Source of the DNA: Pimelobacter simplex
GTDB lineage: Bacteria; Actinomycetota; Actinomycetes; Propionibacteriales; Nocardioidaceae
DNA length: 64,000 bases
Direction of reading: 5' to 3'
Assembly: GCF_024662235.1 (NCBI RefSeq)
Contig: NZ_CP096276.1
Coordinates: 5,146,001-5,210,000 of the forward strand
Position numbers and translations under genes: made by a program. Positions 1 to 64,000 of this stretch are shown here, piece after piece (the stretch's first letter is position 1; each line of letters opens with the position of its first letter). Under the pieces are notes generated by a model. The model worked only from the letters and a program-made list of their open reading frames with translations. It was not told the DNA's origin and did not search any database.

Positions 1-458
1 GGGGCGGTGAACGTGAGGGTGTACTCCTCGGTGCAGAGGTAGTCGACGTAGGGCCCGGTCACGTGGGTCCGCCCGGTGTCGCGGGGCACGACGTACCAGG
101 GCAGGTGCTCGTAGTCGTAGAACCCGATCGCCTGGGGCTCGGAGTGGGTGAGCAGGCGCTGGGGGCGGCCGTCGGGGGCGCGGGCGAACCACTCGAGCCA
201 CCACTCGGCGTCGCCGAGCAGGTTCGGGGCGGCGACGAAGCCGGCACCCTGGACGGGCTGCCCGGCGTCGGCGAGCACGGGGACGACGAGCGGCTCGACG
301 ACGGCGAGGTCGCTGCGCCGCGGCCCGGGGCGCGGGGCCCGGGCCAGGGCGGGGGCCACCGCCTCGGCGATCCGGTCGGCGAGGCCGAGGGCGTGGGTGG
401 CGAGCCCGGTGACGGCGTCCGCCACGCGGGTCACGTCGGTCAGGGTCGGTGCGGTCAT
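1..458 (-). CDS. Cache-domain-like protein, truncated by window edge
   Basis: The N-terminal 152 residues are visible; the rest lies beyond base 1. The start ATG (458-456) overlaps the TGA of the upstream GntR gene in an ATGA junction, so the two are co-transcribed and translationally coupled. The visible part has a helical N-terminus (about 1-40) and then a region resembling a small-ligand-binding PAS/cache fold, with the motifs EWWLEWF (about residues 82-88), GFYDYEHLPWY (about 111-121) and GPYVDYLCTEEYTLT (about 132-146). No signal peptide or membrane segment is seen in this part. Cache domains normally sense small organic molecules. Paired with a GntR regulator it may sense or bind the substrate of the divergent importer. 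The family call is from memory of the motif, not from a search. Confidence 0.7.
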   Translation of the reverse strand, partial: MTAPTLTDVTRVADAVTGLATHALGLADRIAEAVAPALARAPRPGPRRSDLAVVEPLVVPVLADAGQPVQGAGFVAAPNLLGDAEWWLEWFARAPDGRPQRLLTHSEPQAIGFYDYEHLPWYVVPRDTGRTHVTGPYVDYLCTEEYTLTFTA

Positions 459-1201
459 GAGGCAGCCTCGCTCAGCTGGTAGTCGATGAGGCGGGCGGTG
501 GAGTCGGCCACCCGCTGCTCGGCCGCCTCGCGGGCGGCGTGGGGATCGCGGTCGGCGATGGCCGCCACGACGGCCCGGCAGCTGCGGACCATCTGGGCGT
601 GGCTGTCGTCGTCGCCGAAGGCGAGCCAGAGGAGGGTGCCGAACTCCGCCTGGAGCGTGACCTCCTCGTGGTAGAGCCGCGGCGACTGGGCGGCCGCCGC
701 GACCTCGATGTGGAACTGCGCGTCGGCCCGGCGCCGGGCGTCCGGCTTGACGGCGTCGGCGAGGACGACGGCGACCCGGTGCAGCCGGTCGACGTCGTCA
801 GGGCTGGAGCGGCGCGCGGCGAGGGCCGCGCTGGCGCCGCAGATGGCGGCGTAGACGTCGCCGAGGTCGCGCAGCTCACCGAGGCTGAAGCCGTCGAGCC
901 GGCGCCGGGCGAGGTGGCTGATGCCGTCCTCGGGGGTGCGCACGAAGCTGCCGCCGCCGCGTCCCCGGCGGGTCTCGATGAGCCCCTCGGAGCGCAGCAC
1001 CGAGAGCGCCTCGCGCACGGTGACGGTGGAGACGCCGAAGATCCCGGCGAGGTCGAGCTCACCGGGCAGCTGCTCGGCATCGGGGAGCAGGCCGAGCGCG
1101 ATCGCGTCGGTGAGCCGCCGGACGACGAGCTCCGAGCGACTGAGCGACTCCAGCGGTGAGAACACCGCTGCTGATGCGCGTCCGTAGAACGGCACGGCCA
1201 C
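455..1201 (-). CDS. GntR/FadR-family transcriptional regulator
   Basis: 248 residues. An N-terminal winged helix (about 20-85) contains LPGELDLAGIFGVSTVTVREAL and the recognition-wing sequence IETRRGRGGGSFV, followed by an all-helical FCD-type effector domain (about 100-240). The in-frame ORF extends upstream to 1351, but I chose GTG at 1201 because AGGAGGGG lies 6-8 bases before it and the upstream extension would run through the promoter of the divergent importer. FadR-subfamily proteins usually respond to carboxylic acids or amino acids. The position next to a polyamine-type importer and an aldehyde dehydrogenase suggests control of that operon. It is co-transcribed with the cache-domain gene through an ATGA overlap. 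Confidence 0.9.
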   Translation of the reverse strand: MAVPFYGRASAAVFSPLESLSRSELVVRRLTDAIALGLLPDAEQLPGELDLAGIFGVSTVTVREALSVLRSEGLIETRRGRGGGSFVRTPEDGISHLARRRLDGFSLGELRDLGDVYAAICGASAALAARRSSPDDVDRLHRVAVVLADAVKPDARRRADAQFHIEVAAAAQSPRLYHEEVTLQAEFGTLLWLAFGDDDSHAQMVRSCRAVVAAIADRDPHAAREAAEQRVADSTARLIDYQLSEAAS

Positions 1202-1287
1202 CGTTTCCCCTCCTGTCCCGAGCCCCCGGGTCGGGGCTCGACGAGCGCGGACCGGGTCTCGATCCGGGTCCATCTTGCCCGACCCTC

Positions 1288-1316
1288 TTGTGCTTTGAAC
1301 TCTGAAGTCATATGTT
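1288..1316 (+). promoter_or_regulatory. Probable promoter of the polyamine-type importer operon
   Basis: TTGTGC (1288-1293) and TATGTT (1311-1316) are separated by 17 bases in the only AT-rich patch of the divergent gap 1202-1357. This fits a sigma-70-like promoter firing rightward, with a leader of about 35 bases before the ATPase gene. The same patch holds a partly symmetric sequence (1298-1310, GA--TC-GA--TC) and CATATG (1309-1314). These could form the operator of the divergent GntR protein, but no strong palindrome is present. Confidence 0.5.
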
Positions 1317-1357
1317 ATCGCACCATCCACCCCGGATGAGACGAAAGGCACACTGTG

Positions 1358-2440
1358 ATGTCACTCTCGACCAGCGCTCCCGTCGAGGCGGACGAGGTCG
1401 TCGAGGTCCCCGCGATCTCGGTTCGCGGCCTGCGCAAGACGTTCGGCAACGTCACCGCGGTCGACCACGTCGACATCGACATCGCCAACGGCGAGTTCTT
1501 CTCGATGCTCGGGCCCTCCGGCTCCGGCAAGACCACGGTGCTGCGGATGATCGCGGGCTTCGAGGCCCCGACCGCCGGCACGATCCGGCTCGACGGGACC
1601 GACGTGACCCGCAGCGCTCCCTTCGAGCGCGACGTGCACACGGTCTTCCAGGACTACGCGCTCTTCCCGCACATGAGCGTGCTCGACAACGTCGGCTACG
1701 GCCTGCGGGTGCGCGGCATGGGCAAGAAGGAGCGCCGCGAGCGGGCCGGCCAGGCGCTCGACAAGGTCCGGCTCGGCCACCTCGGCGACCGCCGCCCGAG
1801 CCAGCTCTCCGGCGGCCAGCGCCAGCGGGTCGCGCTCGCCCGGGCGATCGTCCTGGAGCCGCGGGTGCTGCTCCTCGACGAGCCCCTCGGTGCGCTCGAC
1901 CTCAAGCTGCGCGAGCAGATGCAGGTCGAGCTCAAGCAGCTCCAGCGCGACCTCGGCATCACCTTCGTGTTCGTCACCCACGACCAGGAGGAGGCGCTCA
2001 CCCTCAGCGACCGGATCGCCGTCTTCGACGCCGGCCGGATCCAGCAGCTCGGCACCCCGCGCGAGATCTACGAGAACCCCGCCTCGGCGTACGTCGCCGG
2101 CTTCGTGGGGACGACGAACCTGCTCGACGCCGCGACCTCCCAGCGCCTCCTCGGCACGGCCGAGGAGCACGCGGTCCGCCCCGAGCGGCTCCGCCTGTCC
2201 GCCGCCTCCGACACCGCGCCGGCCGAGCCCGGCGAGGTCCGTCTCGACGCGACGGTCGTCGAGACCATCTACCTCGGCACCGGCAACCGGGTGCACCTGC
2301 GCACCGCCGACGGCGTCGAGCTCGTCGCTCTCGAGCAGTCCACCGGCGCCGCCGCCGGTCACGAGGTCCGTGGGGACCGGGTGACCGTCCGGTTCGCCCG
2401 CGCGGACGTCGTCCGCCTCACCGCCGCGCCGGCCTCCTGA
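1358..2440 (+). CDS. ABC importer ATPase, spermidine/putrescine (PotA) type
   Basis: 360 residues. Energises the importer encoded by the next three genes. Visible motifs: Walker A GPSGSGKTT (52-60), Q-loop FQDYALFPH (about 97-105), signature LSGGQRQRV (150-158), Walker B LLLDEP (171-176), D-loop GALD and switch histidine in VTHDQ (206-210). A C-terminal TOBE-like region of about 110 residues is typical of the PotA/MalK/FbpC class. ATG at 1358 is chosen, with GAAAGG about 9 bases upstream; an in-frame GTG sits one codon earlier at 1355. First gene of a five-gene operon divergent from the GntR regulator. The class handles polyamines, and also related amines, opines or AEP, so the substrate is not certain. 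Confidence 0.93.
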   Translation: MSLSTSAPVEADEVVEVPAISVRGLRKTFGNVTAVDHVDIDIANGEFFSMLGPSGSGKTTVLRMIAGFEAPTAGTIRLDGTDVTRSAPFERDVHTVFQDYALFPHMSVLDNVGYGLRVRGMGKKERRERAGQALDKVRLGHLGDRRPSQLSGGQRQRVALARAIVLEPRVLLLDEPLGALDLKLREQMQVELKQLQRDLGITFVFVTHDQEEALTLSDRIAVFDAGRIQQLGTPREIYENPASAYVAGFVGTTNLLDAATSQRLLGTAEEHAVRPERLRLSAASDTAPAEPGEVRLDATVVETIYLGTGNRVHLRTADGVELVALEQSTGAAAGHEVRGDRVTVRFARADVVRLTAAPAS

Positions 2441-2495
2441 CCCGGCCTTCCAGCTCCCTCCCCTCCAGCAACCCAACGAGAAAGCGGAGAACCCG

Positions 2496-3677
2496 ATGAA
2501 AACCACCCTCCGACGCGGCCGTGTGGCCGCGGCGTGCCTGACCCTGCTGTCGGTCTCCGTGCTGTCGGCCTGCGGCAGCGGCGACAGCGACAAGAAGACC
2601 GAGGCCGTCGAGAAGCTCGGCAAGACCGAGGGCCAGGTCTCGATCCTGGCCTGGCCCGGCTACGTCGAGGACGGCAGCAACGACCCCAAGGTCGACTGGG
2701 TCTCCGCCTTCGAGAAGGACACCGGCTGCCAGGTGACCAGCAAGGTCTACGGCACCTCCGACGAGGCGCTCAACCTCGCCAAGTCCGGTGAGTACGACGT
2801 CATCGCCGCCTCCGGCGACCTGTCGCTGCGGTTGATCGCCTCGGACGAGGCCCAGCAGATCAACACCGACCTGGTCCCCAACTACAAGAACGTCTACGAC
2901 TTCCTCAAGGACACCGAGTGGAACTCGGTGGACGGCAAGAACTACGGCGTCCCCCACGGCTACGGCGCCAACCTGCTCATGTTCAACAAGAAGGACTTCC
3001 CCGAGGCGCCGACCTCGTGGGGCGCGGTCTTCGAGAAGGACCAGCTCGCCAAGAACAAGGGCAAGGTCACGGCGTACGACTCGCCGATCTACATCGCCGA
3101 CGCCGCGCTCTACCTGATGAAGACGCAGCCCGACCTCGAGATCACCAACCCCTACGCGCTCGACGCGGACCAGCTCGCCGCGGCGACCGCGCTGCTCAAG
3201 GAGCAGCGCCAGTACGTCGGCGAGTACTGGTCGGACTACCTCAAGGAGGTGCAGGCCTTCGAGACCGGCAACTCGGTCGTCGGCACCACCTGGCAGGTGA
3301 TCAAGAACAGCATCGAGAACAAGGACGTCGAGGTCACCCTGCCCACCGAGGGCGCGACCGCGTGGAACGACACCTGGATGCTGTCGTCGCAGGCGAAGAA
3401 CCCCAACTGCGCCTACAAGTGGATGGACTACATCCTCAGCCCCAAGGCCAACGCGCAGGCGACCGAGTACTTCGGCGAGGCGCCCAACAGCCCGCAGGCC
3501 TGCGCCGAGACGACCGACCCGAAGCACTGCGACACCTTCCACGCCGGTGACGAGGAGTACGCCAAGCAGCTCTGGTTCTGGCGCACCCCGATCAAGAAGT
3601 GCCTCGACGGCCGTACCGACGTGGAGTGCACCGACTACGCCCAGTGGACCCAGGCGTGGACGGAGATCAAGGGCTGA
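2496..3677 (+). CDS. Substrate-binding lipoprotein, PotD type
   Basis: 393 residues. Secreted and lipid-anchored receptor of the importer. The signal peptide is about 25 residues with lipobox LSAC, Cys26 becoming the lipidated N-terminus. The mature protein begins with a polar linker, then shows the two-lobed periplasmic-binding pattern of spermidine/putrescine receptors: WPGYVEDG (about 54-61), EYDVIAASGD, VPHGYGANLLMFNKK and TWQVIKNS. The conserved Trp/Tyr and acidic residues would form an amine-binding pocket, but ligand identity cannot be read. It lies 55 bases downstream of the ATPase and two bases before the first permease. Confidence 0.92.
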   Translation: MKTTLRRGRVAAACLTLLSVSVLSACGSGDSDKKTEAVEKLGKTEGQVSILAWPGYVEDGSNDPKVDWVSAFEKDTGCQVTSKVYGTSDEALNLAKSGEYDVIAASGDLSLRLIASDEAQQINTDLVPNYKNVYDFLKDTEWNSVDGKNYGVPHGYGANLLMFNKKDFPEAPTSWGAVFEKDQLAKNKGKVTAYDSPIYIADAALYLMKTQPDLEITNPYALDADQLAAATALLKEQRQYVGEYWSDYLKEVQAFETGNSVVGTTWQVIKNSIENKDVEVTLPTEGATAWNDTWMLSSQAKNPNCAYKWMDYILSPKANAQATEYFGEAPNSPQACAETTDPKHCDTFHAGDEEYAKQLWFWRTPIKKCLDGRTDVECTDYAQWTQAWTEIKG

Positions 3678-3679
3678 TC

Positions 3680-4597
3680 ATGGCCACCACCGACGTCACC
3701 GACGCCCGGCCCGACCAGGCCCCGGCCCCCGCACTGCGGGGGCCGGTGGCCCGGCCGGGGTCCCGGCTGCTGCACCGCTGGGTGTGGCTGCGCCTGAGCC
3801 TCCTGCTCTCCGCGCCCCTCGCCTGGATGCTCCTCGTGTACGTCGTCGCGCTCGCGGCGCTGCTGGTCACCTCGCTGTGGTCGGTGGACAGCCTCAGCAG
3901 CGAGATCGACCGCACCTGGACGCTCGACAACTTCCGCACGCTCCTCGACAACGAGGTCTACCGCAAGGTCGCGCTGCGCACCGTCGGCGTCGCCGCCGCG
4001 GTCACCGTCATCGACGTCGCGATCGCGCTGCCGATCGCCTTCTACATGGCCAAGGTCGCCTCCCCGCGAGCGCGGCGGATGCTCGTCGTCGCGGTGCTCA
4101 CGCCGCTGTGGGCGAGCTACCTGGTCAAGGTCTTCGCCTGGCGCGTCGTCCTCTCCGAGGGCGGCCTGGCCGAGTGGAGCCACCTCGGCTCGCCCGGCTA
4201 CGGCCTCACCGCGGTGATCATCGCGCAGTCCTACATCTGGCTGCCCTACGTCATCCTGCCGATCTTCGCGGCGCTGGAACGGGTCCCCGACTCGCTGCTC
4301 GAAGCGGCCGGCGACCTCGGCGCCCCCAGCCGGATGGTCGTGCGCACCGTCGTCCTCCCGCTGCTGGTCCCCGGCATCGTCGCCGGCGCGATCTTCAGCT
4401 TCTCGCTGACCATGGGCGACTACATCACCGTCAACATCGTGGGCGGCGCGAGCCAGATGCTCGGCAACCTGATCTTCATCAACGCCGGTGCGGCCAACAA
4501 CCTGCCGCTCGCCGCGGCCATCGCGATGATCCCGATCGTGGTGATGCTCGTGCTGCTGACCGCCATCCGTCGTACGGGCGCACTGGAGAACATGTAA
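3680..4597 (+). CDS. ABC importer permease, PotB type
   Basis: 305 residues with about six membrane helices. The cytoplasmic EAA coupling loop is recognisable as SLLEAAGDLGAPSRMVVRTVVLP (about 206-228), which docks on the ATPase. The N-terminus (about 40 residues) is hydrophilic and proline-rich. ATG at 3680 follows the lipoprotein stop by two bases, and its stop shares a base with the start of the second permease (TAATG). Together with that gene it forms a heterodimeric channel. Confidence 0.92.
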   Translation: MATTDVTDARPDQAPAPALRGPVARPGSRLLHRWVWLRLSLLLSAPLAWMLLVYVVALAALLVTSLWSVDSLSSEIDRTWTLDNFRTLLDNEVYRKVALRTVGVAAAVTVIDVAIALPIAFYMAKVASPRARRMLVVAVLTPLWASYLVKVFAWRVVLSEGGLAEWSHLGSPGYGLTAVIIAQSYIWLPYVILPIFAALERVPDSLLEAAGDLGAPSRMVVRTVVLPLLVPGIVAGAIFSFSLTMGDYITVNIVGGASQMLGNLIFINAGAANNLPLAAAIAMIPIVVMLVLLTAIRRTGALENM

Positions 4598-5397
4598 TGA
4601 CCCTGAGCCGCACCACCCGGCGCCTGCTCGCCGGCCTCACGTTCGCCGTCCTGGCGCTGATCTACCTGCCGCTGCTCGTGGTGGTCGTCAACTCGGTCAA
4701 CCCGAGCCAGTCGATGACCTGGCCTCCCGACGGCGTCACCTTCGAGTGGTGGCGCCGGGCCGCGCACAGCGCCGGTGCCCGGGACGCGCTGGTGACCAGC
4801 CTCCAGGTGGCCGTCATCGCGACGGCGCTCGCGCTGGTCCTCGGCACCCTGCTCGCCCTGGCGCTGCAGCGCTACTCGTTCTTCGGCAAGCACTCGGTCA
4901 ACCTGCTGGTGATCCTGCCGATCGCGCTGCCGGGCGTGGTCACCGGCATCGCGCTCAACAACGGCTTCAAGGGGATCCTCGGCGTCGACCTGTCGCTGTG
5001 GACGATCGTCGTGGCGCACGCGACGTTCTGCATCGTGACCGTCTTCAACAACGTGCAGGCGCGGTTGCGCCGGATGGGGACGAGCCTCGAGGAGGCCTCG
5101 GCCGACCTCGGCGCGGGGGTGCTGACGACGTTCCGGCTGATCACGCTGCCGCAGCTGCGCTCGGCATTGCTGGCGGGTGGCATGCTTGCCTTCGCGCTCA
5201 GCTTCGACGAGATCATCGTGACGACCTTCACGGCCGGCAACGGTGCCACCACCCTCCCGATCTGGATCCTGAACAACATGTTCCGTCCCAACCAGGCCCC
5301 CGTGGTCAACGTGGTCGCGGTGGTCCTGATCGTGTTCTCGATCATCCCGGTGTGGTTGGCCCAGCGCCTGTCCTCGGACGTCGAGGCCGCCCGCTGA
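4597..5397 (+). CDS. ABC importer permease, PotC type
   Basis: 266 residues, about six membrane helices, beginning with a short basic N-terminus and a long first helix. The EAA loop SLEEASADLGAGVLTTFRLITLP is near residues 164-186. The sequence ALSFDEIIVTTFTAG is characteristic of PotC-class permeases. Its start overlaps the preceding permease stop by one base. An aldehyde dehydrogenase follows after 59 bases, suggesting that imported amines are oxidised through an aldehyde. Confidence 0.92.
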   Translation: MTLSRTTRRLLAGLTFAVLALIYLPLLVVVVNSVNPSQSMTWPPDGVTFEWWRRAAHSAGARDALVTSLQVAVIATALALVLGTLLALALQRYSFFGKHSVNLLVILPIALPGVVTGIALNNGFKGILGVDLSLWTIVVAHATFCIVTVFNNVQARLRRMGTSLEEASADLGAGVLTTFRLITLPQLRSALLAGGMLAFALSFDEIIVTTFTAGNGATTLPIWILNNMFRPNQAPVVNVVAVVLIVFSIIPVWLAQRLSSDVEAAR

Positions 5398-5456
5398 ACG
5401 CAGCACCACCCCGCACGTACGCACCGCCCGCTCAGACCTTCCCGAAGGAGCACCCC

Positions 5457-6800
5457 ATGACCGAGTACGCCGTCCGCAACCCCGCCACCGGTGAGCTGGT
5501 GGAGACCTTCCCGACCGCGACCGACGCCCAGGTCGGCGCCGCGGTCGACGCCGCCAGCGCGGCCTACGACAGCTGGGGCCGGACCTCGAGCGTGGCCGAG
5601 CGTGCCGCGCTCATCCGCCGCGTCGCCGAGCTCCACCGCGAGCGCCGTACCGAGCTCGCCGCGGCGATGACCGAGGAGATGGGCAAGGCGCCGGCCGACG
5701 CCGAGGGCGAGGTCGACTTCTCGGCCGCGATCTACGACTTCTACGCCGACAACGCCGAGAAGTTCCTCGCCGACGAGTCGATCGACCTGCTCGACGGCAC
5801 CGGCACCGCGGTCATCAAGCGCTCGCCGGTCGGGGTGCTGCTGGGGATCATGCCGTGGAACTACCCGGTCTACCAGATCGCCCGCTTCGCCGGCCCCAAC
5901 CTCACCACCGGCAACACGATCGTGCTCAAGCACGCGCCCCAGTGCCCGCGCTCGGCCGCGATCCAGGAGCAGATCTTCCGCGACGCCGGCTACCCCGAGG
6001 GTGCCTACGTCAACGTCTACGCCACCAACGAGCAGATCGCCGACGTCATCGCCGACCCGCGGGTCCAGGGTGTCTCGCTGACCGGCTCCGAGCGGGCCGG
6101 TGCGGCCGTCGCCGAGATCGCCGGGCGCCACCTCAAGAAGGTCGTCCTCGAGCTCGGTGGCTCCGACCCCTTCATCCTGCTCTCCAGCGACGACCTCGAC
6201 GCCACCGTCGAGGCCGCCGTCGCCGCCCGCCTCGAGAACACCGGCCAGGCCTGCAACGCCGGCAAGCGCTTCGTCGTCGTCGACGACCTGTACGACGACT
6301 TCGTCGCCCGCTTCACCGACGCCCTGCTCGCCGCCTCGCCCGGCTCGCCACTCTCGTCCCAGACCGCCGCCGACAACCTGGCCCGCCAGGTCGACGAGGC
6401 CGTCGCCGGCGGCGCCTCGCTCGCCACCGCGGGCGAGCGCCAGGGCGCGTTCTTCCCGACCGGCGTGCTCTCGGGCATCGAGACCGGCAACCCGGCGTAC
6501 CGCCAGGAGCTGTTCGGCCCGGTCGCCATGGTGTTCCGCGCCAGCGACGAGGACGACGCCGTACGGATCGCCAACGACACGCCCTACGGCCTCGGCTCCT
6601 ACGTCTTCACCACCGACGCCGCCCAGGCCGAGCGGGTCGCCGACCGGATCGACGCGGGCATGGTCTTCGTCAACGGCGTGGGCCTCGAGGGAGCCGAGCT
6701 GCCCTTCGGCGGCATCAAGCGCTCGGGCTTCGGCCGCGAGCTGGGCCGCTTCGGCATGGAGGAGTTCGTCAACAAGAAGATGATCCGCACCAACGGCTGA
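5457..6800 (+). CDS. NAD(P)-dependent aldehyde dehydrogenase, succinate-semialdehyde dehydrogenase-like
   Basis: 447 residues, close to the 450-460 of the GabD/YneI subgroup. Oxidises an aldehyde to the acid with NAD(P). Visible active-site elements: PWNYP with Asn135, general base Glu232 in LELGGSDP, and nucleophile Cys266 in NTGQACNAGKRF. The C-terminal PFGGIKRSGFGRELG motif is typical. AAGGAG lies before ATG 5457. As last gene of the importer operon it probably oxidises an aldehyde made from the imported amine, for example a semialdehyde of a polyamine or GABA route. No aminotransferase or amine oxidase is visible nearby, so the pathway is incomplete here. Confidence 0.92.
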   Translation: MTEYAVRNPATGELVETFPTATDAQVGAAVDAASAAYDSWGRTSSVAERAALIRRVAELHRERRTELAAAMTEEMGKAPADAEGEVDFSAAIYDFYADNAEKFLADESIDLLDGTGTAVIKRSPVGVLLGIMPWNYPVYQIARFAGPNLTTGNTIVLKHAPQCPRSAAIQEQIFRDAGYPEGAYVNVYATNEQIADVIADPRVQGVSLTGSERAGAAVAEIAGRHLKKVVLELGGSDPFILLSSDDLDATVEAAVAARLENTGQACNAGKRFVVVDDLYDDFVARFTDALLAASPGSPLSSQTAADNLARQVDEAVAGGASLATAGERQGAFFPTGVLSGIETGNPAYRQELFGPVAMVFRASDEDDAVRIANDTPYGLGSYVFTTDAAQAERVADRIDAGMVFVNGVGLEGAELPFGGIKRSGFGRELGRFGMEEFVNKKMIRTNG

Positions 6801-6818
6801 TCGTCACCGCACCGGACC

Positions 6819-7052
6819 TCAGCCCGCGGTCGGGTACGCCGCCCGCCAGCCCTGGCTCAGCACGTCGAGCAGGCCGGGGACGTCCTCGGCCGCGAGCTGA
6901 AAGGTCCCGGTGCACACGTTGTCGCGCCACAGCGACAGCACCACCACCTCGGCCTCCGTGTGCCAGCTGACCCGGAGCGCGCGACCGTCGCCGCGGGCGT
7001 CGAGGTAGGCGTCGCCCGCGCGGGGGAGAGGCTGCACCCGTCGCGTCCGCAC
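6819..7052 (-). CDS. Small conserved hypothetical protein
   Basis: 77 residues from GTG 7052; an in-frame GTG at 7088 would add 12. The sequence reads as a compact beta-rich domain (GDAYLDARGDGRALRVSWHT, then VVVLSLWRDNVCTGTFQL) ending in an amphipathic helix. I recall LSLWRDNVCTGTF as typical of short actinobacterial proteins of unknown function. It is convergent with the aldehyde dehydrogenase, with an 18-base gap and no clear terminator. Confidence 0.55.
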   Translation of the reverse strand: MRTRRVQPLPRAGDAYLDARGDGRALRVSWHTEAEVVVLSLWRDNVCTGTFQLAAEDVPGLLDVLSQGWRAAYPTAG

Positions 7053-7118
7053 CGCCCCATCATGCGTCGGACCGGGCCGCCTTGTCACCGGATCCGGCGC
7101 AGCCGCCGGTCCGCCCGC

Positions 7119-7412
7119 TCAGCCCAGGCCCTGGTGCGCCGCCCACAGCTCGCCGGCCCGTCCGGCGGCCGCGGCCACCAGGGCGGCGAGCTCGGGCCGG
7201 TCCGGGACCGGGAACGAGACGTAGGCGCCCCGCCCGCCCGCGACCGGGCGACCGTAGGCCTTCGCGGCGAGGCGGCCGTCGGGCAGCAGCCGGACGTTGA
7301 GCGTGAGGAGCACGAACTCCTCGTCGCGGCGTACGTCGGTCCAGCGGAGGTCCTCCGGGATCGTCACGTTGATCGCCAGGGCACTGACCTCGGGGGCGGT
7401 CGCGTCGCTCAC
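7119..7412 (-). CDS. Small hypothetical protein
   Basis: 97 residues from GTG 7412. The upstream in-frame extension to 7502 is rejected because it would cover the leader of the divergent operon. The sequence alternates strands and helices (VTIPEDLRWTDVRRDEEFVL, RGAYVSFPVP) and ends in an alanine-rich helix. No known motif is seen and no strong ribosome-binding site supports the start. Codon use is like the neighbours. Confidence 0.5.
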   Translation of the reverse strand: MSDATAPEVSALAINVTIPEDLRWTDVRRDEEFVLLTLNVRLLPDGRLAAKAYGRPVAGGRGAYVSFPVPDRPELAALVAAAAGRAGELWAAHQGLG

Positions 7413-7522
7413 CCGGGTGATCGTGCCAGGCCGCGGCCGGTGTTGCACGGACGTCAACGACGCTGGGCCGAGGGGGCCGCGCGTCCTTAGGTTCACTGCC
7501 ACCGCACGGCAGGAGGACCGGG

Positions 7523-8266
7523 ATGAGATTCGGCGTCAGCACCCACGGGCACGGCGCGGCGGCGACGCAGGTCGTGGTCGCGGCGCGGCTCGCGGCGCAG
7601 GCCGGGTTCGACACGGTCGGCGTGGCCGGGCCGAGTGCGGACGTGGTCGCCTCGTGGATCGCGGCGACGACGACCCGGGTCCGGATCCGCGCGGCGCTGG
7701 GTGCCGCCGTACCGGCGGACCCGCACCGGTGGGCCACCATCGACGCCCTCTCCGGCGGCCGCCTCGACCTCGCCGCCGAGGACCCCGCCGTCCTCGCGGC
7801 GCTCGGCCGGGCCTGGGCCGGCAGCACCGAGCCGCTGCTGCCGGTGCAGAGCCCGCACCCGCCGCTCGCCCTCGCCGGCGACCCCGTCCGGGCCGGACGG
7901 CACCGGCTGCCGCTGTACGCCGTCGTCGAGGACGACCGTGCCGGGGACCTGGTGGACGCCTACCGCCAGGCCTGGGACGCCGGCCGGCCGCTGTCCGGTG
8001 TCGCGCCCTCGGGCGACCTGACGATCGCGCTCCCGGTGCCGGACGGCTCCGCCGCGCTCCTCGCGAGCGTCGCGCACCTGGCGACGCTCGGTGTCGCCGA
8101 GCTGACCTGGCGCCTCGAGCCCGGCGACGAGAGCCGGCGGATCGCCGCCCTGGCCGCCCACCTCCCGGTGCTGCGCGCGGAGGCGGAGCGCCGGCACCCG
8201 TCCGTGTCCGGCGGTCCCGCCGGAGCGACGCCTCCCTTCCCGCTGCCCGATCGGAGCCTGCGATGA
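7523..8266 (+). CDS. Luciferase-like (LLM) flavoprotein-related protein, short form
   Basis: 247 residues, against the usual 320-360 of LLM enzymes. The N-terminus MRFGVSTHGHGAAATQVVVA and the segment WATIDALSGGRLDLA match the barrel pattern of F420/FMN-dependent LLM oxidoreductases (STLSxGRxxLG region). The middle of the barrel is shortened and the usual phosphate-binding stretch is not obvious. It opens the long catabolic operon, with AGGAGGACCGGG before ATG 7523 and a possible -10 (TAGGTT, 7488-7493). Its stop overlaps the next start (ATGA). It may be a catalytically reduced paralogue or a subunit partner of the full-length LLM enzyme at 8647. Confidence 0.75.
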   Translation: MRFGVSTHGHGAAATQVVVAARLAAQAGFDTVGVAGPSADVVASWIAATTTRVRIRAALGAAVPADPHRWATIDALSGGRLDLAAEDPAVLAALGRAWAGSTEPLLPVQSPHPPLALAGDPVRAGRHRLPLYAVVEDDRAGDLVDAYRQAWDAGRPLSGVAPSGDLTIALPVPDGSAALLASVAHLATLGVAELTWRLEPGDESRRIAALAAHLPVLRAEAERRHPSVSGGPAGATPPFPLPDRSLR

Positions 8267-8634
8267 GCCATGACCTTCCTGCGGACCTGCGCGACCTCGT
8301 CGGCCGGCTCGACGACGGGCTGCGCACCGGCGACCTTGCCGCCGTCGCGGCGCTGTGCGACCCGGACCCGTCGATCACGTTCTACGACGTCGACGGCCAC
8401 CTCTACCGCGGCGCCCGGCACTGGGCCCGGCGTCCGCCGCTGCCCGCGGGGCGGCCCCGGCTCGACGACGTCGCCCCGGAGGTCACCGTCCGCGGCCCCC
8501 TCGCGCTCGTCACCTGGAGCGGCGCCGAGGTCGCCCGCGCCACCGCGCTCGTCGTCCGGCGCCCAGGCGGCTGGCGCGTCGTCCACCTGCACCACTCGCC
8601 CGCGACCCCCGGCCCTCGGCCGGGCAACATCTGA
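8263..8634 (+). CDS. SnoaL/NTF2-like protein, short form
   Basis: 123 residues. A cone-shaped alpha+beta barrel of the SnoaL/NTF2 type is suggested by an N-terminal helix, LCDPDPSITFYDVDGHLYRG (about 30-49), and the C-terminal strand WRVVHLHHSP. The ending RPGNI parallels the ending RPGAI of the 151-residue protein at 15611, and the strand WRVVHLHHS parallels WKVVHAHFS there, so the two are probably paralogues within one operon. Such folds act as isomerases, hydratases or accessory proteins. Coupled to its neighbours by ATGA (upstream) and a 12-base gap (downstream). Confidence 0.72.
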   Translation: MSHDLPADLRDLVGRLDDGLRTGDLAAVAALCDPDPSITFYDVDGHLYRGARHWARRPPLPAGRPRLDDVAPEVTVRGPLALVTWSGAEVARATALVVRRPGGWRVVHLHHSPATPGPRPGNI

Positions 8635-8646
8635 GAGGCCCGCGCC

Positions 8647-9627
8647 ATGAAGATCTCCATCCGGCTCAGCAGCGACCTGAGCCCCGAGCGGGTGCTCGAG
8701 GGCGCCGACGGCGCGGCCGCGGCGGGCCTGTCCGGCGTCTGGCTCGCGGACAACCCGCTCGAGCGGTCTGCCCCGATCAGCGCGGCGGTCATCGCGGCTC
8801 GCCACCCCCAGCTCGACATCGGGCTCGGGATCGTCTCCGCGCGCGACCGGCACCCGGTCGTGCTGACCCAGGAGATGGTCGCGCTCCAGAGCTACACCCG
8901 CGGCCGGGTGGCGGTCGGGCTGGGCCTTCAGAGCGACGAGCACCGCAAGCTGCTCGGCCTGCCCGCCCGCAGCGGGCTCGAGCTGCTGCGCACCACGGCC
9001 GGGCTGATCACCGAGCTGTCCGCGGGCCGCGAGGTTCCCGCGCTCGGCGAGGGCGAGGGGACGATCCGGCTCAAGGTCACCGCGGACGCGCCGCTGCCGG
9101 TGTTCGTGGGCGCGATGGGTCCCAAGACGCTCGCGCTGGCCGGCGAGGTCGCCCACGGCGCCGTCCTCTCCCTCGGTACGACGGCCGCCGCCGCCCGCGA
9201 CGCCCTCGGCACGGCGCGCGCGCACTTCACGCCGTCCGAGGTCGCCGACCACTTCGACGGGGTCTGCTACGTCGGCTTCGGCGGCGTGGGCGAGGGCTCC
9301 TACGCGCGGCTGGAGACGTTCGCCGCGGGCTACCTGCGGATCATCGTGGCGCACCCCTTCCTCAGCATGCTCCTCGACGGCACCGGGCTCGACCTGGCGC
9401 AGGCGGCTGAGGTCGTCGCGGCGTACGACGCCGGGACCCCGGTCCCGCGCGAGGTCGTCACCGTGATGGGCATCGGCGGCTCGCTGGAGGAGTGCCTGGA
9501 CCAGCTCCAGGCGTACGCCGACGCCGGGGTCGACGACGTCGCGCTCGGCATCGGCCTGTGGAACGACACCCTGCCCGCGACCCTCGCCGACGTCGCGACC
9601 CTCGCCCGGGCCTGGTCGCAGCGATGA
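8647..9627 (+). CDS. LLM-class flavin/F420-dependent oxidoreductase
   Basis: 326 residues, normal length for the family. Looks closest to the 5,10-methylene-H4MPT-reductase-like branch, which often uses F420. Visible features: ARDRHPVVLTQEMVALQSYT (about 61-80), RVAVGLGLQSDEHRKLLGL (about 84-102), and PVFVGAMGPKTLALAGEVAHG (about 150-170), the strand and loop that bind the cofactor phosphate. In this family, enzymes such as RutA open heterocyclic rings and others reduce or oxygenate small substrates. Given the adjacent amidase and Mo hydroxylase, a ring-modifying or N-C bond-cleaving role is plausible but inferred. Its stop overlaps the amidase start. Confidence 0.88.
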   Translation: MKISIRLSSDLSPERVLEGADGAAAAGLSGVWLADNPLERSAPISAAVIAARHPQLDIGLGIVSARDRHPVVLTQEMVALQSYTRGRVAVGLGLQSDEHRKLLGLPARSGLELLRTTAGLITELSAGREVPALGEGEGTIRLKVTADAPLPVFVGAMGPKTLALAGEVAHGAVLSLGTTAAAARDALGTARAHFTPSEVADHFDGVCYVGFGGVGEGSYARLETFAAGYLRIIVAHPFLSMLLDGTGLDLAQAAEVVAAYDAGTPVPREVVTVMGIGGSLEECLDQLQAYADAGVDDVALGIGLWNDTLPATLADVATLARAWSQR

Positions 9628-10835
9628 CCCCGCTCGACGTCGCGACCGCGCTCGACCGGATCGCCGCGACCGACGCCGAGCTCGGCGCCTGGGTCGGCCC
9701 CGTCACGGACCCGGGCCCGAGCGCCGCCGGTCCGCTGTGCGGCTGGCCGCTGGGCGTGAAGGACCTGATCGACGTCCGGGGGCTGCCCACCGCCGCCGGC
9801 GCGTACGACGGCAGCGCGCCGCCGCCCGCGAGCACCGATGCCGAGGTGGTCCGCCGGCTGCGCGCCGCGGGCGCCGCGGTGCTCGGCAAGACCGAGGCCG
9901 TGGAGTACGGCTGGTTCGGCACCGTCCGGACCCGCCACCCGCGCCGCGCTGACCGCAGCCCGGGCGGCTCGTCGAGCGGCTCGGCCGCCGCGGTCGCGGC
10001 GGGGCAGGTGCGGGCCGCGCTGGGCACCCAGACCGCGGGGTCGGTGATCCGGCCGGCCGCCTACTGCGGTGTCCCGGCGGTGAAGTGGTCGCACGGCGCG
10101 GTGCCGATGACCGGCGTGATGCCGGCCAGCCCCAGCCTCGACTCCCTCGGCGCCTACGCGGCGACCGTGGCCGACCTGGTCGCGCTGAGTGCGGTCGCGC
10201 TCGACGAGGAGCCGGTCGCCCCCGACCCGGCCACCGCGGCCGGAGCCCCGGTGCTCGCGGTCGTCGAGGACGCGGCCTTCGCCGACATCGACCTGCGCGT
10301 GCGTGACCGGTTCGCCCGGGCGGTCGACGCCCTGGTCGCCCGCGGCGCCACGGTGCGGACCCTCGGCCTCGGCGGCGAGCTGCCGTGGGCCGAGTACGCC
10401 CGGGCCCACCGCACGATCATGGTCCGCGAGATCGCCACCGTGCACGCGCCGCGGCACCGCGCCGAGCCCGGCCACTTCTCGCCCTCGCTCGGTGCGGCGG
10501 TCGCGGAGGGCCTGGCGATCAGCGACGCCGACTACCGCGCCGCGCTGCGGACCCGGTCCGCCGCCCGCGCCGCCTTCGAGGCCTGCCTGGTCGGCGTGGA
10601 CGCCTGCCTCACCCCGGCCGCGACGAGCCTCGCCCCGCCCGTGGGGGAGGCGGGGAGCCCGGCCTGCAACGTGCCCTTCACCCTGGCCGGACTGCCCGCG
10701 GTCGCCGTGCCGACCGCCGAGGTGGACGACGAGCTGCCGGTCGCCGTCCAGCTCGTCGGTGCGCACGGGACCGACCTGCGGCTGCTCGCCACCGCCGCCT
10801 GGTGCGCGCGCGAGACCGTGGCGGTGGGCGCGTGA
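9624..10835 (+). CDS. Amidase-signature family amidohydrolase
   Basis: 403 residues. Hydrolyses an amide or ureide bond through the Ser-cisSer-Lys triad. Likely residues are Lys46 in LGVKDLID, cis-Ser116 in SPGGSSSGSAAAVAAG, and nucleophile Ser140 in GTQTAGSVIRPA. The length is shorter than the common 450-500, lacking part of the C-terminal cap, as in allophanate or mandelamide hydrolase-like members. Both ends overlap neighbours (ATGA before, GTGA after), so it is tightly coupled to the LLM and DUF1116 genes. The substrate is unknown; the context suggests the amide product of an oxidised nitrogen compound. Confidence 0.9.
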   Translation: MTPLDVATALDRIAATDAELGAWVGPVTDPGPSAAGPLCGWPLGVKDLIDVRGLPTAAGAYDGSAPPPASTDAEVVRRLRAAGAAVLGKTEAVEYGWFGTVRTRHPRRADRSPGGSSSGSAAAVAAGQVRAALGTQTAGSVIRPAAYCGVPAVKWSHGAVPMTGVMPASPSLDSLGAYAATVADLVALSAVALDEEPVAPDPATAAGAPVLAVVEDAAFADIDLRVRDRFARAVDALVARGATVRTLGLGGELPWAEYARAHRTIMVREIATVHAPRHRAEPGHFSPSLGAAVAEGLAISDADYRAALRTRSAARAAFEACLVGVDACLTPAATSLAPPVGEAGSPACNVPFTLAGLPAVAVPTAEVDDELPVAVQLVGAHGTDLRLLATAAWCARETVAVGA

Positions 10836-12046
10836 ACGCGCTCGCCGCGCTGGCGGCCGAGCCGGTCCACCTGGTCGGCTTCGGCCGGGCCGGCGACCTG
10901 TGGCCGGCGCTCGCCGACCCGGACGTCGTCCTCCACGCCGGACCTCCGCTGGCCGGCCGGGCGCCCACGCCCGCGATGCTCGGCGCACTCGTCGGCTGCC
11001 TGCTGTTCGACGGCCGCGCGCGCGACGCCGACCAGGCCCGCACCTTGATCGAGGACGGCACCATCACGCTCCGCTCGTGCCACGAGGTCGGCGGGGTCGG
11101 GCCGATGAGCGGCGCGGTGAGCGCCGGCGTACCGGTCGTCGTCGCCGAGCGCAGCGACGGCCGGCGGGCCTACGCCCCGGTCAACGAGGGCCTCGGCCCG
11201 GCGCTGCGGTTCGGCAACTTCGACGCCGGGACGCTGCGCCGGCTGCGCCACCTCGCCGAGGTCGTCGCCCCCGCGCTCGACCGGGCGGTCCGGGCGGCCG
11301 CGCCGATCGACCTCGTCGCCTGGCAGGCCGCCGCGCTGCGCCGCGGCGACGAGGGGCACAACCGCAACGTCGCGGCGACGTCCATGCTCGCCACCCGGCT
11401 GGCGCCGGCCGTGGTCGCCACCAACGAGACGGCCGTCGCGGTCGCGGCGCTGCGCGAGCTCGACGAGAACGCGCACTTCTTCCTGCCGCTGTCGATGGCC
11501 GCGGCCAAGGCGGCCGCCGACGCCCTCCACGACGTCGCGCCGCCCGGGATCGTCACCGCGATCGCGTCCAACGGGCACGGCACGGGCATCCGGGTCTCCG
11601 GGCTGCCGGGCTGGTTCGAGGGCACCGGGACGCTGGAGGCCGCCCAAGGCGTCGAGGGCCACGAGCCCACCGACTTCGCGCCCGCGATGGGGGACTCCCC
11701 GGTCACCGAGGTGGTCGGGCTCGGCGCGTCGGCGATGTCGGCGGCGCCCAACCTGGCCCGCACCCTCGGCTGGACGACGCAGCGCTCGCGTGAGCACGTG
11801 CTGGGCCTGCGCCGGATCAGCGACGCCGGGCACGAGCTCTTCCGGATCCCCGACCTCGACTTCGCGGCCAGCCCGTTCGCGATCTCCGTCGCGCGCGTCG
11901 TCGAGACCGGCCACGCGCCGTGCTTCACGACCGGCTTCTCGCACCGCGACCTCGGCATCGGCCGGGCCGGCTTCGGCCTGGTCCGGCTGCCGCTCCCGGC
12001 CTTCGCCGACGCGTTCGCCGCGCTGAGCCCGGACGGTGCCCGGTGA
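10832..12046 (+). CDS. DUF1116 (AllG/YlbE/YahG-like) protein
   Basis: 404 residues from GTG 10832. Hallmarks of DUF1116 are visible: GDEGHNRNVAATSML (172-186), NAHFFLPLSMAAAKA (about 213-227) and SNGHGTGIRVSG (246-257). In enterobacteria AllG belongs to AllFGH, reported to act as an oxamate carbamoyltransferase. That makes carbamoyl transfer one possible role here, but no AllF (FdrA), AllH or carbamate kinase gene is in the window. It sits between the amidase and the Mo-hydroxylase FAD subunit with 4-base overlaps on both sides, which argues for an obligate role in the same pathway. Confidence 0.82.
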   Translation: MNALAALAAEPVHLVGFGRAGDLWPALADPDVVLHAGPPLAGRAPTPAMLGALVGCLLFDGRARDADQARTLIEDGTITLRSCHEVGGVGPMSGAVSAGVPVVVAERSDGRRAYAPVNEGLGPALRFGNFDAGTLRRLRHLAEVVAPALDRAVRAAAPIDLVAWQAAALRRGDEGHNRNVAATSMLATRLAPAVVATNETAVAVAALRELDENAHFFLPLSMAAAKAAADALHDVAPPGIVTAIASNGHGTGIRVSGLPGWFEGTGTLEAAQGVEGHEPTDFAPAMGDSPVTEVVGLGASAMSAAPNLARTLGWTTQRSREHVLGLRRISDAGHELFRIPDLDFAASPFAISVARVVETGHAPCFTTGFSHRDLGIGRAGFGLVRLPLPAFADAFAALSPDGAR

Positions 12047-12918
12047 GCGCGCCCTTCCCCGTCTACCTCCCCGAGTCGTACGACGACGCGGCCGAGGTCC
12101 TCGCCGAGCACGACGGCGAGGCCCGCATCCTCGCGGGCGGGCAGTCGATGGCGGTGCTGCTGCGCCTCGGGATGGCCCAGCCGGCCGGACTGGTCAGCCT
12201 GCGCCGCTGCCCCGAGGCCGGTACGGCGTCGCCGACCCCGGCCGGCGACGCGCTGCGGATCGGCGCCCGCTACACGGTCGCGGACGCGCACGCCGATCTC
12301 TCCGGCGACTTCGCCGCGCTCCGCTCGGCGGCCGGCCAGGTCGCCTCACCGCACGTGCGCAACCTCGGCTCGGTCGTCGGCAACGTCTGCCACGCCGACC
12401 CGGCCAACGACCTCGCCGCCCCGCTGCTGTGCCACGAGACGACCGCGACCGCGCAGTCGGTCCGCGGTACCCGGACCGTCTCCCTCGGTGACCTCCTCGT
12501 CGCCCCCTACGCCCCCGCCCTCGACCCCGACGAGTACGTCGTCGACCTCGTCGTCGCACCGCGCACCGGCTGGCACGGCGCCTACCGCAAGCAGGTCTGG
12601 CGCTCCGCCGACCATCCCGTCGCCGGGGTGGCCGCCGTGCTCGACGTGCGCGACGGCGTGGTCGCGGACGCCCGGGTGGCGCTCAGCGCGACGGTCGCCG
12701 TCCCGTGCCTGCTCGACGACGTCGCCGCCGCGCTGCGCGGCGTGGCCGCCGACGCGGCCCCCGCCGTCGCGCGCGAGGCCGCGGCCGACGCGCTCGCCGG
12801 ACTGGCCCTGCTGGGCGACCACGACGTGCCCGCGTCGTACCGGCGCAAGGTCGCGGCGGTCCTGGTCGGCGACGCGGTCGCCGACGCGCTCACCACCGGA
12901 GGAGGGAGCCACCGATGA
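12043..12918 (+). CDS. Molybdenum hydroxylase FAD-binding (medium) subunit
   Basis: 291 residues. Carries FAD and passes electrons from the FeS subunit to an acceptor. The FAD-binding motif is ILAGGQSMAVLLRLGMA (about 30-46) and the second is NLGSVVGNVCHADPAND (about 107-123). A CO-dehydrogenase flavoprotein C-terminal domain follows (about 180-285). Order medium-small-large with 4-base overlaps is the classic CoxMSL arrangement. GTG 12043 overlaps the DUF1116 stop. Confidence 0.92.
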   Translation: MSAPFPVYLPESYDDAAEVLAEHDGEARILAGGQSMAVLLRLGMAQPAGLVSLRRCPEAGTASPTPAGDALRIGARYTVADAHADLSGDFAALRSAAGQVASPHVRNLGSVVGNVCHADPANDLAAPLLCHETTATAQSVRGTRTVSLGDLLVAPYAPALDPDEYVVDLVVAPRTGWHGAYRKQVWRSADHPVAGVAAVLDVRDGVVADARVALSATVAVPCLLDDVAAALRGVAADAAPAVAREAAADALAGLALLGDHDVPASYRRKVAAVLVGDAVADALTTGGGSHR

Positions 12919-13382
12919 CCTGGGAGCTCAACGTCAACGGGGTGCCGCGCACCATCGAGGCGCCGCCGAGCGCGCTGCTGGTCGACGTGCTGCGCGACGA
13001 GCTCGGCCTGGTCGGCACCAAGGTCGGCTGCGGCATCGGCTACTGCGGCGCGTGCACCGTGCACCTCGACGGCAAGCCCGTGCACGCCTGCTGCGTGATC
13101 GCCGGGGACTGCGAGGACGCTGCCGTCGAGACCATCGAGCAGGTCAGCACGACACCCTGCGGCCGTACGGTCGTCGACGCGTTCGCCGAGAACGGCGCCA
13201 TCCAGTGCGGGTTCTGCACGCCGGGCTTCGTGATGAGCACGACCGGGCTGCTCGCCGAGACCCCGGCGCCCGACGAGGCCGAGGTGCGCGACTACCTGGT
13301 CGGCAACATCTGCCGCTGCACCGGATTCACCAAGATCGTCGCCGCCGTGTGCGACGCCGCCGGACGGGAGCAGGCCCGATGA
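12915..13382 (+). CDS. Molybdenum hydroxylase [2Fe-2S] (small) subunit
   Basis: 155 residues with all eight cluster cysteines. The plant-ferredoxin-type N-terminal domain has C39, C44, C47 and C59 in VGCGIGYCGACTVHLDGK...CC. The helical C-terminal domain has C98, C101, C133 and C135 in QCGFCTPGF and NICRCTGF. It relays electrons from the Mo centre to FAD. GGAGGGAGCCACCG precedes ATG 12915, and the stop overlaps the large-subunit start. Confidence 0.95.
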   Translation: MTWELNVNGVPRTIEAPPSALLVDVLRDELGLVGTKVGCGIGYCGACTVHLDGKPVHACCVIAGDCEDAAVETIEQVSTTPCGRTVVDAFAENGAIQCGFCTPGFVMSTTGLLAETPAPDEAEVRDYLVGNICRCTGFTKIVAAVCDAAGREQAR

Positions 13383-15583
13383 CCGCCCTGACCGGCGCGC
13401 GCTTCGCCCGGGTCGACGGGCGGGCCAAGGCCTCCGGCGCGGCCGTCTACACCTCCGACACCCGGCTCGACGGGATGCTCGAGGCGGCCGTCGTCCGCTC
13501 GCCCGTGCCGCGCGCCCGGGTCCGCGGCATCGACTTCACCGCGGCGCTCGCGCTCGACGGCGTGGTCGCGGTGCTCGGCCCCGACGAGGTCGCGGACCTG
13601 CACCCGGTGCCGGTCTTCCCGGGGATGCCCGCCAACCAGCGGGTGCTCACCGCCGCCCCCATGTACGTCGGCGACGCGGTCGCCGCCGTGGTCGCCCGCG
13701 ACGCCGCGACCGCCCGCGAGGCCGCCGCCCTCGTCGAGCTCGACCTCGAGGAGCTGCCGCCGCTGCTCGACCCCGCCCTCGCGCTGGGCTCGGCCGACGA
13801 GCTCTTCGCGGGCGTCCCGGGCAACGAGGCGGGCCCGCCGGTCGAGCTCGACCGTGGCGACGTGGACACCGCGATGGCCGGTGCGGCGCGGGTGTTCGTC
13901 GACGAGTACCGCCTCCAGCGCCAGTGCGCCCAGACCATCGAGCCGATGAGCTGCATCTGCGACTGGAGCGACCCGGACCGGCTGGAGGTGATCACCCACC
14001 TCGACAACGTCTTCCACTTCCGCGAGCAGCTCGCGGAGATGCTGGGCGTCGCGGAGCACGTCGTACGGATCACCGCGCCGCAGACGCTCGGCGCGACCTT
14101 CGGGCTCAAGAACGGCATCCTCACCTCGATGGAGCCGCTCTGCGCGGTGCTCTCGCGCAAGACCGGCGCACCGGTGCGGCTCGTGCTCACCGCGGAGGAG
14201 AGCATCAGCACGACGGTGACCCGGCACTCCGGCACGATCCGGCTCACCACCGGCGTCGACGCCGAGGGCACGCTGCTCGCCCGCGAGGCCGAGGTGCTGC
14301 TCGACGCGGGCGCCTACGGCTGGGGCTCGCTCGTCACGTTCAGCATGCTCGGCAAGTGGGCGACGCTCTACCGCACCGAGCACCTGCGCTTCCGCGGGCG
14401 CGGCGCCTACACCAACCACGTGCCGGCCGGCGCCTACCGCGGCGTCGGGACGGCGCAGCTGCACTTCGCGATGGAGTCCCAGATCGACGACATCGCCCGC
14501 GCGCTGGGGGAGGACCCGCTCGGCTACCGCCTGCGCCACGTGCTCCGGGTCGGTGACCCGCTGCTCAAGGGGACGCCGGTCCGGGCGCTCGGCATCGAGG
14601 AGTGCGCCGAGCGCGGAGCCGCCGCCATCGGCTGGAACGACCGGCCCGCACCCGAGCCGGACGCCCGGTTCCGGCGCGGCTACGGCGCCGCCTTCGGGCT
14701 GCACCACTCCGGCCTCAACGGCACCTTCCCCCAGATCCCCGAGCGCTCCAGCGCCCGCGCCCGGCTCCAGGAGGACGGCCGGGTCGTCGTCGACACCGCC
14801 GCGATCGACAAGGGGCAGGGCACGATCTCGACCTTCGCCGCGATCGCGGCCGACGTCTTCGGCGTCGCGATCGAGGACGTCGCGTTCTCCGCGATCGACT
14901 CGGACACCTCGCCGGTCGACTACATGGGTGCCGAGGCCAGCCGGACGACGTACGTCGCCGGGCGCGCGGTCGAGATGGCGCTCCAGGCCCTGCACACCAA
15001 GGTGGTGGCCGCAGCCGGTGGTACCGCCCCGGTCGGCCGGGCCGGACTGGCCGCGCTCGTCGCCGAGGTGGGCGTGCGGGACCTGGTCGCCGAGGCCGAC
15101 TTCGTGCCCACCGACCAGGACCCGCTGCCCGTCATCGGCGCCGACTTCTGCGAGGTCGAGGTCGACACCTGGACCGGTCAGGTGCGGGTGCTCCGCTTCG
15201 TCGCCGCCCAGGACGTCGGCAAGGTGATCAACGAGCTCGGCTGCGAGGGCCAGATCGAGGGCGGCGCGCACCACGGCATCGGCTACGCGCTGACCGAGGA
15301 GCTGCTCGTCGAGGACGGCCAGCCGGTCAACGGTGACTTCGCCGGCTACCGCGTGCTCATGGCGCCGGAGATGCCCGAGATCGTGCCGATCCTGGTCGAG
15401 CACCCCGATCCCGAGGGCGGTCCCTCCGGCTCCAAGGGCATCGGCACCGGCGTCATCCCGGCCATCGCGCCGGCGGTCTGCAACGCCATCTGCGACGCCA
15501 CCGGCGTCCGGCCCACCCAGCTTCCGGTGACCCCGGTCCGGCTGCTCGCCCTCATCGAGGCCGCGGCCGGCCACCCCGCCTGA
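13379..15583 (+). CDS. Molybdenum hydroxylase large subunit (xanthine dehydrogenase family)
   Basis: 734 residues, somewhat short of the usual 760-800. Binds Mo-pterin cytosine dinucleotide and hydroxylates a substrate with water. Aldehyde-oxidase hammerhead domain about 15-125, Mo-binding domain about 135-730. Visible motifs: LGATFGLKN (237-245, counterpart of GGxFGxK) and AYRGVG (352-357). The C-terminal motif that normally reads GxGE, with the catalytic glutamate, reads [11 protein letters not shown], giving Thr690 at that place. This points to an altered mechanism or a divergent subfamily. Substrate unknown; heteroaromatic or aldehyde compounds are the family norm. CoxG at 26553 may be its membrane/quinone partner. 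Confidence 0.92.
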
Positions 15584-15610
15584 CCCGACACCAACGACAA
15601 GGAGACCACC

Positions 15611-16066
15611 ATGCCCATGACCGACCTCGAGCGCGACCGCGAAGCCGTCCTCGCCGTCCACCACCGCTACAACAAGGAGGCGCAGGCGACCGCCGACATC
15701 GAGCTGCTCGCCGAGCTCTGGGACGACGACCCGAGCAATGCCTTCTACAACTACTCCGGGCACAACTACCGGGGTCTCGCGCAGTGGAGCAAGCTGTGGG
15801 AGTACTTCGGCGAGCGCATCGAGTACTTCGTCCCGTGGACCTCGTTCGACACCCAGGTCAACGTCCAGGGGGACGTCGCGTGGGTGACCAGCCAGCGCTT
15901 CCACGGACTCAAGTGGATCGGCGACGAGGACCTCAACCCGCTCGGCGAGCCGACGGTACGGCTGACCCGCTCGACCGAGGTGATGGTCCGCAAGGGCGAC
16001 ACCTGGAAGGTCGTCCACGCGCACTTCTCGCTCGGCTCGACGGACGCGCGCCCCGGCGCGATCTGA
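15611..16066 (+). CDS. SnoaL/NTF2-like protein
   Basis: 151 residues. The pattern of helix ([20 protein letters not shown]), acidic loop ([20 protein letters not shown]) and curved strands ending in [10 protein letters not shown] is typical of SnoaL-like/NTF2 proteins. The tail RPGAI and the segment SGHNYRG/DGHLYRG link it to the shorter copy at 8263. AAGGAGACCACC precedes ATG 15611; an in-frame ATG at 15617 is possible. Such proteins can be cofactor-free isomerases or hydratases. Presence of two copies in one operon suggests successive related steps or a heteromer. Confidence 0.8.
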
Positions 16067-16077
16067 GCGGACGGCAC

Positions 16078-17124
16078 GTGCTCGACCTCCGGTCCGACAC
16101 CGGCACCCGCCCGAGCCCGGCCATGCGCCGGGCGATGGCGGAGGCCGAGGTCGGGGACGACGTCTACGGCGACGACCCGACCGTCAACGACCTGCAGCGG
16201 GCGTGCACCGCGCTGCTCGGCAAGGAGGCGGCTCTCTTCGTGCCCTCGGGCTCGATGGGCAACCTCGTCGCGATCGCGGCCCAGTGCGGTGGTCGCGGCG
16301 ACGGCGTCGCGGTCGAGCTGCTCTGCGACACCGATGCGCACGTGCTCAACCACGAGGGCGGCGGGCTCGGGCTGCTGCCGCTCACCCCGTGCGCCCTGCC
16401 GGCGCCGGGCGGCGTGGTGCCGGCCGACGTCCTGGCCGCGCGGATCAGGGCCGGCGACGACCACGCGCCCCGCACCGCGCTGCTCAGCGTCGAGATCACC
16501 CACACCGGCCTCGGCGGCACGGTCCCCGACCGCGCCGCGTACGCCGCGACCGCGGAGGCCGCCCGCGAGCGGGGCGTCGCGGTCCACGTCGACGGGGCGC
16601 GGCTCTTCAACGCCGTCGTCGCGAGCGGCGTCTCCGCGGCGCAGTGGGCGGGTCCTGCCGACACCGTCTCGATCTGCTTCTCCAAGGGGCTCGGCGCCCC
16701 GGCCGGCGCGATGGTCGCCGGCAGTGCCGAGGTCGTCGAGCGCGCCCGGCTGTGGCGCAAGCGGCTCGGCGGCGCGATGCGGCAGACCGGCGTCCTGGCC
16801 GCGGCCGCGGCGGTCGCGCTGGACGAGGGCCCGGCCCACCTCGCCGAGGACCACGCCCGCGCCGCTTGGCTCGCCACCACGCTGGCCGAGCGGTTCCCCG
16901 GGTCGGTCGACCCGGCGGACGTGCACACCAACATCGTGCACGTCGCGTGCGGCCCGCTCGGCGTACCGGCGCCGGTGCTGGTGCCCGCGCTCACCGCCCG
17001 CGGCCTGCTCACCAAGGCGTACGACGACCGGACCCTCCGGCTCGTCACCCACCGCGACCTCGCCCCGGGCGACCCGGCCGCCGCGGTCGACCTGCTCACC
17101 CGAGTGATCGGCGAACTGACATGA
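16078..17124 (+). CDS. Threonine-aldolase-like PLP enzyme (beta-eliminating lyase family)
   Basis: 348 residues from GTG 16078. Fold-type I PLP enzyme resembling low-specificity L-threonine aldolase. It starts [24 protein letters not shown] (about 54-62) binds the cofactor phosphate; Asp172 in VHVDGAR pairs with the pyridine nitrogen; Lys203 in [13 protein letters not shown] forms the Schiff base. It would cleave a beta-hydroxy amino acid to glycine and an aldehyde, or a related substrate. It lies 11 bases after the SnoaL gene and its stop overlaps the D-aminoacylase start. Confidence 0.9.
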
Positions 17125-18713
17125 CCAGCACCCGCACCCTGATCCGGCACGCCCTCCTCGTCGACGGCACCGGCACCCCGCCGCGCCCCGCCGACGTCCT
17201 GCTCGACGGCGCCACCATCGCCGCCGTGACCGCCCCCGGCGCCGTGACCACGCCGGTCGCGACCGAGGTCGACGCGACCGGACTGGTGCTGACGCCCGGC
17301 TTCATCGACGTCCACTCGCACGCCGACAACGCGCCCTTCCTGGCCGACGACGACACCTCCAAGGTCGCCCAGGGCGTGACCACCGAGGTGGTCGGCAACT
17401 GCGGCTTCTCGCTCGCGCCCTGCCTGCCCGACCATGCCGAGGACCTCGCGTCGATGTCGGCGCGGGTGTTCCCGCCGATCCCGTGGGCCTGGCGGACGTT
17501 CGCCGACTACCTCGCCGCCACCGACGCCGCCGGCTATGTCACCAACACCGCGCCGCTCGTCGGCCACAACGCCCTGCGGCTCGCGGTCCTGGGCTTCGCC
17601 GGCCGTCCGGCCGCCGACGCCGAGGTCGCCGCGATGGGCGACCTGCTCGACGAGGCGCTGGCCGCCGGCGCCTTCGGGCTGTCGTCGGGACTGGCCTACC
17701 CGCCGGGGATCTTCTCCGGCTCCGACGAGCTCGCCGCCCTCGCCCGGCACCTGCCCGCGGACCGGCCCTACGTCAGCCACGTCCGCAGCGAGGGCGCCCT
17801 GCTGACCGACGCGCTCGACGAGGCGCTCGCGGTCGGCCGGGGCTCCGGCCGGGCCGTGCACGTCTCGCACCTCAAGGTCGCCGGACGCCGCCAGTGGGGC
17901 TCGATGCCCCGGGTGCTCGACCTGCTCGACCGGGCGCGGGCCGAGGGGCTCGACGTACGCCAGGACGTCTATCCCTACACGGCCTCCTCGACCATGCTCA
18001 CCGCCACGCTGCCGCCCTGGATGCACGAGGGCGGTCGCGACGCCGCCCTCGCCCGGCTGTGCGATCCCGCGGCCCTGGAGCGGCTGCGCACCGACATCGC
18101 GAACGACGACCGCTCCTGGGAGAACCCCGTGCTCGGTGCCGGCTGGGAGGGCGTCGTCATCGCCGCCGCGCCGCGCCTGCCCGAGGTCGAGGGGTGCTCG
18201 CTCGCCGCCATCGCCGAGGCCCGCGGACTCGACCCCTTCGCGGCGCTCGTCGCGGTGCTGCGGGAGGTCGAGCTGGAGGCGAGCATGGTCGTGCACTCGA
18301 TGCACGAGGACGACCTCGACGCCGTCCTGCGCCACCCGGCCACGATGATCGGCTCCGACGGGCTGCCGCCCGGGGGCGGCGGGAAGCCGCATCCCCGCAT
18401 GTACGGCACCTTCCCGCGCGTCCTCGCCCGCTACGCCCGCGACCGCGGGGTGCTCGACCTCAGCGCCGCCGTGCGCCGGATGACCTCGCTGCCCGCCGCC
18501 GCCTTCGGCCTGCACGACCGCGGCGTCGTCGCCCCCGGGTACGCCGCCGACCTGGTCGCGCTGCGCCTGGACGACCTCGCCGACCGGGCGACGTACGACG
18601 ACCCGACCCGGCAGCCCGACGGCATCGCCTGGGTGCGGGTCAACGGTGACCTGCGGGTCGCCGAGGGCCGCTACCTCCCCGGCCGTTCCGGCCGCCGGCT
18701 CACCCCGCGCTGA
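17121..18713 (+). CDS. N-acyl-D-amino-acid deacylase-like amidohydrolase
   Basis: 530 residues, the usual length of D-aminoacylases. Composite beta-sandwich and metal-dependent TIM barrel. Visible ligands: HSH (65-67) in [11 protein letters not shown] and Cys94 in [10 protein letters not shown], the zinc cysteine characteristic of this subfamily. Further conserved stretches are YVSHVRSEG (about 214-222), HVSHLKVAG and the metal aspartate in MIGSDGLPP. It could release an N-acyl or N-carbamoyl group from an amino-acid-like intermediate. ATGA overlap with the PLP enzyme suggests they act in sequence. Confidence 0.88.
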
Positions 18714-18747
18714 CCTTCCGCACGAACCCACCGAGGAGAAGAGAACC

Positions 18748-20325
18748 GTGCCTGACCACCTGACCGCCGCCGCCCGCCGCAACGCGATCGGCGACATCCT
18801 GCCGCGCACCGCCGCCCGGGTCCCGGACAAGACCGCGCTGGTCTACGGCGCGACCGAGCGCACCTTCGCCGAGCTCGACGCCGTCGTCGCCCGGACCGCC
18901 TCGGCCCTCGCCGCCGACGGCGTCGCCCGCGGCGACCGGTTCGGCATCGTCGCGCGCAACAGCGACGAGTTCGCGATCCTCTACCTCGCGCTGGCCCGGA
19001 CGGGCGCGGTCTCCGTACCGGTGAACTTCATGCTCAACGCCGACGAGATCGCCTACATCCTCGACGACGCCGGCTGCACCGGCGTCGCGGTGGCGACCGA
19101 GTTCGTCGGCACCGTCGCCGACGCGCTGGCCCGGCTCGCGGCTCCGGTCGCGCGCCGCGTCCAGATCACCGTGGACGGCGGCCCGCTCGCCGAGGGCTGG
19201 ACCGAGCTCACCACCCTCCTGGCCTACGACGGCCCGGTGCTCCCGGCCGCCGACGTCGCCCCCGACGAGCTCATCCAGCTGCTCTACACCAGCGGCACGG
19301 AGTCCCACCCCAAGGGCGTGATGCTCACGTCCGCGGCGCTGATGGCGCAGTACACGAGCGTCATCGTGGGCGGCCGGATGAGCGCCGACGACGTCGAGCT
19401 CCACACGCTGCCGCTCTACCACACGGCACAGCTGCACTGCTTCCTCACGCCGGCGCTCCTGCTCGGCTCGACGAGCATCGTGCACAGCCGCCCGGTGCCG
19501 GCCCGGATCGTCGCCGACGCCGCCCGCTACGGCGTCACGAAGTTCTTCGCGCCGCCCACGATCTGGATCGCGCTGCTGGCCGAGCTCGACGCCACCCCCG
19601 GCGCCGCTCCCGGTGCTGACCTGTCGACCCTGCGCAAGGGCTACTACGGCGCCGCGGCGATGCCGGTGGAGGTGCTCCACCAGCTCGCCGAGCGGCTGCC
19701 GGACCTGGAGCTGTGGAACTTCTACGGCCAGACCGAGATGAGTCCCATCGCCACAATCCTCGAGCCGGCGTACGCGGCCACCAAGCTCGGCAGCGCCGGA
19801 CGCCCCGCGCTCAACGTCGAGACCCGCGTCGTCGACGACGCCGACCAGCCGGTGCCGCCCGGCGTCGTCGGCGAGATCGTGCACCGCAGCCCACAGCTGA
19901 TGACCGGCTACTGGCGCCGTCCCGACCTCACCGAGGCGGCCTTCGCCGGCGGCTGGTTCCACAGCGGCGACCTCGGGGTGTTCGACGAGGACGGCTTCCT
20001 GACCATCGTCGACCGCAAGAAGGACATGGTGAACACCGGCGGCGAGAACGTCGCCAGCCGCGAGGTCGAGGAGTGCCTCTACCTCCACCCCGCCGTCGCC
20101 GAGGCCGCCGTGGTCGGCCTGCCGCACCCGCAGTGGGTCGAGCAGGTCACCGCGGCCGTCGTCCTCAAACCGGGCGCCGCGGCCGGTCCCGAGGACCTGC
20201 GCGCCCACTGCGCCGAGCGGCTCGCGGGGTTCAAGGTGCCCAAGCAGGTCGTGCTCGTCGAGGCACTGCCCAAGAACGCCAGCGGCAAGATCCTCAAGCG
20301 GGACCTACGGACCTCGCTGCTCTAG
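18748..20325 (+). CDS. Acyl-CoA synthetase (AMP-binding, class I adenylating)
   Basis: 525 residues from GTG 18748, preceded by GAGGAGAAGAG. Activates a carboxylic acid as its CoA thioester with ATP. Motifs: P-loop LYTSGTESHPKG (179-190), YGQTEMSP (about 330), GWFHSGDLGVFDEDGF (adenylate binding) and C-terminal LPKNASGKILKRDL with the catalytic lysine. The TSGTE variant is normal. Last gene of the twelve-gene operon; it would feed the residual acid to central metabolism, with the MaoC-like protein at 27187 as a possible following step. The operon ends just after it at a large inverted repeat. Confidence 0.93.
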   Translation: MPDHLTAAARRNAIGDILPRTAARVPDKTALVYGATERTFAELDAVVARTASALAADGVARGDRFGIVARNSDEFAILYLALARTGAVSVPVNFMLNADEIAYILDDAGCTGVAVATEFVGTVADALARLAAPVARRVQITVDGGPLAEGWTELTTLLAYDGPVLPAADVAPDELIQLLYTSGTESHPKGVMLTSAALMAQYTSVIVGGRMSADDVELHTLPLYHTAQLHCFLTPALLLGSTSIVHSRPVPARIVADAARYGVTKFFAPPTIWIALLAELDATPGAAPGADLSTLRKGYYGAAAMPVEVLHQLAERLPDLELWNFYGQTEMSPIATILEPAYAATKLGSAGRPALNVETRVVDDADQPVPPGVVGEIVHRSPQLMTGYWRRPDLTEAAFAGGWFHSGDLGVFDEDGFLTIVDRKKDMVNTGGENVASREVEECLYLHPAVAEAAVVGLPHPQWVEQVTAAVVLKPGAAAGPEDLRAHCAERLAGFKVPKQVVLVEALPKNASGKILKRDLRTSLL

Positions 20326-20330
20326 GTCCA

Positions 20331-20434
20331 CGAGGTGCGACGGTTGCTGGGACGAAGTGCGAGGGCTGCTGCAACGAGAGCCGGATCTCGAACCAGCAAC
20401 CGCCGTACTTCGGACCAGCAACCCGCGCACTTCG
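20331..20434. repeat. Large imperfect inverted repeat built of 22-base tandem units
   Basis: Two 49-base arms (20331-20379 and 20386-20434) pair at 37 of 49 positions around the 6-base loop GCCGGA. Read leftward, the right arm is two 22-base units, CGAAGTGCGCGGGTTGCTGGTC and CGAAGTACGGCGGTTGCTGGTT, followed by CGAGA; the left arm has the same pattern with changes. It fills the gap between two convergent genes, so it may act as a two-way terminator or be a REP/BIME-like dispersed element. Confidence 0.85.
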
Positions 20435-20448
20435 CGGGGGCCGGAAGA

Positions 20449-21330
20449 TCAGCGATCGAGCACGCCGAGCGCGCCGTACATCTCCTCGATGGAGTGCAGG
20501 GTGCGCTCGGCGCGGCCGTCGCCGGCCAGCTCCCAGAGCATCGCGAGCAGGGCGTAGGTGACCGACACGGGAGCGGTCAGGGACTGGAAGATCGACGCCC
20601 CCACGGTCGGTACGACGACCGTGTGCCGCGCGCGCCGGGCGAACGGCGAGAGCAGCGAGTCGCTCATCACCACGGTCGGGACGCCCCGCTCCTGCAGGGT
20701 GTCCATCGCCGAGACGACCTGGCGGCCCAGGCGCCAGAAGCTGATCCCGACGGCGCAGTCGGACTCGTCGAGCCCGGCCAGCGCGACGGCGAGCTCGGGC
20801 CCGCCCTGGGGGGCGACGGTCACGGGGAAGCCCATGAGCGAGGCGTTGAAGGCCAGGATCTGGCCGACGGCGGAGTAGCTGCCCGCGCTCACCACGACCG
20901 TACGACGAGCGCCCGCGATGAGCTCGGCCGTCGCCCGCAGCTGGTCCTGGTCGACGGTCTCGAGCGCCGTGCTGAGCGAGGTGATGTCGGCCTGGAGCGT
21001 GGCCTCGAAGGGGTTCTCGTCGCCGAGCTGGCGCCGGGCGATCTCGGTGGGCAGCTGGTGCGAGCGGTCCTGGCTGCGCAGCTCGGCCTGGAAGGCCGGC
21101 CAGCCGGAGAAGCCGAGCGACTGCGCGAAGCGCACCACCGTGGCGACGTTGACCTCGGCCAGCTCGGCGACCTCGCTGGCGGTGCGGGTCTCGGCGGCGT
21201 AGACGTTGCCCTCGATGAAGCGGGCGACGGCGAGCTGCTTGGGGGAGAAGTCGCGCCCCCCGAGCAGGGAGGCGAGCCACTGCCGCCGGGCAGCGGAGGA
21301 TGCCGCGTCGGTGCCGGACTTCTGGGACAT
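20449..21330 (-). CDS. RpiR/MurR-family transcriptional regulator
   Basis: 293 residues. N-terminal helix-turn-helix (about 30-85) with ASEVAELAEVNVATVVRFAQSLGFSGWPAFQ, typical of the RpiR family, and a C-terminal SIS domain (about 120-260) that binds phosphosugars or similar ligands (VVVSAGSYSAVG, VGISFWRLGRQVV). ATG 21330 is chosen because GAGGTGG stands just before it; the ORF continues upstream to 21399 but that part lies in the operator region. It is divergent from the ABC importer and convergent with the catabolic operon, so it probably controls one or both. Confidence 0.92.
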   Translation of the reverse strand: MSQKSGTDAASSAARRQWLASLLGGRDFSPKQLAVARFIEGNVYAAETRTASEVAELAEVNVATVVRFAQSLGFSGWPAFQAELRSQDRSHQLPTEIARRQLGDENPFEATLQADITSLSTALETVDQDQLRATAELIAGARRTVVVSAGSYSAVGQILAFNASLMGFPVTVAPQGGPELAVALAGLDESDCAVGISFWRLGRQVVSAMDTLQERGVPTVVMSDSLLSPFARRARHTVVVPTVGASIFQSLTAPVSVTYALLAMLWELAGDGRAERTLHSIEEMYGALGVLDR

Positions 21331-21372
21331 CGCCACCTCGTGTTCCGCGTGCGTCACGCGCTCGTGAATTTC

Positions 21373-21407
21373 TGCAAAGACTATTGCATCATTCTGCAAA
21401 GGTGCAA
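21373..21407. promoter_or_regulatory. Array of TGCAA half-sites, probable RpiR operator
   Basis: Four half-sites alternate in orientation: TGCAA (21373-21377), TTGCA (21384-21388), TGCAA (21395-21399) and TGCAA (21403-21407). The first three start exactly 11 bases apart, about one helical turn, giving the palindromes TGCAA-N6-TTGCA and TTGCA-N6-TGCAA. The array lies in the AT-rich centre of the gap between the RpiR gene and the importer, where both promoters must be. Confidence 0.7.
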
Positions 21408-21476
21408 TACGGTCGGCCCACGACGCGTGGTCCGCGTCACACCCTTCCCCATCGCACGAGCACCACGGAGCATCTG

Positions 21477-23195
21477 GTGAGCATCTCTCTCAGGAGTCGC
21501 CTGTCGACTCGTTTCCTCGGCACGGACGTGCTGGTGCTGGTCTGCCTGGCGCTGTTCATCCTGCCGCTGGTGATGGCGGTCCTGCTCGCCTTCCAGGAAG
21601 GTCCGCCGGGCATGCGCACCGGCTGGAGCCTCCAGGGCGTGCACGACGGACTCGGCGGCGGCGAGGCGCTCGGCGTCCTCAAGGCGACCGCGCTCTACTC
21701 CCTCGCCGTCACCGTCCTCTCGACGATCGGCGCGGTCTACTTCGCCTGGCTGTTCGCCCGGACCGACGCCTGGTTCCGCGCCCTGCTGCCGCTGGTGATG
21801 ATCGCGATCATCGTGACGCCGTCGCTGTTCTACGCGATCGCCTTCGACGTCCTCGGCAGCCCGCGCACCGGCCTGATCAACGAGGTGCTGCGCGGCGTGC
21901 TCAGCCTCGACCGCGCCGACGGCCCCTTCCACGCGCAGTCGTGGACCGGCATGGTGCTCGTCGCGGCGATCCGCTCGACGGCGTTCTCGTTCGTGCTCAT
22001 CGCCCCCGCGATGATGCACGTCGCCCGGCCGCTCGAGGAGGCCGCGCGCCTGGCCGGCGCCGGTCGCCTGCGCACGCTGTTCACCGTGCTGGTGCCCGTG
22101 GTCGCGCCGAGCATCATCGGCGCCGCGATCCTCGCGGTCATCCAGACCCTGGAGGCCTTCGAGATCCCGCTGATCCTCGGGACGCCGGCCGGCAACCGGG
22201 TGCTGTCCACGCAGGTCTTCGCCCTGCTGATCGGCCCGACCGGCGCCAACTACCCGGCCGCCGCCGCGCTCGCGCTGCCCGTGATGGGCGTGATCGCACT
22301 GCTCGTGGTCTGGCAGCGCCGGCTCCTGCGCGGCAAGGAGTTCGTCACCGTCAGCGGCAAGAGCGGCAGCATGGAGCGCACCTCGCTCGGGCGCACCCGC
22401 CCGGTCCACTCGGCCGTGATTCTGGTGTTCGTCGCCATCGGCTTCCTGCTGCCCGTCGCGCAGATCGTGCACTCGGCGTTCGGCGACAGGATGGGCGACT
22501 GGACGTCGTTCACCTCGCGCCACGTCGAGCGGATGGCCGACGACGACGGCCTGCGTGAGGCGATCGTGAACTCGTGGGTCCTGGCCGGCTTCGGCGGCCT
22601 GGCGATCGCGGTCTTCTGCGTCGTCATCAGCTGGGTCGTCTACCGCACCAGCGCGCGCCGCAGCGCGGTCCTCTCGACGACGGTGTGGCTGGCGACCACG
22701 CTGCCCGGGATCCTGCTCGGCGTCGCGGTGTTCGTCGTCGCGCTCACCGTGCCCGGCGGGCGCGGCCTGTTCGGGACGGTGTGGCTGATGCTGCTCGGCC
22801 TGTTCATCGCGGCGGCACCGGTCGGCGTACGGGCGGCGGACGGGCCGGTCCGGCAGATCTCGCCCGAGCTGTACGAGGCGGCGCGGCTCCACGGCGCCGG
22901 CCCGGTCCGGGCCTGGGTGAGCTCGGTGCTGCCGCTGCTCCCGCCGGGGCTGCTGGCCGCCTGGTTCGTCGGCGCGGTCGTCATCTCGTCCAACGTCGCC
23001 GTCCCGCTGCTGCTGTCCACTCCGCAGACCACCCTCCTCTCGGTGGAGGCGATGACCCGCTACCGCGAGGGCGACGTCGGCGTCGCCGCGAGCCTGATCC
23101 TGGTCAACCTGGTGATCTGGGTGGGCGTCGGCGCGGTGGTCCTGATCCTGTCCAAGCTGGCCGGCCTCCGGCACAACGATTCGAGGGCGTCATGA
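21477..23195 (+). CDS. ABC importer permease, fused two-domain (FbpB/AfuB type)
   Basis: 572 residues with about twelve membrane helices in two homologous halves joined near residues 285-310. Each half has an EAA coupling loop: RPLEEAARLAGAGRLRTLF (about 183-201) and PELYEAARLHGAGPVRAW (about 462-479). This fused layout is typical of the iron(III)/2-aminoethylphosphonate/thiamine group. GTG 21477 is preceded by GGAG with 6-base spacing. Its stop overlaps the ATPase start. Probably controlled by the divergent RpiR protein. Confidence 0.92.
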   Translation: MSISLRSRLSTRFLGTDVLVLVCLALFILPLVMAVLLAFQEGPPGMRTGWSLQGVHDGLGGGEALGVLKATALYSLAVTVLSTIGAVYFAWLFARTDAWFRALLPLVMIAIIVTPSLFYAIAFDVLGSPRTGLINEVLRGVLSLDRADGPFHAQSWTGMVLVAAIRSTAFSFVLIAPAMMHVARPLEEAARLAGAGRLRTLFTVLVPVVAPSIIGAAILAVIQTLEAFEIPLILGTPAGNRVLSTQVFALLIGPTGANYPAAAALALPVMGVIALLVVWQRRLLRGKEFVTVSGKSGSMERTSLGRTRPVHSAVILVFVAIGFLLPVAQIVHSAFGDRMGDWTSFTSRHVERMADDDGLREAIVNSWVLAGFGGLAIAVFCVVISWVVYRTSARRSAVLSTTVWLATTLPGILLGVAVFVVALTVPGGRGLFGTVWLMLLGLFIAAAPVGVRAADGPVRQISPELYEAARLHGAGPVRAWVSSVLPLLPPGLLAAWFVGAVVISSNVAVPLLLSTPQTTLLSVEAMTRYREGDVGVAASLILVNLVIWVGVGAVVLILSKLAGLRHNDSRAS

Positions 23196-24352
23196 GCACG
23201 TTCATCTCCGTGGCGGGAGCCGCGGTCCGGTACGGGCGGCAGACCGCCGTCCGCAGTCTCGACCTGGACGTGCCCGAGGGCGCGCTGGTCACCCTGCTCG
23301 GGCCGTCGGGCTGCGGCAAGACCACCACGCTGCGCACGATCGCCGGCCTGGAGCGGCTCGCCGCCGGCGTGGTGCGCATCGGCGACAAGGTGGTCGACGC
23401 GCCCGCGGCGCGGACCTTCGTCGGCCCGGAGCGCCGGAGCATCGGCATGGTCTTCCAGAACTACGCGCTGTGGCCGCAGATGACGGTCCGGCAGAACGTG
23501 GCCTACCCGATGAAGATCCAGCGGGTGCGCGGCGCCGAGCGGCGTCGTCGTACCGACGAGCTGCTGGGGATGATGGGCCTCGACGGGTACGCCGACCGCA
23601 CCCCCGCGCGGCTCTCCGGTGGTCAGCAGCAGCGCGTCGCCATCGCCCGGGCACTCGCCCGGGACCCCCGCGTGCTGCTGTTCGACGAGCCGCTCTCGAA
23701 CCTCGACGCCCGGCTGCGCCGCAGCCTGCGCGCCGAGATCCGCAAGGTGCACCAGGACTCCGGCACGACGTCCCTCTTCGTCACCCACGACCACGAGGAG
23801 GCGCTCGCGGTCTCCGACTACGTCGGCGTGATGCTCGACGGCGACCTCGTCCAGTTCGGCGACCCGGTCGAGGTCTACAGCCGCCCGACCAACCGCCGGA
23901 TCGCCGACTTCTTCGGCTTCGACAACCTGGTCGACGTCACGCCCGACGCCGCCGCCCAGGTCGTCGTCGCGACCGGGACCGGCGCGGTGCTGCCGGTGCG
24001 CAGCGAGCCGGCGCTCTCCGGCGTCCCCAGCGTGGTCGCGCTGCGCCGCGACCAGGTCCGGCTCGCCGACGTCGACGAGGCACCGGGCCGCCGGATCGCC
24101 GCCACCGTCGAGACGGTCGCCTACGTCGGCGGCCTCACCGAGTTCGACGCCCGGTACGACGGCCTGCTGCTCCGCGGCAGCGTCGACGACGTCACCCTGC
24201 GCCGGCACCGCCGCAGCATCCCCGTGCCCGGCGAGCAGGTCGACCTGGTGCTGCCCGAGGAGGGCGTCGCGCTGTTCCGCGGCGACGGCGACGCCGGGTC
24301 CCCGAACCCGTCGGGTCCGACCGTTCCCCCGGTGGCCGCGGGCGTGCTGTGA
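23192..24352 (+). CDS. ABC importer ATPase (FbpC/PotA class)
   Basis: 386 residues. Walker A GPSGCGKTT near 38-46, Q-loop FQNYALWPQ (about 88-96), signature LSGGQQQRV (about 138-146), Walker B VLLFDEP, SNLDARL D-loop and FVTHDHEEA switch. A C-terminal TOBE-like domain of about 130 residues ends in a proline-rich tail. Partner of the fused permease by ATGA overlap and of the lipoprotein receptor at 25440. The class transports iron, phosphonates, thiamine, sugars phosphates or other organic anions, so annotation as iron transport would be unsafe. Confidence 0.93.
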   Translation: MSTFISVAGAAVRYGRQTAVRSLDLDVPEGALVTLLGPSGCGKTTTLRTIAGLERLAAGVVRIGDKVVDAPAARTFVGPERRSIGMVFQNYALWPQMTVRQNVAYPMKIQRVRGAERRRRTDELLGMMGLDGYADRTPARLSGGQQQRVAIARALARDPRVLLFDEPLSNLDARLRRSLRAEIRKVHQDSGTTSLFVTHDHEEALAVSDYVGVMLDGDLVQFGDPVEVYSRPTNRRIADFFGFDNLVDVTPDAAAQVVVATGTGAVLPVRSEPALSGVPSVVALRRDQVRLADVDEAPGRRIAATVETVAYVGGLTEFDARYDGLLLRGSVDDVTLRRHRRSIPVPGEQVDLVLPEEGVALFRGDGDAGSPNPSGPTVPPVAAGVL

Positions 24353-24390
24353 TGGGTACCGAGCGCACCGCGCAGACAGGAGGCGGGCCC

Positions 24391-25245
24391 GTGGCGACGA
24401 GCAGCAGCAGTGCCGGACCGGGCCGTGCCCACGACCTCAGCACCCTGCGTCGCGGCATCGAGATCCTCGAGGTGCTCCAGCAGTGGGCCTGGTGCGAGGA
24501 CGCGCACGGCTGGGGCAACAACCGGATCGCCGACTACCTCGGCGCCGACAAGTCGCAGGTCTCGCGCACCCTCAAGGTGCTCACCGAGGCCGGCTGGGTC
24601 GAGCGCGACCCGGAGCGCAAGACCTACCGGCTCGGCCCGGCGATCTACAGCCTCGGCATGCGGGCGGCCGACCAGCCGCTCATGCGGGTCGGTGCCCAGG
24701 TGGTGCGCCGGGCGGTGGCGATGACCGGCTGCCGCGTCTTCCTCGTCGTACGGCGGGGGGACCGGGCGGTGACGGTGTGGTCCGACCAGCCTCCGGAGGT
24801 GCAGCCCGTGGTCGCCAGCATCGGGATGATGTACCCGGTCGCCGGCACCGAGACCGGCCGGGCCCTGCTCTACGGCAGCAGCCCCGACGAGATCCGCGAG
24901 ATCCTCGGCTACAGCGGGCTCGACGAGCCCGCGCTCGACCGGTTCGTCGCGCGGGTGCGCCAGGACCGCGAGGCCGGCCACTCCTACGGCGTCCTCGACG
25001 ACCGCAGCTGCGGCATCGTCGCGGTCCCCATCTGGACCACCGGCCGCAAGGTCGTCGCCACCCTCGGTGCCGCGAGCCCGGTGCTCGTCGACCCGGCCAA
25101 CGTCGCCCCGGTCGCCCGGACCCTGCTCGCCGCGGCCGCCGAGATCACCCGCCAGCACACCGCCGCGGCCCGCGCCGAGGTCGGCGTCTCGGCCGTGCCC
25201 TACCAGGGCTGGCCGGCCCGTCCCGAGCTCGCCGGGCAGTTCTGA
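24391..25245 (+). CDS. IclR-family transcriptional regulator
   Basis: 284 residues from GTG 24391, chosen for AGGAGG at 24379-24384. An alternative ATG at 24352 overlaps the ATPase stop (TGATG) and would add 13 low-complexity residues. Winged helix about 15-80 with IADYLGADKSQVSRTLKVL; the linker helix and effector domain (about 95-265) contain GRALLYGSSPDEIREIL and SCGIVAVPIW. The HTH is preceded by an unusual tryptophan-rich insert (QQWAWCEDAHGWGNN). IclR proteins commonly sense aromatic or small acid catabolites. Co-transcribed with the importer and followed by a terminator. Confidence 0.9.
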   Translation: MATSSSSAGPGRAHDLSTLRRGIEILEVLQQWAWCEDAHGWGNNRIADYLGADKSQVSRTLKVLTEAGWVERDPERKTYRLGPAIYSLGMRAADQPLMRVGAQVVRRAVAMTGCRVFLVVRRGDRAVTVWSDQPPEVQPVVASIGMMYPVAGTETGRALLYGSSPDEIREILGYSGLDEPALDRFVARVRQDREAGHSYGVLDDRSCGIVAVPIWTTGRKVVATLGAASPVLVDPANVAPVARTLLAAAAEITRQHTAAARAEVGVSAVPYQGWPARPELAGQF

Positions 25246-25279
25246 GCGCCCTCGCCCGACCCCTCCGCCACCGATCCCG

Positions 25280-25320
25280 ACGCCCCGTCGGCAGCCGCAC
25301 ACCGGCTGCCGGCGGGGCGT
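25280..25320 (+). terminator. Intrinsic terminator after the IclR gene
   Basis: An 18-base stem (25280-25297 with 25303-25320, one G-T type mismatch) closes around the loop CACAC and is followed by TCTCG. There is no long T-run, as is usual in high-GC actinobacteria. It separates the permease-ATPase-IclR unit from the receptor-CoxG-MaoC unit. Confidence 0.8.
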
Positions 25321-25343
25321 TCTCGTGCCGTCGTCCGAGGCCG

Positions 25344-25358
25344 TTGCGGATAGTGCAA
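25344..25358. promoter_or_regulatory. TTGCG-N5-TGCAA palindrome upstream of the receptor gene
   Basis: TTGCGGATAGTGCAA resembles the TTGCA-N6-TGCAA unit in the RpiR gap at 21384-21399, though one base shorter and with one changed half-site position. It lies about 80 bases before the receptor start, consistent with the same regulator (or IclR) controlling this second unit. Confidence 0.45.
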
Positions 25359-25439
25359 TCCCGGTTGTGACCGGCCCCGGCCGAACCGACGATCATCCGC
25401 AAGGAGCGTTCGGGGGCTCAAGCCGATCCGGAGGAAACC

Positions 25440-26543
25440 ATGAAGGTAAAGCTGGCAGGAATCGCGATCGTCAGTGCGATCGCGCTGTTCACGTCCGCCT
25501 GCGGGGACGACGCCGTCGCGGGAGCCGAGCGCTCCGACGTCGTGAGCTCGCTCGAGAAGCAGGGCATCGACAACGCCACCGCCACCAAGATGGCCGACCT
25601 GTACGAGAAGGCGGTCGACAACGGCGAGGACATCAACTTCTACGGGCTGGCGGCGCTGCCGCTGCAGTCCAGCTTCGACGCGTTCGAGAAGACCTTCCCG
25701 GGCCTGAAGGTCGCGGGCACCCAGCTCAACGCGCCCGACACGATCACCAAGGTCTCGTCCGAGGTCTCCAGCGGCCGGGTCGCCGTCGGCGTCACCTCCG
25801 GCACCGTCGAGGTCATCGGCGCGCTGCACGCCCAGAAGGCGTTCGACGCGATGACGCCGATCCAGGCCGACCAGCTCGCGGACATCGCCAAGGACCCGGC
25901 CGGCTACTACGCCCACGCGCTCACCCCCTGGGGGCCGGTCGTCCCGACCGACGCGCCCGAGTCCGCCGTACCGACGACGTGGAAGCAGGTCGCCGGCGGC
26001 GACTTCGAGGGCTCCGCGGCCGCGGTCGACCCGACCATCACCGGCCTGACCGCCGGCATGCTGACCTACCTGCTCGACGCCGGGATCATCGACGAGGCCG
26101 ACGTCGCCGGGCTCGCGAAGTCCGACTACACCGGGTACGCCGACAGCGGCGCCGCGCTCAACGCCGTCGGCTCCGGCGAGAAGGACCTGATGCTCGCGCA
26201 CTCCTACTCGGTCTTCGCCGCGCAGAAGGAGGCCGGCGGACTCGATCTGAAGTTCGACTTCCCGCTCCAGGACGCCAACATCACCTCGCCGCTGTTCCTC
26301 GCGCTGCCCAAGGGTGCGCCCAACAAGGCGGGCTCGGAGCTGCTCATGAACTACCTCTACAGCGCCCCGGCCCAGCAGCAGGCGGTCCAGGGCGGCTACC
26401 TGCCGACCCTCGACGGCGTCGACCCGGGTGAGCTGTTCCCGCCGCTGGCCGACATCCCGAACCCCCTCGCCGGCCCGCACGTCGATGACGTCGCCGCCGT
26501 GTACGAGAAGTGGGCGCCGGTCCTCAAGAACGCCTTCAAGTAG
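25440..26543 (+). CDS. Substrate-binding lipoprotein of the iron/AEP-type importer
   Basis: 367 residues. Signal peptide with lipobox TSAC, Cys21 lipidated. The mature part has the two-lobed receptor pattern of family-1 extracellular binding proteins: INFYGLAALPLQSSFDAFEKTFPGLKV (strand-turn-helix at the lobe start, about 62-88) and AHALTPWGPVV. GGAGGAAACC precedes ATG 25440. It forms a separate transcript with CoxG and MaoC genes, 9 bases before CoxG. No iron-binding tyrosine pair is obvious, so an organic ligand is more likely. Confidence 0.88.
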   Translation: MKVKLAGIAIVSAIALFTSACGDDAVAGAERSDVVSSLEKQGIDNATATKMADLYEKAVDNGEDINFYGLAALPLQSSFDAFEKTFPGLKVAGTQLNAPDTITKVSSEVSSGRVAVGVTSGTVEVIGALHAQKAFDAMTPIQADQLADIAKDPAGYYAHALTPWGPVVPTDAPESAVPTTWKQVAGGDFEGSAAAVDPTITGLTAGMLTYLLDAGIIDEADVAGLAKSDYTGYADSGAALNAVGSGEKDLMLAHSYSVFAAQKEAGGLDLKFDFPLQDANITSPLFLALPKGAPNKAGSELLMNYLYSAPAQQQAVQGGYLPTLDGVDPGELFPPLADIPNPLAGPHVDDVAAVYEKWAPVLKNAFK

Positions 26544-26552
26544 GAGTCCACC

Positions 26553-27179
26553 ATGGAGCTGGAGCACTCGTTCACGGTGCCGCGCGGGGTCGGTGACGTC
26601 TGGGACGTCCTCCTCGACATCGAGCGGATCGCCCCCTGCCTGCCGGGGGCGACGGTGACCACGGTCGACGGCGACGACCTCACCGGTGAGGTGAAGGTCA
26701 AGCTCGGTCCGGTCTCGCTCAAGTACGCCGGCCAGGCGTGCTTCGTCGAGAAGGACCACGCCGCGCACCGCGCCGTGATCGAGGGCTCCGGCCGGGACGC
26801 TCGCGGCAACGGCGCCGCGAGCGCCCGGATCGTCGCCGCCGTGACCGGCGACGACCGGACCGCGCAGGTCTCGGTCCGTACCGACCTCGACATCACCGGC
26901 AAGGCGGCGCAGTTCGGCCGCGGCGTGATCGGCGAGGTGAGCGGGCGGCTGATGGACCAGTTCGCCGCGGCGCTCGCGGTCGAGCTCGGTCCGGTGGGTG
27001 GGGCAGAGGGGGCCGGTGCCCCGGTCGCCGCCGTGGCCCCGGCCCCGGCGTCCGGCGGTTCGGCCGACCTGCTCCGGCTGGTCGCGCCCTCGCTCGCCCG
27101 GCGGGCGGCACCGGCGCTGCTGGGACTGGCCGGCGCGGTCGGCGTGGTGCTCGTCCTCCGGCGCCGCCGCCGCGGATGA
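26553..27179 (+). CDS. CoxG-like SRPBCC protein with C-terminal membrane anchor
   Basis: 208 residues. The SRPBCC fold covers about 1-145: MELEHSFTVPRGVGDVWDVL at the start, APCLPGATV (about 28-36), and GEVSGRLMDQFAAAL in the closing helix. An alanine/proline linker follows (about 146-168), then a hydrophobic helix (about 183-201) ending in RRRRRG. CoxG is an accessory factor of CO-dehydrogenase-type Mo enzymes that tethers them to the membrane and has been linked to quinone handling. The Mo hydroxylase at 12043-15583 is the only such enzyme in the window, so this is its likely partner despite the distance. AGGAG overlaps the receptor stop. Confidence 0.87.
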   Translation: MELEHSFTVPRGVGDVWDVLLDIERIAPCLPGATVTTVDGDDLTGEVKVKLGPVSLKYAGQACFVEKDHAAHRAVIEGSGRDARGNGAASARIVAAVTGDDRTAQVSVRTDLDITGKAAQFGRGVIGEVSGRLMDQFAAALAVELGPVGGAEGAGAPVAAVAPAPASGGSADLLRLVAPSLARRAAPALLGLAGAVGVVLVLRRRRRG

Positions 27180-27186
27180 TGACCGG

Positions 27187-27675
27187 GTGAGCGTGCCGCT
27201 GCCGACGTCGTGGGCGTTCGAGGACTTCGCCGCCGGGCAGGTCTTCGAGAGCCAGGGCCGCACGATCACCGAGACCGACCTGGTGACGTTCGCCGGCTGG
27301 AGCTGGGACACCAACCCGGTGCACACCGACGCGGTGGCCACCTCCGGTCCGGACGGCCGCTTCGGCGGGCCCATCGCCCACGGACTCCTCGGGATGTCCG
27401 TCGCGATGGGCCTCGCCTCGCGCCTGGGCGTCTTCGAGGGCTGCTCGGTCGCCCTGCTGGGCGTGGACGAGTGGCGCTTCGTGGCGCCGATCCGGCCCGG
27501 TGACACGGTCCGGCTGCGGCTCGAGATCCTCGGCGCCCGTCGTACGTCGGGCGGGACGACGGGCGTGCTCGACCGGCGGTTCACCCTCCTGGGCGCCGAC
27601 GACGTCGTCGTGCAGGAGGGCAGGATCGGGCTGCTGGTCGCCTGTCGCGAACCGGGTGCGGCTCAGCCGTCCTGA
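27187..27675 (+). CDS. MaoC-like (R)-specific hydratase/dehydratase
   Basis: 162 residues, single hot-dog domain. Motifs: ITETDLVTFAGWSWDTNPVHTDA (about 25-47), carrying the catalytic Asp/His pair of the hydratase-2 motif, and GPIAHGLLGMSVAMGL (about 62-77). Hydrates an enoyl-CoA or acts on a related thioester. GTG 27187 is 8 bases after the CoxG stop. It would follow the acyl-CoA synthetase chemically. It overlaps the convergent VOC gene by 13 bases. Confidence 0.87.
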   Translation: MSVPLPTSWAFEDFAAGQVFESQGRTITETDLVTFAGWSWDTNPVHTDAVATSGPDGRFGGPIAHGLLGMSVAMGLASRLGVFEGCSVALLGVDEWRFVAPIRPGDTVRLRLEILGARRTSGGTTGVLDRRFTLLGADDVVVQEGRIGLLVACREPGAAQPS

Positions 27676-28082
27676 CTCTCGGCGGCCGGCGGCGGGCACA
27701 GGCAGAACGGGTGCCCGTCGGGGTCGACCATGACCAGCCAGCCGGCCCCTCCGTCGCCGTCGGCCTGACCCGGCGCCAGCTGCGCGCCGAGGCCCTCGGC
27801 GTGGGCGCGGGCGGTGGCGAGGTCGCCGACCCGGAAGTCGAGGTGGAACTGCTGGGGGTGCTCCTGGCCGGGCCACTCCGGGCGGGAGTAGTCCGCGACC
27901 GTCTGGAAGTTGAAGGTCGCGCCGAGCAGCGCCGCCTGGGCGTAGCCGTAGGTGGTGTCCTCGAAGGTCACCTCGCCGCCGGTGAGGTCGGCGTAGAAGC
28001 GGGCGAGCCGGCCGGCGTCCGGCGTGTCGATGGTGAACGCGATGAGCTCGGTCACGGGGCTGGGAGTGGTCGTGGTGGTCAT
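27663..28082 (-). CDS. VOC (glyoxalase/bleomycin-resistance) superfamily protein
   Basis: 139 residues from ATG 28082, leaving out an upstream in-frame extension that runs into the AraC promoter. Two beta-alpha-beta-beta-beta modules: ELIAFTIDTPDAGRLARFYADLTGG and QFHLDFRVGDLATARAHAEGLG, ending in VMVDPDGHPFCLC. Metal-ligand-like residues (His in FHLD, Glu/Asp late) are partly visible. Function unassigned. Divergent from the AraC-type gene. Confidence 0.85.
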   Translation of the reverse strand: MTTTTTPSPVTELIAFTIDTPDAGRLARFYADLTGGEVTFEDTTYGYAQAALLGATFNFQTVADYSRPEWPGQEHPQQFHLDFRVGDLATARAHAEGLGAQLAPGQADGDGGAGWLVMVDPDGHPFCLCPPPAAESQDG

Positions 28083-28134
28083 GGGACCCACGATGTCCTG
28101 GCCCGCCGACAGCGGTCTTGAAAGAATCCGACAC

Positions 28135-28980
28135 ATGCCCCGCTGGACGCCTGACGGCCCGCTCGACCTGACCGAGCCCGCCCAGCTGCGCGACGCGCGG
28201 GGGTTCAGCCCGTCGCTGCGGCGCTATGCGCCGCCGCCGGAGCTAGCGGACGTCGTCCGGCGCTTCTGGGTGCCGGTCTGGTCGCTCCCCGACGGCGAGG
28301 TGTCGGTCCAGCGGGTGCTGCAGTACCCGGTCTGCCAGGTGGTGCTCGGCTCCACCGGCGGCCAGCTCGTCGGGCCCCACAGCGGCCTGAGCACCCAGGA
28401 GCTCGCCGGTCGCGGGTGGGCGGTCGGGGTGATGCTGCAACCCGCGCCGGGACTGGCGCTCGCCGGCGGCCCGGTGGCCGGGCTGACCAACGAGCGGCGC
28501 GACCTCGCGACCGTGACCGCGCTCGACGGGGCCGGGCTGCTGGCCGGCGTGCGCGCGGTGCTCGGCGACGACCCGGCCGAGGTGACCCGCCAGCAGGAGG
28601 CGTGCGCGCTCGTCGCCGAGGCGCTCGCCGTCCTCGCTCCGGTGGACGCCGAGGGGCGGCTGGTCAACGCCGTCGTCGAGTACGTCGAGGGCGAGCGCGA
28701 GGTGCAGCGCGTCGGTCAGGTCTGCGCCAAGTTCGACATCGGCGAGCGCGCGCTCCAGCGCCTGCTGCGCCGCCGGATCGGGCTCTCGCCCAAGTGGCTG
28801 ATCCAGCGCCGACGGCTGCACGACGCCGCGGACCTGCTCCGCACCGGGGCCCCGGTCGACCTGGCCCGGGTCGCCGCCGAGCTCGGGTACGCCGACCAGG
28901 CGCACTTCACCCGCGACTTCCGGGCGGTCACCGGCCTGACGCCGGGGGAGTTCAGCGCGGAGCCTCCGGCACGAGGCTGA
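28135..28980 (+). CDS. AraC-family transcriptional regulator
   Basis: 281 residues. The N-terminal ligand domain (about 30-150) contains RFWVPVWSLPDGEVSVQRVL and YPVCQVVL. The C-terminal AraC DNA-binding domain (about 195-275) contains FDIGERALQRLLRRRIGLSPKWL and ELGYADQAHFTRDFRAVTGLTPGEF. May regulate the divergent VOC gene. Its end overlaps the convergent acetyltransferase gene by 29 bases. Confidence 0.92.
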   Translation: MPRWTPDGPLDLTEPAQLRDARGFSPSLRRYAPPPELADVVRRFWVPVWSLPDGEVSVQRVLQYPVCQVVLGSTGGQLVGPHSGLSTQELAGRGWAVGVMLQPAPGLALAGGPVAGLTNERRDLATVTALDGAGLLAGVRAVLGDDPAEVTRQQEACALVAEALAVLAPVDAEGRLVNAVVEYVEGEREVQRVGQVCAKFDIGERALQRLLRRRIGLSPKWLIQRRRLHDAADLLRTGAPVDLARVAAELGYADQAHFTRDFRAVTGLTPGEFSAEPPARG

Positions 28981-29431
28981 GCTCGAGCTGGGGCAGCACC
29001 CGCCCCGGGATCGACTCCGACGGCACCGCCCGCACCCGCACCGCCCCGGCCGCGAGGTAGAACGCCTCGGCGTGGGGGTCGGCGTCGATCGTCAGCAGCG
29101 TGAACCCGAGTGCGCGGGCCTCGGCGACGAGGTGGCCGAGCAGGGCGCGCCCGACGCCGCGGCCGATCGCGTCGGGGTCGACGAACAGCATGCCGAGCTC
29201 ACCGGTCGGCGCCGTGCCCTCGAGCGTCCCGAAGCCGGCGACGCGTCCGTCGTCGAGCTCGGCGACGACCGTACGCCGGCCCGCGAGCTCGTCGTCGCGC
29301 AGCGTCAGCTCGTCGCGGCAGGCCTCCAGGAACTCCGCGTCGTAGTCCCAGTGCCCCTTGGACCGCAGCGCCAGCGCCGACAGCAGCGCGGCCTCGCCGC
29401 TCCGGGCCGGGCGGAGCCGGGGGCCGCTCAC
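28952..29431 (-). CDS. GNAT-family N-acetyltransferase
   Basis: 159 residues from GTG 29431, overlapping the stop of the upstream GNAT gene (GTGA). Acetyl-CoA-binding motif GRGVGRALLGHLVAEARALG (about 91-110), preceded by ELGMLFVDPDAI, the beta-4 strand. Product of a three-gene minus-strand operon with another GNAT and a TetR regulator. Substrate unknown. Confidence 0.9.
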   Translation of the reverse strand: MSGPRLRPARSGEAALLSALALRSKGHWDYDAEFLEACRDELTLRDDELAGRRTVVAELDDGRVAGFGTLEGTAPTGELGMLFVDPDAIGRGVGRALLGHLVAEARALGFTLLTIDADPHAEAFYLAAGAVRVRAVPSESIPGRVLPQLELSLVPEAPR

Positions 29432-29910
29432 CGCAGCTCCCGCAGGTAGCAGAGCATCCGCTCGTCGGTGCCCGGCTCGACGTTGGTGAAGCCGTGCCGC
29501 TCGTAGAACCGCCGGGTGTCCACGTCGACCTCGTCGACGTTGATCTGCATCTCGATGGCCCCGCGTCCCTCGACCTCGGCGAGCGCCCGGGTCAGCAGCG
29601 CCGTCCCGATGCCGGCGTCGCGCAGGGCGGGGCGGACGTAGAGCTCCTCGAGCTGGGCCAGCGGGCCGTCGCCGTAGGGCGTGGGACGCAGGGTCAGGAA
29701 GGCGAACCCGGTCGGCTCGCCGCTCCCGGTGTCCTCGGCGAGCACCACGAGGACGTCGGGGCGCGCGAGCAGGCGGGTGAACCGGTCGCCGAAGTCGGCC
29801 GCGCTCGGCGTGGGCGTGTCGAACTCGGTGTTGAAGTCGAACAGCAGCCCGCCCACGACGTACGCGTCGGCGGGGCGGGCGAGCCGGACCGCCGAGGACG
29901 ACCGGCTCAC
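29428..29910 (-). CDS. GNAT-family N-acetyltransferase
   Basis: 160 residues from GTG 29910, which overlaps the TetR stop (GTGA). Acetyl-CoA motif RDAGIGTALLTRALAEVEGRG (about 96-116), with LEELYVRPALR before it and RRFYERHGFTN after it, the standard GNAT order. It differs clearly from the next GNAT, so this is not a recent duplication. Confidence 0.9.
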   Translation of the reverse strand: MSRSSSAVRLARPADAYVVGGLLFDFNTEFDTPTPSAADFGDRFTRLLARPDVLVVLAEDTGSGEPTGFAFLTLRPTPYGDGPLAQLEELYVRPALRDAGIGTALLTRALAEVEGRGAIEMQINVDEVDVDTRRFYERHGFTNVEPGTDERMLCYLRELR

Positions 29911-30527
29911 GGCAGCCACGCCGCGACGAGGGAGCGGGCGACCGCGCCGAGCCGGTCGGCGGTGAACCGGCCCGGGTCGGCGAGCACCAGCCGGCCGAAG
30001 TGGTCGAGCAGCGCGAGGATGCCGTGCGCCAGCACCTCGGCGTCGATCGGCTCGCCGGTGTCGGCGAGCACCGCGGTGATGATCTGCTCGATGACCGCCC
30101 GGACCCGCTCGCGGTCCTCCTCGATCCGGTCGCGGACGACGTCGGGCACGTCCGCCGGGGAGGCGAGGATCGCGCGCCAGGTGACCGGGTCGGCGAGCAC
30201 CATCGTGTGCAGCGCCGGCACCGCCCGGTCGATGACCGCCAGCGGGTCGGCGCCGTCGGCGCCGAGGGGGAGCGCGGCGAAGAGCTGGGCCAGGGCCCGC
30301 TCCTGCTGGCGGTCGAGCAGGGCGGTGAGCAGCGGGCCGAGGCCGTCGAAGGCGCCGTAGACGACGGGCCGGGTGACGCCGATCTCGCGCGCGATCGCGT
30401 CGATGGACACGCCGTCGTACCCGTCGCGGTCGATGAGCGTGAGCGCGGCGTCGAGCAGCTGCTCGCGGCGGACGGCGATCGGTACGCGAGGCGCGTACGG
30501 CCGACGTTTGCGGGTCTGCTCGGGCAT
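29907..30527 (-). CDS. TetR/AcrR-family transcriptional regulator
   Basis: 206 residues. HTH about 20-65: REQLLDAALTLIDRDGYDGVSIDAIAREIGVTRPVVYGAF. The C-terminal ligand domain is helical. It is divergent from the MpaB-like oxygenase gene across a 52-base gap containing a perfect 14-base palindrome, so it probably represses both that gene and its own operon with the two GNAT genes. Confidence 0.92.
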   Translation of the reverse strand: MPEQTRKRRPYAPRVPIAVRREQLLDAALTLIDRDGYDGVSIDAIAREIGVTRPVVYGAFDGLGPLLTALLDRQQERALAQLFAALPLGADGADPLAVIDRAVPALHTMVLADPVTWRAILASPADVPDVVRDRIEEDRERVRAVIEQIITAVLADTGEPIDAEVLAHGILALLDHFGRLVLADPGRFTADRLGAVARSLVAAWLP

Positions 30528-30553
30528 GACGTCAGCCTAGGGTCTTCCCTTTA

Positions 30554-30567
30554 CTACACATGTGTAG
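30554..30567. promoter_or_regulatory. Perfect palindrome CTACACATGTGTAG, TetR operator
   Basis: A 14-base perfect palindrome in the 52-base gap between the divergent TetR and MpaB-like genes. TTTACTACAC...CATTCT around it is the only AT-rich sequence there, so promoter elements of both genes must overlap it. Confidence 0.75.
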
Positions 30568-30579
30568 CATTCTAGCCCC

Positions 30580-31644
30580 ATGGCGATCAGCAAGAGCGGC
30601 CGCGATGTCACGCCGGCCGAGGACTACGGATTCTTCGGCCCGGACTCGGTGGCCTGGAAGGTCTGGGGCTACCCGACGTCGCTGACCATCGGCTTCAGCC
30701 GGGCGGTCGTCGTCGAGGAGCTCGACCCCAACCTCGTCGCGTCCGTGGACCGGACCCAGGACATCTACCGGCGCCCGAAGACCCGCTACGACCGCACCAT
30801 CCACTACTTCGCGCTCGTCGCCTTCGGTGACAGCCGGGCGACCTCGCGGGCGGCCGACGTCCTGGTCAAGGTGCACAGCAAGGCGATCGGGACCGAGCCC
30901 TACGGCGGCGGTCAGTACGACGCCAACGACCCCGACTCCCAGCTCTGGATCCTGGTCACCGGCTGGCACTCGGTGCTCAAGGCCTACGAGATGTACGGCC
31001 CCGGCCGGCTCTCCGAGGCCGACGAGGCGCAGTACTGGGCCGAGTGCGCCCGGGCCGCCGAGCTCCAGACCTGCGACCCGGCCGACGTCCCGCGCTCGCG
31101 CGCCGAGCTGCACGCGTACTACGAGCGGATGCGCCCGGTCATGTCCGGCTCGCCCATCGCCCGCCGGGCCATGGCCCACCTGATGGACGTCAGCCAGCTC
31201 GCCGACGACGTCCCTGCCGTCCTGCGCCCCGCGCGCTGGGTGGTCGGCCGCTTCTTCCGGGCCGGCGTCATCGCCACGCTCCCGCACTGGATGCGCGAGA
31301 TGGGCGACCTGCACCAGTCCCGGCTCACCGACGCCCTCGCCCGCCCGGTCCTGCGCGCGAGCTTCGTCGCGGTCGCGGCGAGCAAGCGGGTCCAGCTGCG
31401 CGTCCTGAGCCTGCTCTCCCCCAGCACGGTCCCGGTGGTCGCGCCGGTCCTGCTCGGCGTGCCACCGGTGACCCCGGAGGTGCTCACGCCGCAGCAGGCC
31501 CGCGAGCGCTACGGGTACGACAAGCCCGCCGAGGCGCACCTTGCCTGGCGCGCGAAGCAGCGCGACAAGGTCTTCGGCCGCGGCGAGGCGCCCAGCGACG
31601 ACGGGCTCGTCGAGTCGGAGCCGGTCCTGGGGCGGCTGGCCTAG
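30580..31644 (+). CDS. Oxygenase MpaB family protein (DUF2236), long form
   Basis: 354 residues. Family members include the mycophenolate-pathway oxygenase MpaB and the rubber oxygenase Lcp; they bind b-type haem. Consistent features are DYGFFGPDSVAWKVWGYPTS near the start, RRPKTRYDRTIHYF (about 66-79), and the segment ILVTGWHSVLKAYEMYG, where the haem-region histidine would be. No signal peptide. Alone on its transcript, next to its probable TetR repressor. A second, shorter family member lies at 56852. Confidence 0.87.
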   Translation: MAISKSGRDVTPAEDYGFFGPDSVAWKVWGYPTSLTIGFSRAVVVEELDPNLVASVDRTQDIYRRPKTRYDRTIHYFALVAFGDSRATSRAADVLVKVHSKAIGTEPYGGGQYDANDPDSQLWILVTGWHSVLKAYEMYGPGRLSEADEAQYWAECARAAELQTCDPADVPRSRAELHAYYERMRPVMSGSPIARRAMAHLMDVSQLADDVPAVLRPARWVVGRFFRAGVIATLPHWMREMGDLHQSRLTDALARPVLRASFVAVAASKRVQLRVLSLLSPSTVPVVAPVLLGVPPVTPEVLTPQQARERYGYDKPAEAHLAWRAKQRDKVFGRGEAPSDDGLVESEPVLGRLA

Positions 31645-31753
31645 GACTCGCGGAGGCCGCGTTCCGACCGGCTCTGGGGGCCGGTCTGGGAGGGTGGCCG
31701 GCACCTGCTCCCGCGCCGCGGCACGTGCGGCGCGTCGTACCGAAGGAGAACCT

Positions 31754-32077
31754 GTGGGCCTCAACCCCGTCGCCGACATCCTCAAGCGCGCCGACAAGGT
31801 GCTCAAGAGCGCGGAGACCGCGCTGACCAACGTCGACCGCACGCTCGGCTCGGTCGACGGCACCCTGACCAGCGTCGACGACAAGCTCTCGAACGTCGAC
31901 CAGCGCATGGTCAACGTCGACCAGACCCTGGTCGAGACCCGCGACGTGCTCGGACAGGTCCAGAACCTGCTCGGCGACCTCAACGACAAGCTCGAGCTGC
32001 TCGACCAGGTCCCCGAGCTCAAGGCCACGCTCGACGCCGTGCTCGCGGCGGTCCAGCAGGGGGTCCCCGCGCCCTAG
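31754..32077 (+). CDS. Small heptad-repeat coiled-coil protein
   Basis: 107 residues from GTG 31754, with AAGGAGAACCT before it. Five consecutive heptads of the form xVDxxLx occupy residues 26-60 (NVDRTLG, SVDGTLT, SVDDKLS, NVDQRMV, NVDQTLV), followed by further leucine-spaced helix to about 100. The pattern predicts a long amphipathic helix that would oligomerise. The start GLNPVADILKRADKVLKSAE is also helical. No known domain recognised; phasin-like or DUF948-like scaffolding is possible. Followed by the ABC exporter operon in the same direction but with its own promoter in between. Confidence 0.8.
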   Translation: MGLNPVADILKRADKVLKSAETALTNVDRTLGSVDGTLTSVDDKLSNVDQRMVNVDQTLVETRDVLGQVQNLLGDLNDKLELLDQVPELKATLDAVLAAVQQGVPAP

Positions 32078-32128
32078 TCGCCGGGTGCCGTCGCGACCGC
32101 GCGTCGCGCGGCCGGCCCGCGCGGATCC

Positions 32129-32172
32129 TTGTTTGACGACACCCTGTCGCTATGATGGCGACATGGTGTCGC
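32129..32172 (+). promoter_or_regulatory. Exporter promoter with two TetR operators
   Basis: TTGTTT (32129-32134) and TATGAT (32151-32156) are spaced by 16 bases. Palindrome CGACACCCTGTCG (32137-32149) lies in the spacer and palindrome GCGACATGGTGTCGC (32158-32172) just after the -10. Their centres are 22 bases apart, about two helical turns. Binding at either would block RNA polymerase, and the TetR gene at 34100 is the last gene of this operon. Confidence 0.8.
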
Positions 32173-32197
32173 TAACAGGAGCAAGGGTGGGGTCCGG

Positions 32198-33295
32198 GTG
32201 TTTCTCGCGCTGAGGGAGCTGCGGGTCGCCCGCGGCCGGTTCGTGCTGGTCGGCGCGGTGATCGCGCTCGTGGCCCTGTTGACCACGCTGCTCTCGGGCC
32301 TGGCCAACGGCCTGGTCGACGACGGGATCTCCGGCCTGCGCCGGCTCCCGATGACCCACCTGGCGTTCCAGTCGGGCGCGGACGAGACGTTCAGCCGCTC
32401 GACGCTCACCGACGAGGACCTCGCCGCCTGGTCCGGCGTCGACGGGGTCGAGGTCTCCCCGCTCGGGGTGTCCTTCGTCAACGCCCGGACCGCGTCCGGC
32501 AGCACGGTCGACATCGCGCTGCTCGGCGTACCGGCGGGGTCGTTCCTCGCGCCCCGGCACGACGCCGAGGCCGCGCTCGAGGGCCGGCCGGGGCTGGTCC
32601 TGAGCCACGAGTTCGAGGAGCAGGGGATCGCCGTCGGTGACGAGCTCACCGTGGTCGGCGCCGACGTGCGCCTGCCGGTGCTGGGCTTCACCTACGCCGG
32701 CTCCTACGGCCACGTCGACATCGCGTTCACCGGCCTCGACACCTGGCAGGAGCTGCTCTACGGCGACAACGCCCGCGGCCGCTACTCCGCCCTCGCGCTC
32801 CGCGGCGATCCCGACACGATCGCCGCCGCCGCGACCCGGATCGACGCCGCCACCGGCACCGAGACGGTCACCAAGGAGCAGGCGTACGCCGGCTCGCCCG
32901 GCTATGCGGGCGAGACCCAGACCATGGCGATGATCCGCTGGTTCCTGCTGGTGATCTCCGCGCTCATCGTCGGCGCCTTCTTCGTGGTCTGGACGATGCA
33001 GCGCGCCCGCCAGATCGCCGTGCTCAAGGCACTCGGCGCCTCCCGGGCGTACGTCGCCCGCGACGCCCTCGGCCAGCTCAGCGTCGTCCTCGTCGGCGCG
33101 ACCGTGCTCGGCGGGCTCGTCGCCTTCGCCGTGGGCGGGCTGGTCGCCGGGACCGCCGTACCGTTCCGGCTCGCCCTCGGGCCGGCCCTCGCCGCCCTCG
33201 GCCTGCTTGTCGTCACCGGCCTGCTCGGCTGCCTGGCCGGGATCCGCCGCGTGGTCGGCGTCGACCCCGCGATGGCGCTGCGCAGCGCCGACTAG
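32198..33295 (+). CDS. ABC exporter permease, FtsX/MacB type
   Basis: 365 residues from GTG 32198. One N-terminal membrane helix (about 15-37), a large extracytoplasmic domain (about 40-240) and three C-terminal helices (about 247-268, 293-318 and 327-348). The last cytoplasmic part GIRRVVGVDPAMAL is typical of FtsX-like permeases. It would pair with the ATPase at 33363 for mechanotransmission-type export of a lipid, peptide or drug. First gene of a TetR-controlled operon. Confidence 0.9.
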   Translation: MFLALRELRVARGRFVLVGAVIALVALLTTLLSGLANGLVDDGISGLRRLPMTHLAFQSGADETFSRSTLTDEDLAAWSGVDGVEVSPLGVSFVNARTASGSTVDIALLGVPAGSFLAPRHDAEAALEGRPGLVLSHEFEEQGIAVGDELTVVGADVRLPVLGFTYAGSYGHVDIAFTGLDTWQELLYGDNARGRYSALALRGDPDTIAAAATRIDAATGTETVTKEQAYAGSPGYAGETQTMAMIRWFLLVISALIVGAFFVVWTMQRARQIAVLKALGASRAYVARDALGQLSVVLVGATVLGGLVAFAVGGLVAGTAVPFRLALGPALAALGLLVVTGLLGCLAGIRRVVGVDPAMALRSAD

Positions 33296-33362
33296 CCGGC
33301 CACCGCCGGCCGCCGGTCACCGCCGGTCACCGCCCACCGCAGCCACGATCAGGAGAGTCGCC

Positions 33363-34073
33363 GTGTCCATCCGTCTCGAGAACATCACCGTCGCCGTCCC
33401 CGACGGCACCACCCGCCGCGTGCTCCTCGACCGGCTCGACCTCGAGGTCGGCGCCGGGGAGACCGTCGCCGTCACCGGGGCGTCCGGCTCGGGCAAGTCG
33501 ACCCTCGTCGCCGTGGCCGGACTGCTCCGGACCCCGGACGAGGGCCGGGTCGTCGTCGCCGGGACCGACGCGACGGCACTGCGGGACCGCGACCGGGTCC
33601 GGCTGCGGCGCGACGAGATCGGCATCGTCTACCAGTCGCCGAACCTGCTGCCCGCGCTGACCGCGCGCGAGCAGGTCGAGGTGGTCGCCCACATCGCGGG
33701 CAACCTCGACCGCGTCGCGCGCGCCCGGGCGGTCGAGCTGCTCACCCGGGTCGGGCTCGAGGACCGGCTCGACGCGCGTCCGGCCGAGCTGTCCGGCGGG
33801 GAGCGGCAGCGGGTCGGGATCGCCCGGGCCCTGATGAACGAGCCGAGCGTCGTCCTGGCCGACGAGCCGACCGCCTCGCTCGACCCCGAGCGGGGCCATG
33901 CGGTCCTCGACCTGCTGGTCGCCGAGGCGCGGCGCGTGGGCGCGGCTACGGTGGTCGTCACCCACGACCCCGAGCAGGCCGCGCGTGCCGACCGGCACCT
34001 GCACCTCCAGCGCGGCGTGGTCCAGGTGGCCGGCACGGCCGCCGGGGCCGTCGTGGAGCGCTCGACGACCTAG
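33363..34073 (+). CDS. ABC exporter ATPase, LolD/MacB type
   Basis: 236 residues from GTG 33363, preceded by AGGAGAGTCGCC. Walker A GASGSGKST near residues 38-46, Q-loop YQSPNLLPALT, signature LSGGERQRV, Walker B VVLADEPTASLD and switch VVTHD. The short, TOBE-free form with ADEPT is typical of MacB/LolD/FtsE exporters. Lies 67 bases after the permease; that gap contains a short tandem repeat of CCGGTCACCG. Confidence 0.93.
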   Translation: MSIRLENITVAVPDGTTRRVLLDRLDLEVGAGETVAVTGASGSGKSTLVAVAGLLRTPDEGRVVVAGTDATALRDRDRVRLRRDEIGIVYQSPNLLPALTAREQVEVVAHIAGNLDRVARARAVELLTRVGLEDRLDARPAELSGGERQRVGIARALMNEPSVVLADEPTASLDPERGHAVLDLLVAEARRVGAATVVVTHDPEQAARADRHLHLQRGVVQVAGTAAGAVVERSTT

Positions 34074-34099
34074 CCCGCCCGACCCCAGGAGCCGACCCG

Positions 34100-34690
34100 A
34101 TGCCGCGGATCACCGGAGCGAACATCGCCGAGCACGTGGTCGCGCAGGAGGCGGCCGTGGTCGACGCCGCCCGGCGGCTGTTCGCCGAGCGCGGGGTCGC
34201 GGCGGTGTCCCTCGGGGACATCGCGGGCGCGGTGGGGCTGAGCCGGACGTCGCTCTACCGGTACTTCCCGACGAAGGGGCACATCCTCCAGCGCTGGTTC
34301 GACCTGGAGATGGACCCGCTCCTCGAGCGCTCCCGGGCGGTCGTCGCCGAGCAGGGACCGACCGTCGCCGCGCTGGAGGCGTGGCTCGACGTCCAGCTCG
34401 ACTTCGTCACCGACGAGGCGCACATCGCCCTGGTCGACGCCAGCGCGGCCGCGCCGGAGCTCGCGCCCGAGGTGCTCGCCCACTTCGGGCAGCGGCACCG
34501 CGAGCTGTACGCGACGCTCGACGACGTCCTGCAGGCCGGCGGCGCGGACCCCGCGACCAGGAGGGTACGGGCGCTGCTGGTCGCCGGGCTGATCCGCTCG
34601 TCGGCCGAGCTGGTCGGGCAGGGCGTCCCCCACGCGACCGTACGACGTGAGCTGCACCGCGCCGCCCGCGCGGTCACCGGCCTCGACTGA
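34100..34690 (+). CDS. TetR/AcrR-family regulator of the ABC exporter operon
   Basis: 196 residues. HTH about 18-65: VDAARRLFAERGVAAVSLGDIAGAVGLSRTSLYRYFPTKGHIL. The helical C-terminal ligand domain is typical. As third gene of the exporter operon it probably autoregulates through the two palindromes at the operon promoter. It is convergent with the pentapeptide gene, 12 bases away. Confidence 0.92.
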   Translation: MPRITGANIAEHVVAQEAAVVDAARRLFAERGVAAVSLGDIAGAVGLSRTSLYRYFPTKGHILQRWFDLEMDPLLERSRAVVAEQGPTVAALEAWLDVQLDFVTDEAHIALVDASAAAPELAPEVLAHFGQRHRELYATLDDVLQAGGADPATRRVRALLVAGLIRSSAELVGQGVPHATVRRELHRAARAVTGLD

Positions 34691-34702
34691 GCGGGCCTGG
34701 GC

Positions 34703-35347
34703 TCAGAGCTCGAGATCCAAGGGCACCTCCTCCCGGACGTCGATCCCCAGCGTGCGGACCAGGGCGACGGCCTGGTCGAGGTCGACGACGGCGTTGCGGA
34801 CGATCGTCGTGGTCAGGTCGAAGGTGGACAGCTCGGAGCCGCGCAGGTCGGCCCCGGTGAAGTCGGTCTGGTGCAGCTCGGCGCCCAGCAGGTCGAGGTG
34901 GTGCAGGGTCGCCCCGTTGAAGCGCGCACCGGACAGGTCGGCCTCGCGCAGGTCGACCCGGCGGAACGTGGTCTTGCGGAGGTCGGCCGCGGGCAGCCGG
35001 ACGAACCGCCAGCTGCCGCCGACCGCCTCGAAGGCGCCGAACCGGCAGCGCTCGAACTGGGTGCCGACGAGCTTGCAGCCGTGCAGGCGCGCTCCGAAGA
35101 GCGAGGAGCGCACGAACGTGCAGTTGACGAACGCGGAGTCGGTGAACCGGCTGACGTTGAGGTCGCAGTCGCGGAAGGTGCACTGCTCGAAGGTCGCGCC
35201 GGTGGCGACGGTCTCGGTCAGGTCGACGTCGAGGAAGGTCACCTGGCGGAAGGTGCGCCCGGAGAGGTCCGCACCGTCCCAGCGCTCGGAGACCACCTCG
35301 GTGTCGGTGAGCTCGGTGGGGATGTCGCGGTCGTCGTCGGCGGTCAT
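34703..35347 (-). CDS. Pentapeptide-repeat protein
   Basis: 214 residues from ATG 35347; the long upstream frame is rejected as shadow of the VOC gene. Residues about 25-175 carry repeated A(D/N)LxX-type five-residue coils (ADLSGRTF, ADLREADLSGARFNGATL, TDFTGADLRGSEL), predicting a right-handed quadrilateral beta helix. Family members include DNA-gyrase mimics such as MfpA and Qnr, but most have no known role. Whether this one mimics DNA cannot be judged from sequence alone. Confidence 0.88.
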   Translation of the reverse strand: MTADDDRDIPTELTDTEVVSERWDGADLSGRTFRQVTFLDVDLTETVATGATFEQCTFRDCDLNVSRFTDSAFVNCTFVRSSLFGARLHGCKLVGTQFERCRFGAFEAVGGSWRFVRLPAADLRKTTFRRVDLREADLSGARFNGATLHHLDLLGAELHQTDFTGADLRGSELSTFDLTTTIVRNAVVDLDQAVALVRTLGIDVREEVPLDLEL

Positions 35348-35417
35348 GGGAACAGTCTGCTCAAGGGTCCGACACAACCCTCGCTCCCGCCTGGTCCCGC
35401 GTCGTAGCGTGGGGGCC

Positions 35418-36098
35418 ATGGCCCTCGCGACGTACCAGGACCTGTGCCTCGACGCGACCGATGCGGCGCTCCTCGGGACGTTCTGGGGTGCGGCGCTGGG
35501 GCTCGCGGTGGAGCCGCTCGACGACGGCGACGTCCGGCTGACCGGGCCGACGCCGCGGCACACGATCTGGGTCAACACCGTCCCGGAGCCGGTGCTGGTC
35601 AAGCAGCGCGTGCACCTCGACGTCCACGCCCACGACGTCGAGGACGTCCTCGCGCTGGGGGCGACGCCGATCGACCTCGACACCTTCCCGTGGAAGGTGC
35701 TGCGCGATCCCGAGGGCGGCGAGCTGTGCGTCTTCGAGCGCGCCGACCCACCGGGGCCGGGCGAGCGGCTGCTCGAGGTGGTCGTCGACTGCGCCGATCC
35801 GGCGGTGCTGGCGGCGTGGTGGGCCGAGCTGCTCGGCGGGGTGCACCGCGACGACGAGCAGGGCCGCTGGTCCTGGGTGGAGCAGGTGCCGGGGGCGCCG
35901 TTCGCGGACCTGGTGTTCGTCCCGGTGCCGGAGCCCAAGACGGTCAAGAACCGGGTTCACCTCGACCTCACCGCCCCGGACGTCGACGCGGTGGTCGAGC
36001 ACGGCGCCCAGGTGCTGCGCCCGCCCGAGGAGGACGCCCGGTGGACGGTCCTGGCCGACCCGGCGGGCAACGAGTTCTGCGTGTTCGGCCCGACCTGA
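35418..36098 (+). CDS. Two-domain VOC (glyoxalase-like) protein
   Basis: 226 residues, two tandem glyoxalase-like domains (about 1-112 and 118-226). Each has WVNTVPEPVLVKQRVHLDVHA or FVPVPEPKTVKNRVHLDLTA in the middle and ends in DPEGGELCVF or DPAGNEFCVF, so the halves are clear internal duplicates. This is the common actinobacterial glyoxalase-like form of unknown role. Followed after 13 bases by the ferredoxin reductase. Confidence 0.9.
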   Translation: MALATYQDLCLDATDAALLGTFWGAALGLAVEPLDDGDVRLTGPTPRHTIWVNTVPEPVLVKQRVHLDVHAHDVEDVLALGATPIDLDTFPWKVLRDPEGGELCVFERADPPGPGERLLEVVVDCADPAVLAAWWAELLGGVHRDDEQGRWSWVEQVPGAPFADLVFVPVPEPKTVKNRVHLDLTAPDVDAVVEHGAQVLRPPEEDARWTVLADPAGNEFCVFGPT

Positions 36099-36111
36099 CG
36101 AGAGGACGACG

Positions 36112-37308
36112 ATGAACGTGACCGTGATCGGCGCCGGCCTGGCCGCCGCCCATGTCGTGACCGAGCTCCGTGCCCAGGGCTACGAGGGCGATCTCGTGGT
36201 GGTGGGTGAGGAGCCGCACGCGCCGTACGAGAGGCCACCGCTGTCCAAGGGTCTGCTGCTCGGCTCGGCCGAGCCGGACTCGGTGTTCGTCCACCCCCGC
36301 GACTGGTACGACGAGCACGGGGTCGACCTGCGCGTCGGGACCACCGCGACCGCGATCGACCGCGAGCGCCGGCGGGTGCGCCTCGGGGGCTCCGAGCTGG
36401 CCTACGACCGGCTGGTGCTGGCCACCGGCGCCACCCCGCGCCGCCTGGCGATGGCCGACGCGTCGGGTGCCCCGGTGCACTACCTGCGCACGCTCGACGA
36501 CGCGCTGCGGCTCCGCGACCGGCTGTCCGGCCGGGTCGCCGTCATCGGCGCCGGCTGGATCGGCCTCGAGGTGGCCTCCGCGGCCCGGCAGGCGGGCGCC
36601 GAGGTGACCGTCATCGAGTCCGCGGCGCTGCCGCTGCAGCGGGTGCTCGGCGACGAGCTGGCGACCGTCTTCGCCGACCTGCACCGCGAGCACGGCGTCG
36701 ACCTGCGCCTGGGCGCCGAGGTGACCGCGATCGAGCACGACGGCGGGCGGGCCGTCGTCCACGTGGCCGGCGCCGAGCCGGTCGTCGCGGACCTGCTGCT
36801 GGTCGCGATCGGCGTCACGCCCGGCGACGGCCTGGCCGCGAGCGCGGGACTGGCCACCGACCACGGCGTCCTGGTCGACGCCCGGCTGCGCACCGACGAC
36901 CCCGACGTCCTCGCGATCGGCGACGTCGCCCTCCACGACCACCCCGTGCTCGGCACCCGGATCCGCGTCGAGCACTGGGACACCGCCATCCAGCACGGCA
37001 AGCACGCCGCGCGGGTGCTGCTGGGCGACGACGCGCCCTACACGCGGCTGCCGTACTTCTTCACCGACCAGTACGACCTCGGCATGGAGTACGTCGGCCA
37101 CGTCGACGCCCCGGGCTACGACGAGCTCGTCGTGCGCGGTGACCTCGCCGCCCGCCAGGCCAGCGTGCTGTGGCTGCGCGGCGACCGGGTCCTGGCCGGC
37201 CTGCACCTCAACGACTGGGACGCGATCGATCCGCTGCGCGCCGTCGTCGGCGGGCCGGCGAGCGCCGCGGTCCGGGACCCGTCGGTGCCGCTGGCCGACC
37301 TGGCCTAG
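36112..37308 (+). CDS. FAD-dependent ferredoxin/rubredoxin reductase-like oxidoreductase
   Basis: 398 residues. FAD site VTVIGAGLAAAHV (3-15), NAD(P)H site VAVIGAGWIGLEVA (about 143-156), second FAD motif VLAIGDVALHDHP (about 264-276), and a C-terminal reductase domain. PYERPPLSKG (about 43-52) is diagnostic of the BphA4/rubredoxin-reductase group, which transfers electrons from NADH to a ferredoxin for a P450 or dioxygenase. No ferredoxin or oxygenase partner lies next to it. GAGAGGACGACG precedes ATG 36112. Confidence 0.92.
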   Translation: MNVTVIGAGLAAAHVVTELRAQGYEGDLVVVGEEPHAPYERPPLSKGLLLGSAEPDSVFVHPRDWYDEHGVDLRVGTTATAIDRERRRVRLGGSELAYDRLVLATGATPRRLAMADASGAPVHYLRTLDDALRLRDRLSGRVAVIGAGWIGLEVASAARQAGAEVTVIESAALPLQRVLGDELATVFADLHREHGVDLRLGAEVTAIEHDGGRAVVHVAGAEPVVADLLLVAIGVTPGDGLAASAGLATDHGVLVDARLRTDDPDVLAIGDVALHDHPVLGTRIRVEHWDTAIQHGKHAARVLLGDDAPYTRLPYFFTDQYDLGMEYVGHVDAPGYDELVVRGDLAARQASVLWLRGDRVLAGLHLNDWDAIDPLRAVVGGPASAAVRDPSVPLADLA

Positions 37309-37316
37309 GGCGTGGC

Positions 37317-38342
37317 TCAGCTGCCGTAGGGCGACAGCGGCGAGCCGGGGGCCCCGCGGACGGTCATGGCGGTGTCGGCGCCGGGCTGGATGCCGTCGGC
37401 GTCCGGGTCGGAGCCGACGCTGATGAAGCCCCCGCCGAGCTGGTCGAGGTCGGAGCGGCCGATGGCGTAGAGGTCCAGCTCGGTACCGCCGGCGCTGGTG
37501 AGGTCCACGAAGTCCGGCGTGCTGTCCCCGTCGGTGTTGCGGATCGTGTAGGCGAGCACGCCGGACTCGGGCGAGGTCTCCAGGGCGTCGGCCAGGCCGT
37601 TGGCGCCGAAGCTGTTGCCGGCGTCGATGATGCCGTCGCCGTCGGTGTCGAGCTGGTCGATCTGCGCCCGCGGGATGCCGGACTCGAACAGGTCGAGGAT
37701 GCCGTCGTTCTCGGAGTCGAGGTCGCGGTACGACGGCACGCCGTCACCGAGCACGGGCGTGATGAGGAGGTCGCCGTCGATGTCGTCGTCCTCGAACTTG
37801 CCGTTGTTGCTGGTGTCCTCGACCGTGTCGGGGATGCCGTCGTTGTCCGTGTCGACGTCGCAGGCGTCGGCCACCCCGTCACCGTCGGTGTCGGCGGTCG
37901 GGCTCTTGTCGTTGACCGCGGTGCAGGCGCCGGCCGGGGCGGACGTCGTGGGGTCGGTCGGCGTGGACGTGGGGTCCGTGGGGGTGGCGGTCGCCGTGGC
38001 CGTCGCGGTGGCCGTGGCGGTCGGGGCGGTGGTGGGATCCGTCGGACCGGCCGTGGGCGTGGGGTCCGAGCTGTCGGCGGTGCCCGCCACGCTGGGCGGT
38101 CCGGACGCTCCGCAGGTGCCGCCCGCCGCGTCGGCCGAGGGCGCCGACGACACGGCGAACCCGAGCCCGCCCAGGCACAGGGCCGCGAGCACCAGCGCCG
38201 CGGTCATGCCGCCACGGCGGCCCCGGGCGAGCAGGACGACGCCCGTCACCACGGCGATGACGCCGACCACGACCAGGATCATCGACGGCCCGCCGGCGTT
38301 GGGCAGGGCGGTCGGGCACGGTGCGGCAGTCAGGACGTTCAC
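37317..38342 (-). CDS. Thrombospondin type 3-repeat surface protein with N-terminal sorting-like motif
   Basis: 341 residues from GTG 38342 (weak ribosome site; ATG 38207 would start directly at a signal-like helix). N-terminus: CPTALPNAGGP (9-19), hydrophobic helix 21-39, basic ARGRRGG (39-45), then a second hydrophobic segment 46-64. The first part has the exact layout of a C-terminal LPxTG-type sorting signal but is N-terminal. A Thr/Pro/Ala linker (about 88-130) includes TATATATATA. The rest has calcium-binding DxDxDG motifs (DTDGDGVADACDVDTDNDG, DIDGD, DTDGDGIIDAG, NTDGDSTPDF). Probably exported and cell-surface bound. Convergent with the reductase gene. Confidence 0.78.
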   Translation of the reverse strand: MNVLTAAPCPTALPNAGGPSMILVVVGVIAVVTGVVLLARGRRGGMTAALVLAALCLGGLGFAVSSAPSADAAGGTCGASGPPSVAGTADSSDPTPTAGPTDPTTAPTATATATATATATPTDPTSTPTDPTTSAPAGACTAVNDKSPTADTDGDGVADACDVDTDNDGIPDTVEDTSNNGKFEDDDIDGDLLITPVLGDGVPSYRDLDSENDGILDLFESGIPRAQIDQLDTDGDGIIDAGNSFGANGLADALETSPESGVLAYTIRNTDGDSTPDFVDLTSAGGTELDLYAIGRSDLDQLGGGFISVGSDPDADGIQPGADTAMTVRGAPGSPLSPYGS

Positions 38343-38371
38343 GAGGAAGAGACGCCGCGCCCTCCCGTTGC

Positions 38372-38851
38372 TTACGCGAGATGGTGCCGCTCGTGCAGCG
38401 CGCGCACCCGCTCGGCGAAGGTGTCGACCGGTCCGTCGACCGGGAGCCCGGGCGCGACCTCGGTGATCCGCAGCGCGGTCACGGGTGAGGCGGGGAGCCC
38501 GAGGTCGGCGTACCACTGGACGAGCTGGGGGGTCGACGTCGCGAACACGATCCGGCCCAGCCCGGCCCAGGCGTGGGCGGCCGAGCACATCGCGCAGTGC
38601 TCGCCGGAGGTGTAGACGGTGAGCGCGGCGCGCTCGTCCGGGGCGACGTTCGCCGCGGCCCACAGCGCGATCGCCAGCTCGGGGTGGCGGGTGCCGTCGC
38701 CGCCGCTGACCCGGTTGTGGTCCTCCATCAGCACGCTGCCGTCGGGCGCGACGAGCACCGAGCCGAACGGCTCGTCGCCCATCGCGACGGCGGCCTCGGC
38801 CAGCTCGACGCAACGCTCCAGGTGTCGCAGGTCCTCCGCGGACACGGCCAT
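38372..38851 (-). CDS. Nucleoside/guanine-type deaminase (CDA fold)
   Basis: 159 residues. Zinc site HPE (His56, Glu58) and TSGEHCAMCSAA (Cys86, Cys89). The usual PCxMC is HCAMC here, keeping both zinc cysteines but losing the proline. DEPFGSVLVAPDG near residues 26-38 matches the purine deaminase/tRNA-deaminase group. Likely hydrolytic deamination of a base or nucleoside in the cytoplasm. Sits 29 bases upstream of the surface-protein gene on the same strand. Confidence 0.87.
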   Translation of the reverse strand: MAVSAEDLRHLERCVELAEAAVAMGDEPFGSVLVAPDGSVLMEDHNRVSGGDGTRHPELAIALWAAANVAPDERAALTVYTSGEHCAMCSAAHAWAGLGRIVFATSTPQLVQWYADLGLPASPVTALRITEVAPGLPVDGPVDTFAERVRALHERHHLA

Positions 38852-38864
38852 GACGGGTGCCTCC

Positions 38865-38906
38865 TCAGGCTTCGGTGATCAGGCTTCGGTGATCAGGCTC
38901 GGATGA
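38865..38906. repeat. Three 14-base tandem repeats
   Basis: TCAGGCTTCGGTGA occurs twice exactly (38865-38878 and 38879-38892) and once altered (38893-38906, TCAGGCTCGGATGA). The last copy encodes the end of the response regulator, including its stop. The first two fill the gap to the deaminase gene. This looks like a recent slippage duplication of the gene's 3' end. Confidence 0.85.
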
Positions 38907-39519
38907 TGCGGCGCTCGATCGCGGCCGCGACGGCGCCGGCCCGGGTATCGACCCCGAGCTTGGTGTAGATGTGCGACAGGTGGGACTTCACCGTCGCCTC
39001 GGAGACGAACAGCTCGCGTGCCATCTCCTTGTTGCCCAGTCCGCGCGAGAGGAGCTCGAGCACCTCGACCTCGCGCTCGGTGATGGCCGTCGCCCCCGGC
39101 GTCGTACGGCGCACGAGCGTCGCGGCGACCGACGGCGCGAGCACCGTCTCGCCCCGGGCCGTGGCGCGGATGCCGGCGAACAGCTCGTCCGGCGGCGCGT
39201 CCTTGAGCAGGTAGCCCCGGGCGCCCGCCTCGAGCGCCCGCAGGATGTCGGACTCGGTGTCGTAGGTCGTCAGCACCAGCACCTCCGGCGGGTCGGGCAG
39301 CGCCCGTACCGCGGCGGTCACCTCGGCACCACCGGCCTCGCCGGCTCCCAGGCTCAGGTCCATCAGGACGACGTCCGGCCGCTCGGCCGTGACCACGGCC
39401 AGCGCCCGCTCCAGGCCGTCGGCCTCGGCGACGACGGACAGGTCCTCCTGGCCGTCGACCAGCGCCCGCAGCCCCGCCCGGACGACGGGGTGGTCGTCGA
39501 CCAGCACGATCCGGATCAT
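38893..39519 (-). CDS. NarL/LuxR-type response regulator
   Basis: 208 residues. Receiver domain 1-120 with acidic pocket Asp8/Asp9, phosphoacceptor Asp54 in VVLMDLSLG and Lys106 in YLLKDAPP. C-terminal LuxR HTH (about 143-200): ITEREVEVLELLSRGLGNKEMARELFVSEATVKSHLSHIYTKL. Its ATG overlaps the histidine-kinase stop, so the pair is translated together. Confidence 0.94.
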   Translation of the reverse strand: MIRIVLVDDHPVVRAGLRALVDGQEDLSVVAEADGLERALAVVTAERPDVVLMDLSLGAGEAGGAEVTAAVRALPDPPEVLVLTTYDTESDILRALEAGARGYLLKDAPPDELFAGIRATARGETVLAPSVAATLVRRTTPGATAITEREVEVLELLSRGLGNKEMARELFVSEATVKSHLSHIYTKLGVDTRAGAVAAAIERRIIRA

Positions 39520-40745
39520 CGCTTCTTCTCCTCCTCCGGCCGCGGCAGGGGGAAGCGGACCGACACGGTCGTCCCCTCGCCCGGCGCGCTCTCGATGTCG
39601 GCCTGCCCACCGAGCGCCTCGGCGCGCTCGCGGATGCCGGCCAGTCCCCGGCCGCGCGTGCCGATCGCCCGTACCTGCGCGGGATCGAAGCCCCGACCGT
39701 CGTCGCGCACGTCGAGCACCACCTCGTCGAGGAGGTAGGTCAGCGTGAGCGCGACCCGGCCCGCACCGGCGTGCTCGCGCGCGTTGGCCAGCGCCCCGCG
39801 GGCGGTGCGGACGATCGCCGCCGCCACCTCGGCCCGGACCACGACGGGCGCGCCGTCGACCCGCACCTCGACCGGTACGCCGCCCGGGTCGGCCTGCTCC
39901 GCCGCGGCGCGCAGCGCGTCCGGCAGGGCCGCCGCGGAGGTCGCGAGGTCGGCGGGGGCGAGGTCGCGCACGACCCGTCGTACCTCGTCGAGGCCGTCGC
40001 GCGCGGTCGCGGCCGCGGTCCGGACGTGCTCGCGCGCGGTCGCCGGCTGGGCGTCCCACGCCTGCTCGGCGGCCTGCAGCAGCAGGTTGATGCTGGACAG
40101 CCCCTGCCCGACCGAGTCGTGGATCTCGCGCGAGAGCCGGGTCCGCTCGGCCAGCGCGCCGGTGCGGTGCTGCTCCTCGGCCAGCTCGGCCTGCGCCTCG
40201 ACCAGCTGGTCGAGCAGGTCCTGCCGGGCCCGCGACTCCAGGTCGAGCGCCCGGTAGGCGAGCACGGTGACCAGCCCGACCCCGATCGGCCCGGCCACCT
40301 GGACCGGGTCGAAGCCGTCGGTGATCCGCTGCCACGCGGCGGTCAGCAGCACCGTCATCAGCACGACGATCCCCACCGCCCACGGGAACGGCAGCACCCG
40401 CAGCACCGCGAACGCCACCGGCACCGCGCACCACGCGAACGACGGCGCGACGGCCGTCAACGCCCCCCACAGCACGACCATCCCGCTCACCCACACGGTC
40501 GGCCACCAGGCGCGACCGGCCAGCATCCCGCGCGTGGCATAGGCGAGACCGAGCACGAGAGCACCCGCGAGCACGGCGGCTCCGGTCGCGTGGAAGCCGT
40601 GCCGCTCGACGTACCGGGTGGCGGAGGTGATCAGCAGCACCACGAGCACCGCCAGCAGCCACCGGTCGAGCCGGGCGGCGGGCGCGAGGATGCCGTGCAC
40701 CCCGGCGGGACGCCGGACGGAGAGGGGCAGGGACGGCAAGGTCAT
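39516..40745 (-). CDS. Sensor histidine kinase, NarL-pair (HisKA_3) type
   Basis: 409 residues. About five N-terminal membrane helices (residues 28-165) without a large sensor loop, a coiled linker, then the phosphoacceptor His209 in RLSREIHDSVGQGLSSIN. The ATPase domain has ALANAREHAGAG (N-box), DDGRGFDP and GRGLAGIRERAEALGG. Such kinases often sense membrane or cell-envelope state. The stimulus and target genes are unknown. Divergent from the secreted SMP-30-like gene at 40858, a possible target. Confidence 0.93.
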   Translation of the reverse strand: MTLPSLPLSVRRPAGVHGILAPAARLDRWLLAVLVVLLITSATRYVERHGFHATGAAVLAGALVLGLAYATRGMLAGRAWWPTVWVSGMVVLWGALTAVAPSFAWCAVPVAFAVLRVLPFPWAVGIVVLMTVLLTAAWQRITDGFDPVQVAGPIGVGLVTVLAYRALDLESRARQDLLDQLVEAQAELAEEQHRTGALAERTRLSREIHDSVGQGLSSINLLLQAAEQAWDAQPATAREHVRTAAATARDGLDEVRRVVRDLAPADLATSAAALPDALRAAAEQADPGGVPVEVRVDGAPVVVRAEVAAAIVRTARGALANAREHAGAGRVALTLTYLLDEVVLDVRDDGRGFDPAQVRAIGTRGRGLAGIRERAEALGGQADIESAPGEGTTVSVRFPLPRPEEEKKR

Positions 40746-40857
40746 GGTGCGCCCACCCTAGGGAGGGAGGGTGGGCGGAGGCATCAACCGATTGGCTATC
40801 GAGGGCTAGCCGGCTGCCCGACGTCCGGCCCCCGTCCCGGCCCGCAGAGTTGAGGAC

Positions 40858-41847
40858 ATGAAGCGAACCCACCTGATCACCAGCACCCTGCTCGCCGCCA
40901 CGGCGGTCGGCACCTTCGCCGCTCCGGCGCTCGCCCAGGCCGACCACCGGCCCGGCCCGGCCCGCCCGGCGACGTACCTGCTCACCGGCGACGCGGTGAG
41001 CGAGGCCAACCCGGCCGGCTCGAAGTTCGAGGGCATCGGCGCCGACGAGCGGCGCGGCCGCTTCTACGTCAGCGAGGTCACGGGTGGTGAGATCCACCGC
41101 GGTGTCGTGGGCACGGCGCAGACCCGCGAGTGGCTCAAGGGCGACGGCACCGACGGCCGGTTCACGGCGCGAGGCATCACCGTCGACGCGAAGGGCCGTG
41201 TGTACGTCGCCGGCGGTCCCAACGGCATCGGCACCGGGCGTCCGGACCTGTGGGTGTACGACAAGAAGGGCAAGCTGCTCGCGGCGCTGCGGGCGCCGGG
41301 CACGGACGTCTTCCTCAACGACGTCGCGATCGGCCCCGACGGGGCGGCGTACTTCACGAACTCGAACGACGCGCAGATCTTCCGCGTGGCCGAGGGCCGG
41401 CGTGGCTGGAAGGCCAAGCTGTGGTCCGACGCCAGCGCCAAGATCAGCCGCGAGGCGGGCTTCAACCTCGGTGGCATCGTGCTCACCAAGAACCGCCGCG
41501 CCTTCGTGGTCGCGCAGGGCAACACCGGCAAGCTGTGGCGCTTCAACGCCCGCACCGGCAACGCGACGCTGGTGCGGACCGGCTCGGCCGACCTGGTCAA
41601 CGCCGACGGCCTGGTGCTGCGCGGCAACCGGCTCACCGTGGTGCGCAACTTCAGCAAGATGATCGCCAAGCTCGAGCTCAGCGACAACGGCCGCGTCGCC
41701 TCGCTGGTGCGCCAGAAGGCCACCTCGCCCGACCGGGTGCTGACCACCGCGAAGGTGCTCCAGGGCCGGATCCTGTACGTCGACAGCAAGTTCGACGAGC
41801 CGGTCGCCTCGGGTCCGTACCAGGTCATCACGGACCCGACCCGATGA
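40858..41847 (+). CDS. Secreted SMP-30/gluconolactonase-like beta-propeller protein
   Basis: 329 residues. Sec signal peptide about 1-26 ending APALAQA. The mature protein shows six-bladed propeller strands: FEGIGADERRGRFYVSEVTGG, RGITVDAKGRVYVAGG, FLNDVAIGPDGAAYFTNS, NADGLVLRGNRLTVVRN. Metal-site residues of SMP-30 (Glu near 42, Asn/Asp later) are partly visible. Role could be lactone hydrolysis or simply a sensor/binding protein. Its stop overlaps the start of the ankyrin lipoprotein (ATGA), so the two form an operon. Confidence 0.88.
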   Translation: MKRTHLITSTLLAATAVGTFAAPALAQADHRPGPARPATYLLTGDAVSEANPAGSKFEGIGADERRGRFYVSEVTGGEIHRGVVGTAQTREWLKGDGTDGRFTARGITVDAKGRVYVAGGPNGIGTGRPDLWVYDKKGKLLAALRAPGTDVFLNDVAIGPDGAAYFTNSNDAQIFRVAEGRRGWKAKLWSDASAKISREAGFNLGGIVLTKNRRAFVVAQGNTGKLWRFNARTGNATLVRTGSADLVNADGLVLRGNRLTVVRNFSKMIAKLELSDNGRVASLVRQKATSPDRVLTTAKVLQGRILYVDSKFDEPVASGPYQVITDPTR

Positions 41848-43109
41848 GCAGGCGTCGCGCAGCCGTCGCCGTGCTCCCGCTCGCGCTCCTGGTGAGCGCG
41901 TGCGGGGGCGGCGATCCGGCCGGGACGCCGGATGCCTCGCCCGACACCGCGGCCGCCGTCGAGCGGACGCCGTCCGTGACCGCGGAGGCGGAGCCGGTGC
42001 CGGACCAGGCGGTGCTCGACCGGCGGCTGCGCGACGCGGCCTGGAAGAACGACGTGGCGCAGGCGCGCCGGCTGGTCCGCCAGGGCGCGGACGTCAACGC
42101 CAAGGACGACACCGAGCAGTCGGCGTACCTGGTGGCGACGAGCGAGGGCTACCTCGACCTGCTCCGGCTCACCCTGCGCCACGGCGCCAAGGTGAACGAC
42201 AAGGACAGCTGGAACGGCACCGGCCTGATCCGCGCCGCCGAGCGCGGCCACGGCCTGGTCGTGGGCGAGCTGCTGCGCGCCGGGATCGACCGGGACCACG
42301 TCAACCGGATCGGCTACCAGGCGATCCACGAGGCGATCTGGCTGGGGGAGGACACCGCGTCGTACGCGACGACGGTGCGGGTGCTCGCGGCCGGCGGGGT
42401 CGCGCTCGACGAGGTGTCGCCCTCCGCGGGGCTGACGCCCCTGCAGATGGCCCGCGAGCGCGGGTACGACGGACTGGAGAGGATCCTGGAGCACGTGACC
42501 ACCGCAGACCTACCAGCCGGCCAGGAGGCCGCGAACGCCGCGCTTCTGCGCGCCGCCCGGGCCGGGGACGCCGACGGCGTCGCCGTCGCCCTGCGCGCCG
42601 GCGCCGACATCGAGACCCGCGACGGCAACGAGCGCACGGCGCTGCTGCTCGCGTCGACGTACGACCGGGTCGCGGTCGCCGAGGTGCTCGTCGCCCTGGG
42701 CGCGAGCCCCGACGCGCTCGACGACCGGCACGACACCCCGTGGCTGGTGACCGGCGTGACCGGCAGCGTGCGGATGCTCGAGGCGCTGCTGCCGGCGAAC
42801 CCGGACCTCACCGTCCGCAACCGGTACGGCGGCCTCTCGCCCATCCCGGCGGGCGAGCGCGGGCACGTCGACTACATCCGCCGGGTCGTGCAGACCGACG
42901 TCGACCTCGACCACGTCAACGACCTCGGCTGGACCGCGATGCTCGAGGCGATCGTGCTCGGCAACGGCAACGAGGACTACCAGGAGATCGTCCGGATCCT
43001 GCTCGCCGCGGGCGCCGACCCGTCGATCGCCGACCGCGACGGCGTCACGCCGCTGCAGCACGCCGAGCGCCGCGGGTACGACGCGATCGCGGCCCTGCTG
43101 CGCGGCTGA
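41844..43109 (+). CDS. Ankyrin-repeat lipoprotein
   Basis: 421 residues. Lipobox VSAC with Cys20, then a Thr/Ala/Pro linker to about 60. About nine ankyrin repeats follow to the end, in two similar blocks: GADVNAKDDTEQSAYLVATSEGYLDLL through HEAIWLGEDTASYATTVRVL, and GADIETRDGNERTALLLAS through EAIVLGNGNEDYQEIVRIL. The near-identical ends of the two blocks (AIWLGEDTASY / AIVLGNGNEDY) point to an internal duplication. Exported and membrane-anchored, a protein-binding scaffold that may hold the co-encoded propeller protein. Confidence 0.9.
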   Translation: MSRRRAAVAVLPLALLVSACGGGDPAGTPDASPDTAAAVERTPSVTAEAEPVPDQAVLDRRLRDAAWKNDVAQARRLVRQGADVNAKDDTEQSAYLVATSEGYLDLLRLTLRHGAKVNDKDSWNGTGLIRAAERGHGLVVGELLRAGIDRDHVNRIGYQAIHEAIWLGEDTASYATTVRVLAAGGVALDEVSPSAGLTPLQMARERGYDGLERILEHVTTADLPAGQEAANAALLRAARAGDADGVAVALRAGADIETRDGNERTALLLASTYDRVAVAEVLVALGASPDALDDRHDTPWLVTGVTGSVRMLEALLPANPDLTVRNRYGGLSPIPAGERGHVDYIRRVVQTDVDLDHVNDLGWTAMLEAIVLGNGNEDYQEIVRILLAAGADPSIADRDGVTPLQHAERRGYDAIAALLRG

Positions 43110-43116
43110 GCCGTAA

Positions 43117-43138
43117 GGCCGCTGAGCCTCAGTCGGCC
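43117..43138. terminator. Hairpin between convergent genes
   Basis: GGCCGCTGAG pairs with CTCAGTCGGCC (one-base bulge) around CC, immediately after the ankyrin stop and overlapping the end of the convergent TetR gene. It could stop transcription from both sides; no T-run is present. Confidence 0.45.
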
Positions 43139-43782
43139 GGGGCCAGCGCCCCGGCGGGCAGGCCCAGCTCGCCCTCGGCGACCGTGCGGACCATGTCGGC
43201 GATCGGCGCGCGCCGGTGCTCGACGCTGGTGTTGACGTAGGCGCTGGTCCCGTCGATCGCGACCAGGATCCGGGTCGCCGCGGCCCAGGCGTCGGTGCTG
43301 GTGAAGCGCCCGGAGGCGACGCCCGCCGCGACCACCTGCTCCAGGCGCCGGCACCACAGCAGCTCCTGGGCGACGACGTGCTCGTGCAGCACCGGGCGGT
43401 AGCGGGAGAGGTGCCGGGCGTTGAGCCAGAGCCGGCTCACGTTGTCGAACTCGCTGCTCGCGATCAGCCCGAAGAACGACCGGAAGATCGCCACGGCGTC
43501 GGCGTCGCCGGCGTCGAGGTCGCGCTCGGGGAGCAGGCCGTCGAGCTCGGCCAGCGTCGCGTGCGCGAACGCCTCGGCGACCAGGTGGTCGGCGGCGGGG
43601 AAGTAGTGCCCGACCAGGCCCGGCTGGACGCCCAGCTCGTCGGCGACCCGGCGCAGCGTGACGCACTCCAGGCCCTCGGTGAGACCGACCTGGGCCGCGG
43701 TCGCGACGATCTCCTGCCGGCGCTCGGCGGGGGCCTTGCGCACGCGCTTGGCCGCGGCACCTCTTGACGTCATGCGGGCCAT
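43129..43782 (-). CDS. TetR/AcrR-family regulator (BetI-like)
   Basis: 217 residues from ATG 43782 (an ATG at 43773 is possible). HTH about 22-65: RRQEIVATAAQVGLTEGLECVTLRRVADELGVQPGLVGHYF. The PGLVGHYF recognition helix and C-terminal WxxAxxxILVAIDG pattern resemble BetI-like repressors, which respond to choline, amines or similar. Divergent from an APC permease across two palindromic sites, so probably its repressor. Confidence 0.9.
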   Translation of the reverse strand: MARMTSRGAAAKRVRKAPAERRQEIVATAAQVGLTEGLECVTLRRVADELGVQPGLVGHYFPAADHLVAEAFAHATLAELDGLLPERDLDAGDADAVAIFRSFFGLIASSEFDNVSRLWLNARHLSRYRPVLHEHVVAQELLWCRRLEQVVAAGVASGRFTSTDAWAAATRILVAIDGTSAYVNTSVEHRRAPIADMVRTVAEGELGLPAGALAPAD

Positions 43783-43829
43783 GTTATTGAATGCGTGACC
43801 AACAACTTATTGGTCGTGCGACCAATAAG
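43783..43829. promoter_or_regulatory. Two adjacent palindromic operators (24-bp perfect palindrome)
   Basis: Site 2 (43806-43829) is a perfect palindrome with 11-base arms CTTATTGGTCG/CGACCAATAAG around TG. Site 1 (43783-43806) is an imperfect version of the same length, GTTATTG...CCAACAAC. The two are 23 bases apart centre to centre and lie between the TetR start and the permease ribosome-binding site. Confidence 0.85.
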
Positions 43830-43853
43830 AGATCCCCCGGTCAGGAGAGCAAG

Positions 43854-45340
43854 TTGGACGACGCGCGCACCGATGCCCGCGAGCTGGCGGACTACGGCTA
43901 CGAGCAGGAGCTCCGGCGGACGCTGTCGGCCTGGGCGGTCTTCGCCATCGGCTTCGCCACCATCTCGCCGGTGGTCGGCATCTACGCCGTCATCCAGCTC
44001 GGCTTCGCCTTCTCCGGCCCGGTCTGGATCTGGGCGACCGTCGTCGCCTTCCTCGGCCAGCTCCTCGTCGCCGTGGTCTACGCCGAGCTCGCCTCGCAGT
44101 TCCCCGTCACCGGCGGCGTCTACCAGTGGGTACGCCGCCTGGCCGGTCCCGCCTCGGCTGGCTGGTCGGCTGGATCTACCTCTCCGCGGCCGTCGCGTCG
44201 CTGACCACGGTCGCCTACCTCGGCGCGACCTGGCTCCACCTGCTCTTCACCGACAGCCCGCTCTCGGCCCGCGGTCACGTGCTCCTCGGCGTCGTCTTCG
44301 TCGCCGTCGCACTGGCGATCAACCTGCTCGGCGTCGAGCCGGTCAAGCACTTCCTCAACGCCGGGATCATCGCCGAGGGCGTCGCCTCGATCGCGGTCAG
44401 CCTGGTGCTGCTCGTCTTCGTGCACAACAACGGCTTCGGGATCCTCTTCGACACCCTCGGCGCCGAGGCCGCGGTCGGCGGGTCCGCCACGGCCGGCTTC
44501 CTCGCCTGCCTCGCGGTCGCCGGCTGGGCGTTCCTCGGGTTCGACGCGACCACGCAGGTCGCCGAGGAGACCGAGAACCCGCGCCGCAACGTCCCGCGGG
44601 CGCTGCTGCGCGCGTACCTCTTCGTCGCCTTCACCGTGCTGCTCACCGGCGTCGCGGTCACCCTCGCGCTGAGCAACCCGGAGGACGCGGTGAGCGGCGC
44701 GATCGCCGACCCGGTGTTCGCCGCGGTCACCGACGGCATCGGCACGTGGGCCGAGAAGCCGTTCATCGTCGTCGTGCTCATCGCCTTCTTCGCCTGCGCG
44801 ATCTCGATCCAGACCTACATCGGCCGTGCGGTCTTCGCCTTCGCGCGCGACCGCCAGCTCCCGTTCTCGCCGGTCCTCGCGACCGTCGGGCACCGGCAGA
44901 TCCCCTACGTCTCGCTGATCGTGACCGCCGTCCTCGCCGCGCTGGGCCTGCTGCTCGGCCTCAACGGCAATGCGGCCGCCACGCTCATCTCGTTCGGCTC
45001 GGGCGGCTTCTACTTCGTCTTCCTGGCCGTCGCGCTGACCGCGCTCGTCGCCCGGCTCACCGGCCGCTGGAACCCCGGCGCGGGCCAGGTCCGCCTCGGC
45101 CGTCTCGGCCTGGTCGTCAACGTGCTCGCTGTCGTGTGGCTGCTCTTCGAGGCGATCAACATCGCCTGGCCGCGCACCGAGCTCGCGCCCGTCGGCGGCA
45201 GCTGGGTCCAGGTCTGGGCGGTGATCCTCGTGTTCTCCGCGCTCTTCCTGATCGGCCTCGCCTACGTGCTGCTCGCCCGCCCCCACACCAAGCTCGCCCC
45301 CGTCCCCGCCCCCGCTGCTGACAAGGCCCCCATCCGATGA
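43854..45340 (+). pseudogene. APC-family amino acid/amine permease with a frameshift
   Basis: Starts at TTG 43854, with AGGAG six bases upstream. The first reading frame covers QELRRTLSAWAVFAIGFATISP to VYQWVRRLAGP, then loses sense and stops at 44204. The other frame resumes at about 44150 with RLGWLVGWIYLSA and runs to 45340. Joined, the protein has about 495 residues and twelve helices, normal for the APC superfamily (GABA permease/amino acid transporter group), including GFDATTQVAEETENPRRNVPRAL. One missing base near 44148-44150 (GGTCC-CGCC, expected GGTCCGCGCC) explains it. It is either a real inactivating mutation or a sequencing error. Confidence 0.82.
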
Positions 45341-46437
45341 GCGCCCACCGTGCCCCTGCCGTCGTCCTCGACCCGGAGACCGGGCTCGGCCTGAGCGAGG
45401 TCGAGCTCCGCGCCCCGCGGGCCGGCGAGGTCGAGATCGACGTCCGCGCCGCCGGCGTGTGCCACTCGGACCTGCACGTCGTGTCCGGCGACTGGCCGGC
45501 GGACCGGCCGCTGGTGCTCGGTCACGAGGCGGCCGGCGTCGTCCGAGCCGTGGGCGAGGGCGTCACCTCCGTCCGGCCCGGCGACCACGTCGTGCTGTCG
45601 TGGTTCGCGCCGTGCCGCCGCTGCCGGCGCTGCGCGGCCGGCCAGGCCTGGCTCTGCACGGGGACCAAGGCCGTCGAGAACACGCTGCCCGACGGCTCCA
45701 CCCCCTTCACGAGCCCGGACGGCGACGAGCGCTGGCCCTACCTCGGCCTCGGCGCGTTCACCGACCGGGTCGTCGTACCGGAGTCGGCGGCGGTCAAGGT
45801 GCCCGAGGAGCTGCCCTTCGCCGTCGGCGCGCTGCTCGGCTGCTCGGTCACCACGGGCGTCGGCGCGGTCACCCACACGGCCGGCGTCCGGCCCGGTGAG
45901 TCGGCGGTCGTCATCGGTACCGGCGGCGTCGGCCTGTCGGTCGTCATGGGCCTGCGGCTCGCCGGCGCCGACCCGATCGTCGCGGTCGACCTGTCCGCCC
46001 AGCGACTCGCCGCGGCGCGCGCCTTCGGGGCCACCCACACGCTCGACGGCCGCGAGGTCGACGTCGCGGCCTGGTGCCAGGAGGAGCTCGGCGGCGTGGA
46101 CTACGCCTTCGAGGCGATCGGCAGCCCGCGCGTCATCGAGACGCTGCCCGGCATGCTCACCTCGGGCGGCGCCGCGGTGCTCGTCGGGATGGCCGCGCTC
46201 GACGCGAGCGGGTCGTTCAACCTCTTCGAGCTGGCCGACCAGGGCAAGCGGATCCTCGGCTGCAACTACGGCTCCAGCGTCGGTGAGATCGACATCCCCA
46301 TGCTGGCCCGGCTCTACCTCGCCGGTCGGCTCCCGCTCGACGACCTGATCGGCACCACGCGGCCGCTCGCCGAGGCGGCCCTCGCCTTCGACGACCTCCG
46401 GGCCGGGACCGGGTTGCGCACCGTCCTCGTGCCCTGA
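45337..46437 (+). CDS. Zinc-dependent alcohol dehydrogenase (class III-like MDR)
   Basis: 366 residues. Catalytic zinc ligands in AGVCHSDLHVV (Cys41) and LGHEAAG (His, about 64); the structural-zinc cysteines are in CRRCRRCAAGQAWLC (about 92-106). Rossmann fold VVIGTGGVGLSVVMGLRLAGA near 190-210. Resembles NDMA- or mycothiol-dependent class III-type enzymes. It is coupled to the permease by an ATGA overlap, so it probably oxidises the alcohol or amino-alcohol brought in by that transporter. Confidence 0.92.
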   Translation: MSAHRAPAVVLDPETGLGLSEVELRAPRAGEVEIDVRAAGVCHSDLHVVSGDWPADRPLVLGHEAAGVVRAVGEGVTSVRPGDHVVLSWFAPCRRCRRCAAGQAWLCTGTKAVENTLPDGSTPFTSPDGDERWPYLGLGAFTDRVVVPESAAVKVPEELPFAVGALLGCSVTTGVGAVTHTAGVRPGESAVVIGTGGVGLSVVMGLRLAGADPIVAVDLSAQRLAAARAFGATHTLDGREVDVAAWCQEELGGVDYAFEAIGSPRVIETLPGMLTSGGAAVLVGMAALDASGSFNLFELADQGKRILGCNYGSSVGEIDIPMLARLYLAGRLPLDDLIGTTRPLAEAALAFDDLRAGTGLRTVLVP

Positions 46438-46460
46438 GCCGGCGTGGCACGATCGGACCC

Positions 46461-46751
46461 GTGGAGTTCACCTTCTCGGGTCCGGTCGTCGAGTGGCGCG
46501 GCCCGGCGCCCTACTTCTTCCTCGAGGTGCCCGACGAGCTGAGCGAGGACATCAAGGAGGCAGCCCGCGGCCAGGAGTACTGGGGCCAGGTCGCCGTCGA
46601 CGTCCAGGTCGGCGAGACCGGCTTCCGCACCGCGCTGTTCCCCAAGGACGGGCGCTACCTCGTCCCCCTCCGTGTCGCCGTACGACGCGAGGCGGGTCTC
46701 GAGCTCGGCCAGGTCGTCGACGCCGCGCTCGACCTCGCGCCTAGGGGGTAG
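46461..46751 (+). CDS. DUF1905-domain small protein
   Basis: 96 residues from GTG 46461. FSGPVVEWRGPAPYFFLEVPDELSEDI at the start, YWGQVAVDVQVGETGFRTALFPKDGRYLVPL in the middle and VRREAGLELGQVVDAALDL at the end match the DUF1905 barrel. Function unknown; often found as a single domain or fused to YdeI-type proteins. Independent of the neighbours by spacing of about 20 bases. Confidence 0.85.
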   Translation: MEFTFSGPVVEWRGPAPYFFLEVPDELSEDIKEAARGQEYWGQVAVDVQVGETGFRTALFPKDGRYLVPLRVAVRREAGLELGQVVDAALDLAPRG

Positions 46752-46767
46752 CGGCTAACCTCACGAG

Positions 46768-47520
46768 GTGCCGTTGACCCTCGCTCATCCGGCTGTGGTG
46801 CTCCCGCTCCGCGGCCTCGGCCTGCCCCTCGCCGGGCTGGTGATCGGCTCGATGGCGCCCGACCTGCCGGTGTTCGCGCGTTGGCACGAGGGCTACGCGC
46901 TGAGCCACAGCCTCGTCGGGATCTTCACGCTGGACGTGGTGGTGACGCTCGCGCTGCTGGCGCTCTGGGACCTCGTCGGACGCGACGCGCTCGTCGACAC
47001 CGCGCCGTCGCTCGTGCGGGACCGCCTGCCGGGGCGGGCGCGGATCGGGGCCCGCGCCTGGCTCCTCGCGCCGCTGGCCGCGGTGGTCGGCTCGGCGACC
47101 CACGTCGTGTGGGACCTGTTCACCCACTCCGGACGCTGGGGCGTGCGGCACGTCGCGTGGCTGCACGAGGTGCACGGCCCGCTGCGCGGCGACGCCTGGG
47201 CGCAGTACGGCTCGACCGCGATCGGCCTGCTCGTCGTCGGTGTGGCGATGCTGCTGCACCTGCGCCGCTTCCCGCCCGGGCCGCGCCGGCCGCGCCGGCT
47301 CCCGGCGACGGTCCTGCCCGCGGCCGTCGCCCTCGCCGTGGTTGCCGGTGTCGTCGGCGGGCTCGAGCACGCGGACTACGGGCTCGACATCGTGGCCTTC
47401 TGGACCGCCGTGTCCGGCATCGTCGCCCTCGTGGCGGGCCTGGCCCTCATCGCCGTGGCCTGGCTGGTCGTGTCGGCCCCGGCCCCTGCCGACGAGGTCA
47501 GCGACCCGGTCGCTCCCTGA
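46768..47520 (+). CDS. DUF4184-family membrane protein
   Basis: 250 residues from GTG 46768. Starts with PLTLAHPAVVLPLR, then GLVIGSMAPDLPVF and ATHVVWDLFTHSGRWG, conserved histidine/aspartate motifs of DUF4184. About six membrane helices. The motif set resembles membrane metal-dependent hydrolases (YdjM/LexA-binding-type inner-membrane family), but no activity is proven. It overlaps the convergent thioesterase gene by 23 bases. Confidence 0.87.
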   Translation: MPLTLAHPAVVLPLRGLGLPLAGLVIGSMAPDLPVFARWHEGYALSHSLVGIFTLDVVVTLALLALWDLVGRDALVDTAPSLVRDRLPGRARIGARAWLLAPLAAVVGSATHVVWDLFTHSGRWGVRHVAWLHEVHGPLRGDAWAQYGSTAIGLLVVGVAMLLHLRRFPPGPRRPRRLPATVLPAAVALAVVAGVVGGLEHADYGLDIVAFWTAVSGIVALVAGLALIAVAWLVVSAPAPADEVSDPVAP

Positions 47521-47968
47521 GCGCCACCGGCTCCCCGGCGTACGACGTCAGGGTGGCGCGGACCTCGTCCGAGATCGCCCACGACGAGCCCGCCGTGGTG
47601 TCCCAGAAGACGACCGAGCTCTCCGCGACGAGCGCCGGAGCGTGGTCCGGCGCCACGCGCAGCTCGTAGGAGACGGCCGCCGACGACCGCCCGACGTGGC
47701 TCACCCAGATCCGCACCAGGAACGGCTGGAACGGCGCGAACCTCATCTCCGTGTGGTAGTCGACGCGCTGCGAGCCGACGAGCTCGGTGACGTGCGCCGG
47801 CATCTCGCGCAGCAGCCCCGGGCGGTCCGAGCCGGGCAGCGGCGCGTAGCGGAAGAACATCAGGCGCGCCTCGTCGAGCACGCGCAGCGCCTCGACGTTG
47901 TCGACGTGACCGCCGAGGTTGACGTCGCGCAGCCGCGCCTGGATCTCGCAGTCGAAGACGGTGCCCAC
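47498..47968 (-). CDS. Hot-dog-fold acyl-CoA thioesterase-like protein
   Basis: 156 residues. The N-terminus CEIQARLRDVNLGGHVDNVEALRVLDEARLMFF contains the DxNxxGHVDN signature of 4-hydroxybenzoyl-CoA-type thioesterases, with the catalytic Asp/His region near residues 15-22. Hot-dog strands follow (VDYHTEMRFAPF, VRIWVSHVG). Located 22 bases after the response regulator on the same strand, so it could be co-transcribed with the two-component genes. Confidence 0.85.
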   Translation of the reverse strand: MGTVFDCEIQARLRDVNLGGHVDNVEALRVLDEARLMFFRYAPLPGSDRPGLLREMPAHVTELVGSQRVDYHTEMRFAPFQPFLVRIWVSHVGRSSAAVSYELRVAPDHAPALVAESSVVFWDTTAGSSWAISDEVRATLTSYAGEPVALRERPGR

Positions 47969-47990
47969 GAGCGCATCCTCGCAGGCCCGC

Positions 47991-48665
47991 TCAGGGCTCG
48001 AAGCGATAGCCCATCCCCGGCTCGTTGCGGAAGTGCACCGGCCGGGCCGGGTCCGGCTCGAGCTTGCGGCGCAGCTGGGCCATGTAGAGCCGCAGGTTGC
48101 CGTGGGCGTTCTCGTAGCCCGGTCCCCACACCTCGGTGAGGAGCTGCTGCTGGCTCATCAGCCGGCCCGGGTTGCGCAGCAGCACCTCCAGGAGGTGCCA
48201 TTCGGTCGGCGTGAGGCGGACGTCGGCGCCGGCGACGGAGACCCGCTTGGCGAGCAGGTCGACCTCCGTCGTACCGAAGCGGACGGGGCCCGGCTCGTCG
48301 GTGGCGGGGCCGCGCCGGACCAGCGCTCGCAGCCGGGCGAGCAGCTCGTCCATGCCGAACGGCTTGGTGACGTAGTCGTCGGCGCCGGCGTCGAGGGCGT
48401 CCACCTTGTCGACGCTGTCGCTGCGTCCGGAGAGCACCAGGACCGGGACGCTGGAGCCGCGGCGCAGGCGGGCGATGACGTCGACCCCGTCCATGTCGGG
48501 CAGCCCGAGGTCGAGGACGACGACGTCGGGGCGGGTCGCGTCGGCCAGGGCGAGGGCCTCGGTGCCGTCGCCGGCGGTCACCACCTCCCAGCCGCGGGCC
48601 CGCAGGTGGATGCCGAGCGCGCGCAGGATCTGGGGCTCGTCGTCGACCACGAGGACCCGGCTCAC
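47991..48665 (-). CDS. KdpE-like OmpR-family response regulator
   Basis: 224 residues. Receiver domain 1-120 with Asp8/Asp9, phosphoacceptor Asp52 in VVVLDLGLPDMDG and Lys in YVTKPFG. Winged-helix domain about 128-222: TPTEWHLLEVLLRNPGRLMSQQQLLTEVWG and NLRLYMAQLRRKLEPDP, a KdpE-like version. It overlaps the kinase gene by 4 bases. Likely target is the divergent APC transporter at 50209, where OmpR-type direct repeats lie. Confidence 0.92.
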   Translation of the reverse strand: MSRVLVVDDEPQILRALGIHLRARGWEVVTAGDGTEALALADATRPDVVVLDLGLPDMDGVDVIARLRRGSSVPVLVLSGRSDSVDKVDALDAGADDYVTKPFGMDELLARLRALVRRGPATDEPGPVRFGTTEVDLLAKRVSVAGADVRLTPTEWHLLEVLLRNPGRLMSQQQLLTEVWGPGYENAHGNLRLYMAQLRRKLEPDPARPVHFRNEPGMGYRFEP

Positions 48666-49735
48666 GCGCCCTCCTCCAGCGGCAGCGTGACGACCATGGT
48701 GAGCCCGCCGCCGGGCGTCGGCCGGGGGACGAGCTCGCCGTGCACGGCCTCGGTGAGCCCGCGGGCCAGGGCCAGGCCCAGCCCGATGCCGGTCGTGTTG
48801 TCGGCGTCCCCGAGGCGCTGGAACGGCAGGAAGATCCGCTCCTGGTCCGCCGCCGGTACGCCGGGCCCGTGGTCGACGACGTGCACCTCGACCGTGCCGG
48901 GCCGGTCGGCGGCGACCTGCGCGCGGACCAGCGGCGGCCGGTCCGCGGGCGCGAACCGCTGGGCGTTGGCGACGAGGTTGGCCAGGACCCGCTCCAGGAG
49001 GGCCGGATCGGTGCGCACCGCCGGCAGGTCGTCCGGTACGTCGAGCACCACCGCGCGCGGCGCGACCCCCAGGTCGTCCAGCGCCCGGGCGAGCACCTCG
49101 TCGAGGGCGGTCGCGCGGATCCGCACCGGCAGCGCGCCGGCCTGGAGCCGGCTGAGGTCGAGCAGGCTCTCGACCAGTCCGGTGAGCCGGTCGAGGGCGT
49201 CGTCCGCGGTGGCGAGCAGCTCGTCGCGGTCGTCGGGGGAGAGCGTGACGTCCCGGCTGCGCAGACCGGAGACCGATGCCTTGGCCGCGGCCAGCGGGGT
49301 GCGCAGGTCGTGCCCGACCGCGGTGAGCAGGGCCGCGCGCATCCGGTCGGCGGCCTCGATCTCGGCCGCCGCGGCGGCGTCCTCGGCCCGGCGGGCGGAG
49401 ACGTCGACGACCGAGCCGACCACGATGGCGACCACCGCGAACGCCACCAGGGCGACGACGTTGTCGACGTGGCCGACCTCGAACGTGTGGTAGGGCACGG
49501 TGAACCAGAAGACCAGCAGCCCCGCGCCCAGCACGGCCGCCACGAGCGCGGGGCCGACGCCGCCGACGAGGGCCGCCATCACCACCACGACGAGGAACAG
49601 CACCACGTCGCTGGCCAGGTTGAGCCGGTCGCGCAGGGGCACGAGCACGGGCAGCAGCACGGGCGGCGCCGCCACCGCCACGGCGTACCCGGCGGCGCGG
49701 CGCCGTCGGCTCAGGTTGCCTCCCACGGTGCTCAT
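48662..49735 (-). CDS. KdpD-like sensor histidine kinase lacking the N-terminal KdpD sensor
   Basis: 357 residues. Four helices of DUF4118 type (about 17-113, including ASDVVLFLVVVVMAALVGGVGPAL and FWFTVPYHTFEVGHVDN) are characteristic of KdpD. Next come HisKA with His142 in AVGHDLRTPLAAAKASV and HATPase motifs NAQRFAP, DHGPGVP and GIGLGLALARGL. Full KdpD has about 400 extra N-terminal residues (KdpD and USP domains); these are absent here. ATGA overlap with the small membrane gene upstream. Confidence 0.92.
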   Translation of the reverse strand: MSTVGGNLSRRRRAAGYAVAVAAPPVLLPVLVPLRDRLNLASDVVLFLVVVVMAALVGGVGPALVAAVLGAGLLVFWFTVPYHTFEVGHVDNVVALVAFAVVAIVVGSVVDVSARRAEDAAAAAEIEAADRMRAALLTAVGHDLRTPLAAAKASVSGLRSRDVTLSPDDRDELLATADDALDRLTGLVESLLDLSRLQAGALPVRIRATALDEVLARALDDLGVAPRAVVLDVPDDLPAVRTDPALLERVLANLVANAQRFAPADRPPLVRAQVAADRPGTVEVHVVDHGPGVPAADQERIFLPFQRLGDADNTTGIGLGLALARGLTEAVHGELVPRPTPGGGLTMVVTLPLEEGA

Positions 49736-50061
49736 TGTGCGCGTGCCGCCCACGCCCCGATCGCGAGGTACGCCGCGAGCCGCGCCAGGTCCGCCGGCGC
49801 GAACGTCAGCTCACCCAGGGTGTTGACCGCGAACCCCGTCGCCCAGGCCAACCCGGCCAGGGCCAGGACGAGCGCGAGCCGGCGGGGGAGCACGACGCAC
49901 CAGGCCGTGGTGAGCGCGAGGAGCGCGGCGACGCCGTACCAGCCGGCGAGGGGGACGGCGACGCACACGGCCGCCCCGACCGCCTGGCAGGCGCCGCCGA
50001 GCCCGAGACGCACCTCGGCCCGGCCCGAGAGCCGGGCGGAGGCGGGTGCCGTGGTGCTCAC
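49732..50061 (-). CDS. Small membrane protein upstream of the KdpD-like kinase
   Basis: 109 residues from GTG 50061. Three or four hydrophobic helices (about 22-44, 45-62 and 63-80, then 88-105) with few polar residues. Its stop overlaps the kinase start, so it belongs to the two-component operon and may be an accessory sensor subunit. The reading frame extends far upstream through the transporter gene as a shadow; that part is excluded. No family recognised. Confidence 0.7.
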   Translation of the reverse strand: MSTTAPASARLSGRAEVRLGLGGACQAVGAAVCVAVPLAGWYGVAALLALTTAWCVVLPRRLALVLALAGLAWATGFAVNTLGELTFAPADLARLAAYLAIGAWAARAQ

Positions 50062-50100
50062 CCTTCCAGTGAAACGCGGTCCGCGGCGCCCGGGGCGGCG

Positions 50101-50178
50101 CTGACAGGATCCTGACGGCGTCTTGTCGCACTCTTGTCGCGCACACCACTCGCGCGCGGGTGTTAGGGATCCGTTAGG
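50101..50178. promoter_or_regulatory. Three pairs of 11-base-spaced direct repeats
   Basis: CTGAC at 50101 and 50112, TCTTGTCGC at 50121 and 50132, and GTTAGG at 50162 and 50173 are each repeated at exactly 11-base spacing. That is the half-site period expected for dimers of OmpR/PhoB-type regulators. They lie in the divergent gap between the KdpDE-like operon and the APC transporter. Confidence 0.7.
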
Positions 50179-50208
50179 CCCCGCCGATGCGGCCCGGAGC
50201 GCGGTTGC

Positions 50209-52125
50209 ATGGGAGGTGTGAGCACCTCCACCGCACCATCGGCCTCCGAGCGCGCGCTCGGCGACCCGGAGGACGCCGCCGGCGACACCCACGGCCGCCC
50301 CTGGTGGCGGGTGATGTGCCTGACCGGCGTCGACTACTTCTCCACGCTGGGCTACCAGCCGGGCATCGCGTTCCTCGCCGCCGGGCTGCTCAGCCCGCTG
50401 GCCACGGTGGTCCTCGTGCTGCTCACGCTCTTCGGCGCGCTGCCGGTCTATCGCCGGGTCGCCCAGGAGAGCCCGCACGGCCAGGGCTCGATCGCCATGC
50501 TGGAGCGGCTGCTGCCGCGCTGGCGCGGCAAGGTGTTCGTGCTCGCGCTGCTCGGCTTCGCGCTCACCGACTTCATCATCACCATCACGCTCTCCGCGGC
50601 CGACGCGAGCGCCCACGTCGTCGAGAACCCGCACGTGCCGGCCTTCCTGCACGGCCAGGAGCTCTGGATCACCCTCGGCCTGATCGCGCTGCTGGGCGGC
50701 GTCTTCCTCAAGGGCTTCAAGGAGGCGATCGGTGTCGCGGTCGCGCTGGTCAGCGTCTACCTGACGCTCAACGTGGTGGTGATCGCGGTCAGCGCCGCGC
50801 ACGTGCTCGAGAACGGTCACGTCGTCACGGACTGGACCCGGGCCCTCACCGTCGAGCACGGAAACATCGCGCTGATGATCGCGGTGTCGCTGACGCTGTT
50901 CCCCAAGCTGGCGCTCGGCATGTCCGGCTTCGAGACCGGCGTCGCCGTGATGCCCCACGTGCAGGGCGCACCCGACGACGACCCGGTGCGGCCCGCCGTA
51001 CGGATCCGCAACACCAAGCGCCTGCTGACGACCGCCGCGGTCATGATGAGCACCTTCCTCATCTGCTCCAGCCTGGTCACCACGCTGCTCATCCCGCCGG
51101 CCGAGTTCGAGGAGGGCGGCCAGGCCAACGGCCGGGCGCTGGCCTTCCTGGCGCACCGCTACCTCGGGGACGTCTTCGGCACGGCGTACGACGTCTCGAC
51201 GATCCTGATCCTGTGGTTCGCCGGTGCCTCGGCGATGGCCGGCATGCTCAACCTGATCCCGCGCTACCTGCCCCGCTACGGCATGGCGCCGGAGTGGGCC
51301 GGCGCGATCCGGCCGCTGGTCTGCGTGCTGACCGGCACGGCCTTCCTCATCACCTGGATCTTCGACGCCGACGTCAACGCCCAGGGTGGCGCCTACGCGA
51401 CCGGCGTCCTGGTGCTGATGACCTCCGCGAGCGTCGCCGTCGCCCTCGCGGCCCGCAAGGCCCGGCAACGGGGCTGGACGATCGCGTTCACCGTGATCTC
51501 GGTGGTCTTCGTCTACACCACCCTCGACAACATCTGGGAGCGACCGGACGGCGTCAAGATCGGCGCCTGCTTCATCGCCGCGATCGTCGCGGTCTCGCTG
51601 CTCTCGCGCACCCGCCGCTCCCTGGAGCTGCGCACCACGGACATCGAGTACGACGCCAAGGCCGAGGCGTTCATCCGCGACTGCGCCCGTCGTACGCTCC
51701 GGCTGGTGGCGCACGACCCCGAGCACCACGACGTCGGCGCCTACCGCGCCAAGGTCCGCAAGATCGTCGAGGCGCACGGCATCCCGGACCCCGGCGACCT
51801 GCTCTTCGTCGAGGTCGTCGTCGAGGACTACTCGGACTTCGAGAGCCGGGTCGTCGTGAGCGGCTCGGTCGCGCACAAGGAGTACCGCGTGCTCACCGTG
51901 CACGCGGCCACCATCCCCAACGCGCTCGCCGCCGTCCTGCTCGACCTGCGCGACCGTACGTCGGTGCGCCCCCACATGTACTTCGAGTGGACCGAGGGCA
52001 GCCCGGTCGCCCAGATGGTGCGCTTCCTGCTCTTCGGCGCCGGCGAGGTGGCCCCCCTGACCCGCGAGGTGATCCGCCGGGCCGAGCCGGACCCGCGCCG
52101 CCGCCCCCACGTGCACGCCGGCTGA
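50209..52125 (+). CDS. APC-superfamily transporter with C-terminal cytoplasmic domain
   Basis: 638 residues. Twelve helices in about 45-470 with [20 protein letters not shown] and a [18 protein letters not shown] loop, then a soluble domain of about 160 residues (475-620) rich in alpha/beta segments ([22 protein letters not shown]). Length and architecture resemble KimA/KUP-like potassium or amino-acid transporters of the APC group. The neighbouring KdpDE-like sensor system makes potassium a reasonable guess, though the family includes many amino-acid carriers. ATG 50209 is supported by GGAG nine bases upstream; GTG 50218 is the alternative. Confidence 0.85.
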
Positions 52126-52173
52126 GCCGTCCGCGACCTGGCGGATGTCGGCGTACCGTCCTAGCGTCGGACC

Positions 52174-52833
52174 ATGGCCCGCACCTACGAGAAGATCACC
52201 GCCGCCGACTTCAGCGCCGCCGAGGGCGTCGACGACTGGCGGGTGCTGTGGTGGCAGGCGTTCGCGCTCTTCCGGACGAAGACCTTCGCGACCGGCCTCG
52301 CCCTCGTCAACGAGATCGGCCGGCTCGCCGAGGAGGCGAACCACCACCCCGACCTCAACTTCCGCTACGGCGTCCTCGAGGTCCGGCTCTCCACCCACGA
52401 CACGATGTCGCTGACCACCGCCGACCTCGACCTCGCCCGCGCCATCTCCGCCGCCGCCCGCGAGCTCGGCGTGGCCGGCGACCCGGCCGCGATCCGCACC
52501 TGGGAGTTCGCCCTGGACGCCGTCGACGTCGACGCCGTACGCCGCTTCTGGGCGGCGGTCCTCGGCTACGACCTGGTCGGCGACACCGACATCGCCGACC
52601 CGATCGGCCTCTACCCGCCCGTCTACGTGCAGCAGATGGACGCCCCGCGCGAGGGCCGCAACCGGATCCACATCGACCTCGGCGTCCCGCACGACGTCGC
52701 CGAGGCCCGGGTCGCCGCGGCCGTGGCCGCGGGCGGCCGGGTGGTGCGCGACGAGTTCGCCCCGATGTGGTGGACGCTCGCGGATCCCGAGGGCAACGAG
52801 GTCGACGTCGCCACGTGGCAGGGGCGGGACTGA
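52174..52833 (+). CDS. Fusion of pterin-4a-carbinolamine dehydratase and VOC domain
   Basis: 219 residues. Residues 1-95 match PCD/DCoH: DWRVLWWQAFALFRTKTF, EEANHHPDLNFRYGVLEVRLSTHD with the His57-His58-x-Asp60 active site, then TTADLDLARAI. Residues 105-219 form a VOC domain (VDVDAVRRFWAAVLGYDLV, NRIHIDLGVP, LADPEGNEVDVATW). The fusion is an actinobacterial arrangement. PCD regenerates tetrahydrobiopterin in hydroxylases; in bacteria without such hydroxylases the role is unclear, and none is seen here. Confidence 0.9.
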   Translation: MARTYEKITAADFSAAEGVDDWRVLWWQAFALFRTKTFATGLALVNEIGRLAEEANHHPDLNFRYGVLEVRLSTHDTMSLTTADLDLARAISAAARELGVAGDPAAIRTWEFALDAVDVDAVRRFWAAVLGYDLVGDTDIADPIGLYPPVYVQQMDAPREGRNRIHIDLGVPHDVAEARVAAAVAAGGRVVRDEFAPMWWTLADPEGNEVDVATWQGRD

Positions 52834-52840
52834 CCCGGGC

Positions 52841-55228
<2,388 letters not shown>

Positions 55229-55267
55229 GGGCCCATCATGGCCGATCGCTCCGACAGCGAGCCGGGA

Positions 55268-55906
55268 TCAGCGCGAGGCAGCGCCGTCGAGCTGGGGCGC
55301 GACGAACCGGAGGCCGCCGCGCTGCCAGACGAAGTGGATGATCAGCGCGGCGGTGACCGAGCCGATGACGCCGAGTGCGAGGTCGCTGAGCGTGTCCTCG
55401 TACGCGAAGGCCCGCTCGGAGTGGCCGCTGATGAAGGCGTAGTACTCGGCGATCTCCCAGGCGATCGCGGCGGTCGCGCCGACGGCCAGCGCGCGCTCGA
55501 CGACGCGGGTGCGGGTGGCGCTGTGGTGCAGCGTCAGGAGGATGACCGCGGCGGCGATGAGCCCGGTGTTGGCGAAGTGCATGAGGTCGTCGAACCAGGT
55601 GATCGTGTCGTAGAGGTCGAGCCGGTTGCCGAGGATGTCGGTGAAGCAGGTGACGGTGACCAGCAGGTCGGGCAGCCAGGGGAACGACGCCCGCTCCTTC
55701 CACGCGAGCAGCCAGATCACCGGGATGGTGAACGACGCCAACGGGTAGCCGATCGCCCGCGCCTCGGCGGCCTTGTCGCGCAGGTTGCCGCTGTCGGGGT
55801 CGATCACGGCGAGCAGCAGGAGCAGGACCAGCAGTGCCTTCGCGGAGACATCGGCGGTGCGGACGAGGGTCGGGGTCGGGTAGCGGACCGCGGCCAGCTC
55901 GGTCAT
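55268..55906 (-). CDS. DUF2238-like membrane protein
   Basis: 212 residues from ATG 55906 with AGGAGCCCGC before it. About six helices. Conserved DDLMHFANTGLIAAAVIL and AWEIAEYYAF...YEDTLSDLALGVIGS contain polar His/Glu/Asp residues inside helices, as in the YjdF/DUF2238 family. Function unknown. Divergent from the hypothetical gene at 56008. Confidence 0.82.
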   Translation of the reverse strand: MTELAAVRYPTPTLVRTADVSAKALLVLLLLLAVIDPDSGNLRDKAAEARAIGYPLASFTIPVIWLLAWKERASFPWLPDLLVTVTCFTDILGNRLDLYDTITWFDDLMHFANTGLIAAAVILLTLHHSATRTRVVERALAVGATAAIAWEIAEYYAFISGHSERAFAYEDTLSDLALGVIGSVTAALIIHFVWQRGGLRFVAPQLDGAASR

Positions 55907-56007
55907 GCGGGCTCCTGGTGATCGACGAGTGCCGATTGTGCCATGACGTCCGAACGGACCGTACGTTGAAGGGGGCGGGAGAACGCCGTACGAGGGAGGG
56001 ACAGGAC

Positions 56008-56661
56008 GTGGAGGGAGTCGCCGAGGTCGTGGCGCCGGGAGAACCGGCGGCACCGGAAGCGCCGGTCGCGACGTCGTACGAGGAGTTCGGCGTGAGCTGG
56101 ATCCACCGGGTGCTGCACAAGGACCGGATCCTGCACACCATCGACCAGGTCCTGGGTGAGCAGATCGCCCTCGGGCCGATCGGGGCCGGACCGGGACGCG
56201 CGTTCGCGAGCGTGAGCTTCGTCGGGCGCTACCGGCCGACGACGGGTCAGCTGGTCCCCGGTGAGCTGCTGACCTATGCGATCGACCTGCCGATCAGCGT
56301 GGTCTTCGACCTCGACCTGCCGCTGGACCGGCTGACGTTCAACGCCGAGGTCGTCGTCCCGCTGGTGCTCGTCGTGCACACCGAGGCGCCGCTCCGGCTC
56401 CGCCTCGAGCTCAAGACGCCGACCGAGGACCAGATCGGGCTCGAGCTCAAGACCGACACCCGGCGCGGCGCGATGCTGCGCAAGGTCGCGGGTCTGGACG
56501 CCGAGTTGCGGCGGTTCCTGCTCAAGGTGCTCGACACCGAGCTGGCCAAGCCCTACGTGCGGCGCGCCACCTACCTGGACATGGAGGAGCTGATCGACGA
56601 GGCCTGGCCGGCCTTCACCGCGCAGTTCCTGCCGCGGGGACCCGAGGACCGACAGGCCTGA
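56008..56661 (+). CDS. Conserved hypothetical protein
   Basis: 217 residues from GTG 56008, with GGGAGGGACAGGAC before it. An acidic, Ala/Pro/Glu-rich start (1-25) is followed by a helix with SWIHRVLHKDRILHTIDQVLG, then long alternating strands (about 50-145: RAFASVSFVGRY, LLTYAIDLPISVVFDLDLPL, VVVPLVLVVHTEAPLRLRL) and a helical end. The elongated beta-sheet is lipid-binding-like in appearance, but I do not recognise the family. Codon use is normal and the protein is certainly coding. Confidence 0.75.
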   Translation: MEGVAEVVAPGEPAAPEAPVATSYEEFGVSWIHRVLHKDRILHTIDQVLGEQIALGPIGAGPGRAFASVSFVGRYRPTTGQLVPGELLTYAIDLPISVVFDLDLPLDRLTFNAEVVVPLVLVVHTEAPLRLRLELKTPTEDQIGLELKTDTRRGAMLRKVAGLDAELRRFLLKVLDTELAKPYVRRATYLDMEELIDEAWPAFTAQFLPRGPEDRQA

Positions 56662-56761
56662 GCACGTCGAGCAGCGCGCCGATCGTCACCGCGGCGAGCG
56701 GGATCCACACGGGGATCAGCATGAAGGCGTAGATCGGCACCAGCTGGAGGAGATCGCGCAT
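56615..56761 (-). CDS. Possible 48-residue membrane peptide
   Basis: From ATG 56761: MRDLLQLVPIYAFMLIPVWI and a second hydrophobic stretch give one or two helices, followed by a basic tail. The 3' third overlaps the convergent gene at 56008-56661 by 47 bases. Supported mainly by the coherent membrane-helix sequence in a region otherwise without a gene (56662-56851). Confidence 0.4.
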   Translation of the reverse strand: MRDLLQLVPIYAFMLIPVWIPLAAVTIGALLDVLRPVGPRVPAAGTAR

Positions 56762-56851
56762 GCGCCGAGTCTCGTCGTGGCCGGTGCGGCGGGGCTTGTC
56801 GCCGGACACAGAGGCCCGCGGCGGGTTTGTCCTCCGCGCACTAACCCCGCG

Positions 56852-57796
56852 CTAGCCGCGCGCGGCGAACGAGCTGAGCTGCGGCTTCTCGTAGAGCGCC
56901 CGCAGCCGCTCGTAGCGGTAGCGGTTGTAGGCGAGCGGGTCGAGCAGCAGCCGGCGCGGCAGGGTACGACGGGCGAGCCGGACGAGCGCCAGGTAGAGCC
57001 GCAGCTCGGCCCGGCGCCGGCGGGTGTCGGGCGTGCCGAGGAGCTCGCGCATCCGTGGGTGCGCCGCGCCCTCGGCGCAGACCTTGGCCGGCCGGCCGAG
57101 CACCGGGGTGGCCAGCCGCCAAGCCGGCGTCATGAGCCGGTGCAGCCAGTGCGGCCCGAACAGGGTGGGCATCGGCAGCGCGTCGAACCGGCGGTGGGCC
57201 CACTGGAGGAACTCGTTGTCGGCGAGCTCGGTGGCCGCGACCGCGTCGTAGTAGGCCTCCGCCTCGACGGCGGTGGCGGGGATCCGGGCCTGCTCGCTGG
57301 GCAGGTCGAAGTCGACCAGGTGCAGGATCGTGGCGTAGACGACCTCGCGCTGCTCGGCGTCGAGCGTGCGCCCGTAGGTCGTCACGTAGCCGGTGTGGAA
57401 CACGAGCAGGCTGGTCGTGCCGACCCACTTCCACAGCGCCGGGTTGAGCGCGCTGTAGCGCTCGCCGGCGAAGTGCCCGCGGCCGGTGCCGCGGACCTCG
57501 CCGTGCAGGCGCTTGAGCCGCTCCGCGCTGGCCCGGCGGTCGGCGTCGTCGCCGAAGAGCAGCAGCGGACCCCACAGGCCGCTGCGGATGCCACGGTCGG
57601 TGAAGTTCTGGGCGAACCGGCCCGAGGCGTCGACGGCGGCGGCGACCTCGCGGTAGGCGACCTGGTCGAGCGCGAGCCGGCCGAAGAGCGCGAACGCGGC
57701 CGGCGTACCGAGCCACCAGCGCACGTCCTCGGCCAGCGCGTGGTGCGGCTGGGACGGGTGCCAGGGAGCGACGGCGGCGTCGGTGGTCTCGGTCAT
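56852..57796 (-). CDS. Oxygenase MpaB family protein (DUF2236), short form
   Basis: 314 residues from ATG 57796 (ATG 57808 possible). Visible family features: DVRWWLGTPAAFALFGRLAL (about 21-40), QNFTDRGIRSGLWGPLLLFG and LNPALWKWVGTTSLLVFHTGY, the latter holding the histidine expected near the haem. The HHALAE and EFLQWAHRRFDAL segments fit DUF2236. Only distantly similar to the copy at 30580. Divergent from a TetR gene, the same arrangement as the first MpaB/TetR pair. Confidence 0.85.
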   Translation of the reverse strand: MTETTDAAVAPWHPSQPHHALAEDVRWWLGTPAAFALFGRLALDQVAYREVAAAVDASGRFAQNFTDRGIRSGLWGPLLLFGDDADRRASAERLKRLHGEVRGTGRGHFAGERYSALNPALWKWVGTTSLLVFHTGYVTTYGRTLDAEQREVVYATILHLVDFDLPSEQARIPATAVEAEAYYDAVAATELADNEFLQWAHRRFDALPMPTLFGPHWLHRLMTPAWRLATPVLGRPAKVCAEGAAHPRMRELLGTPDTRRRRAELRLYLALVRLARRTLPRRLLLDPLAYNRYRYERLRALYEKPQLSSFAARG

Positions 57797-57835
57797 GACA
57801 GGGTCCATGAACCCATCTGTCAACGCCTGTGTCAA
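57796..57835. promoter_or_regulatory. Inverted and direct repeats in MpaB/TetR gap
   Basis: TGACAG (57796-57801) and CTGTCA (57817-57822) are inverted around a GGT...ACC core. TGTCAA occurs at 57818 and again at 57830 (12-base spacing); read leftward these are TTGACA, a consensus -35. A TetR operator overlapping the leftward promoter is likely. Confidence 0.45.
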
Positions 57836-57844
57836 GATGCTCGG

Positions 57845-58471
57845 GTGACCGACAACGCCCGGGTGTACGGCGGCCGCGCCGCCGCCGAGCGCGTCGCCGA
57901 GCGCCGCGGCCGGCTGCTCGCCGCCGGGCTCGAGCTGATGGGCACCCGCGGTGTCGCCGGGACGACCGTGCGCGGTGTCGCGGAGCAGTCCGGGATCGCG
58001 GCGCGGTACTTCTACGAGAGCTTCGCCGGCATCGAGGAGCTCCAGCTCGCCGTCTTCGACCAGATCGCCGCCGAGGCCGCGGAGCGCTCGGTGGCCGCGC
58101 TCGGCGCCGCGCCGGGCGGCGTCCGGGCGCGGACCCGCGCGGTCCTCGCCGCGATGGCCGACCTGTTCCTGGAGGACCCGCGCAAGGGCCGGATCGCGCT
58201 CATCGAGTCGATCACCTCGCCGGTGCTCGGCCCGCGCGTGCTCGACGAGGCCCGGCGGTTCGCCGGGATGCTCGCCGCGACGACCACGGCCGGCGACCCG
58301 AGCGCTGCCGCCGACGACGTGCCGGTCGAGCTGCTGCTGACCGCGCGCTTCCTCATCGGCGGCGTCGCGCACGCGCTCGGCGCCGCCCTGCAGGGGGACG
58401 TCGCGGTCGACCGCGAGCGGCTGGTCGACGTCCTCGTCGAGCTGTTCCTCGCGGTGGACCTCAGACGCTGA
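57845..58471 (+). CDS. TetR/AcrR-family transcriptional regulator
   Basis: 208 residues from GTG 57845; no strong ribosome site. HTH about 20-60: RRGRLLAAGLELMGTRGVAGTTVRGVAEQSGIAARYFYESF, where AARYFYESF is the recognition helix common in actinobacterial TetR proteins that regulate oxygenases. It is divergent from the short MpaB-like gene and its end overlaps the convergent LLM gene by 11 bases. Confidence 0.9.
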   Translation: MTDNARVYGGRAAAERVAERRGRLLAAGLELMGTRGVAGTTVRGVAEQSGIAARYFYESFAGIEELQLAVFDQIAAEAAERSVAALGAAPGGVRARTRAVLAAMADLFLEDPRKGRIALIESITSPVLGPRVLDEARRFAGMLAATTTAGDPSAAADDVPVELLLTARFLIGGVAHALGAALQGDVAVDRERLVDVLVELFLAVDLRR

Positions 58472-59522
58472 CCGGGTCGGTCGCGAGCAGCTCGCGGACC
58501 CGCGGCGCCACCTGCGTGCCGAACAGCTCGATGCTGCGCAGCAGCTGGGGGTGCGGCATGGCTCCGTTGCTGTACTTCAGGTCGAAGCGCTGGATGCCGA
58601 GGTCGCGCACCGCGGCCGCGATCTTGCGGGCGACCGTCTCGGGGGAGCCGACGAACAGCGCGCCGTGGTCGACCTCGCCGTCGTACTGGGCCCGGGTGGC
58701 GGGACCCCAGCCGCGCTCGGCGCCGATCCGGTCCCGGCTCGCCTTGAAGTGCGGGTACATCGACTCGCGCGCCTCGTCGTCGGTGTCGGCGACGAAGCCC
58801 GGCGAGTGCACCGCGATCGGCAGCGCGGGCCGCTCGAACTCGGTGAGCGCGCGCCGGTAGAGGTCGGTGAACGGCGCGAACCGCGCGGGCTCGCCGCCGA
58901 TGATCGCGATGGCCAGCGGGTAGCCGAAGCGGGCGGCGCGCACCACCGACTCGGGCGAGCCGCCGACGCCGATCCACGTGGGGATCGAGCCGCGCTCGGT
59001 GGTCGGGTAGGTCCGCGCGTTGCGCAGCGGAGCCCGCAGCCGGCCGCGGTCCCAGGTGACCGGCTGCTCGCCCTGGAGCTCGGTCCAGAGGTCGAGCTTC
59101 TCGCTGAAGAGCTGGTCGTAGTCGGCCAGGTCGTAGCCGAACAGGGGGAACGACTCGGTGAACGAGCCGCGGCCCAGCGTGATCTCCGCGCGTCCGCCGG
59201 ACAGCGCGTCGAGGGTCGCGAACCGCTCGTAGAGCCGGACCGGGTCGTCGGAGCTGAGCACCGTGACCGCCGTACCGAGGCGGATGCGCTCGGTGCGTGC
59301 GGCGATCGCGGCCAGCACCATCTCGGGGCTGGTCACCGCGAAGTCGTCGCGGTGGTGCTCGCCGATGCCGAACACGTCGACGCCCACCTCGTCGGCCAGC
59401 ACCGCCTGCTCGACGATATTGCGGATCACCTGGGGGTGCCCGAGGGCCTCCCCGGTCGCCGGGTCGAGCGTGACGTCGCCGAACGTGTCGAGCCCGAACT
59501 GCAGGTCGACGGGCTCACTCAC
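58461..59522 (-). CDS. LLM-class flavin-dependent oxidoreductase
   Basis: 353 residues from GTG 59522. Bacterial-luciferase-like barrel of the FMN-type LuxA-like group: GIGEHHRDDFAVTSP (about 52-66), RLGTAVTVLSSDDPVRLYE (about 81-99), DALSGGRAEITLGRGSF (about 104-120), and WIGVGGSPESVVRAARFG near 180-197. The start overlaps the thioredoxin stop by eight bases, so the two form an operon. A thioredoxin partner is unusual for an LLM enzyme and may point to reductive repair or activity control. Confidence 0.9.
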   Translation of the reverse strand: MSEPVDLQFGLDTFGDVTLDPATGEALGHPQVIRNIVEQAVLADEVGVDVFGIGEHHRDDFAVTSPEMVLAAIAARTERIRLGTAVTVLSSDDPVRLYERFATLDALSGGRAEITLGRGSFTESFPLFGYDLADYDQLFSEKLDLWTELQGEQPVTWDRGRLRAPLRNARTYPTTERGSIPTWIGVGGSPESVVRAARFGYPLAIAIIGGEPARFAPFTDLYRRALTEFERPALPIAVHSPGFVADTDDEARESMYPHFKASRDRIGAERGWGPATRAQYDGEVDHGALFVGSPETVARKIAAAVRDLGIQRFDLKYSNGAMPHPQLLRSIELFGTQVAPRVRELLATDPVSV

Positions 59523-59868
59523 CGTCGGCGGCCTTGGCAGCGTCGACGTCGAACTCGCGGACGGCGGCGATCACCTGGGCCAGCGCCGGCGCGGGCAGCG
59601 CACCGGCCTGGGAGAAGACGAGCGCGCCCTTCTTGAACGCCATCAGCGTCGGGATCGAGGTGATCTTGGCGGCCGCGGCGAGCTGCTGCTCCTCCTCGGT
59701 GTTGACCGAGGCGAAGACCAGGTCGTCGTGCTGCTCCGACGCCTCCTGGTAGATCGGCGCGAAGTTGCGGCACGGGCCGCACCAGGACGCCCAGAAGTCG
59801 ACGAAGACGATGTCGTTGTCGAGCACCGTCTGCTCGAAGGTGCCCGCGGTGAGGTCGATGGTGGACAT
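59515..59868 (-). CDS. Thioredoxin
   Basis: 117 residues. Active site WCGPC with Cys30 and Cys33, cis-proline in TSIPTLMAF (about 70-78). Reduces protein disulfides in the cytoplasm. The start of the GH25-like gene is not on this transcript, but the LLM gene downstream is. The usual trxA neighbours (trxB) are absent, so this is an extra copy. Confidence 0.93.
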   Translation of the reverse strand: MSTIDLTAGTFEQTVLDNDIVFVDFWASWCGPCRNFAPIYQEASEQHDDLVFASVNTEEEQQLAAAAKITSIPTLMAFKKGALVFSQAGALPAPALAQVIAAVREFDVDAAKAADGE

Positions 59869-59870
59869 GT

Positions 59871-60644
59871 CTACTCAACGTTCGCGGGCGCGGATTGTTC
59901 CCGGTTGCGGTCGACGCCGCCGCGGATGCCGGGGACGGTGCCCCGGTCGTCGTACTGCCAGACGTGCCAGCGGCGGGCCGGCGGCCGTGCACCCAGGCGG
60001 CGGACCCACTGGGGATGGTCGGCCAGGTCGGCGGCGAAGCCGTAGCGGTCCTCGAGGTCCGGGTAGAGGTAGACGACCGTGCGGGTACGCAGCGCCGTGT
60101 CGACCGCGCGGAGGAAGGCGCGGACCTCGGCGAGGAGGACGGCGCGCGGGGGCGGCGTCGTACAGCTGCCGACGAGCTCGAGGTCGAGCGCTGGCGCGAG
60201 CGCCCGGGCGGCGGCCCGGTCGCGGCCGACGACGTCGAGGAAGTGGGCGGCCTGGGCGGCGCCGTCGGAGCAGAGCTGGAAGTAGTGGTAGCCCGCGACG
60301 TCGATCCCGGCGCGGGTCGCGGCGGCGCGGTGGGCGGCGAAACGGGGGTCGGTGAAGCCGGTGCCCTCGGTGGCCTTGAGGTAGGCGAACGTGATCCCGG
60401 CGCGGGCCACCCGGGGCCAGTCGATCGGGCCCTGGTGGTGGGAGGCGTCGATGCCCTCGCGGGGCGCGGCCGACGGCGTGGGTGTCAGCGTGGGTGTCGG
60501 CGGGGCGCTCGGGGCGCTCGGGGCGCTCGGGGCGCTCGGGGTGGTCGGGGCGCTCGGCTCCGCCGCGGGCGGGGCCGGCGGCGTCGCGTCGCACCCGGTC
60601 AGGGTCAGGACGAGCGCCGCCACGAGGCTCCACCGGGTCCGCAC
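59871..60644 (-). CDS. GH25-family lysozyme-like lipoprotein
   Basis: 257 residues from GTG 60644. Lipobox LTGC with Cys18, then a Pro/Ser/Ala linker (about 20-58) made of SAP repeats. The GH25 domain starts GIDASHHQGPIDW and continues AYLKATEGTGFTDPRFAAHRAAATRAGIDVAGYHYF, with catalytic Asp/Glu in APALDLELVG. It would cut peptidoglycan from outside the membrane. The start near 60644 leaves the divergent secreted-protein promoter in between. Confidence 0.88.
   Translation of the reverse strand: MRTRWSLVAALVLTLTGCDATPPAPPAAEPSAPTTPSAPSAPSAPSAPPTPTLTPTPSAAPREGIDASHHQGPIDWPRVARAGITFAYLKATEGTGFTDPRFAAHRAAATRAGIDVAGYHYFQLCSDGAAQAAHFLDVVGRDRAAARALAPALDLELVGSCTTPPPRAVLLAEVRAFLRAVDTALRTRTVVYLYPDLEDRYGFAADLADHPQWVRRLGARPPARRWHVWQYDDRGTVPGIRGGVDRNREQSAPANVE
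60502..60555. repeat. 9-base tandem repeat in the lipoprotein linker
   Basis: Six consecutive 9-base units GGGGCGCTC (the fifth is GGGGTGGTC) encode Ser-Ala-Pro repeats on the minus strand. It is a likely site of copy-number slippage, changing linker length. Confidence 0.85.
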
Positions 60645-60684
60645 GGCACCAGCCAACCACGCGCGACGCGCGTACTGTCGTGCC

Positions 60685-61224
60685 ATGCGTACGCGGATGC
60701 TCACCTCGGTCGTGACCGTACTCACCGCGCTGGCGGCGCTGCTCGCCGCCGTCCTGCTGTCCCCGGCGCCCGCGCACGCGGCACAGGGGGTGATCCGCGA
60801 CGGGCGCGAGGCCGCGCTGCCCGCGCAGATGGACATCCTGCGCGTCGCCATCCGCAACCGCGAGGACCGGGTGGTGCTCACCCTGACGTTCCGCGACCTC
60901 AAGGTGCGGCGCAAGGCGCAGACCAAGGTCTTCATCGGCACCCGGCCCGGGACCGACGAGGGGTTCATCGCCTACAGCGGCTACCGGCCGGCGTCCGGTC
61001 CGGTCACCCAGCTCTGGCAGCCGACCGACCAGGAGTTCGGCGGCGTCCCGATCGCGTGCGCCGGGGTCAAGGGACGCTGGCGCTTCGACCGCGACACCGT
61101 ACGGATCGTCGTACCGCCGAGCTGCCTGGCGAGCACGGCGGCCCGCTACCGCTTCAAGGCGGTCGCCGGCTTCTACCGGCAGGTCGGCGACTACACGGCC
61201 TTCCGCAGCGTCGCCCGCGGCTGA
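60685..61224 (+). CDS. Secreted protein of unknown function
   Basis: 179 residues. Signal peptide about 1-33 ending in PAHA/AQG. The mature domain has repeated beta strands (DRVVLTLTFRDLKVRR, KVFIGTRPG, RVRIVVPPSCL) and two cysteines (IACAGV, PPSCLA) likely to form a disulfide. This resembles small actinobacterial secreted beta-sandwich proteins. No catalytic motif is visible. Divergent from the GH25-like gene. Confidence 0.8.
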   Translation: MRTRMLTSVVTVLTALAALLAAVLLSPAPAHAAQGVIRDGREAALPAQMDILRVAIRNREDRVVLTLTFRDLKVRRKAQTKVFIGTRPGTDEGFIAYSGYRPASGPVTQLWQPTDQEFGGVPIACAGVKGRWRFDRDTVRIVVPPSCLASTAARYRFKAVAGFYRQVGDYTAFRSVARG

Positions 61225-61267
61225 CCGCCCCCTGACCGCCGAGCGCGTCATCCCCTAGCCTCGTCCC

Positions 61268-61828
61268 ATGGGCGACACCGCACGCACCACCTACGTCCTC
61301 GTCGACGGCGAGAACATCGACGCCACCCTCGGTACGTCGATCCTCGGCCGGCGGCCGAAGTCGGAGGAGCGGCCGCGGTGGGAGCGCCTGCTCCAGTTCG
61401 TCGAGCGGCAGTGGGGCCAGGACGCGAGCGGCCTGTTCTTCCTCGCCGCCAACGGCGAGCTGCCGATGTCGTTCGTGCAGGCGCTGCTGGCGATCGGCTT
61501 CCGGCCGATCCCGCTGTCCGGTGGGGCGAACCAGAAGGTCGTCGACATCGCCATCCAGCGCACGATGGAGGAGCTCGCCCGCCGCGAGGCCGACGTCGTC
61601 CTGGTCAGCAACGACAGCGACTTCGTCGAGCACGTCGACACCCTCCTCGACGGGCGCCGGGTCGGCGTCGTGGGCTTCACGGAGTTCCGCAGCAGCGCCT
61701 TCCTCCAGCTCGCGCCGCGCGGGCTGGAGTTCTTCGACCTCGAGTACGACGTCAACTGCTTCAACGAGCGACTGCCGCGCGTCCGGATCATCCCGATCGA
61801 CGAGTTCGACCCGGCCCAGTTCCTCTGA
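61268..61828 (+). CDS. NYN-domain (PIN-like) putative ribonuclease
   Basis: 186 residues. The NYN/PIN-like active site is suggested by YVLVDGENID (9-18), VVDIAIQRTMEEL (about 91-103) and VLVSNDSDFVEHVDTLL (about 111-127), giving four acidic residues for metal-dependent RNA cleavage. Cytoplasmic; single-gene unit followed by the epimerase after 73 bases. Role in RNA turnover is inferred from the fold. Confidence 0.9.
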   Translation: MGDTARTTYVLVDGENIDATLGTSILGRRPKSEERPRWERLLQFVERQWGQDASGLFFLAANGELPMSFVQALLAIGFRPIPLSGGANQKVVDIAIQRTMEELARREADVVLVSNDSDFVEHVDTLLDGRRVGVVGFTEFRSSAFLQLAPRGLEFFDLEYDVNCFNERLPRVRIIPIDEFDPAQFL

Positions 61829-61901
61829 GGCGGCGCCCCGGACGATTCCGCCGCCAGCGGATTCGCTTGCGGACCGCCGTGGCGCGGGATGGGATGGGGC
61901 G

Positions 61902-62876
61902 ATGAGGCTCCTCGTCCTGGGTGGCACCCAGTTCCTGTCCCGTGAGGTCGCGGCCGAGGCGGTACGCCGTGGCCACGACGTCGTCTGCGCCAACCGGGGC
62001 CGCTCGGGCTCGGTGCCACCAGGAGTCCGGGTGGTGCGCTGGGACCGCGGCGAGGAGCCGCCGGCCGAGCTGACCGACGGCGCGTCGTACGACGCGGTGG
62101 TCGACGTGGCCCGCCACCCCTCCCACGTGCGCCGCGCGCTGGCCGCCGTACCGGAGGCGCACTGGGTGTTCGTCTCGACCATCTCGGTCTACGCCGACGA
62201 CGCCGACCCCGCCGGTCCGGGCGCCGGCCCGCTGCGCCCCGCGATCACCGAGGACGCCGGCGCGACCGAGAGCGTCGACGCCTACGGCGGCATGAAGGTC
62301 GCCTGCGAGCAGCTCGTCCTCGACGCCGTCCCGGGCGCGGCCGTCGTACGGCCGGGGCTGATCGTGGGCCCGGGCGACCCGAGCGGACGCTTCGCCTACT
62401 GGGCGCGACGCTCCACCGCGACCGGCGACGTGCTCGCGCCCGGCGCGCCGTCCGACGTGGTCCAGGTGATCGACGTCCGCGACCTCGCCGCCTGGGTGGT
62501 GACGCTGGCCGAGGACCGCACCGGCGGCGTCTACGACGCCGTCGGCGCCCCGCTCCCCATCGGCGACCTGCTGGCCGCGTGCCTGCCCGACGCCAACCTC
62601 GTGTGGGTCGACCAGGAGTTCCTCGAGTCCGAGGGCGTCCAGCCCTGGGCCGGACCCGACGGCATCCCGGTCTGGCTCCCGCGCCCGGCGTACGACGGCA
62701 TGCTGGCCCACGACGCCGCCCCCGCCCTCGCCGCCGGCCTCGTCACCCGCCCACCCGCCGAGACCACCCGCGACACCCGCGCCTGGCTCGACGCCGACCC
62801 GGCGGCCCGGATCGCGGGCATCACCGCCGAGCGCGAGGCCGACCTGCTGAGCAGGTGGGGCAGTCAGGGGTTCTAG
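61902..62876 (+). CDS. NAD-dependent epimerase/dehydratase family protein
   Basis: 324 residues, extended SDR. Nucleotide-binding LVLGGTQFLSREVAAEA (4-20; the usual GxxGxxG is GGTQFLS), Ser in FVSTISVYAD, catalytic YGGMK (Tyr-x-x-x-Lys near 128-132), and VVRPGLIVGPGDPSGRF. Similar actinobacterial proteins are reductases or isoflavone-reductase-like enzymes acting on small molecules. Substrate unknown. ATG 61902 follows GGGATGGGGCG. Confidence 0.88.
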   Translation: MRLLVLGGTQFLSREVAAEAVRRGHDVVCANRGRSGSVPPGVRVVRWDRGEEPPAELTDGASYDAVVDVARHPSHVRRALAAVPEAHWVFVSTISVYADDADPAGPGAGPLRPAITEDAGATESVDAYGGMKVACEQLVLDAVPGAAVVRPGLIVGPGDPSGRFAYWARRSTATGDVLAPGAPSDVVQVIDVRDLAAWVVTLAEDRTGGVYDAVGAPLPIGDLLAACLPDANLVWVDQEFLESEGVQPWAGPDGIPVWLPRPAYDGMLAHDAAPALAAGLVTRPPAETTRDTRAWLDADPAARIAGITAEREADLLSRWGSQGF

Positions 62877-62899
62877 AGCGACCCCCTAGCATCCAGCGC

Positions 62900-63772
62900 G
62901 TGTTCCGCATCGCCACCGCCAACATCAACGGCATCCGTGCCGCCCACCGCCGGGGCTTCGGCGACTGGCTGGCGACACGTGGGTGCGACGTGGTCACCCT
63001 GCAGGAGGTGCGCTGCCCGGTCGACGCGCTGCCCGAGGGGGCGTTCGGCGACTACGAGGTCGCGTACGACGCGGGCGAGATCGCCGGGCGCAACGGGGTC
63101 GCGGTGCTCACCCGGGAGCCGGCCGCCGCGGTCCGCACGTGGTCGGTGCCCGACCCGGACCGGCCGCTGCACCGCGCGCTGCGCAAGCACGCGAACGAGG
63201 GGCGCTACGTCGAGGTCGACCTGGCCGGCGTACCGCTGACGGTGGCGAGCCTCTACCTGCCCAAGGGCGGGCTGCCCGCCCAGCTCCAGGACCCCAAGCG
63301 GATGCGCGAGGCGCCCGACGGCGGCGCCAAGTACGAGCGCAAGATGGCGTTCCTGGCGGGCTTCGCGCGTCATCTCGCGACCGCCCGCAAGGCCGCGGCG
63401 GCCAACGGCCGGGAGTTCCTGCTGACCGGCGACCTCAACGTCGCCCACGACCGGGCGGACGTCGCGAACTGGCGGCGCAGCAACCAGGTCGAGGGCTTCC
63501 TCCCCGAGGAGCGGGCGTGGCTCGACAGCCAGCTCACGCCGCGCACGCTCGTCGACGTCGTGCGCCGGCTGCACCCGGACGTCGAGGGGCCGTACTCCTG
63601 GTGGAGCTGGCTCGGGCAGGCCTACGCCAAGGACGCCGGCTGGCGCATCGACTACCACCTGGCGACGCCGGGGCTGGCCCGGACGGCGCGGACGGCCGTC
63701 GTCGACCGCGAGCACGCCGGCGTCCGGCTCAGTGACCACGCGCCGGTGGTCGTCGACTACGCGTTCGGCTGA
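62900..63772 (+). CDS. xthA: Exodeoxyribonuclease III / AP endonuclease
   Basis: 290 residues from GTG 62900. EEP-family nuclease: TANINGIRAA (6-15), LQEVR with metal-binding Glu36, SLYLPKGG, GDLNVAHDRADVANW (Asp/Asn catalytic pair), YSWWSW, WRIDYHLATP and LSDHAPVVVD with the final Asp-His pair. It cuts at abasic sites and degrades 3' ends in base-excision repair. Length and motif order are those of XthA. Convergent with the GH16 gene, four bases apart. Confidence 0.94.
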   Translation: MFRIATANINGIRAAHRRGFGDWLATRGCDVVTLQEVRCPVDALPEGAFGDYEVAYDAGEIAGRNGVAVLTREPAAAVRTWSVPDPDRPLHRALRKHANEGRYVEVDLAGVPLTVASLYLPKGGLPAQLQDPKRMREAPDGGAKYERKMAFLAGFARHLATARKAAAANGREFLLTGDLNVAHDRADVANWRRSNQVEGFLPEERAWLDSQLTPRTLVDVVRRLHPDVEGPYSWWSWLGQAYAKDAGWRIDYHLATPGLARTARTAVVDREHAGVRLSDHAPVVVDYAFG

Positions 63773-63775
63773 GGC

Positions 63776-64000
63776 CTACCGCCAGGCGCGGACCCAGTCG
63801 ACGGTGAGGGTCGAGGTGGTCGGTGACGACAGCCGTCGGGCCGCCCAGCCGGAGCCCCAGATCTGCGCCAGGACCAGGTTGAACGGCTTGTCGAACGGCG
63901 CGGGCGCGCGGACGTTGGTCGGCACCCAGCGGTGGGACCAGCAGAACTGGCCGTCGTAGAAGAACCGCATCTCGGTCGGCGACCACTCGACGGTGTAGGT
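63776..64000 (-). CDS. GH16-family glycoside hydrolase, C-terminal part only
   Basis: The last 74 residues are visible, read from base 64000: TYTVEWSPTEMRFFYDGQFC, then PFDKPFNLVLAQIWGSGW and LTVDWVRAWR at the stop. This matches the end of the GH16 jelly roll (YAVEWTPxxIxFYVDG, PFxLxLNLAVGG, VDYVRVY). Probably a secreted beta-glucanase-like enzyme. Catalytic residues and any signal peptide lie outside the window. Confidence 0.85.
   Translation of the reverse strand, partial: TYTVEWSPTEMRFFYDGQFCWSHRWVPTNVRAPAPFDKPFNLVLAQIWGSGWAARRLSSPTTSTLTVDWVRAWR

Follow-up and report, generated by a model that had tools for sequence, protein, structure and literature searches.

A packed twelve-gene operon that joins an unpartnered AllG protein with luciferase-like genes and a molybdenum-enzyme subunit lacking the catalytic glutamate

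What is encoded by an operon that combines an AllG/DUF1116 protein, luciferase-like (LLM) genes and a three-subunit molybdenum (Mo) enzyme, and is it, as an earlier note on this DNA proposed, one catabolic pathway with no described counterpart? In the 64-kb stretch of DNA that we analysed (the window), positions 7523-20325 hold twelve intact genes, all open reading frames without internal stops on the + strand and all with a strong codon-position GC bias (GC3 0.94-0.98), which bears out the description of a single same-strand operon. Neighbouring genes overlap by 4 bp at seven of the 11 junctions (five ATGA, two GTGA), one fewer than the eight first counted. The remaining four junctions are gaps of 12 bp (SnoaL1/LLM2), 27 bp (Mo large subunit/SnoaL2), 11 bp (SnoaL2/aldolase) and 34 bp (amidohydrolase/acyl-CoA synthetase). 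From this packing we infer that the twelve genes are co-transcribed. Their Pfam and NCBIfam matches agree with the families assigned earlier, and an Rfam search of the window at gathering scores gave no riboswitch match. Throughout, the operon is compared with loci in two other genomes, G526 (same genus) and G215, in which AllG likewise stands without its partners ('solo' AllG).

The redox chemistry of the operon would depend in part on its luciferase-like genes. LLM2 (8647..9627, +; 326 aa; PF00296, E 1e-25) is a putative Mer/F420-type luciferase-like oxidoreductase, with Mer (1z69) as PDB match. Its NCBIfam matches are almost all F420 subfamilies plus Mer, every one below its curated cut-off, and these sub-cut-off family scores alone suggest an F420-type cofactor; the F420 gene cofH is present in the genome with a score over cut-off. 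LLM1 (7523..8266, +; 247 aa) is short and divergent, matching PF00296 at E 5e-4, below cut-off, and three NCBIfam LLM families weakly (one F420, two other LLM types). It aligns with one LLM of the G526 operon at 36% over 58 aa and was missed by the purpose-built LLM profile used in the locus counts below. Two SnoaL-like genes, both of PF13474 (SnoaL_3), accompany them: SnoaL-like 1 (8263..8634, +; 123 aa; E 4.5e-6), which shares a 4-bp ATGA overlap with LLM1, and SnoaL-like 2 (15611..16066, +; 151 aa; E 4.5e-9), which aligns with the SnoaL-like protein encoded in the G526 operon at 34% identity across 125 aa.

RutA of the Rut pyrimidine pathway is also an LLM, and the operon could instead open its substrate oxidatively, with a pyrimidine-like ring attacked by an LLM that works as an FMN/O2 monooxygenase, and with AllG, the amidase and the amidohydrolase taking the place of RutB; the hydroxylation or oxygenation supposed in the earlier note belongs to this explanation. 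Like the Rut pathway, the operon places an LLM enzyme near amide/ureido hydrolases, and at the G215 locus a RidA-family gene (Pfam Ribonuc_L-PSP) lies between AllG and the LLM, matching NCBIfam RutC at E 4e-17, below cut-off. However, RutB, RutC and a RutA equivalog are absent from the twelve genes, as are RidA, isochorismatase and flavin reductase genes. The RutA equivalog TIGR03612 does not appear among the NCBIfam matches of LLM1 and LLM2 (E 0.001), and the best LLM2 scores are those of F420 families. The Mer-like LLMs of G526 and G215 also score best with F420-dependent families including Mer, below curated cut-offs. We consider Rut-like ring opening unlikely and would favour F420-dependent hydride transfer over O2-dependent oxygenation.

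The flanks of the operon bear on whether it degrades or builds a compound, as importers with regulators lie on both sides. Upstream, a polyamine-type ABC importer (ATPase, SBP and two permeases) with an aldehyde dehydrogenase (1355..6800, +; NCBIfam names below cut-off) is divergent from a GntR/FCD regulator (455-1165), and this unit possibly supplies the operon. We did not count it in the same packed unit: 722 bp precede position 7523, with two possible small ORFs on the - strand. Downstream, at 20449..26543, are an RpiR regulator (-), a second ABC importer, an IclR regulator and a second SBP. The importers differ among the solo-AllG relatives, and RpiR was not taken as a regulator common to the window and G526 (21% identity).

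LLM, SnoaL, PLP-enzyme, amidase and acyl-CoA synthetase families are also known from biosynthetic clusters, and the twelve genes might thus build a specialised metabolite. Consistent with this, no close copy was found of AllG in the genus, class and phylum samples, of the Mo subunit in the class sample or of LLM2 in the genus sample, in searches of which one scored the best 2 candidates per genome and another the best 10, with five AllG matches examined as loci in the genus search. None of the genomes sampled held clear orthologues of the twelve-gene set. None of the 52 pattern matches in viral contigs encoded a relative, and the 187 plasmid records with a match all stayed below 60% identity (41.9% for the first of 40 listed). 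Against biosynthesis, neither the twelve genes nor those scanned in the flanks gave an NRPS, PKS or carrier-protein match, and the operon is flanked by importers with their regulators, which makes a biosynthetic role distinctly improbable. The packing and the importers on both sides support the earlier claim of one pathway, which is probably catabolic.

The AllG gene (10832..12046, +; 404 aa; PF06545, E 3e-59) could indicate ordinary purine/allantoin catabolism by oxamic transcarbamylase, with the Mo-enzyme as xanthine dehydrogenase. PF06545, formerly DUF1116, now carries the Pfam name AllG, a subunit of oxamate carbamoyltransferase, and the window protein keeps core motifs of the family (e.g. 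GDExHNR, NG, GDS and E293). Oxamic transcarbamylase AllFGH (E. coli fdrA-ylbE-ylbF), whose genes were assigned only in 2024, requires all three subunits (PMC11326118). The operon, in contrast, lacks AllF, AllH and AllK; a profile search of the whole window gave no match to AllF or AllH, and no carbamate kinase gene was found by Pfam among the twelve operon proteins. A canonical AllG-AllF-AllH locus lies elsewhere in the same genome, with a Mo-hydroxylase, PucR and a permease of the xanthine/uracil type as neighbours. Moreover, the window AllG retains 68 of the 104 near-invariant residues of canonical AllGs, and R246 and D285, present in 161/161 AllF-linked AllGs, are lost in all three solo proteins.

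The window, G526 and G215 AllGs form one clade with support 100/100 in a 66-row tree. Its rows, taken from 184 after short, identical and repeat rows had been dropped, were the three solo AllGs, all 20 others without detected AllF, 20 chosen AllF-linked AllGs, 22 random ones (seed 1) and E. coli. The solo branches are long and were flagged by the tree program. The window protein is 44% identical to each of the other two solo AllGs (38% between G526 and G215) and equally close, at 44%, to L022, L032 and L078 on the canonical side; the clade therefore rests on the tree, the profile score and the shared residues. AllG and a Mo-hydroxylase commonly adjoin, with a Mo large subunit at 40/70 AllF-linked loci, which fits AllFGH catabolism, but this operon lacks both partner subunits and carbamate kinase, and the catalytic Glu is missing from its Mo large subunit (see below). 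We regard an ordinary AllFGH pathway here as very unlikely. The same count answers the proposed co-occurrence check. The earlier note saw no characterised route that combines DUF1116 with a Mo-hydroxylase and LLM enzymes, but the pairing of DUF1116 with a Mo-hydroxylase is not new in itself: it is common and also occurs at the canonical locus of this genome. Judged by sequence, what is unusual is an unpartnered AllG clade together with LLM genes and a Glu-less Mo subunit.

LLM linkage sets the solo loci apart. A putatively F420-type LLM gene lies within 2 kb of AllG at 3/3 solo loci, compared with 1/70 AllF-linked loci and 0/14 other AllF-less loci (solo versus AllF-linked, Fisher p 6e-5, with shared ancestry left in). 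The 70 AllF-linked loci, each with at least 8 kb of sequence, are not a random sample, because a single search, started from the window AllG, supplied 64 of them. Further AllF-less DUF1116 families exist with other partners, so the absence of AllF is by itself not special to the LLM loci. The G526 operon reads, in one run, SnoaL, importer, LLM, DUF1028, AllG, LLM, Mo M/S/L and M20 hydrolase. G215 has a truncated DUF1028 copy (Pfam); a Mo-enzyme is absent from the 17-kb stretch of its contig, and five Mo-enzyme matches lie elsewhere in the genome. M20 and DUF1028 were each found at 0/70 canonical loci, a weak count made with profiles grown from a single seed; the DUF1028 profile missed the truncated G215 copy that Pfam detected. 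The Mer-like LLMs of the three solo loci are 24-28% alike and not clearly orthologous, so the three loci may share a set of similar components without having inherited a single pathway.

The Mo-enzyme has the three-subunit FAD/FeS/Mo layout of the xanthine oxidase family (XDH, 4-hydroxybenzoyl-CoA reductase, AOR), with 1rm6 as best PDB match. It comprises an FAD subunit (12043..12918, +; 291 aa; PF00941, PF03450), a 2x[2Fe-2S] subunit whose cysteines were located (12915..13382, +; 155 aa; PF00111, PF01799) and a large subunit (13379..15583, +; 734 aa; PF01315, PF02738, PF20256); the Pfam matches of the first two span their domains. In contrast to the family, the large subunit carries Thr690 (codon ACC) in the catalytic-Glu column, which holds Glu in 50/50 other readable homologues and in the 1rm6, 1sij and 7dqx alignments. 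Asp209 and Ala488 each stand in place of Gln, and Ala239 in place of Gly before the FG motif; at all four positions the usual residue is near-universal among the sequences compared. Ordinary hydroxylation, as the earlier note supposed, cannot be assumed for a subunit without the usual catalytic base, which probably performs another reaction or serves as a substrate-binding or electron-transfer partner. These four altered Mo-site residues, together with the short, divergent LLM1, could also mean that the Mo subunit, perhaps the whole operon, is decaying, but we give loss of function very little weight given the twelve intact frames with their GC3 of 0.94-0.98 and retained 4-bp overlaps, the domain-wide matches of the FeS and FAD subunits, and the amidohydrolase metal motifs and aldolase PLP motif that are present.

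The remaining four genes would provide hydrolysis, cleavage and activation. The amidase-signature hydrolase (9624..10835, +; 403 aa; PF01425, E 1e-56) has PDB matches to 2dc0 and malonamidase E2, and its Lys/Ser/Ser motifs begin at 45, 114 and 138, which we take to be the catalytic motifs. The PLP aldolase (16078..17124, +; 348 aa) is L-allo-threonine aldolase/GntG-like (NF041359, 337 bits against a cut-off of 230; PDB matches 9e97 and 1jg8) and has an SKGLGAP motif with Lys203. The D-aminoacylase-like metal amidohydrolase (17121..18713, +; 530 aa; PF07969, Amidohydro_3) best matches the N-acyl-D-Glu deacylase 3gip/3giq (E 7e-83), with His/Cys/Asp motifs aligned; it scores 32 bits against the D-hydantoinase family cut-off of 393. 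The acyl-CoA synthetase (18748..20325, +; 525 aa; PF00501, AMP-binding; NF006182, 716 bits against a cut-off of 663) starts with GTG at 18748, with GAGGAG upstream of the start.

The closest described logic is that of the reductive uric acid pathway, which involves an XDH homologue (XdhD), YgfK/UacX or, in Chloroflexota, a putative F420 luciferase-family (LLM) reductase, SsnA, which is the marker of the pathway, HyuA, a carbamoyltransferase (YgeW) or the D-aminoacylase-like UacY, an M20 peptidase (YgeY) and a PLP lyase (YgeX) (PMC12507026). UacY is there assigned to PF07969 and likened to 3GIQ (PMC12507026); the window amidohydrolase shares that Pfam family and has 3gip/3giq as best PDB match. 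The pathway resembles the operon in clustering an XDH-family Mo-enzyme, a putatively F420-type LLM, a PF07969 protein, a carbamoyl-transfer family protein and a PLP enzyme. Unlike the pathway, the operon lacks SsnA, HyuA, M20 (YgeY) and PALP (YgeX), has AllG instead of YgeW, adds the amidase, aldolase, SnoaL pair and acyl-CoA synthetase, and has a Mo-enzyme without the catalytic Glu. Genome-wide, the best SsnA match reaches 168 bits against a cut-off of 455.5, with none of the five matches in the window; HyuA, M20 and PALP are missing among the twelve operon proteins.

Our preferred reading, held tentatively, is one catabolic operon that handles an imported nitrogen compound, most likely an N-heterocycle or ureide with C-N bonds of the urea or amide type, and follows the logic of the reductive uric acid pathway with different enzymes. 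Redox steps on the ring would fall to the LLM pair together with the Mo/FeS/FAD enzyme, and the amidase would open an amide or ring C-N bond. The unpartnered AllG may, without AllF/AllH, transfer or release a carbamoyl or ureido group; in addition or instead, an N-acyl or N-carbamoyl group may be removed by the D-aminoacylase-like enzyme. The PLP aldolase could then cleave a β-hydroxy amino acid to give glycine plus an aldehyde, and the acyl-CoA synthetase would activate the remaining acid. In agreement with the earlier view that the operon has no described counterpart, we found no cluster with an assigned substrate. As AllG lacks its partners and the Mo-enzyme its catalytic residue, the chemistry may be new. 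The stronger proposal, a new route for an N-heterocycle or ureide that uses a stand-alone AllG lineage, F420-dependent LLM reductases and a Glu-less Mo-enzyme for a different reaction, is possible but more doubtful.

Together, the solo AllG and the Glu-less Mo subunit point to an unassigned catabolic route, and each offers a natural test: the Mo large subunit of whether the catalytic Glu of the xanthine oxidase family is dispensable or replaced, and the AllG lineage, with core motifs but without partners, of AllG's own role. The sole solved structure among AllG relatives is 3clq.

All twelve genes that the earlier note had grouped into one catabolic operon were found intact on the same strand (7523-20325), and their families were assigned with Pfam and NCBIfam. 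LLM1, a weak match to the luciferase-like proteins (LLM), is followed by SnoaL1 (SnoaL_3, as is SnoaL2), an F420-type LLM2 with Mer as nearest solved relative, an amidase closest to 2dc0 and malonamidase E2, and AllG (PF06545), whose sole solved relative, 3clq, is an uncharacterised protein. The FAD (MoM), FeS (MoS) and Mo (MoL) subunits of a xanthine-oxidase-family enzyme come next, MoL being nearest to the solved 4-hydroxybenzoyl-CoA reductase and aldehyde oxidoreductase. SnoaL2, a GntG/threonine-aldolase-family PLP enzyme (nearest solved relative L-allo-threonine aldolase), a D-aminoacylase-like amidohydrolase (N-acyl-D-glutamate deacylase 3gip/3giq and D-aminoacylase) and, last, an acyl-CoA synthetase complete the operon. 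Seven of the eleven junctions, rather than the eight originally counted, are 4-bp overlaps, either ATGA (LLM1/SnoaL1, LLM2/amidase, MoM/MoS, MoS/MoL and aldolase/amidohydrolase) or GTGA (amidase/AllG and AllG/MoM); the other four are gaps of 12, 27, 11 and 34 bp.

The 722 bp upstream hold two possible minus-strand ORFs without a Pfam match, beyond which lie an aldehyde dehydrogenase and a polyamine-type ABC importer. Downstream are an RpiR regulator, a second importer and an IclR regulator. CoxG-like and MaoC-like genes directly after the second importer's binding protein (26553-27675) are possibly tied to the Mo-enzyme, and a second LLM-family ORF lies far from the operon (58464-59570, minus strand). 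GC content peaks at 8001-14000 (0.76-0.78, against ∼0.70-0.76 in most other 2-kb stretches), which may hint at a foreign origin of the operon. Rfam gave no match at gathering scores in the 64-kb window.

DUF1116 is AllG, a subunit of oxamic transcarbamylase. According to two papers, the E. coli enzyme requires AllF, AllG and AllH (PMC11326118), and nitrifiers carry allFGH together with carbamate kinase (PMC12625717). In a first profile run, AllF was undetectable in 27 of 191 loci with an AllG match, and among these 27 several stretches are short or truncated and seven duplicate one of the three solo loci, i.e. those of the window, G526 (a genome of the same genus) and G215 (same phylum), where AllG has neither AllF nor AllH nearby. 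Our canonical set comprised 70 loci, each at least 8 kb long and with AllF at any position in the retrieved stretch, 64 of them from one search seeded with the window AllG; AllH was present in 54, a Mo large subunit in 40, an amidase in 9, an LLM in 1 and a window-type amidohydrolase in none. The window's genome also has a canonical AllG-AllF-AllH locus (G000:C1:352266-364601; L140 12267 to L141 4602), neighboured by PucR, a xanthine/uracil-type permease, a Mo-hydroxylase, CoxG and an amidase. Because of these 40 loci and this second locus, the pairing of DUF1116 with a Mo-hydroxylase, for which (in combination with LLM enzymes) the earlier note knew of no characterised route, proves to be common. 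What stands out for the window AllG is its missing partners, rather than that pairing. Among the matches listed, the open-licence literature held no description of an AllG without partners.

The window AllG, or an alignment of three rows, was used to search overlapping genome samples and gave matches in 17/39 relatives, 135/215 genus, 89/394 class and 51/396 phylum genomes, and in 11/198 genomes of the class and 31/138 of the order of G215. The G526 AllG scored 297 bits (236 for the next genome) in the genus search and that of G215 304 bits (266 for the next) in the phylum search. Raw identity fails to set the solo AllGs apart: the window AllG is 44% identical to each of the other two, which share 38%, and three further AllGs (loci L022, L032 and L078) likewise reach 44%. 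In the 66-row tree, however, the three solo AllGs grouped together with 100/100 support, with a program warning about their long branches. Solo AllGs retain the core motifs and share residues unlike those of AllF-linked AllGs (e.g. R171, S319, A299, L308, L312 and T134), while R246 and D285, present in 161/161 AllF-linked AllGs, are lost in all three. Of the 104 canonical residues that are near-invariant, the window AllG retains 68. AllF checks covered the top-scoring retrieved loci and few of the genus hits: AllF adjoins AllG in 29/29 loci newly retrieved from the class search, whose AllGs are closer to the canonical type, and is carried by 10/10 from the G215-order search, and among nine non-fragment loci besides G215 from the G215-class search, seven have AllF and two AllH only.

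The solo AllGs also share a kind of neighbour. An LLM lies within 2 kb of AllG in 3/3 solo and 1/70 canonical loci (Fisher P = 6.4e-5, ignoring shared ancestry), and in 0/14 other AllF-less loci of at least 8 kb each. Since the Mer-like LLMs of the solo loci are only 24-28% alike pairwise and LLM families are large, this is an association of kinds, not proven orthology. In G526 a single run reads SnoaL, branched-chain-type importer (five genes), LLM, DUF1028, AllG, LLM, Mo M/S/L, M20 hydrolase. At the G215 locus, AllG is accompanied by a cupin resembling cysteine dioxygenase, a member of the RidA family, rhodanese, LLM and, at the contig end, a truncated DUF1028. For DUF1028, the family of these two proteins (L145:17384-18247 and L142:16931-17317), a search of the open-licence literature gave no paper. 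Six further DUF1116 loci without detectable AllF (L193-L196, L198 and L199) share a conserved neighbourhood: in L193 this consists of two lyase-family genes (one argininosuccinate-lyase-like) with PALP and a gene for a pyridine-nucleotide-disulphide oxidoreductase, BLAST matched the other five loci to it, and AllH is also present in L198 and L199. In an additional AllF-less group (L021, L191, L192, L197 and L201) neighbours vary by locus, with glutamine-synthetase-like, SDR or purine/cytosine-permease genes.

The nearest described logic for the operon is the reductive uric-acid pathway. As set out in PMC12507026, it uses an XDH homologue serving as reductase and a second reductase that is a flavin enzyme or, in Chloroflexota, a putative F420 member of the luciferase family. 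Ring hydrolases take part as well, the ureido group is removed by either a carbamoyltransferase or an enzyme of D-aminoacylase type, and an M20 peptidase and PLP lyase complete the set. Several of these enzyme kinds have counterparts in the window. However, SsnA had no match over the cut-off in the window's genome, and none of the twelve genes was assigned to HyuA, M20 or PALP by Pfam and NCBIfam; therefore, we describe the operon as working like this pathway and do not call it a member. Every enzymatic step of the operon's pathway is one that we infer. As the genome encodes the F420 gene cofH and the best NCBIfam families for LLM2 are F420 types (at scores below curated cut-offs), we favour F420-dependent hydride transfer over oxygenation for the LLM step. 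MoL and LLM2 were rare in the genomes searched: MoL had no match at E ≤1e-100 in any other of 394 class genomes (top two candidates per genome scored), LLM2 had none at E ≤1e-30 in any other of 209 genus genomes (top ten scored). The matches listed from the open-licence literature contained no description of the twelve-gene set.

MoL itself is unusual. It was aligned with 52 other ORFs from the retrieved loci, one of which is a short fragment of the window; most are neighbours of AllG or paralogues drawn from three genomes, rather than a whole-family sample. Thr690 (codon ACC) replaces a Glu present in 50/50 readable others, as seen earlier with 45 ORFs; we take this Glu to be the catalytic base of the xanthine-oxidase family. 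It is kept in the G526 Mo-enzyme and in the four further copies of the subunit compared from the window's genome (L132-L135), and HMMER alignments with 1rm6, 1sij and 7dqx have Glu at this column. Further departures are Asp209 (Gln in 50/50 others), Ala239 (Gly in 51/51) and Ala488 (Gln in 50/51). Nothing relevant on natural loss of the catalytic Glu was among the matches listed from the open-licence literature. The closest paralogue, a long Mo large-subunit ORF of 1115 aa in the same genome (L208:4436-7783), has neighbours that by eye look hydantoinase- and isochorismatase-like. Another Mo-hydroxylase and amidase-like cluster, with an IclR gene directly upstream, lies ∼10 kb past the window end (G000:C1:5219588-5224836; L144 9588-14836).
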